Source: Gilvimarinus xylanilyticus (GTDB taxonomy: Bacteria > Pseudomonadota > Gammaproteobacteria > Pseudomonadales > Cellvibrionaceae). From it: a stretch of 64,000 bases of DNA. This document shows, one piece after another, positions 1-64,000 of this stretch. The stretch spans positions 62,001 through 126,000 of the forward strand of contig NZ_JAMFTH010000008.1 of NCBI RefSeq assembly GCF_024195295.1. The letters run 5' to 3'. The notes beneath the pieces are model-generated. The model was not told where the DNA came from. It saw only the letters and a list, made by a program, of their open reading frames with translations, and did no database searches. The position numbers and the translations under genes were made by a program. The stretch's first letter is position 1. The number at the start of each line of letters is the position of its first letter.

Positions 1-207
<207 letters not shown>

Positions 208-237
208 ATCTGGTGAGATTTTCACGCTAACAGCCGA

Positions 238-1415
238 AAATGACTGTTACAAACTCGAAATGCCCTTTGCTTATAAACGGCTTGTGCTTCTGAACTTGTC
301 AGAGGACTGAATTATTTAATGTTTTTAGGCTCATGAGCGCCGATTTATTAAATTTGCGATTTTGATGTTAATTTTAGGGGAATAAATAAAGCCCTCGGCC
401 TTCAGATGTTACTTAGGGTACGCCCCTGATTTAATATTTATACGGCGATAGGCGGTAAACTATTAAATTTTCATGTCTAGTCATCAAAATACTTGAGTTT
501 GTAACGCCTTCAGCCTTCTTAAGTCACCTAGGATACTAAAAAATGACTGTTACAAACTCGAAACGCCCTTTACTTATAAACGGCTCGTGCTTCTGAACAT
601 GTCAGGGGCCTGAAGTATTTAATGTTTTTAGGCTAATGAGCGCCGAATTATTAAATTCGCGGTTTTGAAGTTAATTTTAGCGACATAAGTAAAGGCTTCA
701 GCCTTCCGACATCACCTGGAGCGCGGAAAATGCCCTTTACTTATGTTGGTTGTCGGTTGTGATAGTTTCTTGGGCTGGAATTATTTAATGTTTTAAGGCT
801 AATGAGCGCCGATTTATTAAATTCGCGGTTTTGAAGTTAATTTTAGCGACATAAGTAAAGGCTTCAGCCTTTCGACATCGCCTGGAGCGCGGAAAATGCC
901 CTTTACTTATGTTGGTTGTCGGTTGTGAGAGTTTCTTGGGCTGGAATTATTTAATGTTTTAAGGCTAATGAGCGCCGATTTATTAAATTCGCGGTTTTGA
1001 AGTTAATTTTAGCGACATAAGTAAAGGCTTCAGCCTTTCGACACCACCTGAGGTTCGAAAAATGCCCTTTACTTATAGTGCTATGCGGCTATCAGAGGCG
1101 GTTTTGGCTCCCCCCCAGAGCCATAAATGCCCTTTACTTATGTCGGTTGTGAGTGTGTCTGGACCGGAATTCTTTAATGTTTTTGGCTCATGGGCGGCGA
1201 TTTATTAAATTCGTACTTTTGACGTTAATGTTAGGGGAGTAAATAAACCCTCGGCCTTCAGATGTTACTTAGGGTACGCTCCTAAGTTAATATTTTTACG
1301 GACATTAGCGGTAACTTAATAAGTTTGAATATCTAGCCATCAAAATACTTGGGTGTACAGCGCCTTCAGCCTTTTGAAGTCCTAAGATACAGAAAGTGAC
1401 AGTTATAAACTCGAA
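238..1415. repeat. Tandem hairpin-repeat array, about 1.2 kb, no coding content
   Basis: Non-coding. The block TGCCCTTTACTTAT recurs near 260, 562 (one change), 731, 896, 1062 and 1127; several copies are about 166 bases apart. Between copies lies a conserved core (TTTAATGTTTTTAGGCT, AATGAGCGCCGATTTATT, GAAGTTAATTTTAGCGAC). Each core ends with ACATAAGTAAAGG, the reverse complement of the following CCTTTACTTATGT, so 13-bp stems can form at 683-695/734-746 and 849-861/900-912, each enclosing a small GGCTTCAGCC hairpin. Two longer related units, near 368-560 and 1222-1415, flank the short units and share CCTCGGCCTTCAGATGTTAC and ATCAAAATACTTG. The array fills the gap between hsdM and the next gene. 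I do not recognise the repeat family. Confidence 0.85.
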
Positions 1416-1557
1416 CTGAGAGTTGTTGTCAAATAAATATAGGCGCAGCTACTTTGTCTTAGCGAGCCGTAATCGTTCGACCCGCGGTTGTGAATTGATT
1501 TCTATATTGGTCTGGAATACATTAAGGTAATACTTCGAAAAGATCGCTGGTAATGGC

Positions 1558-2016
1558 ATGAATACTCTTAAAGCAAGGCTGCCTACTCCAGAGGAGGCAG
1601 CTATAGCCAAAAAATCTAGTCGAGAACTTGAGGCCCTGCTTTCGACTAGCTCTGAGATTCAGGCTATGAGTATCACCGATACGAATGGTGTGCTCCACAG
1701 TATTACACTGCCAGTATCGTCTTTACGATTACTGGTCAGCGCTCTCGAGGAGATAGGAGAAGGTAATGCTGTTAATTTATTGCCGGTCCGAGCCGAACTA
1801 TCCACCCAAGAAGCGGCTGACCTGCTTAATATTCCTCGTAAGGCCATGATAAAACTGATGGATGAAGAGCAGATCCCGCATGTCCTCAATGGCAATACGC
1901 TAAAAGTAAGATATCTTGACCTGGTGGCTTACCAAAGTAAGCTTCAATCGGATCGTCTTGCAGACTTGCGAGAATTGAGTAAAGCAGACCAAAAGCTCGG
2001 ACTTGGTTACTATTAG
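1558..2016 (+). CDS. Excisionase-type HTH antitoxin-like protein without a visible toxin
   Basis: A 152-residue protein. The N-terminal half carries TPEEAAIAKKSSREL and a LPVSSLRLLVSALEEI segment. The C-terminal half has a MerR/excisionase-type helix-turn-helix (LSTQEAADLLNIPRKAMIKL, about residues 80-100), a wing near IPHVLNGNTLKVRYLDLVAY, and ends ADLRELSKADQKLGLGYY. This layout matches DNA-binding antitoxins usually encoded just before a PIN-domain RNase toxin. Here the 140 bases after the stop contain no PIN-domain start and the next small ORF is on the other strand, so the toxin appears lost or was never present. The start is the first ATG of a frame that fits the family length; the ribosome-binding site is weak. 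Confidence 0.6.
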   Translation: MNTLKARLPTPEEAAIAKKSSRELEALLSTSSEIQAMSITDTNGVLHSITLPVSSLRLLVSALEEIGEGNAVNLLPVRAELSTQEAADLLNIPRKAMIKLMDEEQIPHVLNGNTLKVRYLDLVAYQSKLQSDRLADLRELSKADQKLGLGYY

Positions 2017-2155
2017 CTGATTTTCTAGGCCTGAGCTATAGCTGGCCTTGCAGTAAGTAATCTTTCCCGATGTTTACAGAGTGAGTTAGAAGTCATTGGG
2101 AGGCCTTGGTTTAGATGCTTTGCACCTTAATTAGCAGGAACCGATGGGCAAAACT

Positions 2156-2341
2156 TTACAGTTTAGGCATAGGGAGACCTTGCTTGAACGCCCTTCCTAT
2201 AGGGCTGGCGGCCAAATGACCGGCCGCGTTAAATGAACCGTTTTCACGGCTTTCCGCTATAACTCTTCTCTGCTCTTCAGGGCTCAAGCGATAAAACTCG
2301 CTGTAATCAATGCCTGCAGGCGGCTTATTCTCTACGCTCAT
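2156..2341 (-). CDS. Small hypothetical protein (61 aa)
   Basis: The ORF begins ATG with an AAGG ribosome-binding site eight or so bases upstream on the minus strand. The protein is hydrophilic and includes YRLSPEEQRRVIAESRENG and a C-terminal PIGRAFKQGLPMPKL. I do not recognise a family. It has no signal peptide, membrane segment or Cys motif. It lies alone in an AT-richer patch between the antitoxin-like gene and a palindromic element at 2588, an arrangement typical of accessory DNA. The plausible start signal and amino-acid composition support a real gene, but the short length leaves doubt. Confidence 0.4.
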   Translation of the reverse strand: MSVENKPPAGIDYSEFYRLSPEEQRRVIAESRENGSFNAAGHLAASPIGRAFKQGLPMPKL

Positions 2342-2587
2342 TCTATTACCTTGTGATCAAATCAGCACATTAACGTAAATTTTCGGAAAGTATTTCTTGA
2401 TTCTAAGCTCCTCGTCTTAAAAGGTCCAATATGGACGTATTTTTCCCCGTGGTGCAATTCAGCTGAATACTCTAAATTATCTTACGATTTGAGCATCATG
2501 GAAACCAAGCTTGGCGGACTGTGAATGCCTCACCTCTCAACGTAACGAACTTAAAAACTGAAAACTTCTGCACTTTAAAACAAGGCC

Positions 2588-2647
2588 ATTACCTACGATT
2601 ATTCAAAACTTGCGTAATTACACATTAGGCGTGTAATCGTAGGTAAT
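2588..2647. repeat. 60-bp palindromic element A (14-bp perfect arms)
   Basis: Arms ATTACCTACGATTA (2588-2601) and TAATCGTAGGTAAT (2634-2647) are perfect reverse complements. The centre contains GTAATTACAC (2614-2623) and a second possible stem ATTACAC/GTGTAAT. The outer bases (GGCCATTACCTA ... TAGGTAATT) recur in a second element at 3176-3235, and the GTAATTACAC core recurs in the 58-bp palindrome at 51582. No U-tract follows, so it is not an ordinary terminator. Apart from this element I see nothing in the gap 2342-2786. Confidence 0.7.
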
Positions 2648-2786
2648 TTAATAAGTCGCTATCTGAGCGAGTGGCTAGGATCCCGATAAGGTGCTCCTCG
2701 AGGACTAGTCGTTTAGCGTAGAAACGAACGCTTATACCCAAAACTCATACTGTGCTTTTCCAATAAGGCTGCTGAGCATATTAAGC

Positions 2787-2963
2787 TCATATCTCCTGCT
2801 CGCCGCCTCTTTTCCTAGCCTCTATAGCAAGCAAGGGAAAGAGCTCATCTGCATGCGAGCTACGTGTATCAAGATCTACCAATAACTCTTTTTCAGAGAA
2901 TGCAAGGGTTAGCTTACGTGGCGGAGCCTTATCTGAGGGTTCCGGCGAGGGGTCATTTACCAT
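2787..2963 (-). CDS. Small hypothetical protein (58 aa)
   Basis: A short ORF on the minus strand with ATG at 2963; an in-frame GTG two codons upstream is an alternative start. A purine-rich AAGAG lies nine bases before the ATG. The protein reads MVNDPSPEPSDKAPPRKLTL, then AFSEKELLVDLDTRSSHADE, and ends in the basic stretch EARKRGGEQEI. I recognise no family. It is bracketed by the two related palindromic elements at 2588-2647 and 3176-3235, so element plus ORF has the size and look of a small cassette about 590 bases long. Function is unknown. Confidence 0.35.
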   Translation of the reverse strand: MVNDPSPEPSDKAPPRKLTLAFSEKELLVDLDTRSSHADELFPLLAIEARKRGGEQEI

Positions 2964-3175
2964 TTTCACTCACTCTTAACAAGGCAAAAGTTACTCGACA
3001 GGGAGTCGATTAAAACACTGCGCCCCAACACTCATCAATAAGGGGGTGGAATGCATTATCTGAGCCACGGACTAGAAAGGCCATCCCCCAAATGACTATG
3101 AAACTTTATTGTACGGCTCAAGGCTCCATACGTTAAACTCAAGGAGACAGAACACCTTGCCATATTGGGGTGGCC

Positions 3176-3235
3176 ATTACCTAAAATTACACACTTGTTG
3201 TGTATTTACACACGAAGGAGATAAACATAGGTAAT
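3176..3235. repeat. 60-bp palindromic element B, related to element A
   Basis: The outer arms ATTACCTA (3176-3183) and TAGGTAAT (3228-3235) are identical to the outer ends of element A, and the spacing between arms makes both elements 60 bases long. Both are preceded by GGCC. The interior is less symmetric and carries a direct repeat TTACACAC. With element A, 588 bases to the left, it brackets one small ORF. I see no other feature in 2970-3356. Confidence 0.6.
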
Positions 3236-3356
3236 TCTGCAGACTTATCCTGCGGAAAATGGCTAAAGTTAATTCCTGATACGTAGGTTTCTGCCGCATG
3301 CCACATTTCATTATACTTCTTCGGTTGCCGTGTGAACGCGACCGGTTCCGCATGAC

Positions 3357-4481
3357 CTACTTGAAGAGCATCGGGTCTTCATCATCAAACCAATTAAAGT
3401 AAGCTAAAAAATGCAAGTTGTCGCATGTTTCAGTCAAAGTCACCGCGCCCAGGGTCAGGGGGTCGTTTTCTGCGACGATGTACCCTAGTGAAGCGCAGAC
3501 ATCGGCCAGGCTGGGGGGGGCATTGCGGAACCAAAACATACGCTCCAGTAACGGATCTGAGGTGCTATAACGGTTCAGCCCGCCAGGCACTTCTGTCCAC
3601 TCTTTGGGGCATAAATTATTGATGGCGTAGCCACCTTCCTCCTTTTTTATTACCCCAACGAGCCCATAGTCCTTAAAGACTAGAAATGTGACGATGTCTA
3701 ACGTCACGGGCCCAATGTTAGGGTACCTATCGATATCAGGCGTAAATTTGGTTGTAATGTCAGGGTGGAACGGCAAGTCCCGGTATTTGTTGCGATTGAA
3801 AGCCTTGAGAGCAATGTCGCGAATGGCAGCTTCACGCTGGGATTCTGTACGAGCGTCTCTTCTGAGCTTGGCTAATGATGCATCGCCAAGATATCTAAGC
3901 TTTTCGATCATCTGCAGGAGCTCGGCATCCTTGTGATACTCACCCAATTCAGGATTTACTTCAAATGGCTCTATCTGCAGGACATTCTCCCGTTGGAAGT
4001 AAAGGTCCGGTCGGTCATCTATGACGACCATTTGTTCTTTGCTGTACCCGAGGTGAATAAATTGCCCAAGATCCTTACATCGCCGTTTAGGATTATATTT
4101 CAGTGTGTCACGGTGTATGACTTCACAGAAGATCCCACGATCAATGCCACACAATGGCAAAACGACGTCCAAATAATCAGAGGTGGCTGTCGTGCAGAGA
4201 GCGAGGTCATATCCTAGCTGTTGTGCGGAGTGCAAAAACTCCTGTAAATGTGGTCGCGGATAGACCTTGACGGGTGAGGCCTTTTCTAGCGGTACACCGC
4301 CAGCAGGGAGGTCGCGGTAAAAGTCCTCACTAGAAACCTTAAGCTCTGCTAGCGCAAATAACATGGGATCATAGCGGGGAAGGTGAAGCAGCGTATTATC
4401 GACATCTAAAACCAATAATCGCTTTTCGGGAGGTTTTACCGGTTGCCTTTCGCCATGGGTCTTCACAGAGCAAGTCTCCAT
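3357..4481 (-). CDS. FCP1/NIF-type HAD phosphatase with an unknown C-terminal domain
   Basis: 374 residues. LLVLDVDNTLLHLP near residue 22-35 holds the HAD motif I DxDNT (nucleophile Asp26, acid Asp28). CTTATSDYLDVVLPL supplies the motif II threonine region, KYNPKRRCKDL a motif III lysine, and VVIDDRPDLY the motif IV acidic pair. This order is that of the NLI-interacting-factor (FCP1-like) phosphatases, which dephosphorylate serine/threonine phosphoproteins in eukaryotes; bacterial members are sparse and little studied. Residues from about 225 to 374 form an additional domain that I do not recognise. The gene stands alone at the edge of the accessory patch, next to xylA. A role in stress or phage response is possible from location only. 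Confidence 0.65.
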   Translation of the reverse strand: METCSVKTHGERQPVKPPEKRLLVLDVDNTLLHLPRYDPMLFALAELKVSSEDFYRDLPAGGVPLEKASPVKVYPRPHLQEFLHSAQQLGYDLALCTTATSDYLDVVLPLCGIDRGIFCEVIHRDTLKYNPKRRCKDLGQFIHLGYSKEQMVVIDDRPDLYFQRENVLQIEPFEVNPELGEYHKDAELLQMIEKLRYLGDASLAKLRRDARTESQREAAIRDIALKAFNRNKYRDLPFHPDITTKFTPDIDRYPNIGPVTLDIVTFLVFKDYGLVGVIKKEEGGYAINNLCPKEWTEVPGGLNRYSTSDPLLERMFWFRNAPPSLADVCASLGYIVAENDPLTLGAVTLTETCDNLHFLAYFNWFDDEDPMLFK

Positions 4482-4669
4482 CGCTCAGCCCTAAAATTAG
4501 AATAGGCTGCAGTATCTGAGGCTACTGCAGTTCAGCAGGTCGCTAGCGTAATCGAGGTCCGACCATGATTTTATGCTCCATTTGTATCCATGAATAAAAT
4601 GCGTGTCCATTCTCTCAACTGCCTCTCAAATGTCAAGCAGAAGCTCCTATCGATATGCGATTAGTGTCG

Positions 4670-4700
4670 AAAGCGGTCTTTACGCGGCAAAGACCGCTTT
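4670..4700 (-). terminator. Hairpin after xylA
   Basis: AAAGCGGTCTTT (4670-4681) and AAAGACCGCTTT (4689-4700) are a perfect 12-bp inverted repeat with a seven-base loop, 29 bases past the xylA stop on the minus strand. There is no clean U-tract beyond the stem, so termination efficiency is uncertain. Confidence 0.55.
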
Positions 4701-4728
4701 GGTGTGGTTGCCTTATCGCGAGAGCCGC

Positions 4729-6060
4729 TTAGCGTACATAACGATTAATGATGTTTTCATACAGCTCTTGCTGTCCACTGGTCTGATTAGGCTCACCTAC
4801 ACTGTTGCCAATGTCAGCCAGTTGCTCCAAAGTTAGTTTACCCTGTTCAAAATCGGCGCCTTTACCATTATCGAACGAAGCGTAACGCTCGGCCCGCATT
4901 TTCTCTAGCGGAGACTTTTGGATCAGGTCATCTGCAATCAGCAGTGAACGAGCGAACACGTCCATACCACCGATGTGACCGTGAAAAGTGTCATTCAGGT
5001 CGGTGGAGTTGCGACGACGTTTCGCATCGAAGTTTACACCGCCGCCCTGGAAGCCGCCGTGACGCAGCAGTACCAGCATCATTTCAACGGTTTCGTTGAT
5101 GTTGTAGGGGAACTGATCGGTATCCCACGAATTCTGGTAATCACCGCGGTTTGCATCGATGGAGCCCAGCATGCCGGCGTTGGCGGCGACTTGCATTTCG
5201 TGGTCCATGGTATGTTGTGCCAGCGTGGCGTGGTTGGTTTCAATGTTCAGCTTAAAGTCTTTATCGAGGCCGTGATGACGTAAGAAGCCTATAACGGTTT
5301 CGCTATCGAAATCGTACTGGTGCTTGGTCGGCTCCATTGGTTTGGGCTCAATCAGGAAGTTACCTGTAAAACCATTGGCGCGTCCGTAATCTCGGGCGAT
5401 CGTCAGAAAACGAGCTAGGTGCTCCTGTTCGCGCTTTACATCGGTATTCAGAAGGCTCATGTAACCTTCTCTGCCGCCCCAGAATACGTAGTTTTCACCG
5501 CCGAGTTCGATGGTGGCATCCATAGCGTCTTTAAGTTGTGCACCAGCGTAGGAAACCACGTTAAAGTCTGGGTTGGTGGAGGCACCGTTCATAAAGCGTG
5601 GGTTGCTGAACAAGTTCGAGGTACCCCACAAAAGTCTAACGCCAGACTCTTTTTGTTTCTCTTTGGCCCAGCCTACCCATTTGGCTAAACGTGCGCTGGT
5701 TTCGCTGCGGGAGCTGCCTTCTTCAATCACATCTACATCGTGGAAGCAGTAGTAGGGAGTACCTAATTTGGTGAAGAATTCAAAAGCTGCGTCCAACTTC
5801 ATGCGTGCGCGGGTGTCGGCATCTTTGCCTTCGTTCCATGGGAAGATGAAGGGCCCAGGGCCGAAAGGATCGTGACCGGCGCCGCAGAAGGTGTGCCAGT
5901 AGGAGACTGCAAACTTGAAGTGCTCCTTCATGGTTTTGCCGGCGACGACTTTGTTTTCGTCGTACCATTTAAAGGCGAGTGGATTATCGGACTCGGCACC
6001 TTCGTACTCGATTTTTTCGACTCCGGGGAAATACTCTTTATCACCTAATGTAATGCTCAT
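4729..6060 (-). CDS. xylA: Xylose isomerase
   Basis: 443 residues, the normal length for the cytoplasmic enzyme that converts D-xylose to D-xylulose. The active-site pair HDVD (His107, Asp110) is present. The metal-binding segments [28 protein letters not shown] and [10 protein letters not shown] follow in the usual order, with WGGREGY before them. The start ATG is preceded by AAAAGG at good spacing. It is the second gene of a minus-strand xylB-xylA operon, 68 bases after xylB. The shared upstream region holds a TTGTTAACGTTAAC operator at 7953. Together with xylB it feeds xylose into the pentose phosphate pathway. Confidence 0.97.
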
Positions 6061-6128
6061 AAAAAAACCTTTTGGCTCTGTGGTTAATAGATTGGCCTTG
6101 CCCTAAAGGTGGCCTGTGTTTTTGTGGG

Positions 6129-7628
6129 TTAGTGGTTTTGTGTTAAACGCTGCTCGACCGCCGTGCGCCATTGCGCGTACAGATCTTGATATTGGTTTTG
6201 CAGTTGGGCTTGTGGCTCGAGTATGGCTTTGCACGTTAGGGTGCGGAACACATCGTCACGACTGGCGTAGAAATCGCAGCCCCAGGCTGCGGCACGGGCG
6301 ACGCCGTCGGCGCTGTCGGTCTGGTACAACTCCAGTGGTGCGCCGATCAGGTTGACGAAGGCGCTAGTGAAAACCGGGCTCAAAAACATATTGCTGTGGC
6401 CGGCGCGAACAACTCGGGTTTCGGCGCCCAAACCTTTGATTAAGTCAAAGCCCAGGTTCATTGCATAGGCCACACCTTCTTGCGTGGCACGGGCGATGTG
6501 ATTGACCCCGTGGCGGTTTAAATCCAAACCGTCCAATTGTGCAGACAATAACTTGTTGCGCATGATGCGCTCGGCGCCGTTACCAAACGGGTATACGTTT
6601 AATCCATCACTGCCCGGCGCTACGGATTCCCCCAGTTCATTTAATTCGGGGTAAGAAAGGTCGCCGCCTGTGCTCAGCACACCGCGCAGCCAGCTGTTCA
6701 TTCGCCCCGCACCGTTAATACAAGCGAGTAGGCCGCGGTGTGCCTCGGCATTACCTTTATTTAGGTGTAAAAAAGTGTTGATGCGCTGATCTGGATCGGC
6801 GATGTTTTTGTCGGTCACGGCGTACACGACCCCAGAGGTGCCAGCGGTAGTGGCGACGTCGCCGGGCTCTAATACATTAAGACTTATTGAGTTGGCAACT
6901 TGATCGCCTGCGCGGAAGGCCAGCTTGGCACCGGCATTGATACCGAGCTCGCGGGCGGCGATTTCATTCACCTCACCCTGTATGCCTAGGCTAGGCACTT
7001 GTCTGGCCAGTAAAGCGGGGTCAATGTGCCAATGTTTTAGCAACGTATCCGCTACCTGATTTTCTGAAAAATCCCAAAACACCCCTTCGGATAACCCGGA
7101 GGCGGTGGTGGTACATTCGCCGGTCAGTTTGAATGCAATGTAATCACCGGGAAGCAGAATCTTGTCGATACGGCTGTAGAGCTCGGGCTCGTTCTCCTGA
7201 ACCCAGCGCAGTTTGGCCGCGGTGAAGTTGCCGGGGGCGTTTAGCAAGTGCGCCATGCACCAGTCCTGGCCCAGTTCAGAAAAGGCCAGCTCGCCGGTGG
7301 CTACCGCGCGGCTGTCGCACCAGATGATGGACGGGCGCAGCACTTCGCCGTCTTTGTCCACGGCGACCAAGCCGTGCATTTGGTAGGAGATCCCGATAGC
7401 GCCGATGTTATCTCTGGCTTCCGGTTTGATTTGCCACAGCTGCTCGCAACCTTTTTTAACGGCGTCCCACCAATCTTCCGGTGCTTGTTCGGCCCAGCCA
7501 GATTGAGGGGCCTTGATGGTCATCTCTTGCGGAGGGTAGGTGGCGTTGGCCACCCGCTCGCCGCTGTCGCCATCAATAACGGACAATTTAACCGAGGAGC
7601 TGCCGATATCTAAACCAAGAAAGTACAT
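6129..7628 (-). CDS. xylB: Xylulokinase
   Basis: 499 residues, the usual length for a FGGY-family kinase that phosphorylates D-xylulose to xylulose 5-phosphate. The N-terminal GLDIGSSSVKLSVID is the phosphate-binding segment of the actin-like ATPase fold; MHGLVAVD and IIWCDSRA line the sugar site; FRAGDQVANS carries the catalytic aspartate region; TAGTSGVVYA is the second nucleotide-binding motif. It is the first gene of the xylB-xylA operon. The ATG sits after a weak GAG ribosome-binding site. An araC-type gene is transcribed divergently from about 440 bases away. Confidence 0.96.
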   Translation of the reverse strand: MYFLGLDIGSSSVKLSVIDGDSGERVANATYPPQEMTIKAPQSGWAEQAPEDWWDAVKKGCEQLWQIKPEARDNIGAIGISYQMHGLVAVDKDGEVLRPSIIWCDSRAVATGELAFSELGQDWCMAHLLNAPGNFTAAKLRWVQENEPELYSRIDKILLPGDYIAFKLTGECTTTASGLSEGVFWDFSENQVADTLLKHWHIDPALLARQVPSLGIQGEVNEIAARELGINAGAKLAFRAGDQVANSISLNVLEPGDVATTAGTSGVVYAVTDKNIADPDQRINTFLHLNKGNAEAHRGLLACINGAGRMNSWLRGVLSTGGDLSYPELNELGESVAPGSDGLNVYPFGNGAERIMRNKLLSAQLDGLDLNRHGVNHIARATQEGVAYAMNLGFDLIKGLGAETRVVRAGHSNMFLSPVFTSAFVNLIGAPLELYQTDSADGVARAAAWGCDFYASRDDVFRTLTCKAILEPQAQLQNQYQDLYAQWRTAVEQRLTQNH

Positions 7629-7952
7629 AGTGTGTCTCGTTGTGTTCGTTTTTTATTAGGGGCCAGTATTGGTCGGGGCTGCGGTGGAATCGCACACAAT
7701 CTGACGATGCACGCCGCAGTAAAACATTATGTGACGAGTCCAGATGCGTCGTAATTCGATCAAAGACCGTGTGGAAACATTCACCAATCCGTCATCCAGC
7801 CTCACTTAGGTTAATGATCTATTCGACGGAGTCCCCTTTAATGCAACTGCCTGGATTAAGCGGTAAAAGAACTACTTTGGCTTCAGAGGGCTCGTGGTTT
7901 ATTGATGTTGGAGCCTCTCCGACTGAGTTTTTAGCCGTTGTGCCGTGACCAG

Positions 7953-7973
7953 TTGTTAACGTTAACTGTAACG
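7953..7973. promoter_or_regulatory. LacI-type operator TTGTTAACGTTAAC + GTAACG
   Basis: TTGTTAACGTTAACTGTAACG lies between divergent xylB and the araC-type gene. The palindrome GTTAACGTTAAC and its GTAACG extension recur almost unchanged at 39608-39630 and 44568-44590, both before xylan genes, so one LacI-family repressor probably controls all three; the gene at 38461 is the best candidate. I see no other feature in the 7629-8070 gap. Confidence 0.7.
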
Positions 7974-8070
7974 TATATCATGATGGTGGGCAAGTTGAAG
8001 CTTGGGTAGAGCACGGAATTCAACAATAACGATAAGCATACCGGCGCAAAAGCAACGTCAAGGTACCGTA

Positions 8071-9240
8071 ATGCACCTATTTTACGCATGGCTCAACCAG
8101 TCTCAGTTTAATGTTTATGATCTGATCTTGATCATGTTGATGTTCCAGTGCCTGATGTTTGGGCTGTTGATGCTGGTTCGGCCCCCGCGGCCGCTCAGTC
8201 AGCGATTACTGTCTGCCTTTCTGATCTCGCTCGCGGCAGGGCAGCTGGTTTTTCTTTTCACTTATAACCCCGCATTGTTTAGAGTCTTGCACCCTATCTG
8301 GGGCGATAGCGGCTTTGCACTCTGGGCATTGGTTTACAGTGTTCATGGGCCGCTGCTGTTCCACTATACGCGCGCGTTAACCTCAGAGTCATACCCGTGG
8401 CGCTGGTCTTATTTGTGGCCTCTCGTGCCGGGGCTGGTCGTTGTAGCTTCTGAGCCTTTGGGTTGGCATTCGATGCTTGGGGTAATGTTCTGGCGAGAGT
8501 TTGTGCTGGTGTGTGTGCTGGGGTTTGCTATTTCTGTCGGTTTTGCAGTCGCTGCGCTTACCCATATCAAACGTTACTCTGAGCAGTTAAAAGATCGCTT
8601 CTGCACGGTCGAACTGATGGAGCACGGGTGGCTCAGGCTTATGGTCTGGGGTTTTCTATTAGTGTGGTGCCTGGAGGTTCTGCCGCCGTTTTTCTACCCT
8701 TGGGCGCCCTGGCAGCTGATGGAAACAGTGGCTCATTTGCCGGGAGTGTTGGAGTTGGGATTAATTTATTTCATTGTTTTTGCGGGGCTGTTTTATGCGG
8801 CTGCCACACGCCAGATTCCCGCGCCGTCAGAAAAGAGAGAGGCCGCCAGTGATGAGCCTTGCCAGCAAGAGGCTCAAACAGTGCAGGCCTATATAGCCAT
8901 GCGTATGGCGGAAGATAAATTGTATTGCCGCCCCCGCTTAAACATCGAGCGCTTGGCGGAAGAGTTGGCTCTGTCTCCGCGCCACCTTTCTCAAGTTATT
9001 AACCGGGAGTTTGGGAAAAATTTTTTTGAGTTTATCAATGGGTATCGACTGGAAGAGGTGAAGCAGCGTTTGACCAGTGAACAGTGGTCCCAAGCGTCGG
9101 TACAAGAAATTTACGAGTCTGTCGGTTTTCGTTCACGCTCGTCGTTTTTTACATTGTTTCGAAAGCATGTGGGTATGACGCCCAGTCAATATCGCGAGGA
9201 AAATGTTGTCCTTGATGTCGCGTTAGAGCCTCGTGCATAG
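8071..9240 (+). CDS. Membrane-anchored AraC-family regulator (copy 1)
   Basis: 389 residues from the ATG at 8071, which follows AAGGT at suitable spacing; an upstream TTG frame extension is unlikely. The N-terminal two thirds hold about seven hydrophobic segments (for example LILIMLMFQCLMFGLLMLV, FVLVCVLGFAISVGFAVAA, GLIYFIVFAGLFYAA). The last 110 residues are an AraC DNA-binding domain with two helix-turn-helix units (LNIERLAEELALSPRHLSQV and VQEIYESVGFRSRSSFFTLF) and the signature GMTPSQYRE. A sensor in the membrane joined to a cytoplasmic AraC domain suggests sensing of a periplasmic or membrane signal. It is paralogous along its whole length to the gene at 11819 and faces xylBA divergently. 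Confidence 0.88.
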   Translation: MHLFYAWLNQSQFNVYDLILIMLMFQCLMFGLLMLVRPPRPLSQRLLSAFLISLAAGQLVFLFTYNPALFRVLHPIWGDSGFALWALVYSVHGPLLFHYTRALTSESYPWRWSYLWPLVPGLVVVASEPLGWHSMLGVMFWREFVLVCVLGFAISVGFAVAALTHIKRYSEQLKDRFCTVELMEHGWLRLMVWGFLLVWCLEVLPPFFYPWAPWQLMETVAHLPGVLELGLIYFIVFAGLFYAAATRQIPAPSEKREAASDEPCQQEAQTVQAYIAMRMAEDKLYCRPRLNIERLAEELALSPRHLSQVINREFGKNFFEFINGYRLEEVKQRLTSEQWSQASVQEIYESVGFRSRSSFFTLFRKHVGMTPSQYREENVVLDVALEPRA

Positions 9241-9311
9241 CTTGTCTTGAGCTTGCTCTATCTTTTCAGTAAAGGGTTTTAATTGGCAGCTCTGCTGCAT
9301 CGCTCCTTAAT

Positions 9312-9476
9312 CTAAGCTGTGACCGTGCCTCTTTGCTTAAGCCCCCAGCGCACCGTGCGGCCAATCGGCGAAGTGTGGGGCGGTTTGGGTTCTTGGAAAA
9401 ACACGGTAAATTTTTCGGTAACGGTTTGTTCAGGGCCCACATATGCAGGCCCAGCTTCTTGCCGTAAAGGATGCGG
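9312..9476 (-). pseudogene. Possible orphan C-terminal gene fragment
   Basis: Directly downstream of the GH120 stop, a different minus-strand frame stays open for 54 codons without a start codon near its beginning. It reads as protein-like sequence (AYVGPEQTVTEKFTVFFQEP, then PHTSPIGRTVRWGLKQRG) ending in TAG at 9312-9314. It could be the tail of a deleted gene. I do not recognise the family and the length allows chance. Confidence 0.25.
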
Positions 9477-9483
9477 TTAGTGT

Positions 9484-11301
9484 CTAGTGGCTGCTCTCTA
9501 CAAAGGCTTTCGCTCGGCGATACCGGTTGTTTAGAGGTAGCAATGGGTAAACATGAGTTCCGGGTTTTAATTGAGCGAAAGGGCCTGGCGTGTGATTGCC
9601 GGGCGGGCGAGCCGTGCCGCTAAAGGTATCAGGTACCGAGGGGTTGATGGTAAGTGATAGGTCAATGTTGTCGGCCGTTACGGGTGGTGCTGATAATGTT
9701 GCAACGGCTTCGGGTAAGGTCAGCTGCAGGCTCAAACTCGTCAGATTTTGTTGTAATGACCACTCCGCTTCGCCTTGTATGACGGTGGCGCTGTCTTCGT
9801 TGGGTAAAGGTTTGGAGCCTGCAAGGTACACGTTGTGGCTATAGTGAAAATTGGTAGCTTCAATTTCCGGATCCAGTCCATTGCCAATAAACAGATTGTT
9901 TAGCCAATAGCTGTCGGCAATAGTAGGGCGGTCTTGCCAATCTTGGTTTCCCCAGGTGTGCTCTGTGTTTAGAAATAAATTGTGCGCCATGACTTCCCCC
10001 CGAGACGAAAAAGCTGAAACTCGTCCGCCGACGATAATATTGTTAGCGAATACGTTCGGGTGGCCATCCCAGTTCGCCTCAAATAAGATTGATGAGGCTT
10101 CTGCGCCGATGATCACGTTGCTTTCAATGCGCCAGTCCTTATTTTGAAAGTCATTCCATATGCCGTGAGCTGCACCACGCTCTGGGTCCAACGTGTACAC
10201 ATTGCGAACAAGGTTATTTTTGATCACCAGGTTCGAGGTGGTGTGGTGTTTGATTCCGGCGGTCTCCCAGCCTCCAAACTCTTTGCGGTAATTCACATCC
10301 TCAATACGATTGCCGGCAATTACTGAATTTTTATTCCAGGTTTGTCCCGCAATACCGCCTTGGCCGCAGCGCAGCAGAACATTGTCGATCACCTGATGGT
10401 GGCCGCTGGCGGCTTCGTTCGCCGCGCTGTTGGGATTGCCAAGAGAAATGCATAAATTTTTGGCGTATAGCACGGTATTGTCTTTGATCACCCAATGATG
10501 GCCCCCATTTGGGCCAATCGCTCCAGGCTGAAAAACAGTGGGTGGTGCCCAGTGAGTGGCAACATTCTCAATAGAAAAACCTTCAACAGTGATATAGCCA
10601 AGGCCCGCTTTGCTTGGAAAAAAACCAAAAGGCCGGCTGGTGACTTCCACGTTAATTTCATTGGGGTTTAGCGCGGCAAAGTTAGCCCACAAGACCGTGT
10701 TTTCGCCGTCTTTTGTGACATGCCAGCTCATGGGGTTATCGGTTAGCTCTTCCAGTGTCTTGCGTTCGGTCAGTCCTTGGCCGTCGGCGATAATGTCACC
10801 AAGGTGAGTCCAGCGGCCGTACTTTAGCCAGCCCCATCCGTCACCTTCTTCGTCAGCGCTGACGTATTCGGGGTGACGCGTTAATTGATCGAAGGGATTG
10901 AATTCACCAAAAAACTCGGGGTTGAGAGAGACTCGGTAAAACCCGTTTGCTTGTTTCTGCCAGCCAGTTACGCGCTCGGACCCGAGGATGCGGACTTGCG
11001 CATTATCGGCCGCTTTAAAATGAATCGGGCCTTGCTCGGCGTTTCCGCCGCGCGGCGGGTTAACCCATTCGCGATAGGTCCCGGCGTGTATCAGCACGGT
11101 ATCGCCTGGCTGCGCTTTTTGTGCGGCAGCATTGATCGATTTGAAAGGATCGTCAACAGTACCGCTGGCCTGGTTCTTACCATCAGGCGCGACGTGATAA
11201 ATTCGCACGTCGTGGACGGTTTTATTTAGGGGCTGGCAAGCCGTTAAAGCTAGCGTAATAAAGAAAAAGGCCACTAAGCGGGACAGTGATTGGTAATTCA
11301 T
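9484..11301 (-). CDS. GH120 beta-xylosidase, lipoprotein
   Basis: 605 residues. The signal sequence ends in the lipobox LTAC (Cys22), so the enzyme is probably anchored in the outer membrane or periplasm. The body is a right-handed parallel beta-helix. Segments SGTVDDPFKSINAA, HAGTYREWVNPPRGG, FFGEFNPF, HLGDI and VATHWAPPTVFQPGAIGPN match the GH120 family founded by Thermoanaerobacterium XylC. The catalytic residues known there map to IWNDFQNK (Asp384, nucleophile) and ILFEANWDGHP (Glu408, acid/base), both conserved. Its role would be removal of xylose from xylo-oligosaccharides. It is divergent from the second membrane AraC gene, with paired AGTTCGA boxes upstream. Pectate-lyase-like annotation is the likely wrong alternative, because of the shared fold. 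Confidence 0.85.
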   Translation of the reverse strand: MNYQSLSRLVAFFFITLALTACQPLNKTVHDVRIYHVAPDGKNQASGTVDDPFKSINAAAQKAQPGDTVLIHAGTYREWVNPPRGGNAEQGPIHFKAADNAQVRILGSERVTGWQKQANGFYRVSLNPEFFGEFNPFDQLTRHPEYVSADEEGDGWGWLKYGRWTHLGDIIADGQGLTERKTLEELTDNPMSWHVTKDGENTVLWANFAALNPNEINVEVTSRPFGFFPSKAGLGYITVEGFSIENVATHWAPPTVFQPGAIGPNGGHHWVIKDNTVLYAKNLCISLGNPNSAANEAASGHHQVIDNVLLRCGQGGIAGQTWNKNSVIAGNRIEDVNYRKEFGGWETAGIKHHTTSNLVIKNNLVRNVYTLDPERGAAHGIWNDFQNKDWRIESNVIIGAEASSILFEANWDGHPNVFANNIIVGGRVSAFSSRGEVMAHNLFLNTEHTWGNQDWQDRPTIADSYWLNNLFIGNGLDPEIEATNFHYSHNVYLAGSKPLPNEDSATVIQGEAEWSLQQNLTSLSLQLTLPEAVATLSAPPVTADNIDLSLTINPSVPDTFSGTARPPGNHTPGPFAQLKPGTHVYPLLPLNNRYRRAKAFVESSH

Positions 11302-11403
11302 AGACGTTCCTGATTATTCGAATTTACTGGAAATTGATTGGCGTTATTATGCCAGTCCCCTGCGTTCTAAGCAGGCCGGTACCTTTGTAAAACCTCTCAA
11401 ATA

Positions 11404-11432
11404 GAGTTCGATTTTGTCAGAAAAAAGTTCGA
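11404..11432. promoter_or_regulatory. Paired AGTTCGA boxes before the GH120 gene
   Basis: Two direct copies of AGTTCGA(T/G)TTT start at 11405 and 11426, a 21-base spacing that puts them on the same face of the helix, as AraC half-sites usually are. They lie about 105-130 bases before the GH120 start. The same box occurs as inverted pairs before the GH26 gene (32970-33002) and the di-haem gene (35431-35477). The rest of 11302-11818 shows no gene. Confidence 0.6.
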
Positions 11433-11818
11433 GTTTACACACATGCATTAGCGACCTTTTGTCGAGGGTCCCTGATGGGGAGACGTGGCGACTTGTTTGG
11501 TGCATTATCTATACTAGAACGCAGCCCGCGACAATGCTGGAGCAGAAGCTCGAAGTAGAGTCAGCATCGCCGTTACTTCAATAAAAATGAGGCAAGAAGG
11601 GCCAATCAACCCCTGGGCTGAGGAAGAACATCAAGTTTCATCCTACGGGCCTACTGTAGAATTTCGGTTCTGCTATCAATGCCTGTCGATATGGGGCGTG
11701 TTGTCAGTCGGCATAGGGCGCAATCACCACGGATGATAGAAATAATACTCGGTCGTCTTCTGCCTTGATCGGTGGCAAGGCAGGGTGTTTAGTCCGAGTT
11801 GTGTAAAGGTACCATTCG

Positions 11819-12958
11819 ATGACGATACTGGAAACGCTCAACCAACCTATTTTTAATCTATACGACTTCATTCTTTGGATGACGGCCTTGCAGGGGCTGA
11901 TTTTTGCCATGCTCTTGCAGTTTCGGTGTGAAAAAAGCGCTAGCCATCATTTGCTGTCCCTGTTTGTGGCTTCTGTAGGGGTTGGCCAATTGGTGTTTTT
12001 TGCCAGCTACAATCCTTACTTGGCCGGTATTTTAGGTCATTTGGGGCAGTGGAGCTTCGCTGTACTGGCGTTAGTGTTTTATCTACAGGGGCCGCTGCTG
12101 TTTCATTACTTGCGAACGCTGACGTTTGGTCATTACCGCCACCGGCGCGTCAATTGGATTCCGGTGGGTGTTTGGCTGGCTGTTTCCGCCGTTTTTTTGC
12201 TGTACTGGCCGCCGCTGCTGGAGCGTTTTTTTTGGCGACCGTTTGTGCTGATTGGCACAGTAGGGTTCGTGGTGTCTACCGTTTACGGAATGGCCAGCAT
12301 TGGCGTGATTCGCCGTTACTCACAGCGTCTTGAGGACCGTTTTTGTACGATCGAGAGTCTGGATTTTCTCTGGCTTAGAGTGTTCACCTGGGGTTTTTTG
12401 AGCATCTGGATCATGGAGGTGATCGCACCATTCAGCTACCACCTGGTGCCCTGGTTTGTGCAGCAGGTGATCTCCCACCTACCGAGCGTTGTGGAGATGT
12501 TGATGGTCAGTTTTGTGATCGTCGCCGGTTTGATGAACGCCCGGCGTCTGGAGCGAGTGAGCGAAGAGCCGGTATGGGACGAGCCCCGCCCCGACACTGG
12601 CCAACCCACCGGCGAAATGTTGCGTCAGCTGGATAAAACCATGCGAGAGCGGATGCTCTATGCTCAACCTCGAATGAATATTGAGCGTCTGGCCGATGAG
12701 CTCGATATGATGCCTCGTCAGTTATCCCACGTGATCAATCACTATTTCCACAAAAATTACTTCGAGTTTATTAATGACTACCGCCTGGAGCAGGCCTGCG
12801 TTCGTTTGCGTTCGCCGGGCTGGGCCGATAAATCTGTGCAGCAGATATACGAGTCGGTGGGGTTCCGCTCGAAATCTTCGTTTTTCACCTTGTTTCGCAA
12901 GTACGCTGGCATGACCCCTAACCAGTACCGGGAGCAGAGCCAAAAGGTTACGAAGTAG
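11819..12958 (+). CDS. Membrane-anchored AraC-family regulator (copy 2)
   Basis: 379 residues with the same plan as the gene at 8071: about seven hydrophobic N-terminal segments (FILWMTALQGLIFAMLL, FVLIGTVGFVVSTVYGMA, VVEMLMVSFVIVAGLM), a short cytoplasmic linker, and a C-terminal AraC domain with the two helix-turn-helix units MNIERLADELDMMPRQLSHV and VQQIYESVGFRSKSSFFTLF, ending GMTPNQYREQSQKVTK. It is divergent from the GH120 gene. Its last 38 bases, stop included, are duplicated at 32924-32961 in front of the GH26 gene, which indicates that GH26 once followed an AraC gene of this type directly. It is the best candidate to bind the AGTTCGA boxes, by proximity. Confidence 0.88.
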   Translation: MTILETLNQPIFNLYDFILWMTALQGLIFAMLLQFRCEKSASHHLLSLFVASVGVGQLVFFASYNPYLAGILGHLGQWSFAVLALVFYLQGPLLFHYLRTLTFGHYRHRRVNWIPVGVWLAVSAVFLLYWPPLLERFFWRPFVLIGTVGFVVSTVYGMASIGVIRRYSQRLEDRFCTIESLDFLWLRVFTWGFLSIWIMEVIAPFSYHLVPWFVQQVISHLPSVVEMLMVSFVIVAGLMNARRLERVSEEPVWDEPRPDTGQPTGEMLRQLDKTMRERMLYAQPRMNIERLADELDMMPRQLSHVINHYFHKNYFEFINDYRLEQACVRLRSPGWADKSVQQIYESVGFRSKSSFFTLFRKYAGMTPNQYREQSQKVTK

Positions 12959-13127
12959 GGGCATTGCGAGTTCGACTTTAACTGCAAGGGTCGAACTCGT
13001 ACCTTTGATGCGCGTCGGCGCGCAGGTGGTAACCCAGGCTGGCAGCGCTGGTTCTGAGGTAAGTTCAAATTGTTCGGACTTTAGCGCAAACGCAAACTCC
13101 GGTTTTTACTGTCTAAGATCAAACTTT
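12921..13127. repeat. Left copy of 207-bp direct repeat flanking the galactose/arabinan island
   Basis: Matches 32924-33130 in the same orientation and without gaps, with about ten differences by eye. It covers the last codons of the AraC gene and the following non-coding region with an inverted pair CGAGTTCGAC (12967-12976) / GTCGAACTCG (12990-12999). Weaker similarity continues to an AACGGGTG ribosome-binding site and ATG at 13186, equivalent to the GH26 start at 33214, but no GH26 sequence follows here. The copy looks like a promoter whose gene has been lost. Confidence 0.85.
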
Positions 13128-13303
13128 CAGGCAAGTCATCCGCGTGGCTCTCTAAAGCCCGTGAGCTCGCTAACGGGTGCGAATAATGACCCTGACAGCT
13201 GTGGAGGTGTTTAAACCTCCGTCAGCGGGCGCAGCACGAGAGAGCTTAGTTATTCGAGACCTGGTAAAGGTCAAGTTGCGGAGGTGGCTGACACTAAATT
13301 GCT

Positions 13304-14323
13304 TCACGTGCTCTGGCCTGCGTGGCGATTCATAACGGAGTCGCGTTTCACTAGAGTGGGGGTGTATTTATAAGTGACTGACGGGTCAGGTACATCGCCT
13401 CTAGCGTATGCCAATGCTAAATCTGCGGCCTTTGTTGCCATCATTTCAACGGGGTAATGCAAAGTGGTAAGTTTAGGGCGACAATATTTAGCCAATAGAA
13501 CATCGTCGTAACCTATAATAGATACATCAGTGGGTACGTTTACGTCGTGATCTTGTAGCAAGGTCATGGCGCCCGAAGCCATCGCATCGTTGTAGGCAAG
13601 TACTGCAGTAAACTCTATCCCACGTGCAAGCAAGTTACGCATGGCGATTTCGCCACCTTCTTGGTCAGGTGTGCTGAACTCAATATGGCTCTCTGGGAGC
13701 TCAATGTCGGAGAGCGCCAGCTCTTTTCGAATACCGGACAAGCGCTGGATAGGGTCGTCAATCTGGTATTTGCTGCTGACCACCACGAATTTCTTATGTC
13801 CCTGACTTAGCATGTGGCGCGCCATAGTCTGACCGCCTGCAACGTTGTCTAGCCACACACAGCGGTGACCTATATCCTCAATATACCGGTTAATTAGGAC
13901 AAAGCCTGGCACTTGAGCGGCGAACTCTACGAGGGTTTTGTCGTCCAGCGCCTTACTGTGAACCACCATAGCTTCGCAACGATGTTGTAGTAGAGTGTCT
14001 ATAGCCTTTAGTTCGGTTTGCTTTTCAATGGAGCCAGCACTCATTAGAATTTGCACATTCTGCCGACGTGCTACGGCATCGATTCCGTGGGCAAGAGTGG
14101 CAAAGAAGGGATCCAGCAGCTCGGCGATTACCACGCCCAGTGAAGCACTCTTGCGCGTTACCAGAGCACGGGCGTTGGCGTTGGGGCGATAGCCCAACTC
14201 TTCCATGACTTTTTTGACTCGTTCGCGGGTAGCATCGCCCACCTTGGGGCCGTTGTTGATCACTCTAGATACCGTTGCGAGCGAGACGCCGGCGACGTCC
14301 GCAATGTCTTTAATAGTGGCCAT
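13304..14323 (-). CDS. galR: GalR-type LacI-family repressor
   Basis: 339 residues. The N-terminal helix-turn-helix MATIKDIADVAGVSLATVSR and hinge PNANARALVTRKSASLGVV are close to enterobacterial GalR, as are HRCEAMVVHSKAL, VLINRYIEDIGHRC, PDQEGGEIAMRNLLARG and LTTLHYPVEMMATKAADLAL in the sugar-binding part. Such proteins repress galactose genes and release DNA when galactose binds. The gene is divergent from galE with a 190-base gap that carries a GGTAAAACGTATACC box; related boxes lie before galT and the TonB receptor. It is the leftmost intact gene of the repeat-bounded 20-kb island, which supports the island carrying its own regulator. Confidence 0.9.
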   Translation of the reverse strand: MATIKDIADVAGVSLATVSRVINNGPKVGDATRERVKKVMEELGYRPNANARALVTRKSASLGVVIAELLDPFFATLAHGIDAVARRQNVQILMSAGSIEKQTELKAIDTLLQHRCEAMVVHSKALDDKTLVEFAAQVPGFVLINRYIEDIGHRCVWLDNVAGGQTMARHMLSQGHKKFVVVSSKYQIDDPIQRLSGIRKELALSDIELPESHIEFSTPDQEGGEIAMRNLLARGIEFTAVLAYNDAMASGAMTLLQDHDVNVPTDVSIIGYDDVLLAKYCRPKLTTLHYPVEMMATKAADLALAYARGDVPDPSVTYKYTPTLVKRDSVMNRHAGQST

Positions 14324-14463
14324 TTAACCTCGATTTTCCTGTCTTATGTAAACCTTTCCCCTCAGTTCTACAAATTTTAACGGACAATTTGTCCGGATGT
14401 AACCCTATTTTCCCGATAAAACTGCCCGTATTTGCATTTTCGATTCAGATCTTCCCTTTTCTA

Positions 14464-14478
14464 GGTAAAACGTATACC
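14464..14478. promoter_or_regulatory. GalR-like operator before galE
   Basis: GGTAAAACGTATACC is a near-palindrome with a central CG and GTAAA/TATAC arms, of the LacI/GalR class. It lies 35 bases before the galE ATG and on the promoter side of galR. Confidence 0.55.
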
Positions 14479-14512
14479 CTGTTCGAAAATCGCGTACCCA
14501 TGAGGTGATACT

Positions 14513-15523
14513 GTGAAGGTTTTGGTTACCGGTGGGGCCGGCTATATTGGTTCCCACACTTGTCTAGAGCTGCTGGCGAGCGGGCACGACCTGGTCATAC
14601 TGGATAATTTTGTCAATAGCAAGCCCGGGGTGATTGGGCGGCTCGAGCAACTCAGTGGGAGTGAGGTGCCTTGTGTGCAGGGTGATGTGCGTGACCCTGA
14701 GGCGCTAGACCAAGTGTTTACCGCTCATGAATTTGATGCGGTGATTCACTTTGCTGGGCTCAAAGCGGTGGGAGAATCCAATGAAAAGCCACTGGAATAC
14801 TACGATGTAAACCTTTGCGGCAGCCGCGAATTGGCCGCGGCCATGGGCCGCCACGGCGTGAACTGTTTGGTGTTCAGCTCCTCGGCAACCGTTTATGGCA
14901 ACCCTGAGACGGTACCGATTCGTGAGGATTTCCCTTTGAGTGCGACCAACCCCTACGGTCGAACCAAGCTGATGGTAGAAACTCTGCTCGCCGATGTGGC
15001 CGCCGCCAACAGCCATTTGAGTGTGGTCCTCTTGCGTTACTTTAACCCCGCTGGAGCCCATGAGAGTGGCTTGATTGGCGAGGATCCGAACGGTATTCCC
15101 AATAACCTGATGCCATTTATTGCTCAGGTGGCTATCGGCAAGCGTGAGAGCTTGTCGATATTTGGCGATGACTACCCAACGCCCGATGGCACAGGGGTTA
15201 GAGACTATATCCATGTGCTGGATCTGGCGGCCGGACATGTGGCGGCGCTGGAAAAACTGGCGGCCCGGCCCGGGGTGCACAGATTTAACTTGGGCACTGG
15301 AAGAGGGTGTAGTGTCCTGGACATGGTCAGAGCTTTTGAGGCGGCTTCGGGGCGAGCCATTGATTACCGGATTAAGCCGCGCCGGCCTGGTGATGTCGCC
15401 GAGTGCTGGGCTGATGCTACGAAGGCCGAGCGCGAGCTGGATTGGCGAGCGCAGCGCAGTATTGAGCAGATGACCGCTGACCTCTGGCGCTGGCAGTCGT
15501 CGAATCCCGAGGGCTATCGCTGA
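14513..15523 (+). CDS. galE: UDP-glucose 4-epimerase
   Basis: 336 residues, standard for this short-chain dehydrogenase-like enzyme, which interconverts UDP-galactose and UDP-glucose in the Leloir pathway. The N-terminal VTGGAGYIGSHTCLELL is the NAD-binding motif; VIHFAGLKAVGES, FSSSATVYGNP (catalytic Ser/Thr) and NPYGRTKLMVE (catalytic Tyr-x3-Lys) follow; the C-terminal part has DYIHVLDLAAGH and NLGTGRG. ATG follows GAGGTG. It is the first of four co-directional galactose genes (galE, galT, galK, symporter). Confidence 0.96.
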   Translation: MKVLVTGGAGYIGSHTCLELLASGHDLVILDNFVNSKPGVIGRLEQLSGSEVPCVQGDVRDPEALDQVFTAHEFDAVIHFAGLKAVGESNEKPLEYYDVNLCGSRELAAAMGRHGVNCLVFSSSATVYGNPETVPIREDFPLSATNPYGRTKLMVETLLADVAAANSHLSVVLLRYFNPAGAHESGLIGEDPNGIPNNLMPFIAQVAIGKRESLSIFGDDYPTPDGTGVRDYIHVLDLAAGHVAALEKLAARPGVHRFNLGTGRGCSVLDMVRAFEAASGRAIDYRIKPRRPGDVAECWADATKAERELDWRAQRSIEQMTADLWRWQSSNPEGYR

Positions 15524-15550
15524 CGCCGCAAAAATTAAATGGCGCAAAAG

Positions 15551-15565
15551 TGTAAACGTTTAACC
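15551..15565. promoter_or_regulatory. GalR-like operator before galT
   Basis: TGTAAACGTTTAACC in the 156-base gap between galE and galT; its core TAAACGTTTA is a perfect palindrome with a central CG, like the known GalR consensus. It suggests a second regulated promoter for galT-galK-symporter. Confidence 0.55.
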
Positions 15566-15679
15566 TTGTGTCGCTGTAGGAAATGCAGGGTGGGTAAGCG
15601 TCGTGACTTATAGGCTGGCTATTGTGATACCAGTCATTGAATAGATCGATAAACAGTTACTGTTGTACAGGTTTTCACC

Positions 15680-16723
15680 ATGAACGAATCTTTTGATCCG
15701 GCAGAGCATCCCCACCGCCGCCGCAATCCTATGACGGGGGAGTGGGTACTAGTGTCGCCTCACCGAGCTAAGCGTCCCTGGCAGGGGCAGTCAGAGTCGG
15801 CCGATGACGGTGCGCGCCCCGCTTACGACGAGAGTTGCTATCTGTGCGCCGGTAATCAGCGCGTCAATGGCGAGTGTAATCCCGAATATCGCTCGACTTT
15901 TGTGTTCGACAACGACTTTGCCGCATTGCACGAGCAGGGGCCAGACTTTTGCAATGACGATCCGCTGTTCACCTTGGCGGCTGAGCGTGGCTGCAGTCGG
16001 GTGATTTGCTTTTCGCCGGATCATGGAAAAACGCTACCCGAGCTGCCTGCTGAGCAGATCGAAGCGGTTATTCGTTGTTGGCAGGAGCAGTGCGCAGAGC
16101 TGTCGGCGCGCTATCAATGGGTACAGGTGTTTGAAAATAAGGGCGCGGTTATGGGGTGCTCCAACCCCCATCCGCACGGCCAGATATGGGCGCAAAGTCA
16201 GCTGCCCACACTGGTGGCGAAAAAATGCGAGCAATTTTCCCTTTATCACGCTCAGCATGCGAGCAACATGCTGAGTGATTATGTCGAGCGCGAGTTAATA
16301 CTCAATGAGCGGGTTGTATGTCTTAACGATCATTGGGTGGTGGTCGTACCTTACTGGGCGGCTTGGCCATTTGAGACTCTGGTGTTGCCGCGTACGCCAG
16401 TGACGCGTATGACTGAGTTGGATGATGAGCAGCGCTACTGCTTGGCTGACATACTCAAAGAAACAACAACGCGTTACGACAATTTGTTTAATACCTCTTT
16501 TCCGTATTCTATGGGTTGGCACGGGGCACCTTTTGATGGTCAAGATCACCCCGAGTGGCTGCTGCACGCACATTTCTTCCCACCGTTACTGCGTAGCGCC
16601 ACGGTGCGCAAGTTTATGGTGGGCTATGAAATGATGGCCGAAGCGCAGCGAGACATTACGCCGGAGCAGGCCGCAGAGCGGCTCCGTTCGCTGCCCAGCC
16701 TTCACTACAAAAGCAAACAATAA
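15680..16723 (+). CDS. galT: Galactose-1-phosphate uridylyltransferase
   Basis: 347 residues, normal length. It exchanges UMP between UDP-glucose and galactose 1-phosphate. The catalytic HxHxQ motif is visible in [15 protein letters not shown] near residue 165, and the metal-site Cys pair in [34 protein letters not shown] is the family N-terminus, and GWHGAPFD and [10 protein letters not shown] mark the C-terminal half. The gene is 156 bases after galE and 17 bases before galK. Confidence 0.96.
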
Positions 16724-16740
16724 ATCGATTTGGTGGTTCC

Positions 16741-17874
16741 ATGCAGTTCAATCGCTTTGAAGAGTTTTTTCATCAACGTCACTCGGTGTCGGCGTCTGCG
16801 CCGGGCCGGGTTAATCTGATCGGTGAGCACACCGACTACAATCAGGGCTTTGTGTTTCCCGCCGCCATTAACTTTGGAACTCAAGTGTTGGCCGCTCCCC
16901 GGACAGACCGCCATGTGAATATTGTCGCTCTGGATTATGGCGGTGAGCGTAATAGCTTCTCGTTGGCAGGTGAAATTGGCTTTGATGCAAGCTCTACGTG
17001 GAGTAACTATGTGCGTGGTGTGCTTCGGGTGATGCAAGAGGCGGTGGGGCCCATTGATGGTCTGGACATTCTGGTTTCCGGAAATGTGCCGCGCGGCGCC
17101 GGCCTGAGTTCATCGGCATCGTTTGAAGTCGCCTTGCTCAAAGCGGTGAACGACGTTTTCTCCCTAGGGTTAAACGGTGTTGAGGCGGCGAAAATTGGTC
17201 AGCGTGCCGAAAACGAATTTGTCGGTTGCTCCTGCGGCATTATGGATCAGTTAATCTCGGCGAATGGCCGAAAGGGCCAGGCCATGCTGCTCGATTGCCG
17301 CACGCTGGAGGAGGCTCACACGCCTATATCGGCCGACCATCAGATTGTGATCATTAACTCCAATGTCGAGCGTGGACTGGTGGACAGCGAATACAATCTG
17401 CGTCGTCAGCAGTGCGAGGCCGCAGCACTAAAGCTCGGTGTAGCTTCGCTCAGAGAGGCTGACGATGACCTTCTGCAAAAGGGGAAGGCCTCTCTTGCGG
17501 ACAAGGAGTTCCGCCGAGCCCGACATATCGTTACGGAAAACCAGCGTACCGTGCAAATGTACAGCGCCCTGCGCGAGAAAAACTACGATCTGGTCAGTAC
17601 GCTGATGCGCGACTCGCACTTGTCCATGCGTGATGACTTTGAGATTACCGTCGAGCCGATTGATTATCTGGTGGATCTGGTGCACTCAGTGATCGGCAAT
17701 GCCGGCGGCGTTCGCATGACCGGCGGTGGCTTTGGTGGCTGCATAGTTGCTCTGTGCCCAACAGTGCTGGTTGACGACGTCAAGCGTGTAGTGGCCGATA
17801 AGTATCAAGCAAAGACCGGTATTGAAGAAAAGGTGTATATCTGTACCGCAGAAGACGGCGCGTTTTCCCGATAG
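16741..17874 (+). CDS. galK: Galactokinase
   Basis: 377 residues, a GHMP-family kinase that makes galactose 1-phosphate from galactose and ATP. The galactose-binding signature PGRVNLIGEHTDYNQGFVFP is at residues 21-40, the ATP-binding glycine/serine loop is PRGAGLSSSASFEVALL, the catalytic aspartate lies in GCSCGIMDQL, and the third motif is MTGGGFGGCIVAL. It starts 17 bases after galT and is followed after 48 bases by the symporter gene. Confidence 0.96.
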   Translation: MQFNRFEEFFHQRHSVSASAPGRVNLIGEHTDYNQGFVFPAAINFGTQVLAAPRTDRHVNIVALDYGGERNSFSLAGEIGFDASSTWSNYVRGVLRVMQEAVGPIDGLDILVSGNVPRGAGLSSSASFEVALLKAVNDVFSLGLNGVEAAKIGQRAENEFVGCSCGIMDQLISANGRKGQAMLLDCRTLEEAHTPISADHQIVIINSNVERGLVDSEYNLRRQQCEAAALKLGVASLREADDDLLQKGKASLADKEFRRARHIVTENQRTVQMYSALREKNYDLVSTLMRDSHLSMRDDFEITVEPIDYLVDLVHSVIGNAGGVRMTGGGFGGCIVALCPTVLVDDVKRVVADKYQAKTGIEEKVYICTAEDGAFSR

Positions 17875-17922
17875 GGCGGCGACCGAAAATACAATAATGT
17901 ATAACAGCGAGAGCAAAGTACA

Positions 17923-19485
17923 ATGAATATTGAGACTCTGGATTTAGCCGTTTTCGTGGTCTACGTCGTGGCTTTGATTGGCATCGCCTGGTGGGTGTCG
18001 AGAGAAAAGTCGGGCCACGAAAAAAACACTAATGACTATTTTTTGGCGGGAAATAGCTTGCCTTGGTGGGCAATAGGCGCATCCTTGATTGCGGCTAATA
18101 TTTCGGCCGAGCAGATCATTGGTATGTCCGGCTCGGGTTATCAAGTCGGATTAGCGATTGCCTCTTACGAATGGATGGCCGCTATTACCTTGATCCTGGT
18201 GGGGAAGTACTTTCTCCCGATTTTCCTGAAAAACAAAATATACACAATGCCCCAATTCTTGGAGCAGCGCTATGACCACCGGGTTCGAATTGTCATGGCG
18301 GTGTTCTGGTTGGGTGTCTATGTCTTTGTGAATCTGACGGCAGTGCTCTGGTTGGGAGCTCTGGCAATTAACACCATCGTTGGAGTAGATCTAATCTATG
18401 GCATGGCTTTTCTCGGAGTATTTTCCCTGGCGTACTCGCTTTACGGTGGCTTAAAAGCCGTTGCCATGACCGATATCATCCAAGTGGTGCTGTTGGTATT
18501 GGGTGGTCTGTTTTTGTCTTACACGGCGCTGAATTTGATATCGGATAACGGCGGTGTCGTCCAGGGTTTTTTGACCCTGTCTGCGGAGTTGCCGGAAAAA
18601 TTTGACATGATTCTCGCCAAGGAGAACGAGCACTACATGGATTTGCCCGGGATCTCGGTATTGATTGGTGGCTTATGGATAATGAATCTGTCTTACTGGG
18701 GCTTTAACCAATACATCATTCAGCGCACCTTGGCGGCAAAGAGCGTAACCGAGGCGCAAAAAGGGATTGTATTTGCGGCATTTTTAAAATTGCTCATGCC
18801 GTTAATTGTGGTGTTGCCAGGCATTGCGGCAGTTCTGTTGGTGCCGGATTTGGGCAAGCCCGATCAAGCCTATCCATCGCTGATGAATTTAATGCCTGTG
18901 GGTATTAAAGGCTTGATTTTTGCCGCCTTGGTGGCGGCGATAGTGTCTTCTCTGGCGTCTATGACCAACAGTGTGTCGACGATTTTTACCATGGATATCT
19001 ACGCCAGCAAGCAGCCGGATAAAAGTCAGCAGCACTATGTGCGCGTGGGAAGGCTGATCAGTTTGGCCGCGTTGATTGTCGCCATGCTTGCTGCTAAACC
19101 TCTGCTTGGGCAGTTTGATCAGGCATTCCAATACATTCAAGAGTTTACCGGCTTTTTTACCCCGGGGATTGTGGTGCTGTTTGCATTGGGTATGTTTTGG
19201 TCGAAGACAACGGCTACTGGAGGCCTGGTGGCTGCAGTAGGTTCGGCCGTTCTCAGTCTCGCTTTTAAATTGCTTTGGCCTGAGTTGCCATTTATGGACA
19301 GAGTTGGGCTTGTGTTTTTGCTCTGTGTGCTGGCGGCTGTTGTCGTGTCGCTACTGGGGCAGGGTGCGACGAAAGAGCAGGCGGTCAAGCTCGATGAAGT
19401 CGATTTTGCGACAACGGGAGGTTTCAACTTGGCCAGTCTGGCCGTTGTACTGGTTTTGATCGCATTTTATACCGCGTGGTGGTGA
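17923..19485 (+). CDS. Sodium/solute symporter (SSS family), probable galactose carrier
   Basis: 520 residues with about 14 hydrophobic helices. NTNDYFLAGNSLPWWAIGASLIAANISAEQIIGMSGSG is split across the classic SGLT N-terminal signature (FLAGNSLPWW; IAANISAEQIIG). LAYSLYGGLKAVAMTDIIQ, GGLWIMNLSYWGFNQYIIQR and AAIVSSLASMTNSVSTIF are further SSS landmarks. Members of this family co-transport a sugar with Na+. Position directly after galK makes galactose the likely substrate; arabinose is possible because the genes downstream attack arabinan. Confidence 0.85.
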   Translation: MNIETLDLAVFVVYVVALIGIAWWVSREKSGHEKNTNDYFLAGNSLPWWAIGASLIAANISAEQIIGMSGSGYQVGLAIASYEWMAAITLILVGKYFLPIFLKNKIYTMPQFLEQRYDHRVRIVMAVFWLGVYVFVNLTAVLWLGALAINTIVGVDLIYGMAFLGVFSLAYSLYGGLKAVAMTDIIQVVLLVLGGLFLSYTALNLISDNGGVVQGFLTLSAELPEKFDMILAKENEHYMDLPGISVLIGGLWIMNLSYWGFNQYIIQRTLAAKSVTEAQKGIVFAAFLKLLMPLIVVLPGIAAVLLVPDLGKPDQAYPSLMNLMPVGIKGLIFAALVAAIVSSLASMTNSVSTIFTMDIYASKQPDKSQQHYVRVGRLISLAALIVAMLAAKPLLGQFDQAFQYIQEFTGFFTPGIVVLFALGMFWSKTTATGGLVAAVGSAVLSLAFKLLWPELPFMDRVGLVFLLCVLAAVVVSLLGQGATKEQAVKLDEVDFATTGGFNLASLAVVLVLIAFYTAWW

Positions 19486-19548
19486 GTGCTCGATAGGCGA
19501 AGGGAGGATAACCCTTTCCTTTTTTAGAATTATTTATTATTACGTTCT

Positions 19549-19633
19549 CGTTAACGTTAAAAAGTTAACGTTTACCCTCAAAAAAAGGTTGCTTTAACTG
19601 TTTAAGAGTATATAGTTAGGGATAACGTTTACC
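19549..19633. promoter_or_regulatory. Cluster of three LacI-type boxes before the island TonB receptor
   Basis: CGTTAACGTTAA (19549-19560), GTTAACGTTTACC (19564-19576) and ATAACGTTTACC (19622-19633) lie 85-170 bases before the receptor start. The TAACGTTTACC form resembles the GalR-like boxes at 14464 and 15551, and the first resembles the xylose-type palindrome, so either or both repressors may act here. Confidence 0.5.
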
Positions 19634-19718
19634 TTTTCGGGTCTGGCCGATTTCGCTCGGATTGGGTCAGTAAATAATAAAAGAAGCTTTCTGATTTACG
19701 TCAGGTTAGGAGGGCAGT

Positions 19719-22430
19719 ATGAAATATAAGTATAAGAAGCAGTTACTCAGCAGCGCCATCGCATCAGTGTTGATCGCTGGGGGTGCGCCAGTGGTCGCTC
19801 AGCAAAACAGTGAAAACACAGATGCCGATAGTGAAGTCTTAACAGAAATTGTTGTGGTTCGAGGCTTGCGCAGCAGTCTAAATCAAGCCGCCGATATTAA
19901 ACGTGACGCAGATCAGGTGGTTGAGGCCATTGTCGCTGAGGACATTGGCAAGTTCCCGGACAATACCGTAGCGGCCGCTTTGCAGCGTGTGCCGGGTGTC
20001 CAGGTGGTGAACAACTTTAACAATGAAATCGTCAGCCCCCTGATTCGCGGTATTGGCGATATTGTGACCACGTTGGATGGTCGCGAAATCTTTACCGGCG
20101 TGGGTCGTGGCTTTGCGTTCCAGGACTTGCCCGCCGAGGCGCTGTCAGGTGCCGAGGTTTACAAATCCAATTCTGCCAATCTGATTGAGGGTGGTATTGC
20201 CGGGGTCATCAATTTGACTCGCGTTAAGCCGTTCGCGTTTGATGAGGGGCTTACTGTCGCCACAAACCTTCGAGGTATGTATGGCGATGAAGTCGATGAT
20301 CTCGGCTTGACTGGTGGTATCCTGGTGTCCAACCGTTTTGACACAGATGCCGGTGAAATGGGTATCTTGGTAGATGTGTCTTATTCGGATCAGGATTTTA
20401 ATCGCCCGGTATCGTTTAACTGTGACCCGCGCTCCGCCACCAACGGCCCGCAAGGTGCGGCGGGTGTCGTGCTTCCGACCTGTGTGGGTGGCCTTACGGA
20501 TACGGGGGAGTATCAGCGTCCTCAGGCAAACCTTTACTACCAATGGCGCCCCACTGAAAATCTGGAAGTGTATGCCGATGCGCTCTACGCGGGCTATCGG
20601 GCTGAGTTTGCCACTCACTTTATTTTCTCTGACATCTTTTCGGCTCAAAGCATCACTGGTGTGACGGCCAATGGCGATGAGTTTACCGCGCCGGTCAACG
20701 ACGCCGGTTTCTACGACGCCAACTCGAGTGTCATCCAGTCCCTGCGCCTGGGGCAGACTGCTACCTTTAATAACGTGCCCGGTCTGACCTCCACCCAAGC
20801 AAAAACCGGCGAAACCGACCAGTATGTGTTTGGCGGCGGCGTGAAGTACACCTCTGATCGCTGGGATTTGAATGTGGACCTCTCCCGCGTGGAGTCAGAA
20901 AACGGCAATCGCAATACCATCGTCGATATTGGCAAGCAGATTGACGCGGTTAATATCATTGTCAACGATGACAGCCACGGTACTACGGTTATGCCCGGTT
21001 CGCCGTTGAGCACACCTGATGATTTCCGTCTGGCCAACAGTCTTTTTCAGGACTACAACCGAGCGGAATCTGTCGCCAACGCGATCCGTTTAGACGGGAA
21101 GTACAAGCTCGAAGAGGGCTTTATTCAGGAGATTCAATTTGGCGGGCGCATCATTGATCGCGATGCCAGTTTTTACTCGAATGCGCCGGGCGGCCCTGGA
21201 GCGCCAGGCGGTAATCGCGTGACTCTGGTGAGCGAGTCCGGCTTGCCTGATGACTTTTTGATTGAATCTCCAAATACTATTCCGGTTATTAACAACGGAG
21301 AGCACTGGTATACCCCCGACCCGGATTTTTTACGTGATAATACAGATGTGTTGCGCGAGCTCTATGGCGCCGAGCCGGGCGATCCGGCCTGGGATCCCTC
21401 ACGCAACTACGATGCCAGTGAAACTACCAGCTCTGTTTATCTGCAAGCTAAATACGGTTTGGAATTTGATTCGGGTATTTTGCTCGACGGTCTCATCGGG
21501 GTTCGCTATAGCCACACTGACCGCAGCCTGAGCGGCACCGGCCGCGTCAATGGTGAGCTTACGCCGCAGACCCGCGATACGTCTGAGGGCACCTTTCTGC
21601 CGAATGCATCGGCCCGTCTACAACTGACGGACGATCTTCAGCTTCGCTTTACTTATGCAAAAACCCAGGCACAGCCCTTCTTTGGCGATCTCAATCCAGG
21701 GTTAACCTATGATGTACCGTTGAACGCCAACATTCGCCCGACCGGCGGTGGCGGTAACCCCGATCTGGAGCCGCAGGAGTCGGATGCCTATGATGCCACT
21801 ATCGAGTATTACTTCAGCGACTCCTCGTACATGTCGGCAGCGGTTTACTATCGCACGATTGAGGGGCGGGTAGCTGCGGGTACCGAGATCGAAGAAATTG
21901 ACGGCATTGAATACAGCGTTACTCGTCCGCGCAATATTGGTGAGTCCAGTCTGCAAGGGGTAGAGCTGAGTGCCCAATGGTTCCTGGACTTTTTGCCTGA
22001 GGGCTTCGATGGTCTTGGTCTGACTGCAAACTATACCCTTGCCGATTCCTCCATTGATACCGAGGGCGATCCACTGGAAGGTGAGCCACTGCTGGGGGTA
22101 TCCAAGCATGCCTACAACGTCGGTGTGCTCTATGAAAAATACGGCATCACCGCGCGGGTCATGTACAACTGGCGCTCGTCATTCGATGACGGCTACTTTG
22201 GTGGCGGTCTGGTCACTCCAGGTGACGGAGCGAAGTTCAATACCGTTAAAGCCAACGGTCGCCTGGATTTGTCGATCGGTTATGACATTACGCCACAAGT
22301 TACCGTTAGCCTTGATGGGGTAAATGTCAATGGTGGTACGTACTACAGCTACTTTGACACTGAGCTGTTCCCCCATGATATCAGAATTGACGATACATTC
22401 TGGGGAGGCAGCATCCGCGCTCGCTTTTAA
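19719..22430 (+). CDS. TonB-dependent outer-membrane receptor (galactan/arabinan oligosaccharides)
   Basis: 903 residues. A signal peptide ends near GGAPVVAQQ. The TonB box is EIVVVRG, followed by the plug domain (DADQVVEAIVAEDIGKFPDN, LQRVPGVQVV, GLREI-type loop LDGREIF, VYKSNSANLIEGGIAGVINL). The beta-barrel ends in the aromatic-terminated RARF, as outer-membrane barrels do. The substrate is inferred: downstream genes encode exo-arabinanase-like GH93, GH43 and GH2 enzymes. A terminator-like hairpin follows it at 22443, which could lower expression of the downstream enzymes relative to the receptor. Confidence 0.9.
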   Translation: MKYKYKKQLLSSAIASVLIAGGAPVVAQQNSENTDADSEVLTEIVVVRGLRSSLNQAADIKRDADQVVEAIVAEDIGKFPDNTVAAALQRVPGVQVVNNFNNEIVSPLIRGIGDIVTTLDGREIFTGVGRGFAFQDLPAEALSGAEVYKSNSANLIEGGIAGVINLTRVKPFAFDEGLTVATNLRGMYGDEVDDLGLTGGILVSNRFDTDAGEMGILVDVSYSDQDFNRPVSFNCDPRSATNGPQGAAGVVLPTCVGGLTDTGEYQRPQANLYYQWRPTENLEVYADALYAGYRAEFATHFIFSDIFSAQSITGVTANGDEFTAPVNDAGFYDANSSVIQSLRLGQTATFNNVPGLTSTQAKTGETDQYVFGGGVKYTSDRWDLNVDLSRVESENGNRNTIVDIGKQIDAVNIIVNDDSHGTTVMPGSPLSTPDDFRLANSLFQDYNRAESVANAIRLDGKYKLEEGFIQEIQFGGRIIDRDASFYSNAPGGPGAPGGNRVTLVSESGLPDDFLIESPNTIPVINNGEHWYTPDPDFLRDNTDVLRELYGAEPGDPAWDPSRNYDASETTSSVYLQAKYGLEFDSGILLDGLIGVRYSHTDRSLSGTGRVNGELTPQTRDTSEGTFLPNASARLQLTDDLQLRFTYAKTQAQPFFGDLNPGLTYDVPLNANIRPTGGGGNPDLEPQESDAYDATIEYYFSDSSYMSAAVYYRTIEGRVAAGTEIEEIDGIEYSVTRPRNIGESSLQGVELSAQWFLDFLPEGFDGLGLTANYTLADSSIDTEGDPLEGEPLLGVSKHAYNVGVLYEKYGITARVMYNWRSSFDDGYFGGGLVTPGDGAKFNTVKANGRLDLSIGYDITPQVTVSLDGVNVNGGTYYSYFDTELFPHDIRIDDTFWGGSIRARF

Positions 22431-22442
22431 CGTGCATGGTTT

Positions 22443-22478
22443 GGCCGGGTGGGTGCAATGACTTGCCCGGCCTTTTTT
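22443..22478 (+). terminator. Rho-independent terminator after the TonB receptor
   Basis: GGCCGGG (22443-22449) and CCCGGCC (22466-22472) form a GC stem followed directly by TTTTTT. The next gene begins only 30 bases on, so partial read-through is likely. Confidence 0.75.
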
Positions 22479-22507
22479 ACACCCACAGTCAGAGTAAAGG
22501 CAAGATA

Positions 22508-24190
22508 ATGCAGATAACATTTGCCAAGCTGAGCCGAAGTGTCTCCACGCTACTACTGAGTACGTTTTTAACTTCGGGTTTGGCTGCCAAGGCCAGTGAG
22601 CCTCAGCTGATCAGCTCCGACGATGCGCTCTACCCGCGCCTTGTGCAGCTCAACCATCAGGCAGATCCTGAAAATAACGGTGATATCATTGCCAGCGTTA
22701 CCAGCTTTGCCGGTGGTCAGGGCCATGCGGATATCTTTGTGAGTCGGAATGAGGGTGAGAGCTTTGAGCGGCTCAGTCAAATTTACGATGAAGATTTTCT
22801 GACAGGATTGTGTTGCGGGGGCCTCTATGAGTTGCCCAGTGCCGTCAACGAGTTAGCAGCTGGCACCTTGCTTTGGGCCGGCTCCGTAGGGCAGGAAGCC
22901 GCAGATACTCCCATGCAGATGAAAATCTATCACAGTGTCGATCGGGGGCAGAGTTGGGACTACCTAAGCAACTGCGTCGATGCTCAGGCCCCTAAACGGC
23001 AGGGCGGCATTTGGGAGGCCGAGTTTATCATCGCAAAGACTGGCGAATTAGTGTGCTATTTCGCTGATGAGACGCCGCAGAATCACTCGCAAACACTCCG
23101 CTACACGAAGAGTTCAGATGGTATCAATTGGAGCGATCCGGTGAATGTAGTGGCCAGCACTAACCCAAATGATCGGCCAGGCATGCCGGAAGTCGTGCAC
23201 CTAGCAAGTGGCCAGTTCATGATGAGCTATGAGATATGCGGTGGCTTGAATTGTGCCGCCTACTATCGGTTGTCAGAAGATGGGCTGGATTGGGGGGATC
23301 CCACTGACCTCGGACAAGCATTAGAAACCCCGGATGGATTGACTTTCTGGGCAACCCCAACATTGGCTCTGGCGCCCAAGGCCAGTGGCGGCGAGCAGTT
23401 GCTGCTGCAGGGGCATACGCTGGTTCAAGGTGGCGCAGACCAACCAGGCAATGGCGCAACGGTATTTATCAACTCCAGCGCAGACCCGGTTAATGGCCAA
23501 TGGTATGCCTACGATGCTCCCACGCCAGTAGACCTTCCCGCAGGAACCAGCGTTAACTATTGTGAAAACTATTCTTCACCACTGTTGCCTCTTTCTGGTG
23601 GGTTGAAATTACTGCAGTTGTCCTCTGATTTTGCCGATGACGGGGTGTGTCGAACCTGGTTTAACGTCGCGCCGCTTGGTGGCGTTCGGGCGCAAGTGGA
23701 TGAGGTTCGAGGGAGTGCAGGGGAGACTCTGACGGGCACCGTACACCTCAGAGTCAGTGATGGCTATGACGGCGACTATACGCTCGACTTGCAGGTCGAA
23801 GGGCTGGAAGGACGTGTCGAGCTTTCTCAGTCTCCGGTAACCCTGCTTAGGGATAGGGAGCAATCCATAAGTTTTACTGTAGTACCTGAAACTCTGGTCC
23901 AGAACCTGAGCCCGGCGAATATGACCTTAATGGCCGGCGCCCTGTTAGTGCCCTGGTTTTGCAGCATGTTGCTTATGCGCAGCGGGCGAGTCAAATTGGC
24001 GGTGTGTGCCACTTTGGCTACAACGATTCTGATGTTGTCGAGCTGCGGCGGTGGCGGTAATTCAGCGCCAGGTGGCTCGATCAACACAGTCACCACTCAC
24101 TATCAAGGGGTCCTGCGGGTGAGCGGCGTTGATAATCCCGACGTTGAAACCCTGACACAGTTTACCGTCGTGGTGTCGCACCAAGAGTAG
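22508..24190 (+). CDS. GH93-like exo-arabinanase with a hydrophobic C-terminal region
   Basis: 560 residues from the ATG at 22508, preceded by AAAGG. A signal peptide ends near GLAAKASEP. The beta-propeller of the sialidase-like fold shows the GH93 landmarks YPRLVQL, GGIWEAEFII, RPGMPEVVHL and MMSYEICGGLNC; the glutamates in WEAEF and SYE correspond to the catalytic pair of exo-1,5-alpha-L-arabinanases. After about residue 450 comes an Ig-like segment interrupted by two hydrophobic stretches (GALLVPWFCSMLLM and LAVCATLATTILMLSSCGGGG), then GVLRVSG and a final beta strand. A sialidase annotation is the likely wrong alternative. It shares its catalytic domain type with the gene at 28188. Confidence 0.75.
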   Translation: MQITFAKLSRSVSTLLLSTFLTSGLAAKASEPQLISSDDALYPRLVQLNHQADPENNGDIIASVTSFAGGQGHADIFVSRNEGESFERLSQIYDEDFLTGLCCGGLYELPSAVNELAAGTLLWAGSVGQEAADTPMQMKIYHSVDRGQSWDYLSNCVDAQAPKRQGGIWEAEFIIAKTGELVCYFADETPQNHSQTLRYTKSSDGINWSDPVNVVASTNPNDRPGMPEVVHLASGQFMMSYEICGGLNCAAYYRLSEDGLDWGDPTDLGQALETPDGLTFWATPTLALAPKASGGEQLLLQGHTLVQGGADQPGNGATVFINSSADPVNGQWYAYDAPTPVDLPAGTSVNYCENYSSPLLPLSGGLKLLQLSSDFADDGVCRTWFNVAPLGGVRAQVDEVRGSAGETLTGTVHLRVSDGYDGDYTLDLQVEGLEGRVELSQSPVTLLRDREQSISFTVVPETLVQNLSPANMTLMAGALLVPWFCSMLLMRSGRVKLAVCATLATTILMLSSCGGGGNSAPGGSINTVTTHYQGVLRVSGVDNPDVETLTQFTVVVSHQE

Positions 24191-24278
24191 GAAGAATGTT
24201 TCCCTGCGTTAGAAGCCTGCAGACAATCAGCTAGGCTGAACCTGAAAACCGATGATTGATAATAAAGAGAAAGTGTTT

Positions 24279-25724
24279 ATGAGATATGTGATTTTGGTAT
24301 TTTTCACCTGCATCGCCTTGCTTGGCTGCAGTAACGAATCCAAGGTTAATGCTCCAGCGAAAACGGAGTCCGGTGCCGACTATCGGCTCAGCAGCGGTGA
24401 ACGTCAGCGGTTGGACACTCCATCACTGACATCTTACGCAGTAGAAGCAAAGGTTCGGTTGTCGGATGCGAATGCCAATGCGGGCTTGGCCTTTCATGCG
24501 CAAACCGGGGCAGAGAATTTTAAAGGTTTTTACACTGGGCTTGATGCTAAATCCCACACCGTATTCTTACTGAAGGGCAATAAAGAAATGGCGCGCCGCT
24601 CTGTTAGCGTTGAGCCGGGTGTGTGGTACTCGTTACGCCTAGAGGTTAGTGGCGATAACTATGTGCTGTACGTTAACGACAATCCGCTGGCCGAAAATCA
24701 GTTCCCCAAATACGACGCCGTTGATTCTACTTACACTAGTGGTGACTTGGCCCTGAGGGTTGCAAGTGGTAGCGCTGATTTTAAAGATGTGAAGGTCACT
24801 GCATTTGAAAAACCACTCCCCCAGATCAGTTATCAGAATCCCGTGCAGCCCGGCTGCGCTGATCCGGGCCTGATGAAGCATGAGAGTCGCTACTATGCTT
24901 ACTGTACCTACACACCAGATTATCCCACCATGGTAAACGGAATCAGGCTCTATACCTCTGATGATCTGGTGAGCTGGGAGGACCAGGGCTTTGTACTAAA
25001 AAATGAAGACTCCTGGGGTGAGTCGCGCTTTTGGGCTCCGGACATTGTGGCGCGCGACGGCGTTTTTTATCTCTACTACGCGGTGGACGAGCGGATCGCC
25101 GTTGCCACTTCAGAATCTCCGCTGGGGCCATTTGTGCAGGATGTGAAGGAGCCTATGGCCCCTGAGTCCATAAAAATCGATGCCTATGTTTTTGAAGACG
25201 ATGATGGTAAGCGCTACTTCTACTATGTGGGCTTTGATAATGGCAATCACATCTGGGGTGCCGAACTTAATGATGATATGAAAACGATCAAGCCTGACTC
25301 CGTCAAACTGATGATCAGCCCAGAAGAGCCCTGGGAGACACACATGGCGAATGTGGCTGAAGGGGCGGAAATCATCAAGCACAAGGGGGTTTACTATTTG
25401 ACCTATTCAGGCAGCCACTTTGAGAGTCCACACTACTCCGTGGGTTATGCCACGGCCAGTCATCCGCTGGGCCCTTGGTCGAAATATGAAAACAATCCGA
25501 TCATGAAGTCTACCAGCTACGCCCATGGAACGGCGCATCACAGCCTGGTGAGATCACCCGATGACAGCGAGCTGTTTATCGTCTATCACCAGCACAACGA
25601 TCTCTACACCACGGAGCCACGCCAGATGTCCATCGACCGGATGCAGTTTGTGCCTCAGGAAAATGGCCCGGACATACTTGAGGCCTGGGGGCCAACCGTG
25701 TCACCACAGCCAATGCCAAAATAG
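24279..25724 (+). CDS. GH43 family lipoprotein with N-terminal LamG/DUF1080-like domain
   Basis: 481 residues from ATG 24279; an in-frame ATG nine codons upstream at 24252 is possible. The signal sequence ends with the lipobox LLGC. Residues about 30-180 form a concanavalin-like beta-sandwich (YAVEAKVRLSDANANAGLAF, FYTGLDAKSHTVFLL). The five-bladed propeller follows with the GH43 catalytic triad: Asp in GCADPGLMKHE, the pKa-modulating Asp in SIKIDAYVFEDDDG, and Glu in NVAEGAEIIKHKGVYYL. Activity is probably alpha-L-arabinofuranosidase, beta-xylosidase or exo-galactanase; the arabinan/galactan setting favours the first or third. It lies between GH93 and galM in one operon. Confidence 0.82.
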   Translation: MRYVILVFFTCIALLGCSNESKVNAPAKTESGADYRLSSGERQRLDTPSLTSYAVEAKVRLSDANANAGLAFHAQTGAENFKGFYTGLDAKSHTVFLLKGNKEMARRSVSVEPGVWYSLRLEVSGDNYVLYVNDNPLAENQFPKYDAVDSTYTSGDLALRVASGSADFKDVKVTAFEKPLPQISYQNPVQPGCADPGLMKHESRYYAYCTYTPDYPTMVNGIRLYTSDDLVSWEDQGFVLKNEDSWGESRFWAPDIVARDGVFYLYYAVDERIAVATSESPLGPFVQDVKEPMAPESIKIDAYVFEDDDGKRYFYYVGFDNGNHIWGAELNDDMKTIKPDSVKLMISPEEPWETHMANVAEGAEIIKHKGVYYLTYSGSHFESPHYSVGYATASHPLGPWSKYENNPIMKSTSYAHGTAHHSLVRSPDDSELFIVYHQHNDLYTTEPRQMSIDRMQFVPQENGPDILEAWGPTVSPQPMPK

Positions 25725-25781
25725 GCTGAAGCTGCTTCGAGAACGGATAAGTAACAACACCGATAATGACAGAGGTGAGTG

Positions 25782-26930
25782 ATGAAACGCATTGGAACCT
25801 TATTACTGGTTGCCGCCAGCATGTTAAATGCCGGTTGGGCTTTGGCGGAGCAAGACAGTCGTATGAAAGTAGTGGTAGACGAATTTGGCAAGCTGGTTGA
25901 TGGTCGTGGTGTTGATCGATACACCATTGAGAACAGCAGTGGTGCAAGCATCCAACTGACGAATCTGGGCGCGGTTATTTTATCGCTTAAAGTTCCAGAT
26001 AAGAAGGGAAAGCTAGACGATGTAGTGTTGGGCTTTGATGAACCCGCACCTTACCTAACCGATAGCCCATATTTTGGAGCTGTTGTGGGGCGCTATGCTA
26101 ACCGCATCGATGAAGGTGAGTTCAGCCTTAACGGTAATAACTACAGTCTGGCGACCAATAATGATCAAAACCATTTGCATGGTGGCAACCTAGGTTTTGA
26201 TAAGCTTTTGTGGGACGGGCAGGTAGTTGAGACCGATCTCGGTACCGGCGTACGTTTTTCAACCGTATCAGATGATGGTGATGAAGGTTACCCAGGTCAG
26301 TTGTTTGTGGCCGTCACTTATGTATTTACCGATGACAATGCGTTGGAGATCAACTACCAAAGCTCGGCGGTTGACGATACCGTGGTGAACCTCTCCCAGC
26401 ACAGCTACTTTAACCTTGCGGGGCAGGGTGATGGTTCAATCCTGGACCACACGTTACAGATTAACGCTGACTTTTATACGCCCGTGGACAGAACCCTGAT
26501 CCCGACGGGTGAGATTCTCTCTGTTAAGCAAACCCCGTTTGATTTTACCCAACCCAAGCCAATCGGTCGCGACATTAAAGCAAAGCACGAACAACTGAGT
26601 TTTGGCGGTGGTTACGATCACAACTGGGTGCTGCGCCGCTCAGAATTCGAAGGTCAAATGCATCTGGCGGCCGTGTTAACAGATCCCGGTTCAGGCCGCA
26701 AGATGGAAGTTTTAACCGATCAGCCTGGTCTGCAATTTTACTCCGGTAACTTTCTTGATGGCAGCGTAACGGGAAAAGAAGGAGTGGCCTATGCGTATCG
26801 CGGCGCGCTCGCACTGGAAACTCAGCACTATCCCGACTCACCTAATCAGCCTCATTTCCCTCGCACCACCTTGCGTGGGGGTGAGAGTTTCACCACCACA
26901 ACCATCTACCGGTTCTCGGTGGTGAACTAA
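25782..26930 (+). CDS. galM: Aldose 1-epimerase, exported
   Basis: 382 residues; ATG 25782 has AGAGG upstream, while the GTG just before it is less likely. A signal peptide (ending near GWALAEQDS) directs it to the periplasm, unlike classic cytoplasmic GalM. Mutarotase motifs are FGAVVGRYANRIDEG (substrate Arg), NNDQNHLHGGNLGFDK (His), NLSQHSYFNLAG (catalytic His) and LALETQHYPDSPNQPHFP (catalytic Glu). It interconverts alpha and beta anomers of galactose or other aldoses. Its place among retaining and inverting hydrolases suggests it equilibrates released sugars before inner-membrane uptake. Confidence 0.93.
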   Translation: MKRIGTLLLVAASMLNAGWALAEQDSRMKVVVDEFGKLVDGRGVDRYTIENSSGASIQLTNLGAVILSLKVPDKKGKLDDVVLGFDEPAPYLTDSPYFGAVVGRYANRIDEGEFSLNGNNYSLATNNDQNHLHGGNLGFDKLLWDGQVVETDLGTGVRFSTVSDDGDEGYPGQLFVAVTYVFTDDNALEINYQSSAVDDTVVNLSQHSYFNLAGQGDGSILDHTLQINADFYTPVDRTLIPTGEILSVKQTPFDFTQPKPIGRDIKAKHEQLSFGGGYDHNWVLRRSEFEGQMHLAAVLTDPGSGRKMEVLTDQPGLQFYSGNFLDGSVTGKEGVAYAYRGALALETQHYPDSPNQPHFPRTTLRGGESFTTTTIYRFSVVN

Positions 26931-26947
26931 AAGTGGGATCAATGGGT

Positions 26948-28072
26948 ATGAGAAAACTTAATATGATTCGAACAGGCTTTAGTACCTTGGTGACATTACT
27001 CTTCTTGGCCTTGCTTGCAGGTTGCGCAGCTTCGCCAGAGAAGCACCTTGGCATCGACGGGCCCAGTGATCAACGCTGGAGTCGGGAGAAAGCAAACCAG
27101 TGGTATGACCAACTGCCTTGGTTAGTGGGTGTGAACTTTCTGCCGAGCACAGCAATCAACCAACTGGAAATGTGGCAAGAGAGCAGCTTTGATCCTGAAA
27201 CCATTGACCGGGAGTTGGGCTGGGCTGCCGACTTTGGTGTGAATACGGTCAGAGTCTACCTTCACGATCTGGCCTGGGAAGCGGACCCGAAAGGCTTTTT
27301 GGAGCGGATTGACACCTTCCTGTCTATCGCCGATAAGCATGGTATCAAGCCCAACTTTGTCTTCTTTGACGATTGCTGGAACCCCACGGCTGAAATAGGC
27401 GGGCAGCCAGCACCGAAACCGGGTGTGCACAATTCGGGGTGGGTGCAAAGTCCGGTGGCATCAGTGAAAGATCAGCCCGAAAACTGGGGTCGCCTGGAAA
27501 CTTATGTTACGGGCGTTGTTAGCCGGTTTGCCAACGATGACCGCATACTCTATTGGGATGTGTATAACGAGCCGGGCAATACCGGGCGCGAGGAAAAATC
27601 CTTGCCGCTATTGCAAAAAGCCTTCGCTTGGGTGCGTGCCGGAAATCCATCACAGCCAGTGACCGCTGGAATATGGAACTGGTCGGAAGGTTTTGAGCTG
27701 CTCAATGCCTATCAAAAGATGCATTCGGACATCATCACCTTCCACCAATACAACGATCTTGCAGCGATGGAGCGCAGCATCCATGAAATGCAGGGCATGG
27801 GCCGGCCGGTGATTTGTACCGAGTGGATGGCCCGCACGAATGATTCTTTGGTGGAGAGTCATCTGCCTTTGCTGAAACAAGAAAACGTCGGTGCCATCAA
27901 CTGGGGCCTAGTGAGCGGCAAGAGCAATACGATTTTTCCCTGGGGCTCGGAGCCGGGCAGTCCGGAACCGGAGCTTTGGTTTCATGACCTGTTGCACCGG
28001 GATGGTTCGCCTTACAAACAAAGCGAAATCGACATTTTCAAAACGCTGACGGAGGACAACCCTACCTACTGA
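26948..28072 (+). CDS. Clan GH-A glycoside hydrolase (cellulase-like TIM barrel), lipoprotein
   Basis: 374 residues from ATG 26948, chosen over ATG 26942 and GTG 26933 because GGGA is well spaced. The signal ends with lipobox LLAGC. The TIM barrel has VGVNFLPSTAINQLEMW, GVNTVRVYLHDLAW, and the clan GH-A acid/base in WDVYNEPGN and nucleophile in VICTEWMAR, so both catalytic glutamates are present. It resembles proteins annotated as cellulase-family or 1,4-beta-xylanase. The exact GH family is not certain to me; GH5-like is a working label. In this operon a galactanase or arabinan-side-chain enzyme is plausible. Confidence 0.72.
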   Translation: MRKLNMIRTGFSTLVTLLFLALLAGCAASPEKHLGIDGPSDQRWSREKANQWYDQLPWLVGVNFLPSTAINQLEMWQESSFDPETIDRELGWAADFGVNTVRVYLHDLAWEADPKGFLERIDTFLSIADKHGIKPNFVFFDDCWNPTAEIGGQPAPKPGVHNSGWVQSPVASVKDQPENWGRLETYVTGVVSRFANDDRILYWDVYNEPGNTGREEKSLPLLQKAFAWVRAGNPSQPVTAGIWNWSEGFELLNAYQKMHSDIITFHQYNDLAAMERSIHEMQGMGRPVICTEWMARTNDSLVESHLPLLKQENVGAINWGLVSGKSNTIFPWGSEPGSPEPELWFHDLLHRDGSPYKQSEIDIFKTLTEDNPTY

Positions 28073-28187
28073 TCCACCATCGTTTTATCAATGCCAGGGG
28101 CAAACCGGTGCCGAGCAAACGCTTAAGCACCGGAGCATGCCCTGCGGTCTGGTCTACCTGAAAATAATGCCAATATGGAGACACGCT

Positions 28188-29726
28188 ATGAAATCTTCAC
28201 TGTACACTTTTTTGTGGACAATTTTAGTCTGCCTATTCGTCGCCCCCGGTGCCTTGGCCAATGAAGTCATGCTGGAAGATGTGGATTCCTTCTATCCGAG
28301 ACTCATTCGTCTGGAGGCCAGCGGTGCCGCCAACGGTCGGCTGATCGCGAGTTTTGATGTGATCGGTGCGGGCCATATTTACCAGAGCACTGATGACGGT
28401 GACAGCTGGTCGCAAATTGCTACCATCGACGAAAATCAGTTCGCTAATACCTGCTGCTCGGAACTGTACGAAGTGCCCCAAAACCTGGGGAGTACGGCGG
28501 CAGGTACATTGTTTTGGGTCGTGTCGGCACACGATGGCGCGGCACCGGCCAGTCGGGCTTTGAAAATTTATCAAAGTACGGACCATGGCTACACGTGGAC
28601 TTATCTCTCATCACCCGTAACCGGCAATACCGGATTGTGGGAAGCCGAGTTTACGGTGGACCCTCAGGGGCGACTGGTTATGTACTACGCCACCGAGGAG
28701 CACAAGGGGTCTGGCTACAATCAGTTGATCGCACATAAAGTGTCGACGGATGGCGGCGTAAGTTGGGGGGCTGAACAGATTGACATTGCCATCGCCGATA
28801 CCATTCAGCGGCCGGGAATGCCGACCGTTACCCGTCTGCCAAACAATGACTACATCATGGTGTATGAAATTTGTGGAGCGACCTACAACTGCGACACATT
28901 CTACCGTCACTCTTCGGATGCAGTCAGCTGGGGCAGTCCGACGAACATTGGCACTCGCATTGAGTCGGTGTCCGGCAATCATTTCTCTCACGCGCCCACG
29001 GTTACGTGGATTGACAATGGCACCGCCAACGGTGAACTGTTGGTTGCCGGACAGGTATTACGCGATGGTGCCGGCAATAACGTGGCGCGTAACGGCCGTG
29101 TGTACATGGTCAACAACAATAACGGAAACGGCTTGTGGGCCGAGCGCGAAGCACCTCTGGTGACCCCCAGTGATGGTACCAACCCCTGCTCCAATTACAG
29201 CACACAGTTTGTCGCTCGAAATGGCGGAACGGAAATCATCCAGTTAGCCAATCGGGATTGCCGAATGTTTGTTGGCATTGGCGAATTCAATGTGCCCTGG
29301 GCCAACGGTACTTACCGACTGACCGCCAAACACAGCGGCAAAGTGCTCGACGTGCAAGGCTGTTCCACTGCCATTGCTGCCAATGTTCAGCAATGGCCCT
29401 GGAACGGAGCGGACTGCCAGCGCTGGGATCTGACGCATATTGACGATGGCTGGTACGAGATTCGTTCCCGTCTGAGTGGCCAGGCCCTGGATATTGACGC
29501 CTGTGCGACGGGTAATGGTGGCAATGCCCAGCAATGGACGGCTAACAGTGCGAGCTGTCAGCAGTGGCGTATCGAACCGGTGGGAGAGGGTTTCTATCGG
29601 TTGGTCAATCGCAACAGTGGGCGTGTGCTGGATGTGGATGCCTGCTCAACCGCTGATGGTCAGAATGTGCAGCAGTGGGAATGGCTGGGCGGTGACTGCC
29701 AGCGCTGGAAGCTGGATTTGCTGTAG
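28188..29726 (+). CDS. GH93-like exo-arabinanase with C-terminal CBM13 (ricin-type)
   Basis: 512 residues from ATG 28188, preceded by GGAG. A signal peptide ends at APGALANE. The propeller domain carries YPRLIRL, GLWEAEFTVD, RPGMPTVTRL and IMVYEICGATYNC, the same GH93 landmarks as the gene at 22508, with both catalytic glutamates. The last 130 residues are a beta-trefoil lectin (CBM13) with three QxW-type repeats: VQQWPWNGADCQRWDL, AQQWTANSASCQQWRI and VQQWEWLGGDCQRWKL. The lectin likely holds the enzyme to arabinan or galactan. It replaces the hydrophobic tail of its paralogue, so the two enzymes are probably placed differently. Confidence 0.8.
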   Translation: MKSSLYTFLWTILVCLFVAPGALANEVMLEDVDSFYPRLIRLEASGAANGRLIASFDVIGAGHIYQSTDDGDSWSQIATIDENQFANTCCSELYEVPQNLGSTAAGTLFWVVSAHDGAAPASRALKIYQSTDHGYTWTYLSSPVTGNTGLWEAEFTVDPQGRLVMYYATEEHKGSGYNQLIAHKVSTDGGVSWGAEQIDIAIADTIQRPGMPTVTRLPNNDYIMVYEICGATYNCDTFYRHSSDAVSWGSPTNIGTRIESVSGNHFSHAPTVTWIDNGTANGELLVAGQVLRDGAGNNVARNGRVYMVNNNNGNGLWAEREAPLVTPSDGTNPCSNYSTQFVARNGGTEIIQLANRDCRMFVGIGEFNVPWANGTYRLTAKHSGKVLDVQGCSTAIAANVQQWPWNGADCQRWDLTHIDDGWYEIRSRLSGQALDIDACATGNGGNAQQWTANSASCQQWRIEPVGEGFYRLVNRNSGRVLDVDACSTADGQNVQQWEWLGGDCQRWKLDLL

Positions 29727-29807
29727 GCCGAAGCAACCTCCCTTTTACCCCCGGCATCGTGAGGTGCCGGGGCTGAATTCCCTGATCGTTCAATGAGGTA
29801 TTGACGT

Positions 29808-30860
29808 ATGAAAATAGCACATCGTTTGGTTACTGTTGCGACTTTCGCGACGCTGTTTATAGGGGCGGGCGCGCTGGCCCAGCAGCCCGATCCACCGGGG
29901 CAGGTGGAGAAAGGTGAAAAGCCCGTTCATGAGGCATACTTGTTCGCCCATATGACGCACGCCGACTACGGGCGTTTGTACTATTCGGTCAGTACCGATG
30001 GACTGCACTGGTACCGTTTGAACGAGGGAAAGCGCGTGTTCCCGGAGTACCAGGGGCACCCGGACATTACACGGGGGCCTGATGGTACTTACTATATTGC
30101 TGGGAACACCTCAGACTCTTCGCCCGATATAAATATTTGGTCATCACAAGATCTGATCCAATGGACATTACACAGCACCTACCGGCCCGAGCTAAAAGCA
30201 ACGCCTGGTTATTCTCAGGCCCTGCAACGGATTGGAGCCCCCAAGCTGTTTTTTGATGAAGCATCAAAGCAGTTTGTGATGACATGGCACACGCCGCATA
30301 AAGAGGGCACAAAGGAAGACCCGGAACGCTACTGGGCCAGCCAGCGAACGCTCTACGTTTTGTCCAAAGATTTAAAGCACTTTCAAGGGCCGCCCAAACG
30401 TTTGCTTGACTGGGATATGGGTACGATTGATGTCTTTATTCGCAAAGATGAGGGAAGCTACTGGGCGGTGATCAAAGACGAGCGTTACCCGACTCTGGAT
30501 TGGGTGACGGGTAAAACTATTCGCATTGCGCGCTCAGACAACCTGTTAGGGCCATACAAAGAGCTGAGTGACCCCATAAGTCCAAATTTTCGCGAAGCGC
30601 CCATGCTGATTCCCTCCCCCAACGGAGAGGTTTGGTACCTCTACTACGAGCAGTACCCGGGAGTGTCTTATGGCTTGTCTGTGGCCGACAGTTTAAGCGG
30701 ACCCTGGTATCAGATCTCGGGCTATACCTTTTTCTCTGACTGGGACAAATACGCTGTACCCGAAAAGCTGCGCCATGGAGCTATGATCACCATCAGCCGC
30801 AAAGAGTTTGACAAGCTGGTGGATGAATTTGGCATAGAAGATCGCTTTTCCAAACAATAG
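29808..30860 (+). CDS. GH43-like five-bladed propeller glycosidase, secreted
   Basis: 350 residues with a signal peptide ending near GALAQQPD. Propeller features: YLFAHMTHADYGRLYYSVST, GHPDITRGPDGTYYIAG (possible catalytic Asp), MGTIDVFIRKDEGSYWAVI (second Asp) and NFREAPMLIPSPNGEVWYLY (Glu). The order fits clan GH-F/GH43-like enzymes, but the motifs deviate from the core subfamilies. A hairpin CCCCGGCA/TGCCGGGG at 29749-29772 separates it from GH93-CBM13. It sits 14 bases before the GH2 gene and probably works with it on a side chain. Confidence 0.68.
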   Translation: MKIAHRLVTVATFATLFIGAGALAQQPDPPGQVEKGEKPVHEAYLFAHMTHADYGRLYYSVSTDGLHWYRLNEGKRVFPEYQGHPDITRGPDGTYYIAGNTSDSSPDINIWSSQDLIQWTLHSTYRPELKATPGYSQALQRIGAPKLFFDEASKQFVMTWHTPHKEGTKEDPERYWASQRTLYVLSKDLKHFQGPPKRLLDWDMGTIDVFIRKDEGSYWAVIKDERYPTLDWVTGKTIRIARSDNLLGPYKELSDPISPNFREAPMLIPSPNGEVWYLYYEQYPGVSYGLSVADSLSGPWYQISGYTFFSDWDKYAVPEKLRHGAMITISRKEFDKLVDEFGIEDRFSKQ

Positions 30861-30874
30861 ACGTGGTGTATTCG

Positions 30875-32746
30875 ATGAGCACAAAAAACCTTTGGTTGAT
30901 ACTAGCTGCACTGTCACTGACAAGTGTGTTGGTAAAAGCTGCTGACGCTGGTCAGGGTGCCGGCATGGTGACTCGCTGGGGCGAGCAAGTAAATGCTGAC
31001 AACGCCTGGCAGGAATATCCTCGGCCGCAGCTTAGGCGCGAACAATGGCACAATCTTAACGGTCTTTGGGATTTGGCCGTCATCGATCGCAAAAGCGCTG
31101 AGCCGAATAATTGGGATCAGAAAATTCTGGTGCCTTTTTCGGTAGAAAGCCCTTTATCAGGTATCAGCGAGCGGGTAGGGGATTTGAGCGCTATCTGGTA
31201 TCGCCGACACTTTGAGTATGCGCTTCAGGCCGGAAAACGACATTTGCTGCACTTTGAAGCTGTGGATTACGCAACGAAGGTGTGGGTAAACGATGCTTTT
31301 GTTGGTGCCCATATGGGCGGTAATCTGCCGTTTAGCTTTGATGTTACTGACGCGCTTAAAGATGGCGACAACGAGATCGTCGTGCGTGTGATTGACGATA
31401 CCGACGCTGCTGATCGCTATCAACTCCGCGGTAAACAAACACGTAACAATCAGGGTATCTGGTACACGCCGGTATCGGGAATCTGGCAGACAGTGTGGCT
31501 GGAAAGCACGGGGCCAACCTACATTGAGAGCCTGCGCAACCAGGCAACCGATACCGGGGCACTGACGGTCAATGCGTCCATTGCTGGAGATAAGCAAGAT
31601 ACGCTGTTGGAAGTGACTATCTCAAAAAACGGCAAAAAGCTGGCGACAAAAGCCGCTTCAGGTAACCGCGTAGAGCTGGCACTAGACAACCCCGAGCTTT
31701 GGTCCCCTCAGTCGCCGGAGCTCTACGACCTAAAGCTGGTGCTTAAATCGGCCTCTGGAGACGTACTCGACAGTGCACAGTCCTATGTGGGGTTTCGCTC
31801 CGTTGGGCGCATCGCCAATGAGCAGGGCAATGTGCAGTTTACCCTCAATGGTGAGCCGATATTTCACTGGGGGCCGCTGGACCAGGGATGGTGGCCTGAC
31901 GGCTTGCTGACGCCGCCCAGCGACGAAGCAATAGTGTTTGAGATGGAGTATCTCAAGGCTTCGGGCTTCAATATGATCCGAAAACATAAAAAGGTAGAAC
32001 CGAGGCGCTACTACTATCACGCCGATCGGTTGGGATTTTTGGTATGGCAGGATCAGGTGTCCGGCGGCGCCGATACCGACGGCGGTAAACAGGAGTGGCC
32101 CGTATGGCACCATGTATCTCAGCCCTACGAGGACCGTATGCAGGGAGAGATTGACGCTCCCTGGCCTGCGTGGGCGCACAATCAGTACATGCGGGAGCTG
32201 ACGGTGATGATCGACACGCTCTACAACCATCCGTCCATCGTAGTCTGGACGACCTTTAACGAGCGCTGGGGGCAGCACAACAGCTTGCAGGTGGGACACT
32301 TCGTGGAGTCTTACGACACCACCCGGCACCTCAATATTGCCAGTGGCGGCAACTTTTTCCCGGTAGGAGACATCGCCGATGCGCACCATTATCCCGAACC
32401 CAAATTCTTGATGGACGCCGCCGAGTTTGACGGTTACATCAAAGTCATCGGCGAGTTTGGCGGGCACGGCTGGCCGGTGGATGGACACATATGGGCACCG
32501 GATAGAGAGAAAATGATCTACGGCAATATGCCAGCGTCTTTGGACGAGTACAAAGCGCGCTATGAAAACTCAATACGGGGTTTGGGGGACTACAAAAAGC
32601 GTGGCGTTGCCGCGGGTGTCTACACCCAAACTACGGATGTTGAAACTGAGATCAATGGCCTGCTGACTTATGACCGTGCGGTAGAGAAAATCCCCGCTGG
32701 CGAGTTGCGTCAGCTGCACGAAAAATACGGTCTGACGACGCCGTAA
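30875..32746 (+). CDS. GH2 family glycoside hydrolase
   Basis: 623 residues from ATG 30875 (a GTG four codons earlier is in frame). A signal peptide ends near LVKAADAG. The N-terminal jelly-roll (EYPRPQLRREQWHNLNGLWD, SPLSGISERVGDLSAIWYRR), Ig-like domain (NPELWSPQSPELYDL) and TIM barrel (FHWGPLDQGWWPDGL, MIRKHKKVEPRRYYYHADRLG) are in GH2 order. The acid/base Glu is in WTTFNERWGQ and the nucleophile Glu in VIGEFGGHG. Known activities include beta-galactosidase, beta-glucuronidase and alpha-L-arabinopyranosidase; I cannot separate these from sequence. It is the last gene of the receptor-led operon and is followed by a strong terminator. Confidence 0.88.
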   Translation: MSTKNLWLILAALSLTSVLVKAADAGQGAGMVTRWGEQVNADNAWQEYPRPQLRREQWHNLNGLWDLAVIDRKSAEPNNWDQKILVPFSVESPLSGISERVGDLSAIWYRRHFEYALQAGKRHLLHFEAVDYATKVWVNDAFVGAHMGGNLPFSFDVTDALKDGDNEIVVRVIDDTDAADRYQLRGKQTRNNQGIWYTPVSGIWQTVWLESTGPTYIESLRNQATDTGALTVNASIAGDKQDTLLEVTISKNGKKLATKAASGNRVELALDNPELWSPQSPELYDLKLVLKSASGDVLDSAQSYVGFRSVGRIANEQGNVQFTLNGEPIFHWGPLDQGWWPDGLLTPPSDEAIVFEMEYLKASGFNMIRKHKKVEPRRYYYHADRLGFLVWQDQVSGGADTDGGKQEWPVWHHVSQPYEDRMQGEIDAPWPAWAHNQYMRELTVMIDTLYNHPSIVVWTTFNERWGQHNSLQVGHFVESYDTTRHLNIASGGNFFPVGDIADAHHYPEPKFLMDAAEFDGYIKVIGEFGGHGWPVDGHIWAPDREKMIYGNMPASLDEYKARYENSIRGLGDYKKRGVAAGVYTQTTDVETEINGLLTYDRAVEKIPAGELRQLHEKYGLTTP

Positions 32747-32791
32747 GTCGTTAATCCTCATCTATACCCGATGGTTTTCTACGGGCTCTTT

Positions 32792-32824
32792 GCCGCTTTG
32801 GTCTCTGGTTAAAGCGGCTTTTTT
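32792..32824 (+). terminator. Rho-independent terminator of the galactan/arabinan operon
   Basis: GCCGCTTT (32792-32799) and AAAGCGGC (32811-32818) form a perfect stem followed by TTTTTT, 46 bases after the GH2 stop. About 100 AT-rich bases follow before the right repeat copy. Confidence 0.85.
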
Positions 32825-32923
32825 ACATCCTATTCTTAAAGTCAAATAGTGCAAATATTATTGGCGTATAGTCTTAGCTTATAAGTTGCCGCTTTGAATA
32901 AATTTGTCTGCATATACCCCTTA

Positions 32924-33130
32924 ACCAGTACCGGGAGCAGAGCCAAAAGGTTACGAAGTAGGGGCAGTGCGAGTTCGACTTTAACCGCAAGGCTCGAACT
33001 CGTACCTTTGATGCGCTTCGGCACTTAGCTGGTAACCCAGGCTGGCAGCGCTGGTTCTGAGGTAAGTTCAAATTGTTCGGACTGTAGCGCAAACGCAAAC
33101 TCCGGTTTTTCCTGTCTAAGATCAAACTTT
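32924..33130. repeat. Right copy of the 207-bp direct repeat, with an araC 3' remnant and the GH26 promoter region
   Basis: Same orientation and length as 12921-13127. Its first 38 bases are the last codons and stop of the membrane AraC gene, cut off from any upstream coding part. An inverted pair CGAGTTCGA (32970-32978) / TCGAACTCG (32994-33002) follows, of the same box type as before GH120 and the di-haem gene. This copy leads directly into the GH26 gene and so is probably its live promoter. Confidence 0.85.
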
Positions 33131-33213
33131 TACCTGGGTCACCCTCGTGTTTCTCTGCTTTGCGTGGAATCGCTCCACGCTCTCAACTTTCAATCAAAGA
33201 ACGGGTGACAATA

Positions 33214-35355
33214 ATGCATAAGATCCTGAAAACTGTGGCGGTATTGCCCGCGCTCTATTGGGGCGCGGCGTCGGCCGCGATTGATTCCGGCGCGGTCAAT
33301 CTGCCCGCCGATGACAAGGTGCTTTACATCCTCGGGCAGGATACTTCTACGCTGCGCGACTATAAAAATCAGGTGGGTACAAGCGCCCCGGTGCCCGGTG
33401 GTGTAACACTCTATAGTTCGCTGCTGCCGGTGGAGGTCAATGCCAATTCCGCGCCGGCCGATGCCAGCCTGTACGTGAGCGGCATTGAAGGCCCACCGGT
33501 TGATAACTCCAACGGTGAAGTAGATTTTGCGGAAACGTTGGCTGACTACGATCAGCTCGCCGGTGGCGACTCGGTCGCTCTGGCGGTGGGGCTTTATTTG
33601 TCTGATGAGTGGGCCGATTGCGGTAACCAACCGCTGCGCGCTATTGCCGGCACCGGCGACAGTGACGTAGGCAGTGCCTCCGACCCGCAGTCACTGACGT
33701 CTCAGTACCGTTACGCCATTGACCGAATGTTGAACTACTTCAAGAACGATGGCCGTCCGGTTTATCTGCGTATCGGCTACGAGTTTGACGGGCCGTGGAA
33801 TTGCTACAACCAGGACTTTTACAAGCAGGCCTACCGCTGGATTGCCGATCGCATCGACACCTTGGGCGCCAACAACGTGGCTACCGTGTGGCAGGCCGCT
33901 ACCTACCCGGATAATGGCGATTCCGCCTATGACTTCGATGCCGGCAACAACCCATACCAGCATTACAGTGACTGGTATCCGGGCGATGATGCGGTTGACT
34001 GGGTGGGTCTTTCTTTTTTTGCCGGTAGCGAGTATCTGGCCTATCAATGGTCTTGCCAGGACGGCTCTAAGCCCTGGACGGTACCGGATATCAGCCCTCG
34101 TGCGCTGCAAGATACTCTGGTGCAATTTGCCAGCGATCGCGGCAAGCCGGCGATGATTGCCGAGTCTGCCCCCCAGGGCTTTGATATGGCTGCAAAAACG
34201 TATAGCTGTACCGCCTCGCGCACCAACACTCAGAGCTTTGCCAGCTCCCAGGCCATGTGGGATGCCTATTTTGTCGACTACTTTAACTGGATTGAGCAAA
34301 ACGCCGACCAAGTCCGCGCGTTTGCCTACATCAACACCGATTGGCAATCTCAGGGCCGCTGGTATTGCGCGCCGGGCGCCAGCGCCTGCGCATCGGGCTA
34401 CTGGGGCGTGACCTCGCTGCAGGCCGATACCGTTGTACTCAATAACTTCGCCGCCGAAGTCTCCGGCAGCCTTTATGCTACCGCTGGCAGTGCTGTGGGT
34501 GGGGGCCACACCGGCGGTGGTGACGGTGGCTCTGGTGATGATGGAAGCACCAACGACCCTGAGCAAAGTGCCTACACCAGCCAGTCAATCCCTGGTCGCA
34601 TTGAGGTCGAAGCCTTCGATAGTGGAGGTCAGGGAGTGGCCTACAGCGACACGGATGCCACCAACAACGGCGGTGCCCTGCGTCCAAACGAGGCGGTGGA
34701 CTTGCAAGCTACCAGCGATGACGCCGGCCAGAATCTGGGATGGACCGAAGACGGCGAGTGGCTTGAGTACACTCTCGACAGTGTCGTTGCCGATACCTAC
34801 GACATCGACGTACGTCTGGCTACGCCTAACACGGCGGGCAACCGCGCGCTGACTTTGTCGCTGGACGGCGACCCGCTGGCCACCGTGGATGTACCACAAA
34901 CCGGTGACTGGCAGAACTGGCAGACCGTTACTGTACCGGCGGTAAGCATCACAGGCGGTGCTGACCGCGTACTGCGCCTGGGTATTATCGGCGGCAGCTT
35001 CAACGTTAACTGGGTGGAGTTCACCCCAGTTGCCAATGATGGCGGCGGTGATGGCGAACCTATCGACCCGCCGGCCGGTAATGACTGCGGCGATTTTGGC
35101 ATCGCCTATCAAGACGACACCACCATGGTGCTCTACCACGCCGACGAAGGTTGGTCCGCCGATTGGAAATACCTGTGCCTGGATAGTGATTGCCGTTCGG
35201 CCACGCTCAATAACGGCTACTACACGCGGGCCGTGAGCGGTCAATTGGGGCAGAGCTACAGTGTTGAGTTCAAAGTGCAGCAAACTGCCGCGCCCGGTCA
35301 GTTTATAGCCGGTCCGCAGACCTTTACGTTCAACAATGCCTGCACTTTGCCTTAA
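33214..35355 (+). CDS. GH26 xylanase (probable beta-1,3-xylanase) with CBM6 and a CBM31-like domain
   Basis: 713 residues from ATG 33214 (GGGTGA upstream). A signal peptide ends near GAASAAID. The catalytic domain, residues 30-415, shows KVLYILGQDTSTL, VYLRIGYEFDGPWNCY (acid/base Glu190), DAVDWVGLSFF and KPAMIAESAPQGFD (nucleophile Glu317), the pattern of GH26 beta-1,3-xylanases from marine bacteria. A Gly/Asp-rich linker leads to a CBM6-like beta-sandwich (about 460-604: IEVEAF, GWTEDGEWLEYT, NVNWVEF). The last 90 residues hold four Cys (DCG; LCLDSDC; NNAC) compatible with two disulfides, as in CBM31. The substrate is inferred from family and nearby xylose genes; beta-mannanase is the main alternative. 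Confidence 0.82.
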   Translation: MHKILKTVAVLPALYWGAASAAIDSGAVNLPADDKVLYILGQDTSTLRDYKNQVGTSAPVPGGVTLYSSLLPVEVNANSAPADASLYVSGIEGPPVDNSNGEVDFAETLADYDQLAGGDSVALAVGLYLSDEWADCGNQPLRAIAGTGDSDVGSASDPQSLTSQYRYAIDRMLNYFKNDGRPVYLRIGYEFDGPWNCYNQDFYKQAYRWIADRIDTLGANNVATVWQAATYPDNGDSAYDFDAGNNPYQHYSDWYPGDDAVDWVGLSFFAGSEYLAYQWSCQDGSKPWTVPDISPRALQDTLVQFASDRGKPAMIAESAPQGFDMAAKTYSCTASRTNTQSFASSQAMWDAYFVDYFNWIEQNADQVRAFAYINTDWQSQGRWYCAPGASACASGYWGVTSLQADTVVLNNFAAEVSGSLYATAGSAVGGGHTGGGDGGSGDDGSTNDPEQSAYTSQSIPGRIEVEAFDSGGQGVAYSDTDATNNGGALRPNEAVDLQATSDDAGQNLGWTEDGEWLEYTLDSVVADTYDIDVRLATPNTAGNRALTLSLDGDPLATVDVPQTGDWQNWQTVTVPAVSITGGADRVLRLGIIGGSFNVNWVEFTPVANDGGGDGEPIDPPAGNDCGDFGIAYQDDTTMVLYHADEGWSADWKYLCLDSDCRSATLNNGYYTRAVSGQLGQSYSVEFKVQQTAAPGQFIAGPQTFTFNNACTLP

Positions 35356-35430
35356 GGCCGAGTTTACCGGTTGGCACTTTTGATTAAGTCTCGCGCTGGC
35401 GGGGCCTGCCGGCCGGTTGAAGATATTGGG

Positions 35431-35477
35431 AGTTCGAGTTTATCCACCCCCTGACGGGTACCGGGCAAACTCGAACT
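35431..35477. promoter_or_regulatory. Inverted AGTTCGAGTTT pair before the di-haem gene
   Basis: AGTTCGAGTTT (35431-35441) and AAACTCGAACT (35467-35477) are perfect reverse complements, 25 bases apart, about 100 bases before the ATG at 35578. The box matches those before GH120 and GH26, so the three genes probably answer to one AraC protein. Confidence 0.6.
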
Positions 35478-35577
35478 TGCCGCTTAAACCGGCGCCCGAT
35501 AGCGTCGGACATCCAAAACGTTGGGCCGGAAGCGGACTCCACCCCACACAGCCAATAACAATAACGGGGACGTGATT

Positions 35578-38319
35578 ATGTCTACACCTATATCGTTCAA
35601 ACGAGCGTTCGCCGCCAGTGCGGCGCTCACACTGGGAGCGGCCGCCACTACAACTCAGGCCGCCCCCATTGATGTCAGCCTGAACGCCAGTGGCGAGCTG
35701 TTGCTGGAATACACTTTCGATGAGCAAAAAAGCGGTGGTATGTGGTTGTCGGGTTACGACAATGGCCAGTGGTTTTACACCATCATCGAGGGCGCCACAG
35801 AGACCAACCTTGGTGGTGGTCAGTGGCGCTATAGCTACCAAAGTAATTTGAATTGCAGCTCAGGGAATTCCCTCTCCCTGCGTATTCAGGGCAACTACTC
35901 ACAGGTGGATTGGTTGCCGGGGCCTACCTCGGAGGATTACCTGGATGTCAGCTGTGACGGCCTTGCCGGTGGCGGCAGTAGTTCGAGTAGTTCGAGCGCC
36001 GCTTCCAGTTCCAGCGTTTCGCCTCAGCCTCCTGCCGGTGCTCCCAGTGTGAGCGTCAGTGCAGGCGATGGCGAAGTTAGCCTGAGCTGGCAAAGCGTCA
36101 GCGGCGCTGCCAGTTACCGGGTGGATTACGGCGTGGCGACCGGCGCGCTGGACAATAGTGTTACCACTTCTGCGACGGATTATACAGTGGCCGGACTGAG
36201 TAACGGTGTGGCCTACGACTTCACGGTGGCCGCCGTGAACAGCGAGGGTGAAGCGGTGTCCCCACGCGTGAACGCCACGCCCGAGACGGTCGGCACCGGA
36301 GGTGGGGGTGGCGCCAATGTGTTTGGCCTGGAATCGGACGGCACGGCCTACCACACCGACGGTGGACAGACCGGCGATTGGGTCTATCTGTGTTTGGACG
36401 GCGACTGCCGCGCGGCCAGTTTGAACGGTGGGCGCTACGAGTACATGTTCAATGTCTCCAGCGCTCAAAGCTATGATGTGCAGTTTAAAGTCCAGGACGA
36501 TGCCAGCTCTCAGTGTATTGCCGATGCGGCGGGGCTCACCCCCGGTGGCGGTGTGACCAGCTCGCCCTGCGCCGCGGGTGGCAGCACGGGTGGCTCTGGG
36601 GGCGACTCGGGCTCGGGCGATGACGGTTCTGGCGATGACGATACCGGAGGTAATGGCGGTGCCGGCAACGGCTTTGGCAGTGCTGGCGGTGTGCGCGTCG
36701 AGAACGGCGTGGTGATTGCCGAGGTGGGCGAGCGCTACCGCGTGCGTCACGAATTGTCTGCAAGTAATTTCAATAACTTCAATGTGGAATATTGGCGTGC
36801 TCGCTATGGCGCCCTGCAGTTGCGCGACTATACGCGTGCGGCCGCCGCCAGTCAGCGCCAAGCGGCGTGTGGCAGCACAGACCCCTGTGTGGTGGTTCGC
36901 CTCGATAGCGCGGTGCCGCTGTCTATGACGGATGGGGCGGGCAACAGCAAAGACTGCAATCAGCAATCGCCTAACTTCCGGTACCACAAGTTTTACGGGG
37001 ATGAGACCAACTTTTACTACGGCTACGTTATGGATATTTTGCTGCCAGACGGTACCGTGGTGCCGGCGTGCAGTGCCACGCAGAGCCAGCGCGCGAACGC
37101 CACCAGCTGGCAGGCTGTGATGCGCACCGATGCCAATATTCCGCGGGATTTTGAGCGCGGCGCACAAGTGGAGTTTGAGGTCACCATTAACTTTGACCGG
37201 GCCCAGGTAACGGGTGACAACGTCAACTACTATGGTCAGACCTTCCGCTATGTATTGGGGGAGGGTTTTGTGGTCAACAATCAGGATCCGGCCATTGGAC
37301 CGGTGGGCATTAATGACAGCTTTGCCAAACTGGGCGGTGATACCACGGTGCCTCACCTGTCTGACACGGGCGGTGAACAGCGCCGGCTGTCATTTATGCA
37401 GCACGCCTACAATATAAGCCCTGCAAACATCGAGAACTGGTTGCAGGGGCGACGCCTGTTCCATACCGACTTTGCGTATGGAAACCATGTGGAGCAGTTG
37501 CTTCCCGGGCCTCAGGCCATTGGCGGTAATCTGCCGTTCCCGGCCATGGCCGGCAAGGCGACCAACCCGGTACAGACGAGCTGCACAGCCTGTCATACCA
37601 ACAACAGCGTGGGCCCCATGCAGACCGGTGCGGATGTGGTGCCGCCCAAAATGATTGGCCTGGGGTTGCTGGGGGCTATTCCCGACAGCCAGATTGAGGC
37701 CTGGGCCGCGGAGAATGGTGGCACTGTCAGCCGTGTGACGGTGGGTGGCGCCCAGCAGATCGGGCGTTTTGGTTGGCGCGCGGAGGCCGTGAGCGTCGAG
37801 CATCAGGTCGCCAAGGCGCTTCACGACGACATCGGCGTGGGCACCAGTGTGGCCGACTTTGGTCCTTCGGAGCTTACTGACGCCCAGCTTATGGATCTGG
37901 TGACTTATTCTTCTTTGCTCGCGGTGCCTGTGCCGCGCGATAACCTGGCCGGGTCGACAGGTTTGGCGCAGTTCGAGTCTTTTGGGTGCGCCGGCTGTCA
38001 CAGGCCCACAGCCACCACTGGCAGCAATACTGATTTTCCCGAGATTGCTAACCAGACGATTCATCCGTTCACGGACTTGCTGTTGCACGATTTGGGTGAG
38101 GGGGCCTTTCGTACGGCGCCGCTTTGGGGGCTGGGTTTGTCCGGCTACGTCAGCAATGGCTCGACTTCTGCGCTGGAGTTGATGCATGACGGTCAGGCTG
38201 CCTCGATTGATGAGGCGGTACAGAGGCACAACGGCGATGCGTCGGCGAGCAAGGCCGCCTATAACGGCGCTACCGGTGGGTCGCGGCAGGCGATGATCGA
38301 CTTTTTGATGTCGCTTTAG
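35578..38319 (+). CDS. Secreted CBM-FN3-CBM-di-haem (DUF1111) fusion protein
   Basis: 913 residues from ATG 35578 (GGGGA upstream). Signal peptide to about residue 28. Residues 30-128: beta-sandwich with LLEYTFDEQKSGGMWLSGYD and two Cys, probably sugar-binding. A Ser linker (133-147). FN3 domain, 155-235. Residues 247-331: domain with WVYLCLDGDCRAASLN like the C-terminus of the GH26 enzyme. A Gly/Asp linker to 370. Residues 371-570: unknown beta-rich domain. Residues 575-913: DUF1111 di-haem oxidoreductase with haem motifs CTACH (669-673) and CAGCH (804-808), MIGLGLLGAIPD and IGRFGWRAEAVSVEHQVA. It is presumably an extracellular redox protein docked on xylan; electron donor to a polysaccharide monooxygenase is one hypothesis. 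Confidence 0.82.
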   Translation: MSTPISFKRAFAASAALTLGAAATTTQAAPIDVSLNASGELLLEYTFDEQKSGGMWLSGYDNGQWFYTIIEGATETNLGGGQWRYSYQSNLNCSSGNSLSLRIQGNYSQVDWLPGPTSEDYLDVSCDGLAGGGSSSSSSSAASSSSVSPQPPAGAPSVSVSAGDGEVSLSWQSVSGAASYRVDYGVATGALDNSVTTSATDYTVAGLSNGVAYDFTVAAVNSEGEAVSPRVNATPETVGTGGGGGANVFGLESDGTAYHTDGGQTGDWVYLCLDGDCRAASLNGGRYEYMFNVSSAQSYDVQFKVQDDASSQCIADAAGLTPGGGVTSSPCAAGGSTGGSGGDSGSGDDGSGDDDTGGNGGAGNGFGSAGGVRVENGVVIAEVGERYRVRHELSASNFNNFNVEYWRARYGALQLRDYTRAAAASQRQAACGSTDPCVVVRLDSAVPLSMTDGAGNSKDCNQQSPNFRYHKFYGDETNFYYGYVMDILLPDGTVVPACSATQSQRANATSWQAVMRTDANIPRDFERGAQVEFEVTINFDRAQVTGDNVNYYGQTFRYVLGEGFVVNNQDPAIGPVGINDSFAKLGGDTTVPHLSDTGGEQRRLSFMQHAYNISPANIENWLQGRRLFHTDFAYGNHVEQLLPGPQAIGGNLPFPAMAGKATNPVQTSCTACHTNNSVGPMQTGADVVPPKMIGLGLLGAIPDSQIEAWAAENGGTVSRVTVGGAQQIGRFGWRAEAVSVEHQVAKALHDDIGVGTSVADFGPSELTDAQLMDLVTYSSLLAVPVPRDNLAGSTGLAQFESFGCAGCHRPTATTGSNTDFPEIANQTIHPFTDLLLHDLGEGAFRTAPLWGLGLSGYVSNGSTSALELMHDGQAASIDEAVQRHNGDASASKAAYNGATGGSRQAMIDFLMSL

Positions 38320-38387
38320 TCGCTAAGAGTCAGGGGGCTCACCGTAATTGGGCATAGAATTTCCCTTGGGTTTGTGTTACTTAGTGA

Positions 38388-38411
38388 CCCCGTCCCGATA
38401 GGGGCGGGGTT
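38388..38411 (+). terminator. Terminator-like hairpin after the di-haem gene
   Basis: CCCCGTCCC (38388-38396) and GGGGCGGGG (38401-38409) form a nine-pair stem with one T-G pair and a four-base loop; only two T residues follow, so it may act as a barrier rather than a classic terminator. Confidence 0.5.
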
Positions 38412-38460
38412 GTGGCCGCAGAAAATATGGCTTGCTGTAACATGATGGTGTGGACGCTGG

Positions 38461-39507
38461 ATGAGTAAAAAACAACGCGCGGGTAAATCGACACGGGTCA
38501 CCATGAAAGATGTCGCCGAAAGAGCTGGCGTGTCTTTAATGACGGTTTCAAGGGTTCTCAATAAAGATCGAGTGGCGGCCGCCACTTACGACAAGGTAAT
38601 GGCAGCGGTAGAGGCGTTAAACTATCGCTTGGACGCGTCAGCTCGCAGCTTATCTGGGGCGCAGTCTTATCTGATCGGTTTTTTTTACGATAACTCTCTC
38701 GGTAGCTACATCAGTCAGTATCTGATTGGTGTTCTTAAGCGCTGCAATGAGCTTGGGTATCACCTCGTCATTGAGCCTTGCTCTTACGGCGACAATGACG
38801 TGGACGCTGTGGTTGGCGAGTTAACCAAGCGTTACAAACTGGATGGCATGATCATCCCCCCGCCGCTGTGTGAATATGTCCCCTTGTTAGATGCGCTGGA
38901 TAAAGCCGGTGTGCGTTACGTGCGTGTGGGGCCGGGTTTAGAGTTGGAGCGATCCTCCTACGTTTCTATCGACGACTACCGGGCCACCTTTGAAATGACC
39001 GAGCACTTGATTGCGCAAGGGCATTCGTCTATCGGATTCATAAAGGGGGATACCCACCAAGGAATCGCCGTCAGCCGTTACAAAGGGTTCCAGGATGCAA
39101 TGAGCAAGCATGGCTTGGTCGTTGATGAAGCGCTTGTCGCAGAAGGGGACTTTTCTTTTAATAGCGGGATGAAGGCCTGCGCGAAAATATTGGATGCCGG
39201 TAAACCTGTGACGGCAATTTTTGCCAGTAATGACGATATGGCCAGCGCGGTCATTGCAACGGCACACCGTCGCAGCCTTTGGGTTCCTGAGGACTTGGCC
39301 GTTGCGGGTTTTGACGATACGAACATTGCCACCTCTATTTTTCCTCAGCTCACAACCGTGCGTCAGCCGATTGAAGAGCTGTCCTCTCAGTCCGTTAACT
39401 TGTTAATTGAAGTGGTTAAGGCCGATAGCTTATTGGGGATAAAGCTTCAAAAACATGAGGTATTGGCCCACTCCCTTGTGCAGCGCGGCTCAACGGCTCC
39501 TGAGTAA
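38461..39507 (+). CDS. LacI-family repressor, probable xylose/xylo-oligosaccharide regulator
   Basis: 348 residues. The DNA-binding head is VTMKDVAERAGVSLMTVSRVLN with hinge YRLDASARSLSGAQSYLIG. The periplasmic-binding-protein-like body includes KLDGMIIPPPLCEYVPLLD, IGFIKGDTHQGIAVSRYKGF, ASNDDMASAVI and AVAGFDDTNIATSIFPQLTTVRQPI. It lies just before the xylan TonB receptor, whose leader holds a GTTAACGTTAAC operator. Because the same operator occurs before xylBA and the GH43 operon, I infer that this protein represses all three and is released by xylose or a xylo-oligosaccharide. GalR at 13304 is the competing candidate. Confidence 0.85.
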   Translation: MSKKQRAGKSTRVTMKDVAERAGVSLMTVSRVLNKDRVAAATYDKVMAAVEALNYRLDASARSLSGAQSYLIGFFYDNSLGSYISQYLIGVLKRCNELGYHLVIEPCSYGDNDVDAVVGELTKRYKLDGMIIPPPLCEYVPLLDALDKAGVRYVRVGPGLELERSSYVSIDDYRATFEMTEHLIAQGHSSIGFIKGDTHQGIAVSRYKGFQDAMSKHGLVVDEALVAEGDFSFNSGMKACAKILDAGKPVTAIFASNDDMASAVIATAHRRSLWVPEDLAVAGFDDTNIATSIFPQLTTVRQPIEELSSQSVNLLIEVVKADSLLGIKLQKHEVLAHSLVQRGSTAPE

Positions 39508-39607
39508 GCTCACCCAGCCTGCAGTATCTACTTTTCGCACGTAAAAATAGCCGACCCCTAGAGGGCGAATGTAATTATTAAAAATTCTGTTGACGCACTC
39601 TGAAGGC

Positions 39608-39630
39608 TTTTGTTAACGTTAACGGTAACG
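39608..39630. promoter_or_regulatory. LacI-type operator before the xylan TonB receptor
   Basis: TTTTGTTAACGTTAACGG followed by TAACG, about 80 bases before the receptor ATG. Its core and GTAACG extension match 7953-7973, and it differs by one base from 44568-44590 over 23 positions. Confidence 0.72.
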
Positions 39631-39710
39631 CGCATTAAGGTGCGCTTGCTGGATATGGAGACGAGGCCATTTCCAGCTCACCGTTAAGTAATAACTGGAG
39701 CAAAAAAATA

Positions 39711-42698
39711 ATGAGCCAATTTACTGTTAAAAAACGTCTTTTATCCTCGACCATTGCCCTGGTGATGGGCGGGGGCGCCATTGGAGCCATGGCGCAAAGT
39801 GGTCAAGCTGATGCTGAGTTGTTAGAAGAAGTGGTGGTTACGGGTATCCGCGCCTCTTTGGACCGAGCAATGGATGTTAAGCGTGACTCTCAGGGTGTGG
39901 TTGACGCGATTTCTGCCGAGGATATCGGTGACTTCCCCGATACCAACCTTGCTGAATCTCTGCAGCGGGTGACCGGTGTGTCCATTGACCGTCAGAACAA
40001 CGAAGGTTCTCGTGTGACCGTTCGTGGTTTTGGACCCGATTACAACATGATTACCCTCAATGGTCGTCAAATGCCCACGGCCAACCTCGGGGAAACCGGT
40101 ACCAACAATTCCCGCTCTTTTGACTTCTCTCAGTTAGCGGCGGAAAGCGTCAGTGGTGTAGAAATTTACAAAACTGGCAAGGCGAGCTTAACCACCGGTG
40201 GCATAGGTTCGACCATTAATATCAAAACGACTCGTCCGCTGGAAAACGCCGGGTTGAACGCGAGCTTTGGGGTAAAAGCCGTTGCAGACAGCACCAATCG
40301 TATTGGCGACGATGTAACCCCAGAGATTTCCGGTATTTACAGCAACACCTTTGCCGACGATACCTTTGGTGTGGCGGTATCGGCGAGCTATCAGAAGCGC
40401 GATTCAGCGCAATTATCTGGCACTGTTTCATCCGGCTGGAACAGTCTGCGGGTCGGTGAGGGGGATGCGCTGATCGACGCCTACCCAGTAGCTGCTGGCG
40501 ATTTAATGTCTACCCCGCAAAACTATATGTACCGTGTGGATGACTATTCGCGCGAACGCACCAACGCCCAGGCAACCTTGCAATGGCAGCCTGTCGACAG
40601 TATTACGGCTACAGCTGATTACACCTACACCGAGCAGTCCGTAGATCGTGAGCGTCAAGAGCTTTCGGCCTGGTTTGGTGGCGGTTTCAGTTCTCAAGGT
40701 GATAGCGAGCTGTACAGCGAAAGCAGTGTCGTTACCCCCTCGTATCTGGTGGCTACAGATTGCTGTGACGTGGGTTTTGGTGTGGGTAGCTGGGGCACCG
40801 ACAGCCAGATGGATTCTTTGGGCTTAAATGTAGAGTGGCAAGCGACCGACAACCTCACCTTGGCCTTGGATGCACATTCGTCAAAAGCAGAAGCCAAGCC
40901 TCAGGATTATCGTGGCAGTGATAACGTAGTGACCGCTGCTGCATTTACCCGTACCCGAACGACCGTCGACTTCCGCCAGGATTTACCGTTAATGACGGTC
41001 GAAATGGATGATGGTGCTCTTACGGCAAGCGATATTATTGCTACGGGTACCAGTCACCGTAACTCATACCAGAAAACCGAAATCGATCAGGTTAAGTTAG
41101 ACGGTAGCTACGAGTTCGATGAGTCTGTGGTTAAGAGTCTGGACTTTGGTTTGGCGGCCACCAAAATAGAAAACCGCACAGCGTTTAGCCTCAATCAGGG
41201 TGGCAACTGGGGTGGGCTGGGTTACACCAATATCGGTGGCGACTGGAACTCTGCTGCAGGTGATGGCGACAATAACTTTGATGATTCCGCGTTTGAATTT
41301 AAGAGCCTGGCGGGTGAGTTTGATGATTTGTCTGCTGGCGGGATTTATGGTCAATTTGTTGATGTAAATTACGATCAGTTTGCCGGTGACATTGCGCGTT
41401 TTTACGAGCAGTATCCCGATGGGCAGGGCGCTGGTGGCAATGCCTTTGCTTTCTGTGACCCGGGCACTCTGTGCATCAACCCTGAATACGCGGTCGATAA
41501 CCGCATGGAAGAAGAGCAGTCTTCCGCTTACGTTCAAGTAAACCTGGGCTGGGATACCGCCGGCATGCCGACTGACTTGGCGCTGGGTTTGCGCTACGAA
41601 GAAACTGACGTAACGTCTAACTCTTTGTTGCCGAATTATTTTAACGGTCAGTGGCGCACGCCGAACGAATTGCTGCTGCAAGCCGATGGTGGAATTTTCC
41701 GTGAGGGAACGGGCTCTTACGATAATTTACTGCCCAATATTGATTTCTCCATCCAGCCTACAGAAGACGTAGTTGTGCGTGCCTCGTTCAGTCAGACGAT
41801 TGCGCGTCCTAATTATGGCGACTTACAAGGCACGGCTATTCCGGATAGTCCGCAGGCGCGTACTTTCGATAACAGTACCGCAGGTTCGGGAAACCCGGAT
41901 CTGGATCCGTTTGAATCCACTAACTTTGATTTCTCCGCCGAATGGTATTACGGTGAAGGCAGCTATGTTTCTCTGGGTTATTACCAAAAAGACGTAGAAA
42001 ACTTTATCGGCACAAGCATTGAAAACGAAGTGCTGTTTCCCTCAGTAGCAAACCCCGCAACCGGTCCCCGTTACGAAGAGGCCGCTGCTCAAGCGTCTGT
42101 TGATAACTTTGGTCAGGATGTTCGCGACTATTACGTCGCGCAAGGTTGGATTGACGGAACCAGCGGTGAGCTGCTGGGAGATCGCAGTAGCTACGACCCG
42201 TTGATGTACACCATACGTGTGCCGGTCAACGAAAAAGAAGCGTCTATCGATGGCTTTGAATTTGCGTTGCAGCATATGTTTGGCGAGTCAGGTTTCGGGG
42301 GTATTGTTAACTTCACTACCGTAGATGGCGATATCGGCTACGACAATGATGTGATTAATGAAAATCAGTTTGCCTTGTTAGGCTTGAGTGATTCGGCTAA
42401 CGTGGTTGCTTTTTATGATAATTATGGTCTTCAAGCTCGTATCGCTTATAACTGGCGTGACGAGTTTCTAAGTGGTACACAGCAAGGGAATGGTCAGCAG
42501 GAGCCTGTATACACCGAGGCGTATGGCCAGGTAGATATTTCTGTTAATTATGACCTGACGGATAATTTGTCTATTTTCTTGGAAGGCTTGAATATCACCG
42601 AAGAAGATATTCGTGTACATGGGCGCACTGACAACATGCTGGTGTTTTATGGTGAGCAAGGTGCTCGGTATGCATTGGGTGCACGCTATTCTTTCTAG
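39711..42698 (+). CDS. TonB-dependent outer-membrane receptor (probable xylo-oligosaccharides)
   Basis: 995 residues. Signal peptide ending near GAIGAMAQSG. TonB box EEVVVTGIRASLDRA, then plug domain (SQGVVDAISAEDIGDFPDTN, LQRVTGVSIDRQNNEGSRV, VRGFGPDYNMITLNGRQMP, VEIYKTGKASLTTGGIGSTI). The barrel ends in GARYSF with a terminal Phe. This belongs to the large carbohydrate-type receptors common in Alteromonadales, Cellvibrionales and Caulobacter, which act without SusD. The LacI gene before it, the shared operator and the xylosidase operon after it point to xylan fragments as cargo. A strong terminator follows at 42736. Confidence 0.9.
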   Translation: MSQFTVKKRLLSSTIALVMGGGAIGAMAQSGQADAELLEEVVVTGIRASLDRAMDVKRDSQGVVDAISAEDIGDFPDTNLAESLQRVTGVSIDRQNNEGSRVTVRGFGPDYNMITLNGRQMPTANLGETGTNNSRSFDFSQLAAESVSGVEIYKTGKASLTTGGIGSTINIKTTRPLENAGLNASFGVKAVADSTNRIGDDVTPEISGIYSNTFADDTFGVAVSASYQKRDSAQLSGTVSSGWNSLRVGEGDALIDAYPVAAGDLMSTPQNYMYRVDDYSRERTNAQATLQWQPVDSITATADYTYTEQSVDRERQELSAWFGGGFSSQGDSELYSESSVVTPSYLVATDCCDVGFGVGSWGTDSQMDSLGLNVEWQATDNLTLALDAHSSKAEAKPQDYRGSDNVVTAAAFTRTRTTVDFRQDLPLMTVEMDDGALTASDIIATGTSHRNSYQKTEIDQVKLDGSYEFDESVVKSLDFGLAATKIENRTAFSLNQGGNWGGLGYTNIGGDWNSAAGDGDNNFDDSAFEFKSLAGEFDDLSAGGIYGQFVDVNYDQFAGDIARFYEQYPDGQGAGGNAFAFCDPGTLCINPEYAVDNRMEEEQSSAYVQVNLGWDTAGMPTDLALGLRYEETDVTSNSLLPNYFNGQWRTPNELLLQADGGIFREGTGSYDNLLPNIDFSIQPTEDVVVRASFSQTIARPNYGDLQGTAIPDSPQARTFDNSTAGSGNPDLDPFESTNFDFSAEWYYGEGSYVSLGYYQKDVENFIGTSIENEVLFPSVANPATGPRYEEAAAQASVDNFGQDVRDYYVAQGWIDGTSGELLGDRSSYDPLMYTIRVPVNEKEASIDGFEFALQHMFGESGFGGIVNFTTVDGDIGYDNDVINENQFALLGLSDSANVVAFYDNYGLQARIAYNWRDEFLSGTQQGNGQQEPVYTEAYGQVDISVNYDLTDNLSIFLEGLNITEEDIRVHGRTDNMLVFYGEQGARYALGARYSF

Positions 42699-42735
42699 TC
42701 GTGACACTTAACCAAACTTGTTGTTAGTGGTATTT

Positions 42736-42769
42736 AGCCGCTATCGTATCAGCGATAGCGGCTCTTTTT
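42736..42769 (+). terminator. Rho-independent terminator between TonB receptor and halogenase-like gene
   Basis: AGCCGCTATCG (42736-42746) and CGATAGCGGCT (42753-42763) form a perfect 11-bp stem followed by CTTTTT. Expression of the next gene, 31 bases on, would depend on read-through. Confidence 0.85.
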
Positions 42770-42799
42770 GTTGAGTCAAAATAATAACAGAGGTTGGAT

Positions 42800-44272
42800 A
42801 TGAGCCAGAGAGTCGAGTCGTTAACCATTGTTGGCGGTGGCACCGCAGGTTGGATGGCCGCTGCAGCGTTGAGCAAGGTTTTTAAAAGATTAAAAGTCAC
42901 TCTCGTGGAATCGGATTCCATCGGTACCGTGGGTGTCGGTGAGGCCACCATACCGACACTGCAATTTTTTAATCAGCTGCTGGGCATTAATGAACGCGAC
43001 TTTGTTCGAGAGACTCAAGCCACGTTTAAGCTTGGAATTCAATTCGAGGGCTGGCGTTCACCGGAGCAAAAGTACATCCACGGTTTTGGTGAAACCGGCA
43101 AGAACTATTGGGCCGCGGGCTTTCATAATTTTTGGCGCCGTGGTGACGAGTTGGGGCTCGCTGAATCGTTCGGAAGGTATTGCCGTGAAGTTCAGGCTGC
43201 CCAAGCGGATCGATTTGCAATTGGCCCTGACAGTGGCTTGAACTACGCCTACCACCTGGATGCTACCCGATATGGCCAGTATTTGCGGAAAATAGCTGAG
43301 CGTAACGGAGTAATACGAGAAGAAGGCAAAGTCACGCGAGTGGATCAATGCAAAGATAGCGGAAATATTCTGTCGGTTACCTTGGATAACGGAAAAAGTG
43401 TTGACGGTGATTTGTTTATTGATTGCACGGGTTTTGCAGCGTTGCTGATTGAAAAGACATTGCAGACAGGTTATGAAGATTGGAGCCATTGGTTACCCTG
43501 CGACAGGGCGATTGCTCTGCAAACTGAGTTAACCGGAGACCCCAAGCCCTATACTCGCGCAGTCGCGCACAAGGCTGGCTGGCGATGGGAGATTCCCCTT
43601 CAGCATCGTCGTGGTAACGGGATTGTGTATTCCAGCGAATATTTGCCGGACGATGAAGCGCTAAATTTATTAAACCACTCCGTCCAAGGAGGGCTGACAT
43701 CAGAGCCCAATAAGATTCGGTTTGTGACAGGAAAGCGGAAACTGCAGTGGAATAAAAACTGTATTGCTCTGGGGCTTGCCAGCGGGTTTTTGGAGCCTTT
43801 GGAGTCCACCAGTATTCACCTTATTCAGCAGAATATCTTAAAGCTCATTAAGTTGTTTCCGGACAGTGTTGAGTGCGCATTGGACCGCGATGAATTTAAC
43901 CGAAGGGCGGATGCTGAGTATCGCCAGGTGCTGGATTTTATCGTTTTGCATTATCGCTTGACCGAGCGAAGTGATTCGCCATTCTGGCGGCATTGTCGCA
44001 CCATGAGCGTGCCTGACTCTCTGGCACATCGTATGGAGCAGTTCCAGGAAACGGGGCGATTCTTTCTGGAAGATGGCGAGCTGTTTGTCGACTCTTGGTT
44101 TCAGGTGATGATCGGGCAGGGCCTCATTCCAAAAACCTATCACGCCGTTGTGGATGAAATGCCAGAGAGTGAGCTGGCCGCAATGCTAAAGCAATTATCT
44201 CAAAGTGTGCAGTCGCATATTGCCAAGCTACCCAGTCACGCGGAATTTCTAAAGCGCTACCTTTCGGTGTAA
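42800..44272 (+). CDS. Flavin-dependent tryptophan-halogenase-like protein
   Basis: 490 residues from ATG 42800 (AGAGG upstream). The FAD-binding GGGTAGW motif is at residues 12-18. The halogenase signature WRWEIP (261-266) is intact, as are the lysine equivalent to PrnA Lys79 (Lys77 in TFKLGIQFEGW) and the catalytic glutamate region GFLEPLESTSIHLIQ. By family knowledge such proteins chlorinate or brominate an aromatic ring with FADH2 and hypochlorous acid made in situ. Members next to TonB receptors in polysaccharide loci are widespread but their substrate is not known. No flavin reductase gene is nearby. It probably shares the receptor's promoter. Confidence 0.88.
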   Translation: MSQRVESLTIVGGGTAGWMAAAALSKVFKRLKVTLVESDSIGTVGVGEATIPTLQFFNQLLGINERDFVRETQATFKLGIQFEGWRSPEQKYIHGFGETGKNYWAAGFHNFWRRGDELGLAESFGRYCREVQAAQADRFAIGPDSGLNYAYHLDATRYGQYLRKIAERNGVIREEGKVTRVDQCKDSGNILSVTLDNGKSVDGDLFIDCTGFAALLIEKTLQTGYEDWSHWLPCDRAIALQTELTGDPKPYTRAVAHKAGWRWEIPLQHRRGNGIVYSSEYLPDDEALNLLNHSVQGGLTSEPNKIRFVTGKRKLQWNKNCIALGLASGFLEPLESTSIHLIQQNILKLIKLFPDSVECALDRDEFNRRADAEYRQVLDFIVLHYRLTERSDSPFWRHCRTMSVPDSLAHRMEQFQETGRFFLEDGELFVDSWFQVMIGQGLIPKTYHAVVDEMPESELAAMLKQLSQSVQSHIAKLPSHAEFLKRYLSV

Positions 44273-44567
44273 AGGTCTCATCAGAGTTTGGTGGGGTCGA
44301 CTTAGCAAGGCGTGCCTACAGGCTTAACGTTAGGTGCATCTTCTCGACTCATTGAGCGTTGCAGCATTAAAACAAGTTCGCTTTGCCGTAAGTGCTGCTC
44401 TTAGTGAGTAGTCAGAGGCTGGCTTAAAAAAGCTTGCCTCTTTGAGCTGCTTTCGTTGTTATCAGTTTTTTTGCGCAAGCAACGGCTATTTATTCTGCGT
44501 AAATTTGATTGATTGGCGAGAGCTTTTAACCGCTTGAGTTAATTATTTATTGACCACCGTAAGGCAC

Positions 44568-44590
44568 TTTTGTTAACGTTAACGATAACG
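44568..44590. promoter_or_regulatory. LacI-type operator before the GH43 xylosidase operon
   Basis: TTTTGTTAACGTTAACGA followed by TAACG, one base different from 39608-39630. It lies unusually far, about 490 bases, before the GH43 start, with a terminator at 44840 in between. Apart from these two sites I see no gene in 44273-45076. Confidence 0.7.
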
Positions 44591-44839
44591 AAATTAAAGT
44601 GGCTGCGGAGTATTGAAAACTGGTCGTGATGCTTGGTATAGCGTCGTGCTTGGCAGGGTTCATACTCTACTTGTGACGCCGGATAAGCTTAATAAAGCAG
44701 GGCCTGGAACAATCAAGGTAAGTGTCCCGTTAGAAAACTGGGTAGTTGACGGATTGGATTCTAAGTTTACGCAACCTTCTAGCTGAGCTCTCCAAAGCTA
44801 GACTTAGTAAGAGGTAACCCTCCTCCCTAAGTGCCTTGG

Positions 44840-44862
44840 GCTGCCTGCGGGCAGCTATTTTT
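44840..44862 (+). terminator. Terminator inside the GH43 leader region
   Basis: GCTGCC (44840-44845) and GGCAGC (44850-44855) form a tight stem-loop followed by TATTTTTT. No ORF precedes it back to the operator at 44568, so it would end either a short non-coding RNA or a regulated leader. Confidence 0.7.
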
Positions 44863-45076
44863 TGCTGAGGCGTTAGTTTGTGGTCGGCAGGGGTGAATTT
44901 AAAAACGATAAAGCATAAAAAATTGAAAGCATCGTGAAATTGCACGAGCCCTCAAGTTGAAGTGGTACTGACTGAGTGGGCCGTAATTGCGTTTTGTACG
45001 CGCACGCAGCTCGGTGAGTGTAACGCTCACTGTGCACCGATAGACCTTACCATCAGTAATAGGCAGAAGTTACGCC

Positions 45077-46681
45077 ATGAAGAATCAAAATATTCGTAAC
45101 CCCATTTTACCGGGCTTTAACCCTGACCCATCTATTGTTCGAGTTGGCGATGATTATTATATCGCTACGTCAACTTTCGAGTGGTATCCCGGTGTGCAAA
45201 TTCACCATTCTCGCGATTTGAAAAACTGGCGTTTGGTGAGTCGTCCACTTAACCGCCCTGCGTTATTGGACATGACGGGTGAACCCGATTCTTGCGGTGT
45301 TTGGGCTCCCTGTCTCAGTTGGGCAGATGGGCGCTTTTGGCTTATTTACACCGATGTGAAGCGCTTTGATGGTAACTTTAAAGACACTCATAATTACCTC
45401 ACCACTTGCGAAAGTATTGATGGTGAGTGGAGCGATCCCGTGTACCTAAACAGCAGTGGTTTTGACCCCTCGCTGTTTCACGATGAGGATGGCCGCAAAT
45501 GGCTTGTGAACATGGTGTGGGACCACCGACCCGAGCGAACGTTTTTCGGCGGAATTTTACTGCAGGAATACGATGTATCTTCGCAACAGCTTATCGGCAC
45601 CGCGAAAAATATTTTTGCAGGCTCGACGTTAGGGTTTACGGAAGGGCCCCATATATACAAGCGCGATGGATATTACTATCTACTGACGGCTGAAGGTGGT
45701 ACAGGCTACGATCATGCAATGACCTTAGCCCGGTCGCGTTCTTTAACCGGCCCTTACGAGCTGGACCCCAATGGCCACTTTATTACCGCTAAAGATAACC
45801 CTGAGCTTGCCATACAAAGATGTGGCCACGGTGCGGTAGTGGATACGCCTAACGGAAGTGAGCACTATGCTGTTCACTTGTGCTCGCGGCCGTTTTCGCC
45901 TAATGATCGCTTCAGTCCGTTGGGGCGAGAGTCGGCGATACAGCGAGTGCGGTGGGATGATCAAGGCTGGCTGCGCCTCGACAATGATTCGAACTTGCCG
46001 GAAACTTCGGTGCCGGCGCCGAACCTGCCAGAACACCCGTGGCCAGCGGAAGCGACTGATTTTGATTTTATAAGCAGCGAACTGCCTCAAGCGTTTCAGT
46101 GGTTGCGAACTCCGCGCCATGAACGTTTATTTAGCTTGACGGAGCGGGCCGGGTGTTTGCGGCTGTTTGGACGAGAATCTTTGGGGAGCCATTTTGAATC
46201 GGCATTAGTAGCTTTACGCCAAGACTGTCTGAGCTGTGAAGCGGGAACACTGGTGGAATTTAATCCAGAAAATTTTCAGCAAATGGCTGGTTTGGTGTGT
46301 TACTACAATTCGCAGAAGTTTCATTATTTATACATCTCTCACGATGAGGCACTTGGCAAACATTTGGCGATCATGTCCTGCGATGCGAAGTTGGGGCTGG
46401 AGGCGAGTTTCCCGGTTGCTCCGATTGCGTTGGAGCAGAATAAGAAAGTGCATTTAAAAGCCGTGATTAGGCGGGCTGAACTGACTTTCAGTTATCGCTA
46501 TGACGATAGTGAATGGTGTGAGTTGCCTGTTACGTTAGATTATCGGCATTTGTCTTGCGAAGCGGGAAAAGGCGAGGGCGCAAGCTTTACTGGTACCTTT
46601 ATTGGTATGGCGTGTCAGGATTTAACCGGCACAGCGCGGGCTGCTGATTTTCATCATTTTTATTACCAACGAGACGAATAA
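45077..46681 (+). CDS. GH43 beta-xylosidase, cytoplasmic
   Basis: 534 residues, no signal peptide. The propeller starts at once with NPILPGFNPDPSIVRVGDDYYIATSTFEWYPG, a signature split here as FNPDPSIVRVGDDYY (general base Asp) and STFEWYPGV. SSGFDPSLFHDEDGRKWLV carries the second Asp and FTEGPHIYKRDGYYYLLTAEGG the acid Glu. The C-terminal 200 residues are the beta-sandwich typical of the XynB type, making 534 residues the standard length. It releases xylose from the non-reducing end of imported xylo-oligosaccharides. It is the first gene of a five-gene operon with a 2-oxoglutarate oxygenase, a sugar porter, an oxidoreductase and GH26. Confidence 0.93.
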   Translation: MKNQNIRNPILPGFNPDPSIVRVGDDYYIATSTFEWYPGVQIHHSRDLKNWRLVSRPLNRPALLDMTGEPDSCGVWAPCLSWADGRFWLIYTDVKRFDGNFKDTHNYLTTCESIDGEWSDPVYLNSSGFDPSLFHDEDGRKWLVNMVWDHRPERTFFGGILLQEYDVSSQQLIGTAKNIFAGSTLGFTEGPHIYKRDGYYYLLTAEGGTGYDHAMTLARSRSLTGPYELDPNGHFITAKDNPELAIQRCGHGAVVDTPNGSEHYAVHLCSRPFSPNDRFSPLGRESAIQRVRWDDQGWLRLDNDSNLPETSVPAPNLPEHPWPAEATDFDFISSELPQAFQWLRTPRHERLFSLTERAGCLRLFGRESLGSHFESALVALRQDCLSCEAGTLVEFNPENFQQMAGLVCYYNSQKFHYLYISHDEALGKHLAIMSCDAKLGLEASFPVAPIALEQNKKVHLKAVIRRAELTFSYRYDDSEWCELPVTLDYRHLSCEAGKGEGASFTGTFIGMACQDLTGTARAADFHHFYYQRDE

Positions 46682-46780
46682 CGTTAATAAGCCGCACGAG
46701 CACGGTCAGTGAGTGCGGCGTAATTGCGCTGTTGATACCCGACTTAACAATAACGAAATATCTATGGTTCTGGGGGTTTT

Positions 46781-47503
46781 ATGAACTACGAAGCGTTGGC
46801 CCAGCAATTCTGGCGCGATGGTTATTTGGTGCTAGAGGATTTTTTTTCTGCCGATTTGATGGATCAGTATCAGGAGTTGATAGTTCGTCATTTTGGTTCA
46901 AGTCCGGCATTTCTTCACACCGATGAATTTTTGAACAAATCTGCTACAGAGGTCATCCCCTGGTTTCCTCAGCAAGAGGGGCAAAACGCCTTTGATGTGG
47001 CGCAGAATGATGAGCGCTTGCAAGCGCTGACAGAAGCGATTTTAGGCGAGGGGTGGTATTCGCTGTACTGCATGACCATGTTTTCTCGCAAAGGAACCAA
47101 AGGTCAGGCGTGGCATCAGGACTGCGATCCGCAGGAAAGCGCCGCCCGCTTCAACGTGAATCGGCTAATCTACACTGAGGATATCCGCGAAGAGATCGGC
47201 GGCCAGACACTGGTTATACCCGGCTCTCATCGGCGGGGCACTATCACCGTGGGTGACGTGAACGAGGATTTTGCAGATCAAACAGTACTGACACCTAAAA
47301 AAGGGACCTTAGTGATGCTTCATGGCCATACCTGGCATCGAGTTCGCCCCGTTATTGGAGGCTATCGGGTGTCCACCAATTACCGCTGCTGTCCGCAAGG
47401 TACGCCGGAAAATATTACCGATGTGTGTGTTTACCGCAACATGCGTTACAAGTTTGAAACCAGTTCGGTAGTGGAAGATCGTATGGCGGGGGGTGATGCA
47501 TGA
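46781..47503 (+). CDS. Phytanoyl-CoA dioxygenase (PhyH)-family Fe(II)/2-oxoglutarate oxygenase
   Basis: 240 residues. The iron-binding facial triad is visible as His112-x-Asp114 in AWHQDCDPQ and the distal His in LHGHTWHRVRP; the 2-oxoglutarate-binding Arg is probably in GGYRVSTNYR. PhyH-family enzymes hydroxylate small molecules, and hydroxylation of a methyl ether leads to loss of formaldehyde. In a xylan operon a methylated sugar is therefore one attractive substrate, but this is inference. The stop overlaps the start of the next gene by four bases, so the two are translationally coupled. Confidence 0.82.
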   Translation: MNYEALAQQFWRDGYLVLEDFFSADLMDQYQELIVRHFGSSPAFLHTDEFLNKSATEVIPWFPQQEGQNAFDVAQNDERLQALTEAILGEGWYSLYCMTMFSRKGTKGQAWHQDCDPQESAARFNVNRLIYTEDIREEIGGQTLVIPGSHRRGTITVGDVNEDFADQTVLTPKKGTLVMLHGHTWHRVRPVIGGYRVSTNYRCCPQGTPENITDVCVYRNMRYKFETSSVVEDRMAGGDA

Positions 47504-49101
47504 GCCAGCCAACGTCGTCGGTGCCGACAGCACCCGTGAGCGGCTCCGCTCAGACTTTTCGCCTGGCGATTGTGGTTGCTTTAGGTGGCTTTCTTTTCGG
47601 TTTTGATGCCTCCGTTATTTCTGGAGCCATTAACGCCATTGCGGCTGATTTTGCTTTATCCGATTGGGAGATGGGCTTAGTGGTCGCTTCACCCACTTTG
47701 GGTGGCATTATCGCGGGTGGTTCCGCCGGGCCGTTAAGTGACCGCTTTGGGCGCAAGCCGATACTGTTAGTTATCGCTATTCTTTACACCGTTTCAGCCG
47801 CTTTCTCGGCGCTGGCACCAGATTTTCTTACCATCACGCTAGCTCGCTTTATCGGGGGGTTGGGGTTTGGTTCGTTAACGCTGGCTCCGATTTACATAGC
47901 GGAGATATCTCACCCATCCCAGCGCGGGCGAATGGTGTCCATCAACCAGCTGAATATCGTTGTGGGATTTTCTGCCGCCTATTTTGCCAACTATGCCCTG
48001 TTGCAAGCAGCCGCCTCTGGCGCTGATTGGGTGGGCTCGATTGGTTTGGATTCAAACACCTGGCGCTGGATGCTTGGTATTGAGCTGCTACCCGCCGGCA
48101 TTTACGTATTAATGTTGTTGCACATACCCGAAAGCCCTCGTTGGCTGGTTTTAAATCATCAACCCGAGCGCGCCCAACGCGTGATACACAAACTGATGCC
48201 CGGCGTGGATGCTGAGCAAGAAGTACGTGAAATTCGCGCGAGCCATTCCAGCGCGATGGAGCCTTTCTTAAAGCGGCTGTCGGGGTTAATGAAACCGAGT
48301 GTACGTCTCGCGCTGGTGGTGGGACTTGTGATTGGGGTTGCACAGCAGATTACCGGGGTCAACGCGATATATTTTTATGCGCCGACCATTTTTGAGCAAA
48401 GTGGTGTGGGTACCAATGCCGCCTTTGCTCAGGCTATTTGGGTGGGCGTTACCAATGTGGTGTTCACCTTGGTGGCGATGTTTTGCATAGATCGCTACGG
48501 ACGACGGCCGCTGTTGCTTGTGGGTTTACTGGGGGTCGTCATCAGCATGGCTGTGTGTGCCTATGGGTTCAAGCAGGCCACTTACGTGATAGACGATATT
48601 CAGGCCATTGAAATTCAAAACACCGAGTTAAAAAGCCGTTTGAAGCCATTAGAGGGGGTGGTGTACGAGAGCGATGTGGCTTTTAAACGGGCTTTGCGAG
48701 CGTATCTCAGCGAAAGTGAATTACGCGAGCAACAGGGACAAATTATTAAAGCGGCTATCAACATGCAGCCGACGTTAATCCTGATCGGTATTCTCGGTTT
48801 TGTGGCTTCTTTTGCGGTGTCGCTAGGGCCGGTGATGTGGGTCTTGCTGTCGGAGATTTTCCCTAATCATTTGCGCGGTATCGGTATGGCTTTCATCGGA
48901 GTGATCAACAGCGGTGTCAGCTTTTTGGTGCAATTTGTGTTTCCGTGGCAGCTGTCCAACTGGGGCTCATTCATTACTTTCTTGAACTACGGGGTTTTTG
49001 CAATTATTGGGTTGGTGCTGGTGTATTGGCTGCTGCCGGAAACCAAGGGTAAAACCCTAGAACAATTAGAGGCGGAGTTTACCCGGGCAGAGACGCCATG
49101 A
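47500..49101 (+). CDS. MFS sugar porter, probable D-xylose/H+ symporter
   Basis: 533 residues with 12 predicted membrane helices. Sugar porter signatures are present: GGFLFGFDASVISGAI, GPLSDRFGRKPILL, ARFIGGLGFGS, PESPRWLVLNHQPERA, QQITGVNAIYFYAPTIFE, DRYGRRPLLLVGL and LPETKGKTLEQLE. These match XylE/GLUT-like transporters. Between helices 9 and 10 is an extra 60-70 residue, charged, helix-rich segment (IQAIEIQNTELKSRL ... SESELREQQGQIIKAA) absent from E. coli XylE. It overlaps both neighbours by four bases. Position with a beta-xylosidase makes xylose or short xylo-oligosaccharides the likely cargo. Confidence 0.88.
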   Translation: MSQPTSSVPTAPVSGSAQTFRLAIVVALGGFLFGFDASVISGAINAIAADFALSDWEMGLVVASPTLGGIIAGGSAGPLSDRFGRKPILLVIAILYTVSAAFSALAPDFLTITLARFIGGLGFGSLTLAPIYIAEISHPSQRGRMVSINQLNIVVGFSAAYFANYALLQAAASGADWVGSIGLDSNTWRWMLGIELLPAGIYVLMLLHIPESPRWLVLNHQPERAQRVIHKLMPGVDAEQEVREIRASHSSAMEPFLKRLSGLMKPSVRLALVVGLVIGVAQQITGVNAIYFYAPTIFEQSGVGTNAAFAQAIWVGVTNVVFTLVAMFCIDRYGRRPLLLVGLLGVVISMAVCAYGFKQATYVIDDIQAIEIQNTELKSRLKPLEGVVYESDVAFKRALRAYLSESELREQQGQIIKAAINMQPTLILIGILGFVASFAVSLGPVMWVLLSEIFPNHLRGIGMAFIGVINSGVSFLVQFVFPWQLSNWGSFITFLNYGVFAIIGLVLVYWLLPETKGKTLEQLEAEFTRAETP

Positions 49102-50072
49102 GCCGAATTATTCGCTGGGGGCTTTTAAGTGCGGGCAATATTGCGGGGCAATTTGCCCAGGACTTTAGCGCGGTGGAAAATGCGGTAATCCATGCAGTGG
49201 CCGCTCGCAATGGTGACATTGCTCGCGCCTTCGCCCGCGAGCACGGTATAGAGAAGGCCTACGCAGGTTACGAACCGCTGCTGGCGGATTCAGAAATCGA
49301 TGTGATTTACATCGGGACTCCCCACAGCTTGCATTTCGAACATGCCAAGGCCGCGTTGGAGCATGGCAAAGCAGTGCTGTGCGAAAAGCCGATGACGGTA
49401 ACCCCCGAAGAATGCGAAGAGCTACAGCGTGTCGCCTTGCGTACAAGTGGCTACTTGATGGAAGCCATGTGGACGTACTTTCTCCCGCCGGTGCAGACGG
49501 CTTTGCGTTGGGTACAAGAGGGGCGCATTGGTCGCATTTGCCAGATTAAAGCTGATTTTGGGTACCCTCAGTTTCCTTTCGATTCTAAAAAGCGTGTGTA
49601 CGATGCGAGCTTGGCAGGCGGTTGTCTGTTGGAGATGGGAGTATATCCCGTAGCGTTGGCGTGGCTATTTATGAGGCAAGACCCGGCGGAGATTCAGGTA
49701 GTGGCCCGTCATGCGCCTAACGGGGTCGAAGATGATCTGGCCATCTTATTTAATTATCCAGAATCCGTTGTGACCTTAGGTACGTCCTTCCGTTGTAAGC
49801 TGCAAAACTGGGCGTACATCATTGGTGAGCAAGGCTATATCGCTATCCCCGATTTTTGGCGCGCACGCGAAGCGTCTCTGTATGTGTTGGATGATCGAGT
49901 TGATCACTTTGTAGATAAGCGTGCTACCGAGGGCTTTCATTACGAAGCTCAGGCCGTCACCAACGATCTGCTTGCGGGCAGGGCAGGCTCTTCGGTGGTG
50001 GCCGCGCGAGACAGTCTGGCCATTCAGCGCCAAATGGCCATGATTCGTGAGGCGTTTTCCGATGAAGCGTAA
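49098..50072 (+). CDS. Gfo/Idh/MocA-family NAD(P)-dependent oxidoreductase
   Basis: 324 residues. The N-terminal Rossmann fold reads IRWGLLSAGNIAGQFAQDF; YIGTPHSLHFEHAKAALEHGKAVLCEKP contains the family's conserved EKP lysine, followed by LMEAMWTYFLPP. The C-terminal half (GGCLLEMGVYPVALAWLF) has the substrate-site segment. Relatives include trans-1,2-dihydrobenzenediol and D-xylose 1-dehydrogenases, so oxidation of xylose or a modified pentose is plausible. The start overlaps the porter gene by four bases and the stop overlaps the GH26 start by eleven. Confidence 0.87.
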   Translation: MSRIIRWGLLSAGNIAGQFAQDFSAVENAVIHAVAARNGDIARAFAREHGIEKAYAGYEPLLADSEIDVIYIGTPHSLHFEHAKAALEHGKAVLCEKPMTVTPEECEELQRVALRTSGYLMEAMWTYFLPPVQTALRWVQEGRIGRICQIKADFGYPQFPFDSKKRVYDASLAGGCLLEMGVYPVALAWLFMRQDPAEIQVVARHAPNGVEDDLAILFNYPESVVTLGTSFRCKLQNWAYIIGEQGYIAIPDFWRAREASLYVLDDRVDHFVDKRATEGFHYEAQAVTNDLLAGRAGSSVVAARDSLAIQRQMAMIREAFSDEA

Positions 50073-51204
50073 AATACTCACTAAAACCGCTTTGGCCCTG
50101 ATGGCCGTGTTAATACTGAGCCTCGTTGCCTGTGGTGGGGCGGGCGGTGGTTCTGCCGGACCGGCTTCCAATGGGTCCGGCTCTCCTGACCCAGAAGCCC
50201 CGGCCCCCGAACCAACTGAGCCTGAGCCCAGCACTCCGCAAGAGCCGGTATCGGACATGCCCTCGTTGAATCGCCCTGAAACCGAGAAGACCTGGGTGTT
50301 TATTGGCCAGGATAATGCGTCCGTCGGAGGCAACTTCACCTACAGCAACGGCTATGTCGATCACCTGGGTGTGCCGGCGGGAATTACCTCTTATCTGGGG
50401 TTTGGGTTTGACTGTCTACCGGTGTTACCTGGGTTGGCCACCAGCGTCGACTATGGCGCTGGCCCCATTAACCTGAAACATTATCTGGATTCGGGCACCC
50501 TCGATGGAGTACGGATACACCTGTCCCTTGACATGGCCTATGGTGACTCAGAAGTGGCCATCGCCAATGGCGACAAAGACGCCTGCATTGAACAAATGGC
50601 CCGCTTTATGGGCGATTACCCAGAGGTGTTTTTCTTTGTACGTCCGGGGTACGAATTTGACGGTGCGCATAACCACTACGAGCCCGAGGCCTTCAAACAG
50701 GCCTACCGCCGTATCGTGGATACTTTCCTTGAGTATGAATTGAGCAACTTTAATACTGTAATGAGCTCGGTCACACCCGCCACAAAGGCGGGCCGCTGGG
50801 AGCAGTATTGGCCCGGGGATGATTATGTGCACTGGGTGGGGTATTCGCTGTTTGACAGTGGTCTGGTTTTAGGTGCATCCGAGCCCGCTACGGTGCAGTT
50901 CGCCCGGAACAAACAAAAGCCGGTGTTTATCGCCGAAGCTGCGCCGCGAGGTTATCAATTGGATGAACTCTCCGAGTCCGAATCGCTTGCTCTGTGGGAT
51001 AGCTGGTACCGCCCGGTGTTTGCCCATATCGAGCAGCACGCCGATATCATTGGTGTTTTTGCCTATATTAACGCCGACTGGGAGTCTCAAGCCTTGTGGG
51101 CGGATGAGGATTGGGGCGATACTCGTATACAGGCCAATGTGTGGCTTCGCTCTCTTTGGGAGGAGAAAGTTTCGACGCAAGGTGTTACCCCATCGCCCGA
51201 ATAG
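50062..51204 (+). CDS. GH26 lipoprotein, probable beta-1,3-xylanase
   Basis: 380 residues from ATG 50062, inside the end of the previous gene. Lipobox LVAC (Cys24) followed by a Gly/Ser then Pro/Glu-rich linker (about 25-70) suggests a surface lipoprotein on a flexible stalk. The catalytic domain shows TWVFIGQDNASVGGNF, FFVRPGYEFDGAHNHY (acid/base Glu198), DDYVHWVGYSLF and KPVFIAEAAPRGYQ (nucleophile Glu292), the same family as the gene at 33214 but without binding modules. Being surface-anchored and co-transcribed with the porter and xylosidase, it probably trims long chains at the cell for import. Confidence 0.8.
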   Translation: MKRKILTKTALALMAVLILSLVACGGAGGGSAGPASNGSGSPDPEAPAPEPTEPEPSTPQEPVSDMPSLNRPETEKTWVFIGQDNASVGGNFTYSNGYVDHLGVPAGITSYLGFGFDCLPVLPGLATSVDYGAGPINLKHYLDSGTLDGVRIHLSLDMAYGDSEVAIANGDKDACIEQMARFMGDYPEVFFFVRPGYEFDGAHNHYEPEAFKQAYRRIVDTFLEYELSNFNTVMSSVTPATKAGRWEQYWPGDDYVHWVGYSLFDSGLVLGASEPATVQFARNKQKPVFIAEAAPRGYQLDELSESESLALWDSWYRPVFAHIEQHADIIGVFAYINADWESQALWADEDWGDTRIQANVWLRSLWEEKVSTQGVTPSPE

Positions 51205-51581
51205 AAAAGCGACGGCAAAGCGCAAGCACTGGTTTAGCTGAGTATTCTGGTGCGAAACTAAGAATCAATTTTCCTCGGCCTGCAGCGGAAGATGTCGGGT
51301 TTTCGGAGCTAGATGTAAGCGGATACTCTAGCTATACGTACCCAGGTTCTCGTAGTTCAAGATTGGTCTGGTATTCAATTGTTTTCTGCTTTGGGCCGTT
51401 AAGATTAGATTTGAGCGGCTATATGCAGTGCCTGTCCGGCTACGCTATTAAAGGAACAGTTGGTGATAATGCGGAATATTTTTCAAATATATATAGTATA
51501 TATTATTCAATATCATGCTGAACAGGCTCGTAGTGTGTGGGGGGGGGTAGAAAATTTTTGTTCTGAACTTAAATTTCGCGG

Positions 51582-51639
51582 TTATACGTATTTATCTCTA
51601 CTGTGTGTAATTACACGCAGTAGAGATAAATACGTATAA
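51582..51639. repeat. 58-bp near-perfect palindrome beside the integrase module
   Basis: Arms 51582-51610 and 51611-51639 are reverse complements over 29 bases with one mismatch and no loop; the centre is TGTGTAATTACACG. GTAATTACAC is shared with element A at 2614. It lies 109 bases beyond the last gene of the integrase operon and could be a recombination site, a protein-binding site or a cruciform. The rest of 51205-51747 holds AT-rich non-coding sequence and a run of nine or more G near 51539. Confidence 0.8.
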
Positions 51640-51747
51640 ATTGCTATGGCGCGGGGGCAACTAATCCTGTTGCATTGACAAGTCGCGGAGGGATTGTAAT
51701 CGTTCTTTACTTCGTTTTTGATGACGATATTAATACGAGCATTAACT

Positions 51748-52035
51748 TTAAGGCGATCTAAGTCGATCGTTTAGCTCGCTACATAAAAGCTCATAGCATT
51801 GATCAAGATCGAGCGGTATGGCTTCGTGATCAATACTGTCAGCTAGCCAACGGAGTACGCACTCTAGGTCTGTTTGGTCAGATGTGGGTTTTAAGATGGT
51901 GGCAATGTCACCATCCTTTGGCGCGTTAAGCTTAAGTAATAGTGCTCTCGCGAACTTACGCCGCGAAATATCGGAGTGAAGCTGGGGAATTGTATCGTAG
52001 CTGCTAAAGTTGTCTAGATAGATAACATTCGACAT
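51748..52035 (-). CDS. Small hypothetical protein in the integrase operon (95 aa)
   Basis: ATG follows three bases after the integrase stop, and its ribosome-binding site (GAGGAGGAG) is inside the last integrase codons, so translation is probably coupled. The protein starts SNVIYLDNFSSYDTIPQLHS and has ISRRKFARALLLKLNAP, then an acidic region DQTDLECVLRWLADSIDHEA, and ends CYELLCSELNDRLRSP. I recognise no family. A recombination accessory factor is possible from context only. Confidence 0.6.
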   Translation of the reverse strand: MSNVIYLDNFSSYDTIPQLHSDISRRKFARALLLKLNAPKDGDIATILKPTSDQTDLECVLRWLADSIDHEAIPLDLDQCYELLCSELNDRLRSP

Positions 52036-52038
52036 TGG

Positions 52039-53232
52039 TTACTCCTCCTCTTTAGCGTCTTGAGTTTGCAGCGCGTGCTCGGTGAGCAAACGTTCCATTG
52101 CACTGCCGTCTTGGCGGGTTAGGTTAGGGACATATCTGCTGTACACTTTAAAGAGCATCTCGGTCGTGCTGTGCCCCATCTGTCGGGCTATCCACTCGGG
52201 GGACTCTCCGGCGGCAAGCCATAGAGTGGCTGCGGTATGTCGCGTTTGGTAGGGCCTGCGTTTGTTCAGGCCTAAATGGCGAAGCAGTGGGTGCCATACT
52301 TTGTTGGTGACGGTCTGATGCGATAGCGGATTACCAAGGCTGTTGCAGAAAACCATTGCCTTGTCTCCGGTGGCTTTAAATTGGGCCTTCAGGGCGTCGT
52401 ACACCATGGATGACATATCCACGGAGCGATGAGACCCATCATTTTTGGTGGGTACAAATTCGCCTTCAACCCATGCCTGATGTACCAAGATCTGTCGTCG
52501 TTTAAAGTCGACTTTTTTCCATGTAAGGCCATCTATCTCGGCAGTGCGTAATCCCGTGAAAAAACGAACAATGTAGTAGTTTTTAAAATCAGCTCTTACT
52601 GTGTTGATGATGGTTTTCACCTCATTAAGGTCAAACGGCTCTACATCTGTGCGGTTGACCTTTAGGGGCTTGATGTTCTGCCAGGGCGTTACAAAGCCAT
52701 AGCGTTCTGCTGCTTCGTTTAAGATCATGCGTAACGGCATCATTATGTGATTAACGCGTGAGGCGCTCATCTGCTTTTTTGATTTGACCTTTATGGACGG
52801 TTTGCTGACTAGTTTGGCGCGAAAGGCCAGTATGTCCGATTTTTTTATAGTATTTAATGGGCGGTTGCCCAGCTCAGGTAGCAAATGCACATCCAGAATC
52901 AACCGAGTGCTTTTAATGTGTGAGTTTCGCCACTGCGGCGTCATTTCGCTGAACCAAACCTCTGAAAACTCAACCAATGTGGGCACTGATGTTCGGGTGA
53001 TCGCTTTCTTTTGGTCTATCGAGTTAAACTGTTCGACTCGATTGGAGCCGGGAAAGTAAGTAGCGTAGTTAAACGTTCCGAGCAGAATTTCGGCTTCAAT
53101 GCGGTCGAGAATTGCCAGTAAGCGCTTTCTGTTGGCTGGTGAATCTCCAAGTTTTGTGTACTCCCGGCAACGTATACCTTGATAACGAAAATCAAAAAAG
53201 AGCTTTCCGTGACGTTGATTTATACTGGACAT
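52039..53232 (-). CDS. int: Tyrosine recombinase (phage-type integrase, DUF3596 arm-binding domain)
   Basis: 397 residues. The N-terminal arm-binding domain (HGKLFFDFRYQGIRCREYTK) is of the DUF3596 type. The core-binding domain covers about 85-185. Catalytic residues are Arg229 (FTGLRTAEIDGLTW), Arg331 (YQTRHTAATL), His354 (QMGHS) and the tyrosine in KVYSRYVPN (Tyr364), so the protein looks intact. Such enzymes insert and excise prophages and islands. It lies between a small excisionase-like gene (11 bases upstream) and a small unknown gene. The nearest tRNA is tRNA-Leu, about 830 bases away. Confidence 0.9.
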   Translation of the reverse strand: MSSINQRHGKLFFDFRYQGIRCREYTKLGDSPANRKRLLAILDRIEAEILLGTFNYATYFPGSNRVEQFNSIDQKKAITRTSVPTLVEFSEVWFSEMTPQWRNSHIKSTRLILDVHLLPELGNRPLNTIKKSDILAFRAKLVSKPSIKVKSKKQMSASRVNHIMMPLRMILNEAAERYGFVTPWQNIKPLKVNRTDVEPFDLNEVKTIINTVRADFKNYYIVRFFTGLRTAEIDGLTWKKVDFKRRQILVHQAWVEGEFVPTKNDGSHRSVDMSSMVYDALKAQFKATGDKAMVFCNSLGNPLSHQTVTNKVWHPLLRHLGLNKRRPYQTRHTAATLWLAAGESPEWIARQMGHSTTEMLFKVYSRYVPNLTRQDGSAMERLLTEHALQTQDAKEEE

Positions 53233-53243
53233 TGTTTATCCTC

Positions 53244-53459
53244 CTATTGAATACCAGCCATCAACTGATCGACCCCAAGGGGTTTAATCATGTCTTTTTC
53301 TATCTGTTCCCACACATACAGAATCTTGCGTCCCCCAAAAGGGCGTATGTAATGGATGCCTTCTAGCAGCACGGAGTCTTTTAACTGGTTGCGGATGGTG
53401 CGCGGGTTGTACTTAATTCGCGTGGATAGCTCTGCCGTTGTTAGGTAGGTTTGTGTCAT
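53244..53459 (-). CDS. Excisionase-like small DNA-binding protein
   Basis: 71 residues, basic, with YLTTAELSTRIKYNPRTIRN as a winged-helix recognition region and a wing at HYIRPFGGRKILYVWEQIE, typical of excisionases encoded just before this class of integrase. Eleven bases separate it from int. The upstream region, shared with the divergent regulator gene, carries operator-like repeats. It probably controls the direction of recombination. Confidence 0.72.
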   Translation of the reverse strand: MTQTYLTTAELSTRIKYNPRTIRNQLKDSVLLEGIHYIRPFGGRKILYVWEQIEKDMIKPLGVDQLMAGIQ

Positions 53460-53508
53460 AATAATCCCCTTGGATTCAAGTTAATCATTTGCAGGTCTTA
53501 ATGACCTG

Positions 53509-53563
53509 CTGTAGATCAATATAGCCCCTGCAGTGATCTAATGCAAGCTTTTTTGATCTACAG
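53509..53563. promoter_or_regulatory. Operator-like repeats between xis-like and Cro/C1-type genes
   Basis: CTGTAGATCAA (53509-53519) and TTGATCTACAG (53553-53563) are perfect inverted repeats, with a related AGTGATCTAATGC between and AGATCAAAAG after. GCAGGTC/GACCTGC (53491-53497/53503-53509) is a further inverted pair. The arrangement suits a small repressor that controls both divergent promoters. Confidence 0.55.
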
Positions 53564-53585
53564 AAGATCAAAAGGGCTTACAGTA

Positions 53586-53798
53586 ATGCTAAAGTGCCAT
53601 TTGTCACGAATAATGGGTGAGCAAAAATTAAAGATTGCTGATGTGTCCAGAGATACAGGGATAAACCGAGGGACAGTGACTCGGCTCTATCAGGAAACTG
53701 CAGTGCGAGTAGAGTTTGAGGTGCTGGAAACCTTATGCCGTTATCTCAAGTGTGAAATTTCAGATTTATTAGAGATTTCGCCAGACGTTGATCAGTAG
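53586..53798 (+). CDS. Small Cro/C1-type (XRE) transcriptional regulator
   Basis: 70 residues from ATG 53586, the start that fits the family (MLKCHLSRIMGEQKLKIADV); the open frame extends 15 codons upstream but into the operator. The helix-turn-helix is IADVSRDTGINRGTVTRLYQ, followed by FEVLETLCRYLKCEISDLLE, the usual XRE end. It is divergent from the excisionase-like gene and probably represses it through the repeats at 53509-53563. Confidence 0.82.
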   Translation: MLKCHLSRIMGEQKLKIADVSRDTGINRGTVTRLYQETAVRVEFEVLETLCRYLKCEISDLLEISPDVDQ

Positions 53799-53983
53799 CG
53801 CTTCTATTTGCCTCAGCATTCAGATGGTTGTGGCAGAGGCGCGAGTGGGCTTTAAATAAAGGCGGCCTTGAGTGGAGTGTGTGTTTCATCTCGATTCGTG
53901 CTGGCTGGTTGTCGTAGGGATGGGGCTGATGGGAGAGAGAATGACCGGCGGTCGCAAAACGGCCTCAATTTGGTCTCAGGCAC

Positions 53984-54020
53984 AAAAAAGGCCAAGCACT
54001 TGATATAAGTGTTTGGCCTT
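53984..54020 (-). terminator. Terminator of tRNA-Leu (minus strand)
   Basis: AAGGCCAAGCACTT (53988-54001) and AAGTGTTTGGCCTT (54007-54020) pair over 14 positions with one G-U. On the minus strand the stem is followed by a U run (AAAAAA at 53984-53989 on the plus strand). Confidence 0.85.
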
Positions 54021-54059
54021 TCGATAAAGATACGGTCAATAAAAACAATATCTTGCAAT

Positions 54060-54146
54060 TGGTGCCCAGGAGAGGACTTGAACCTCCACGGCCGTGAGGC
54101 CACTAGCACCTGAAGCTAGCGTGTCTACCAATTTCACCACCTGGGC
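54060..54146 (-). tRNA. tRNA-Leu (anticodon CAG)
   Basis: 87 bases with encoded CCA. Acceptor arms GCCCAGG and CCTGGGC pair, the D loop contains GGTAGAC, the anticodon loop is TTCAGGT in the stem CTAGC/GCTAG, a long variable arm GGCCTCACGGCC typical of leucine tRNA follows, and the T loop is GTTCAAGTC. The gene is intact. Confidence 0.97.
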
Positions 54147-54318
54147 AATTCAATTCGGGTGTGACCTCGAACTGAGGACGCGCATGATAGGGGGGAAGAA
54201 ATTGCTTGTCAACGGCTAAATTAGGAAAACCTTAAAAAAACGATAAAAATGCACAACTTGATGATTTTGTGAGCATTTTTGGCGGTGATACGACTGTTTT
54301 AAAGGCGTGCCCGGGTGG

Positions 54319-54347
54319 TTGGGAATTTAAGGTATGCGAGCTATACT
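54319..54347 (+). promoter_or_regulatory. Sigma70-like promoter before the solute-binding protein gene
   Basis: TTGGGA (54319-54324) and TATACT (54342-54347) are separated by 17 bases, and GGAGG plus ATG follow 18-37 bases downstream. Confidence 0.45.
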
Positions 54348-54378
54348 GAGCTCATAATAATAAACTGGAGGGCCATCT

Positions 54379-55263
54379 ATGTTGCATCTGCGGTCTGCGG
54401 TGGTGGGCGTTATATTGTTTACGCTTGCGGCTGGTGGGATGTGTGATGTTGAGCCTTCTGCGAATGAGTCTATTCCGGTGAGGTACCCTGAGTATGTAGG
54501 AGATGATCCGGTTTTTTCTCGTCTGACGGAGTATTTCGCTGACTTGCTCGATCTGGCTCTGTCCAAAACGGGGCGCCACTATACCCTGGTGCCTATAGAA
54601 GGGCAGGCCGTCACCGATAGGCGAGCTATGCGCAACCTCGACAGCGGCGTTTACGATGTCAATTTTATGCATACAAACCCAGACCGTGAGAGAACCCTGC
54701 GGCCGGTTTACTTTCCTATGTTCAAGGGGTTGGCGGGGTGGCGTTTGTTGCTGGTTCGCGAAGCCGATGCGAGCCGGTTTGGTCGCGATTTGATGCCGAG
54801 TGAGTTTAAACGCCTACGTGCAGGCCTGGGTCATGACTGGCCTGATGTGCGTTATATGAAAGCAAATGGCTATGAAGTGGTGACTTCAGTCAGCCGCGAT
54901 AGCCTCGTTAATATGTTGATGGGCAACCGTGTCGACTATGTGTCCCGTTCGGTCATCGAAGTGTGGGATGAAATGGCGCACTACCGGCAAATGCCGTTGA
55001 AAGTGGCGTGTTGCGTGGCGATCCATTATCCCAGTGCTTTTTATATGTTTACCGCTCGCAAAAACGAAGCGCTTGCTGAACTGTTGAGTGAGGGGCTGCA
55101 CGCTGCGTTTGAGGACGGCTCTTTCGATAGGTTGTTTTTGCGTTATTACGGCGAGGCTATCGAGCGCTCGCGCTTGAGTGAGCGCCGTATTTACCCGCTG
55201 CACAATCCCGATCTGTCTGATTCAACTCCTCTGGAGCAGAGTGGGTTGTGGTTCCAACCTTAG
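54379..55263 (+). CDS. Periplasmic solute-binding-like protein (family 3 type)
   Basis: 294 residues; GGAGG precedes the ATG at good spacing. A signal peptide ends near LAAGGMCDVEP. The fold is that of amino-acid-type binding proteins: YFADLLDLALSKTGRHYTLV, DVNFMHTNPDRERTLRPVYF, AGWRLLLVREADASRF, SRDSLVNMLMGNRVDYVSRS and FDRLFLRYYGEAIE at the end. No transporter permease or ATPase gene is adjacent, so it may act as a sensor or an orphan receptor. The ligand is unknown. Confidence 0.7.
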   Translation: MLHLRSAVVGVILFTLAAGGMCDVEPSANESIPVRYPEYVGDDPVFSRLTEYFADLLDLALSKTGRHYTLVPIEGQAVTDRRAMRNLDSGVYDVNFMHTNPDRERTLRPVYFPMFKGLAGWRLLLVREADASRFGRDLMPSEFKRLRAGLGHDWPDVRYMKANGYEVVTSVSRDSLVNMLMGNRVDYVSRSVIEVWDEMAHYRQMPLKVACCVAIHYPSAFYMFTARKNEALAELLSEGLHAAFEDGSFDRLFLRYYGEAIERSRLSERRIYPLHNPDLSDSTPLEQSGLWFQP

Positions 55264-55316
55264 AGCGGGCGCGGTAAAGTAGGCGCCCTTTCTTTTGTTG
55301 TAGTAGGTAAATTCTT

Positions 55317-55916
55317 TTGTTCGATCAATACGAAGCGATTATTTTTGATATGGATGGCACCTTGGTGGACAGTGGACAGCTGCACGAGGTGGCCTGGACC
55401 GAAACGCTCAATCAGTACGGTATTCCCATTGACCGACCGTTAATGCGTTCTTTGGCCGGAGTGCCGACCAAGAAAACCATTGAAATTCTGTTGGATAAGT
55501 TTTCTCTGGAGGCTCCCGCCAGCCTGGATGAGATGAACGACTATAAAGAGGCTGTCGTGGCTAAGGTGGCCCAGCAGTACGTTAAGCCCACGGCGTTGCT
55601 CGAAGTGGCCGAGCGCTATGCCGGTAAAAAGCCCATGAGTGTGGGAACTGGCGCCTATACTGAGGAGGCGCGGGGCATTATTGAGCACTGTGGCATTGGC
55701 CACTTGTTAGAGCATATTGTCGGAGCGGATTTGGTGGCGAATCCCAAGCCCGCCCCTGATACCTTCTTGCGCTGCGCCGAGTTGATGGGCGTGGCGCCGG
55801 AAAAGTGTGTGGTTTTCGAAGATTCCAAGCTTGGGTTAGAGGCTGCCGAGCGGGCAGGAATGGTGGGCATTGACGTGCTTGAGTCACTCGGCATTGAAAA
55901 CGATTACTTCCTCTAG
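55317..55916 (+). CDS. yqaB: HAD-superfamily sugar phosphatase / beta-phosphoglucomutase-like protein
   Basis: 199 residues. FDMDGTLVDSGQLHEVAW holds the catalytic DxDGT motif, SVGTGAYTEEARGIIE the motif II region (Thr in place of the usual Ser), NPKPAPDTFL the motif III lysine and VVFEDSKLGLEAAERAGM motif IV. The sequence is closest to YqaB-type fructose-1-phosphate phosphatases. The start is TTG at 55317; the only nearby ATG would begin inside the catalytic motif, so the rare start is well supported. It is 53 bases after the solute-binding-like gene. Confidence 0.82.
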   Translation: MFDQYEAIIFDMDGTLVDSGQLHEVAWTETLNQYGIPIDRPLMRSLAGVPTKKTIEILLDKFSLEAPASLDEMNDYKEAVVAKVAQQYVKPTALLEVAERYAGKKPMSVGTGAYTEEARGIIEHCGIGHLLEHIVGADLVANPKPAPDTFLRCAELMGVAPEKCVVFEDSKLGLEAAERAGMVGIDVLESLGIENDYFL

Positions 55917-56090
55917 TTTTTCTGAGTCCAATTTTCCTCGTGTTTTAGCTGGGTCAGAGCTGATCCAGCTAGCCCTTCTTGCTGTTTTTTAAGGCTTTTT
56001 ATATAAAAAAGTATTTTTAATTGTCTTTTTGGTTTTTATATGGGAAATTAGAGTTCATATATAATCAATCGTACATGCTTGCCAAATGTG

Positions 56091-56108
56091 ACTGTAATCG
56101 ATTACAGT
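56091..56108. promoter_or_regulatory. 18-bp perfect palindrome before the third TonB receptor
   Basis: ACTGTAATCGATTACAGT is a perfect palindrome with a central CG, of the LacI-family operator type but unlike the GTTAAC boxes. It is 140 bases before the receptor ATG. No LacI gene is next to it, so its regulator is elsewhere. The remaining part of 55917-56247 contains one hairpin (55947-55970) and AT-rich sequence. Confidence 0.6.
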
Positions 56109-56247
56109 TTGGTTTCGGTAGACCGGTAGAACGGATGCCGTCTAAAAATAACAATAGCTATTGCCGTGCCGACTGCAGCAATAGAAGAACACTGTTAGAT
56201 CAAAAGCTCCAACATAATTAACAATAAAGTTGCACGAGGATGTTCCT

Positions 56248-59200
56248 ATGAGAAAAAGCCATTCGCTTTTCGCGCGCAAGAGTGCCCTGGCATTAGCCAT
56301 TGGTGTTGCCGCGGCAGGCCAGTATACCTATGCCCAAGAATCTACCGACGCTGCGGCCGAGGACGAGCTGCTGTTAGAGGAAGTGATCGTTCGGGGCGTG
56401 CGCCAGTCTCAGGCTAAGGCCATCGATATCAAGCGTGATTCGGATCGAATCGTGGATTCGATCGTCGCCGAAGATATCGGTAAGTTGCCGGACTTGACCA
56501 TTACCGACTCCCTGCAACGGGTCACCGGGGTACAGATTACCCGCGAGGCTAACGAGGGTACCAGCCTGAATATTCGCGGTATGCCGCAGGTGTTAACCAC
56601 TTTAAACGGTGAGCAGTTTTTGAGTCCGTGGAGCATTACCGGGGTTGGCGCCAATTACTCGGATATTCCCGCCGGTATGATTAACGGGGTTGACGTATAT
56701 AAATCGCAGTCTGCGTCGATGGTCGCCGGCGGTATTTCCGGGGTGGTGGATCTGAAAACCTTGTCGCCTTTGGCTATGGACGAGGGCGTAACCGCTAACC
56801 TGCGCGCCGAGGGCTCGATGGGTAGCCGTTCTAAGGACGAAGTGAACCCCGATGGCAGCACCAGTACTCGCGACCCGGACTATAACGTTAGCGGCTTTTT
56901 CGGTTTTAAGCTGAATGACGATGTAGCTTTCAACTTAGGCCTGTTCAGCTCAGAGACCTACAACGCTAACTACTCCATGTACGAGAACCCCCAGTTCGGG
57001 TTCCTGGATCGGCAAAATGGTACGCCCACCGATCCCATGGACTTTGACGGCGATGGCGATCTGGAAAACGACTGGTATTTGGTGCCCGGCAGTTACGGCG
57101 CCTCAAGCAGCTTTGTGACCCGTGAGCGCGAAGGTGGTTCTGCAAGCATTGAGTGGCAGATTAACGATAACTTTAATCTGCGTGGTGATGCTTTCTACAC
57201 GCGTATGGATCAGTACAACCGCGGGGTTCGCGTTGCCTTTAATGGTAACAGCGCGGTAAGTTCATACTCGGTCAATGGAACCCCGGGCACTGAATCGAGC
57301 CTGTACGATGTGCTTGAGGAAGGTTCTCAGTTTAGTGAAGGTGGTCAGTTCTCTTATGTCGATGAAAATGGCGAATCACAAACTGCCACTATCCATAGCT
57401 TACGTGTGGCTGATGTTCTGGCGCCTGATTTCACTACTACCTCGTCTAACGACATCAACAAAACCGCTGCCCTAAATACCAATATACAGCTCGATTACAC
57501 CAACCATGATAATTTGACGGTTACTGCGCGGTACATATACTCCGAAGCTGAAAAGCGCCACCGCAATGCGTCGCTGCAGCAGGGGACTCCCGCATGGGAG
57601 TGGGTCGATGTGGACGGCATTCCTGGGAAAGACCCGATTGACCCCTACGAAGTGACTGTGGACTACACAGGCGACTATCCTTCGTTCAATTTTGCTAAAG
57701 ATGTGTCCGATGCAAACCTGCTGGGTCGCTATCAAGCGATTGCCACCGGGGACAACACCGAAGGTACGCTCAATGTGGCGCGAGTGGATGCTAATTTCGA
57801 GTTCTCCGACACTGACTTTTTCCGTTCAGTTGACTTCGGGGTTCGCTATGGCGTTCGCGAGGCTGACTACGCGCAGTACTACTATGTAACGCCTACCGAG
57901 CGTTACCCCAACGATCAGCGTATTCCCATCGACAAGCGCAACCAGCTCTACTCAGGTAACCGCGTTTGGCAGCGTTACCCCGATTGGCGTTTGTTTAACT
58001 ACGATGAAGAGCCACAGGAGCTGATTGATGCCGGTTTATACAACAACGGCTTTACCGCAGCGGATACCTCAGTGTTTACTGATTTTGGTCCTTTCTCAGG
58101 GTTCGAAGGGGGTGTGTCTGCGCTCGATCCCGCTCAGTGGGATTCGCCGCTGGCGTTTATGAACCGTCTTTATCCGGGAACGCGCACCGTAGAAGACCCG
58201 GCTTACGCCTACAATGTTGAAGAGGCATCGGCGGAAGTGTTCGGGCAACTTAATTTCGGTTCTGATACGGGGCTTTTCGGAGTTCCCTACAGCGGTAACT
58301 TTGGTTTGAAGGTGATGCAAACCGATCGCACCGTTGAGCGCAATACCGTGCCCGAAGTTCTGGATGTGTTTAATTCCATCGGTGCGGTAGATTATCAGAA
58401 GCTGGCGTTTGTCTACGATATAGAAACCAAAGAGCGCTCCTTTACTCAATACCTGCCGTCATTCAACATGAACATGTTCCCCGCGGACGATGTTGTGGTG
58501 CGGTTTGCCGCTGCGCGGACAACCTCGCGCAATGACCTGCAAAACGTAGGTTCAGGTTTGAGCCTTTGGTATAGCACTTGCGAGAAAACGGACGAGAATG
58601 GCGATCGTGTATTGATCGTCGACAGCTCGGGTAACTTGGTGGGTGAAGAAGTGACCTGTGTGGGTGGCGGTAGCGACCAGGGCGATATCAACATTGATCC
58701 CTGGTTAGCTGATGTCTACAACACCTCGGCCGAATGGTACTTCGATGAAAATGCCATTATTGGTCTGGGGCTGTTTTATATGGATGTGGACACCTCGGTT
58801 CAAAGTTTCCAGGAGCGTCGCCGTTTTGTTGATGGTGACGGGGTCGATCGTGGTAACAACGCCAACGTCTGGGTTTCAGAAAACGTTAAGGGCTCGTCTC
58901 TTTACGGGGTCGAGTTTGGTTACCGTCAACCGTTTACCTTCCTGCCAAGCTTCTTAAGCTCAACGGGTATCGAGTTTAACTATACCTATTCCCACAGTGA
59001 GTCTAACAACGAAGACTTAGAAGGGAATTCTTTACCCTTGCCTTCGAACTCTGCGCATCAATCCAACCTGATTTTGTGGTACGACAACGCAGGCTTTAAT
59101 GGCCGTATTGCCTACAACTGGCGCAGCGAGGAGTACCAGGGTTACGCCGGCTTAAACACCAGTGGTGTTCCGGTGAATCTGGCTAACTGGGGCGAGCCTG

Positions 59201-59376
59201 CCGGCTACCTGGATTTGTCGATGAGCTACTGGATTAACGAGCATGTCAGCCTCTATGCCAACGGCACCAACCTGACGGCAACCGACAGACGCTCTTATGC
59301 TCAGTACGAAGATCAGCTGCAGAACATCTGGGTGCAAGAGCGCCGTTACGCAGTGGGTGTAACGCTAACTTACTAA
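56248..59376 (+). CDS. TonB-dependent outer-membrane receptor (probable mannan-type glycans)
   Basis: 1042 residues from ATG 56248 (GAGG upstream; a TTG six codons earlier is less likely). The signal peptide ends near GQYTYAQES. TonB box EEVIVRGVRQSQ, plug domain DRIVDSIVAEDIGKLPDLTI, LQRVTGVQITREANEGTSL and VYKSQSASMVAGGISGVVDL. The barrel ends GVTLTY. A large loop region holds Asp-rich DPMDFDGDGDLEND, possibly Ca-binding. It is followed after 69 bases by a lipoprotein that resembles a GH5 mannanase without catalytic residues, so the pair may work as a SusC/SusD-like import complex. Confidence 0.9.
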   Translation: MRKSHSLFARKSALALAIGVAAAGQYTYAQESTDAAAEDELLLEEVIVRGVRQSQAKAIDIKRDSDRIVDSIVAEDIGKLPDLTITDSLQRVTGVQITREANEGTSLNIRGMPQVLTTLNGEQFLSPWSITGVGANYSDIPAGMINGVDVYKSQSASMVAGGISGVVDLKTLSPLAMDEGVTANLRAEGSMGSRSKDEVNPDGSTSTRDPDYNVSGFFGFKLNDDVAFNLGLFSSETYNANYSMYENPQFGFLDRQNGTPTDPMDFDGDGDLENDWYLVPGSYGASSSFVTREREGGSASIEWQINDNFNLRGDAFYTRMDQYNRGVRVAFNGNSAVSSYSVNGTPGTESSLYDVLEEGSQFSEGGQFSYVDENGESQTATIHSLRVADVLAPDFTTTSSNDINKTAALNTNIQLDYTNHDNLTVTARYIYSEAEKRHRNASLQQGTPAWEWVDVDGIPGKDPIDPYEVTVDYTGDYPSFNFAKDVSDANLLGRYQAIATGDNTEGTLNVARVDANFEFSDTDFFRSVDFGVRYGVREADYAQYYYVTPTERYPNDQRIPIDKRNQLYSGNRVWQRYPDWRLFNYDEEPQELIDAGLYNNGFTAADTSVFTDFGPFSGFEGGVSALDPAQWDSPLAFMNRLYPGTRTVEDPAYAYNVEEASAEVFGQLNFGSDTGLFGVPYSGNFGLKVMQTDRTVERNTVPEVLDVFNSIGAVDYQKLAFVYDIETKERSFTQYLPSFNMNMFPADDVVVRFAAARTTSRNDLQNVGSGLSLWYSTCEKTDENGDRVLIVDSSGNLVGEEVTCVGGGSDQGDINIDPWLADVYNTSAEWYFDENAIIGLGLFYMDVDTSVQSFQERRRFVDGDGVDRGNNANVWVSENVKGSSLYGVEFGYRQPFTFLPSFLSSTGIEFNYTYSHSESNNEDLEGNSLPLPSNSAHQSNLILWYDNAGFNGRIAYNWRSEEYQGYAGLNTSGVPVNLANWGEPAGYLDLSMSYWINEHVSLYANGTNLTATDRRSYAQYEDQLQNIWVQERRYAVGVTLTY

Positions 59377-59445
59377 CGCCCGGTCAATCAGGTAATCCAT
59401 CCCCTGCCTGTGCGGGGGATAAAAGAATAATGATGGAGTTTGATT

Positions 59446-62091
59446 ATGAAAATGAAATTATTGCCTTGGGTCTTAATGACCGGCGCATTGACTCTAACGG
59501 CCTGCGGTGGTGACGACGGCCTGTTAGGGGAAGATAACGATATCGATATGATGTATCCGGAAGCCGGAGTGGAAGATCCGACCGATCGTCCGCGCCCTCC
59601 GGAAAATGAACCCACCATGACCACCAGTGATAATTTCCTGCTGGATGTAACAGGAAGCCCTGTACAGTTGCGCGGTGCAACTCTTGAGTATGCGCAAGAC
59701 CCGGCTCAGATGATTCAGGCAATCGAGCCACTTGCCGCAACCGGAGCAAACGCCGTGCGCTTGATGATTGACAGCAGTGTCACGTCGGATCAGCTTGACG
59801 GTGTGCTGACTCAGGTTGCTGAAAATAATATGGTGGCTGTGGTTTCCTTGACCGATGACGGCTCTGCACTTCATTGCCAGGAAGATCCGGGTGCTCTGGT
59901 GGATGCCGTGAACACTCTGTGGTTAGATCAGTGGATTGCGGTACTTGCGCAAGATCGGTATCAGGGCCGGGTAATTATTAACATCGCCGATGGCTGGGGC
60001 CCCATGGGAATCTTTAACCCTTCTAGCCTTGGTTATCAAGAGTATGTGGATACTTATAAGGCTTTGATTCGCCGCTTCCGCGAAGCCGGGTTTAAGTTGC
60101 CTTTGATGATTGATGGCGCCAACTGCGGCCAGGACTTTAACGCCTTCTTACTGGGGCGCGGCGGTGAGCTTTTGGCGGCCGATAGTGAGAGTAACCTGAT
60201 CTTTTCAGCTGCGGCTGGCGGCCAGCGCTGGGATAGTGCCGATAAAATTGTCTCTGCGAATACTCTGCTGGCACAGGAAGATGTTCCTTTTCTTATGAGT
60301 GCTTTTGCGGGCTCGGAGACTGGAGATTTTCCCATCGATCACAGTGAGGTTATGGCCCAAGCAACCGGCGATGTAGCCTTCGTTGTGGATACTCCCTGGA
60401 GTAGTGGCGAAGACGGTGTCGGATATCTTAACGCTTTTGGTGAGGCCCTGGATTTAACCGGCGGTGCCGCTTCGCTGGATGTGTATATGGATCGCCGTTA
60501 CCTTGAGTTTATGCGCGTGGCGCCGGGTAGCTCTAATTATGCCCCTAACGGCACCACCGGTATTTCCATGTACTTGCAAGATAGTGATGGGAACCGCCTG
60601 CGCTTGGGAACGTCAGTGGCTCGTGAGCTACGAGAAAACACTTGGAACAAGCTGCGCTTTGATGTGCCCGCCGAAATTGATCCGGCCGATCTGATGGATG
60701 GTGCTACCGCGTTTGATCAGAGCTCTGTCACCCATGTGGGGGTCGAGATTATGGCCAACGGCAAAGCCGATACCGCCGAAGGTGAAATTAAGTTCGATAA
60801 TATGAACTTGTTCCCCGGTGTGCCGCCCATGTATACCGCTGAGTTTAACACCGATGGCGACACTGAACAGTGGATGGCCACCAATTCTGAACTTTCGGTT
60901 GCCGGCGGTAGTCTGCAGGCTTTGCCCACGGGTAATCAGGTTGACTTTAGTATGGCGGCATGGAATGGCGACGCTATTGGACAGATCGACTTTAGTAAAA
61001 CCTTGAATGTAACGGTGCGTATGTTCCTTTCGGAAGAATACGCGAGTGATATTCCCAATATGTGGATGCAGGGCTTTGGTCAATTTGGCGAAGGTTGGTC
61101 ATGGAATGCTGTACCTGTGGCAGCTGCGCCGCTAGTGGCTGGGCAGTGGTCGGAAGTCAAGTACACTATGAACTTTAATGAAACCGTGCAGCCTCCATCG
61201 GATATTGATATCGCCCAGGCGTTTGGTTTGCAGGTAGGTGGTATTTCTACGCCCAAGTCCGATCCCATCATGATCGACTCTATCGTGATCGAAGACCCTT
61301 CAGCTCGGCCGACTAAAATCGTGACCGACACGCAATACAAGGCCACTTTTAGCAATGGCACCGAAGGTTTTGTCAATGCGGGTTGGGATGGTGGCCAGGT
61401 GGAGTTGGCCAACGTCGATGATGCTTTGGTAGCTACTGTGCCAGCGGGCGATACTGGAGCGGTGAATAAGGCCGACGTTAATTCGGTGCGCGAGATTAAT
61501 TTCGGAGGTAACTTGTCCGTTAAAGCGAAGATTTTGTTGCCCGAAAGCTTTGAGGGAACCGATTTCTGGATGCAGTTCTTCTTCCAAAGTGGTAGTTGGC
61601 AGCACTTTGCCTTTGGCCCGGTGGATATGGAAGCGATTACCTTTGGCGAATGGAGTGAAGTGGAATTTGAAATCACGGACGAAGACTACCCCGAAGATTT
61701 CGCTCGCACCTTGTCTCCACAAATGTTCGGCTTCCAATACGGTGATACCGTCGCCGGCGACATTATGGTGGATGATATTGAAATTATCGGCGACAGCGTC
61801 GTGGATGATCTGCAGCCTATCTACGAGCAGGGGTTTGAAACCGAAGGGTCGGTGGATGATCTGACGGTAGACTTCACCGCGGGCGCGCTGGATGCTGGCA
61901 GCATGTTGGCAGCCAAGATGACCGGCTATCATGTGGTGCCGTTCGGGTGGACCGCCAGCACGTGGTACGACGACAGTGCGTTAACCATTGCCGAGGATGT
62001 TCTGGGCGAGGTGTTAACTGAGCGCGGCGAGGAAATCGTCAATGGTGAAAATGGCATAACCGCCACCTCTATGCCGGTTATGTTTGAGTAA
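59446..62091 (+). CDS. GH5_8-like lipoprotein lacking both catalytic glutamates, with CBM-like domains
   Basis: 881 residues from ATG 59446 (GGAG upstream). Lipobox LTAC (Cys20) and an acidic, Pro-rich stalk to about residue 60. Residues 60-330 follow bacterial GH5_8 mannanases: GSPVQLRGATLEYA, LAATGANAVRLMIDSS, RVIINIADGWGP, LPLMIDGANCGQDF. Where active enzymes have the acid/base in INIANEW, this has INIADGW (Gly183); where they have the nucleophile in VIGEFGH, this has LMSAFAG (Ala286). Three beta-sandwich domains follow (about 345-463, 465-625, 632-785), resembling CBM27/CBM11-type modules, each with a conserved D(N/S/D) strand end (IKFDNMNL, IMIDSIVI, IMVDDIEI). I infer a glycan-binding surface protein for the receptor upstream. 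Confidence 0.75.
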   Translation: MKMKLLPWVLMTGALTLTACGGDDGLLGEDNDIDMMYPEAGVEDPTDRPRPPENEPTMTTSDNFLLDVTGSPVQLRGATLEYAQDPAQMIQAIEPLAATGANAVRLMIDSSVTSDQLDGVLTQVAENNMVAVVSLTDDGSALHCQEDPGALVDAVNTLWLDQWIAVLAQDRYQGRVIINIADGWGPMGIFNPSSLGYQEYVDTYKALIRRFREAGFKLPLMIDGANCGQDFNAFLLGRGGELLAADSESNLIFSAAAGGQRWDSADKIVSANTLLAQEDVPFLMSAFAGSETGDFPIDHSEVMAQATGDVAFVVDTPWSSGEDGVGYLNAFGEALDLTGGAASLDVYMDRRYLEFMRVAPGSSNYAPNGTTGISMYLQDSDGNRLRLGTSVARELRENTWNKLRFDVPAEIDPADLMDGATAFDQSSVTHVGVEIMANGKADTAEGEIKFDNMNLFPGVPPMYTAEFNTDGDTEQWMATNSELSVAGGSLQALPTGNQVDFSMAAWNGDAIGQIDFSKTLNVTVRMFLSEEYASDIPNMWMQGFGQFGEGWSWNAVPVAAAPLVAGQWSEVKYTMNFNETVQPPSDIDIAQAFGLQVGGISTPKSDPIMIDSIVIEDPSARPTKIVTDTQYKATFSNGTEGFVNAGWDGGQVELANVDDALVATVPAGDTGAVNKADVNSVREINFGGNLSVKAKILLPESFEGTDFWMQFFFQSGSWQHFAFGPVDMEAITFGEWSEVEFEITDEDYPEDFARTLSPQMFGFQYGDTVAGDIMVDDIEIIGDSVVDDLQPIYEQGFETEGSVDDLTVDFTAGALDAGSMLAAKMTGYHVVPFGWTASTWYDDSALTIAEDVLGEVLTERGEEIVNGENGITATSMPVMFE

Positions 62092-62100
62092 TCTTGATTA

Positions 62101-62124
62101 GGCGCCGCTTGCGGCGCCCCTTTT
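62101..62124. terminator. Terminator between convergent genes
   Basis: GGCGCCGC (62101-62108) and GCGGCGCC (62111-62118) form a GC-rich stem followed by CCTTTTCG, nine bases after the lipoprotein stop and next to the ilvY stop. Confidence 0.7.
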
Positions 62125-62126
62125 CG

Positions 62127-62990
62127 TCAAGGCGCTTTGTCGGCAATTTCCTGCCAAAGCGCCGAGACTATAGGGCTTTTCAGCCTCTTCTCTAAGACAC
62201 AAATCCCCGTCTCAAAAGGCCCCAGGTCGGGTTGATCCGCAATGCGTTGTACTTTGTCTCGCAGTGGACTGTTCTCCAGCACTATCAGGGGGACCAAGCC
62301 CACCCCAAACCCCAAGCTGACCATACTGACAATAGCTTCATTGCCTTTGACCTCTGCGTAAATGTTGGGAGTCAAATCTTGTTGTTTGCACCAGCGGTTA
62401 AATCGCTCCCTTGCCAGCCCTTCTTCCGAGACAATAATCGGTTGGCGGTACCATTGCCCAGGGGTGTTTTTTTGCAATGGTGCGATAAACACCAGGGGGG
62501 AGCGGGCAATGGGCTTGAAATCCAGCCCTGCCGGTAAACGGTCCGGGCGGGCGGCGATGGCGATGTCCTCAAACCCCGAGGTTACCCGGTCAATGGCTTG
62601 GGCCGGGTCACCGGTGTGCAGCTTAATGTTGATGCCCGGGTGGCGGGTGCGAAATTCGGTGAGGATATCGTATAAAAAGCTGTAGCTCGCGGTTACAGAG
62701 CAGTAAATACTGAGCTGTCCCCGCAATTGTTGGCTGCCGGTTAGGAGGGATTCCTGGAAGGTTTCCCATTGCTGTAACGTCTCGCGGGCAAACTGCAGAA
62801 ACTGCTGTCCTTGTTCCGTGAGGGCCACCGAACGGTTATCACGCAGCACCAGCTCGGCGCCTAGCTCCTCTTCCAGCTGTTTTAAGTTGCGACTGATCGT
62901 GGAAGGGCTGACATAGCAGGCGCGGGCGGCGCGGCCAAAATGGCCCGCCGATGCCAGGGCGGTAAAGAGCTTAAGCTTTTGTATATCCAT
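62127..62990 (-). CDS. ilvY: LysR-type regulator IlvY
   Basis: 287 residues from the ATG at 62990; a TTG seven codons earlier gives a longer frame but a poorer family fit. The helix-turn-helix is GHFGRAARACYVSPSTISRN. SIYCSVTASYSFLYDIL, IKLHTGDPAQAIDRV, GNEAIVSMVSLGFGVGLVPLIVLENSP and GPFETGICVLEKRL match IlvY along its length. By family knowledge it activates ilvC when acetolactate-type substrates are present. It is divergent from ilvC, and the 113-base gap contains TTGCAATATT and TTGCGAATAT as likely half-sites (63006-63029). Confidence 0.92.
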   Translation of the reverse strand: MDIQKLKLFTALASAGHFGRAARACYVSPSTISRNLKQLEEELGAELVLRDNRSVALTEQGQQFLQFARETLQQWETFQESLLTGSQQLRGQLSIYCSVTASYSFLYDILTEFRTRHPGINIKLHTGDPAQAIDRVTSGFEDIAIAARPDRLPAGLDFKPIARSPLVFIAPLQKNTPGQWYRQPIIVSEEGLARERFNRWCKQQDLTPNIYAEVKGNEAIVSMVSLGFGVGLVPLIVLENSPLRDKVQRIADQPDLGPFETGICVLEKRLKSPIVSALWQEIADKAP

Positions 62991-63091
62991 AATGTGTTTC
63001 AGTTTTTGCAATATTAAGTTGCGAATATATCATTTTACGTAACGCTGTGTATTCACTACACTGCACGGGATTTTTCTATTCACCCAGTTAA

Positions 63092-64000
<909 letters not shown>

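Follow-up and report, generated by a model that had tools for sequence, protein, structure and literature searches.

Gene P0001, at positions 35578 to 38319 of the forward strand, encodes a 913-residue chain in which a CBM31 module, a conserved domain without classification (here, domain X) and a di-haem DHOR core are joined. Our preferred reading, held tentatively, is that its product is a secreted, polysaccharide-anchored di-haem oxidative enzyme acting beside GH26 1,3-xylanases. Positions refer to the window, i.e., the whole 64-kb stretch of Gilvimarinus xylanilyticus DNA that was analyzed; the host genome searched comprised 3,930,865 bp on 13 contigs. The reading frame runs from an ATG at 35578 to a stop codon ending at 38319. 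A probable signal peptide, recognized by eye (residues 1 to 29; 35578 to 35664), is followed by an N-terminal module common to orthologues (residues 30 to 128; 35665 to 35961), an FN3 domain (residues 158 to 226; 36049 to 36255), CBM31 (residues 256 to 316; 36343 to 36525), and the beta-rich domain X (residues 366 to 592; 36673 to 37353), with conserved R388, H391, D417, E534, and Y552. The DHOR core (residues 596 to 913; 37363 to 38316) contains two CxxCH motifs, CTACH (residues 669 to 673; 37582 to 37596), expected to hold the peroxidatic haem 1, and CAGCH (residues 804 to 808; 37987 to 38001) for haem 2. His884 (38227 to 38229) occupies the position of the Met ligand in bacterial peroxidases.

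These assignments derive largely from Pfam. DHOR (PF06537) was matched with an E value of 3e-29 in two stretches, the best spanning residues 763 to 913, and its 102.3 bits exceed the curated cut-off of 22. CBM31 (PF11606) gave an E value of 1.1e-8 and 35.6 bits (curated cut-off, 25), and fn3 an E value of 6.6e-8. No LPMO domain was found by Pfam in P0001. The first-pass annotation, made from the letters alone, had described a signal peptide, an FN3 domain, a DUF1111 di-haem domain with both haem motifs, an additional domain of 200 residues and carbohydrate docking, all of which agree with our assignments. Of the two sugar-binding modules that it proposed, one is CBM31. The other, the N-terminal module, has no Pfam family match and is a putative sugar binder at most; its relatives in the window and 58 further loci were limited to L006, L009, and L140 (E values of 5.6e-36 or less) and L147 (E value of 3e-4). 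CBM31 is known to bind 1,3-xylan, and the module in P0001 would be expected to do the same.

G. xylanilyticus HB14T degrades 1,3-xylan (PMC9638140), and we therefore take this polymer as the substrate of P0001. Upstream on the forward strand lies a GH26-CBM6-CBM31 1,3-xylanase (33214 to 35355), which fits the published Xyn80 in architecture and size. The same strand encodes a LacI-type regulator (38461 to 39507), with a paralogue at a second 1,3-xylan locus (L005), a GH43 beta-xylosidase (45077 to 46681), and a single-domain second GH26 (50062 to 51204), whose Pfam match (E value of 0.005) falls short of the curated cut-off and which clusters with the other GH26. A GH120-like beta-xylosidase (9484 to 11301) and genes named from sequence as xylose isomerase and xylulokinase (4729 to 7628) are on the reverse strand. 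With a CBM31-bearing GH26 1,3-xylanase, xylosidases and a shared upstream box, the window qualifies as a 1,3-xylan utilization locus; the xylan locus of the first-pass annotation thus stands, with beta-1,3-xylan specifically as its polymer. Three DHOR genes were found in the host genome, all with CBM31, and they account for three of its four CBM31 proteins. One of them, P0002 (GH26-CBM31-CBM6-DHOR), corresponds in architecture to Xyn65, which accounted for 82.3% of the spectra assigned to secreted 1,3-xylanases (PMC9638140).

Upstream of P0001, an inverted box, AGTTCGAGTTT-N25-AAACTCGAACT, was located at 35431 to 35477, with perfect 11-bp arms. A related inverted box precedes GH26 (32967 to 33005; 12-bp arms, 92% complementary). 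The same inverted box had also been claimed for GH120, which has two direct copies instead (11405 to 11436; one starting at 11405, with one mismatch, and one at 11426). Exact copies of the box, AGTTCGASTTT, number 10 across the genome, compared with 5 for the reversed control. Six of the 10 copies are inside the window, two of these being the arms of one box, and the remaining four, revealed by the genome-wide check that had been suggested, fall within open reading frames. From this arrangement, P0001 would probably be regulated through the upstream box and made together with the GH26 1,3-xylanases.

As judged by profile comparison, the core of P0001 is homologous to the di-haem peroxidases of the CCP/MauG superfamily. 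It aligned with bacterial CCP at 98.8% in hhalign (E value of 4.7e-17), with the pocket Gln aligned and His884 opposite Met. When the predicted model of P0001 (pTM of 0.88) was compared with PDB structures, a Paracoccus di-haem peroxidase was the only match with an E value of 0.001 or less. P0001 itself had no Pfam match to CCP/MauG (PF03150) at an E value of up to 1, and P0003 and three homologues matched this family below its cut-off. Within an alignment of 80 proteins, R845, T846, W850, and H870 were invariant, and H884 (79/80), Asp751 (76/80), and Gln743 (69/80) were widely conserved. The alignment covered proteins of at least 480 residues with exactly two CxxCH motifs, so the occurrence of both motifs in 80/80 rows results from row selection and is no evidence of conservation; L013 to L015, L026, L031, L039, L051, L052, L066, L072, L083, L084, and L119 were also left out. 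Asp751 lies opposite the peroxidase Glu in the PDB sequence search and at a gap in the hhalign comparison. The haem-2 ligand of MauG is Tyr. P0001 has neither this residue nor the Met of CCP at the corresponding position, and His884 was opposite Met in both comparisons. We know of no measured activity, haem content or binding for P0001, which is predicted to incorporate haem.

Domain X is a real and conserved unit (H391, 78/80; R388, 74/80; E534, 79/80). It was present in 42 of the 100 genomes of the host's family that were surveyed, always together with DHOR. Its profile (A4) matched once in the host genome and missed the equivalent stretch in both P0002 and P0003; the 80-row alignment is the one source that suggests X in the Xyn65 clade. 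A structure search with X of homologue L125 returned no recognizable fold relative. With the P0001 model, 13 AA9-type matches were among the top 50, all with E values of at least 0.26 and TM scores below 0.3, and none appeared in the top 50 for X of L125 alone. On these model comparisons, an LPMO-like fold for X is rejected for now.

The family survey suggests that these proteins sort with the polysaccharide. In the 100 genomes, 15 of 27 CBM31 frames were DHOR frames. Long DHOR proteins are not an ordinary trait of the class, since 0/22 DHOR frames in 142 other class genomes exceeded 612 residues, compared with X in 42/100 host-family genomes. No relatives of P0001 were detected in viral contigs by the search run. 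In the tree, 30 of 82 rows carried a CBM31/GH26 label and 24 a CBM56/GH16 label, with one change between the two. When each label was set against the rest of the rows, 4 changes were needed for xylan (mean after shuffling, 24.3) and 6 for glucan (mean after shuffling, 20.9). The sorting by label is partly circular, as fused GH26 and GH16 were counted, and largely reflects vertical inheritance. The joint xylan side of the tree is a weak fork (52), where the tree program warns of long branches meeting. The tree was built from proteins of at least 600 residues plus ten chosen stand-alone or short ones, without L010, L013, L014, L026, L083, L084, and L119; the Vibrio maritimus orthologues L007 and L012 fall outside it because of this threshold. 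The Pfam tally omitted proteins cut by a contig end as well as L010, L012 and others, and alignment A2 contained 53 of 61 proposed rows.

Neighborhoods were counted for 59 rows with at least 12 kb of locus sequence, leaving aside the window row and 22 shorter ones. GH26 was fused or nearby in 20/25 xylan rows and 0/12 glucan rows, whereas GH16 was fused or nearby in 8/12 glucan rows and 0/25 xylan rows. No CBM31 was found in the V. maritimus orthologue L007 (578 residues), and the neighborhoods of the Aliagarivorans orthologues L008 and L010 lacked GH26. The first-pass annotation had held that fusions outside polysaccharide loci would count against its interpretation. Such a setting appears to exist in a side branch, in which the neighbors of three F5/8C-DHOR loci resemble two-component and housekeeping genes; the greater part of the CBM31 branch does not show it, as the GH26 counts indicate.

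If P0001 is an oxidative enzyme, it may work as follows. CBM31 would hold the protein on insoluble beta-1,3-xylan. Haem 1, in an open peroxidase-type pocket with Gln743 and perhaps Asp751, would most likely form high-valent iron-oxo from H2O2 or reduced O2, while haem 2, probably bis-His, would pass electrons, and domain X would probably shape the active face. The oxidising equivalents would then go to the bound glycan, or to something tightly associated with it, loosening its triple-helical chains for GH26. In this scheme, the choice of oxidant and the role of the glycan as substrate are both inferred.

P0001 might alternatively be a protective peroxidase that clears the H2O2 of stressed algae at the wall, sparing GH26 and the cell and leaving the glycan untouched. 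We consider this unlikely, though to be taken seriously: the core is of CCP type, DHOR is annotated in Pfam as a putative peroxidase, and no CCP_MauG gene was found in the host genome. A scavenger would, however, have no need to sort by glycan, and fusions to GH26 or GH16 and polysaccharide-specific CBMs would be an odd investment for it. RoxA, of a related fold, lacks peroxidase activity (PMC6797691); therefore, the fold does not prove such activity.

The first-pass annotation had proposed that P0001 supplies electrons to a polysaccharide monooxygenase or itself oxidises xylan ends, while noting that no monooxygenase is in the window. Indeed, no AA10 match was obtained in the 64-kb window or on its contig, and a search of the remaining genome, as had been advised, found two AA10 genes, both on another contig. 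That P0001 serves an LPMO, by donating electrons or by regulating H2O2 in the manner of the Cbp2D cytochrome part, appears weakly supported and quite improbable. AA10 is commoner in genomes with X (38/42) than in those without it (24/58), an overlap that may merely mirror a polysaccharide-degrading lifestyle, and LPMOs are reduced in vitro by an isolated cytochrome domain of Cbp2D from Cellvibrio japonicus (PMC8981238). On the other hand, 4 of the 42 X genomes (98 to 100% complete) have no AA10, including that of Marinibactrum halimedae with 10 DHOR matches, and AA10 is likewise missing from a fifth genome, G099, which encodes a CBM31-DHOR protein. Among the matches listed, inspection by eye found no AA10 within 20 kb of a DHOR gene, the nearest on a shared contig being about 23 kb away. 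The two host AA10 proteins carry chitin- or cellulose-type modules (CBM5/12 in one and GbpA2-CBM10-CBM2 in the other), and a pure donor has no need of a peroxidase-type pocket. Oxidation of xylan by P0001 itself appears better supported, given that the core has retained its peroxidase character and that the family sorts with the polysaccharide.

That the DHOR part is chemically inert, a binding or stabilising module, is one option raised by the authors of Xyn65, and recombinant Xyn65 from Escherichia coli hydrolyses 1,3-xylan; the accessible text of that study reports no haem or redox test of the protein (PMC9638140). We judge this still less probable, as the haem-surrounding residues are conserved in between 69 and 80 of the 80 rows, beyond the needs of a spacer. 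Least probable of all is an extracellular electron conduit that delivers electrons to, or draws them from, a surface cytochrome chain or a metal, the glycan serving as anchor only. A mono-CxxCH protein (cluster 13) recurrently adjoins GH26-DHOR genes, including that of Xyn65, and there is a known link between stand-alone DHOR genes and imelysin-type genes for iron uptake, but the window locus has no cluster 13 partner and sorting by glycan is left unexplained.

Copper LPMOs are known to attack polysaccharides oxidatively. Beyond P0001, X-DHOR could constitute a haem-based catalytic module that specifically oxidises beta-1,3-linked, triple-helix-forming glycans, with separate lineages for 1,3-xylan (CBM31/GH26) and 1,3-glucan (CBM56/GH16), as a haem counterpart of LPMOs that is also present in bacteria in which no AA10 was found; this generalization is possible, if on the unlikely side. 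Our literature search retrieved no oxidative enzyme for beta-1,3-xylan, no functional test of the X-DHOR family and no peroxidase or redox assay of DHOR proteins, and none of the redox terms looked for occurred in a 1,3-xylan pathway paper (PMC12125979). The X-DHOR family is large and has received almost no study; its match to two seaweed sugars with beta-1,3 linkages hints at an oxidative route of attack. A di-haem family that follows the glycan, occurs in fusion with hydrolases and CBMs and is retained in genomes that yielded no AA10 offers a testable case for extracellular haem chemistry on algal walls, with relevance to carbon turnover in the sea and to the puzzle of Cbp2D-like cytochrome roles. 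The paralogue Xyn65 has already been made in E. coli, so a functional test becomes feasible as soon as haem can be supplied.

Among known systems, Xyn65 (GH26-CBM31-CBM6-Big-DHOR) is close to P0001, being encoded in the same genome and joining CBM31 to DHOR in a single secreted protein directed at 1,3-xylan, and its authors have already proposed an oxidoreductase role (PMC9638140). The first-pass annotation was made without knowledge of this published GH26-DHOR paralogue. It differs in its GH26 domain, its DHOR clade and its haem spacing (113, compared with 135 in P0001). P0001 is without a hydrolase, and no mention of it was found in the accessible portion of PMC9638140. If P0001 oxidises the glycan itself, it would represent a new class. 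Cbp2D and Cbp2E of the cellulolytic relative C. japonicus (CBM2, X158, X183, X132) are likewise CBM-bearing c-type cytochromes, and they have been proposed to cut cellulose directly (PMC12542752). Unlike P0001, they have single-CXXCH cytochrome domains and a YceI-like domain, no DHOR is named in the accessible text, and they address cellulose rather than beta-1,3-glycans (PMC8981238, PMC12542752). No YceI or DUF1587-type match was obtained in P0001 among the 11 Pfam families searched.

The bacterial di-haem peroxidases (CCP/MauG; PF03150) share with P0001 a homologous core, the proximal His, the pocket Gln and an HDG motif. P0001 departs from them in having His for the Met ligand, in its additional domain X and CBMs, and in its presumed secretion onto polysaccharide. 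The rubber oxygenase RoxA resembles it as a secreted, peroxidase-related di-haem protein that acts on an insoluble polymer and has a bis-His C-terminal haem, but the RoxA pocket is hydrophobic and without acid-base catalysts (PMC6797691). RoxA as a direct relative was rejected, with no rubber oxygenase among 34 PDB sequence matches. With the AA10 LPMOs, P0001 has a supposed purpose in common, namely, oxidative attack on insoluble polysaccharide, although AA10 proteins are copper enzymes that work without haem.

The 913-residue protein encoded at window positions 35578 to 38319 (P0001) starts with a signal peptide, judged by eye, followed by a module without family assignment (residues ~30 to 128), FN3 and CBM31 domains identified with Pfam, the unclassified beta-rich domain X (residues ~366 to 592), and a di-haem core (DHOR; residues ~596 to 913) bearing the haem motifs CTACH and CAGCH. 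With these domains and motifs found, the first-pass annotation's observation of a multi-domain di-haem protein was sound, and it is of more interest than first stated. Its assignment to a xylan locus also held, but the unspecified xylan is to be read as beta-1,3-xylan, since the host, the green-alga isolate G. xylanilyticus HB14T, degrades 1,3-xylan according to PMC9638140. The neighbouring GH26-CBM6-CBM31 gene at 33214 to 35355 fits the published 1,3-xylanase Xyn80 in architecture and size. Tryptophan-halogenase-like (42794 to 44272) and PhyH-like (46781 to 47503) genes, so named from sequence, are recurrent in these loci.

A pocket Gln, a Met ligand, and a catalytic Glu have functional roles in di-haem peroxidases. 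A profile of 53 X-DHOR sequences matched seven peroxidase-type proteins of related genomes (probability 98.8%, E 4.7e-17), and the match was confined to the DHOR core. Gln743 was aligned to the conserved pocket Gln, as was the HDG motif to its counterpart, while Asp751 stood opposite the catalytic Glu in one comparison and at a gap in the profile-profile alignment. Because His884 aligns opposite the Met ligand, haem 2 should be bis-His, as predicted by the alignment. The structure model had a pTM of 0.88, and its sole PDB match at an E value of ≤0.001 was a Paracoccus di-haem peroxidase. Domain X of a homologue (L125) was modelled as an Ig-like sandwich (pTM 0.75), for which the structure search gave no significant match.

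In a set of 100 Cellvibrionaceae genomes (the family to which the host belongs), DHOR was detected in 77 and X (profile A4) in 42. All X matches among those listed, compared by eye, lay in DHOR frames, bar one with the DHOR half in the adjoining frame (G060). In a class-wide spread of 143 genomes, host included, DHOR occurred in 20, and no DHOR frame above 612 aa was found there outside the host genome. CBM31-DHOR proteins are also present beyond the family, e.g., in Neiella, Povalibacter, a Steroidobacter MAG, and a Holophagae MAG.

In the host genome (3,930,865 bases, 13 contigs), three DHOR genes were found, and all three products carry CBM31, a module found in four proteins of this genome. 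The paralogues P0002 and P0003 are encoded side by side on contig C8, at a second 1,3-xylan locus (L005). P0002 (1673 aa, GH26-CBM31-CBM6-DHOR) agrees in architecture and size with published Xyn65, whose DHOR domain was already remarked on in PMC9638140, where it was proposed to be an oxidoreductase or to serve in binding or stabilisation; our literature search found no other description of a CBM-DHOR family. P0003 (1212 aa) combines CBM31 with Lipoprotein_15 and DHOR and also matches CBM6 weakly. Since profile A4 did not match the corresponding region of either paralogue, the presence of X in their clade rests on an 80-row alignment (H391 in 78 of 80). The DHOR proteins may be the only di-haem peroxidase-type proteins of the host, because CCP_MauG had no match in its whole genome. 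A 466- to 487-aa protein with one CxxCH recurs beside GH26-DHOR genes, at L005:4275-5675 (minus strand) and, as relatives, at L017, L023, L145, L149, and L150; L017/L150 and L023/L149 apparently represent the same two genomes, which leaves four independent loci. It gave no Pfam match (two members tested) and no PDB match (one member tested) and is a possible redox partner.

Family members sort by the sugar-binding modules and hydrolases associated with them. Pfam assigned CBM31 to 25 of 57 N-terminal parts, F5/8C to 15, Lipoprotein_15 to 12, CBM56 to 11, CBM6 to 10, and GH16 and GH26 to 4 each. The Lipoprotein_15 matches, in 12 of the 57, are to PF03640 ("secreted repeat of unknown function"), e.g., at P0003 residues 501 to 529. 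Using our own profiles, rows with CBM31 or GH26 were labelled xylan (30 rows, 11 with GH26) and those with CBM56 or GH16 glucan (24 rows); of the other tree rows, 10 had F5/8C as the sole such domain and 18 lacked them all. No protein combined both labels above threshold, with a marginal CBM31 match (1e-4) in L126. The tree of 82 cores, in which the fork uniting the xylan side is weak (52) and for which the program warned of long branches, needed one change between the two labels and, against all other rows, 4 changes for xylan (shuffled mean, 24.3) and 6 for glucan (shuffled mean, 20.9). Haem-motif spacing follows the labels: cores of the xylan side have values of 112 to 116, 135, or 150, and those of the glucan side 223 to 227. 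GH26 fusion required 7 changes among xylan rows and was therefore gained or lost repeatedly.

Neighbourhoods were counted for the 59 rows whose available sequence spans 12 kb or more. GH26 was fused or nearby in 20/25 xylan and 0/12 glucan rows, and GH16 in 8/12 glucan and 0/25 xylan rows; both were absent from 9 F5/8C rows, and GH26 occurred in 1 of 13 others. Since the labels were themselves set in part by fused hydrolases, there is some circularity in these counts; at some loci, moreover, the nearby GH26 belongs to another DHOR protein, and kin rows are not independent. GH16-DHOR fusions of ~1550 to 1840 aa (L128, L130, L131, L132, and L133; CBM56 in four of five) are, judging by their domains, predicted 1,3-glucan counterparts of Xyn65. 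Three F5/8C-DHOR genes (L120, L121, and L155) share one conserved neighbourhood outside polysaccharide loci, with the epimerase-like gene of cluster 16 and apparent two-component genes.

Genome-wide, the box AGTTCGASTTT has 10 copies, versus 5 for its reversed control. Six copies are in the window, two of them arms of one box, and the four outside all lie within ORFs. With up to one mismatch, the box core was found 14 times in the window versus 3.78 expected, a count reached in 0 of 100 shuffles. An inverted box had been noted before P0001, GH26, and GH120; inverted pairs do precede P0001 and GH26, but GH120 is preceded by direct copies. One-mismatch copies lie ~190 bp upstream of P0003 and ~95 bp upstream of the G. 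algae orthologue of P0001; none was found upstream of P0002. The pattern supports co-regulation, and AraC and LacI genes, both present, are candidate regulators. A near-identical stretch around the box at 12955 to 12990, just past the AraC gene, and at 32950 to 33005, before GH26, may represent the duplication of a terminator-like or regulatory element.

Most economically, the protein would be an oxidative enzyme derived from peroxidases that is anchored and works next to the hydrolases, at the surface of the beta-1,3-glycan; the glycan may itself be the oxidised substrate. The strongest rival reading is that the protein protects against H2O2. The first-pass annotation had proposed electron donation to an LPMO. 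The host has two AA10 genes, one with CBM5/12 and the other with GbpA2-CBM10-CBM2, both on a contig other than either 1,3-xylan locus. AA10, present in 62 of the 100 family genomes, is positively associated with X (38/42 genomes with X, 24/58 without), which speaks for electron donation. Against it, four genomes have X and no AA10 (G015, G025, G080, and G086; G015, Marinibactrum halimedae, is 98% complete with 10 DHOR matches), a CBM31-DHOR protein occurs without AA10 in G099, and the nearest AA10-DHOR pair on one contig, by eye among the matches listed, is ~23 kb apart. RoxA, a secreted di-haem rubber oxygenase (PMC6797691), exemplifies a related fold able to attack an insoluble polymer, but with a pocket devoid of acid-base catalysts.
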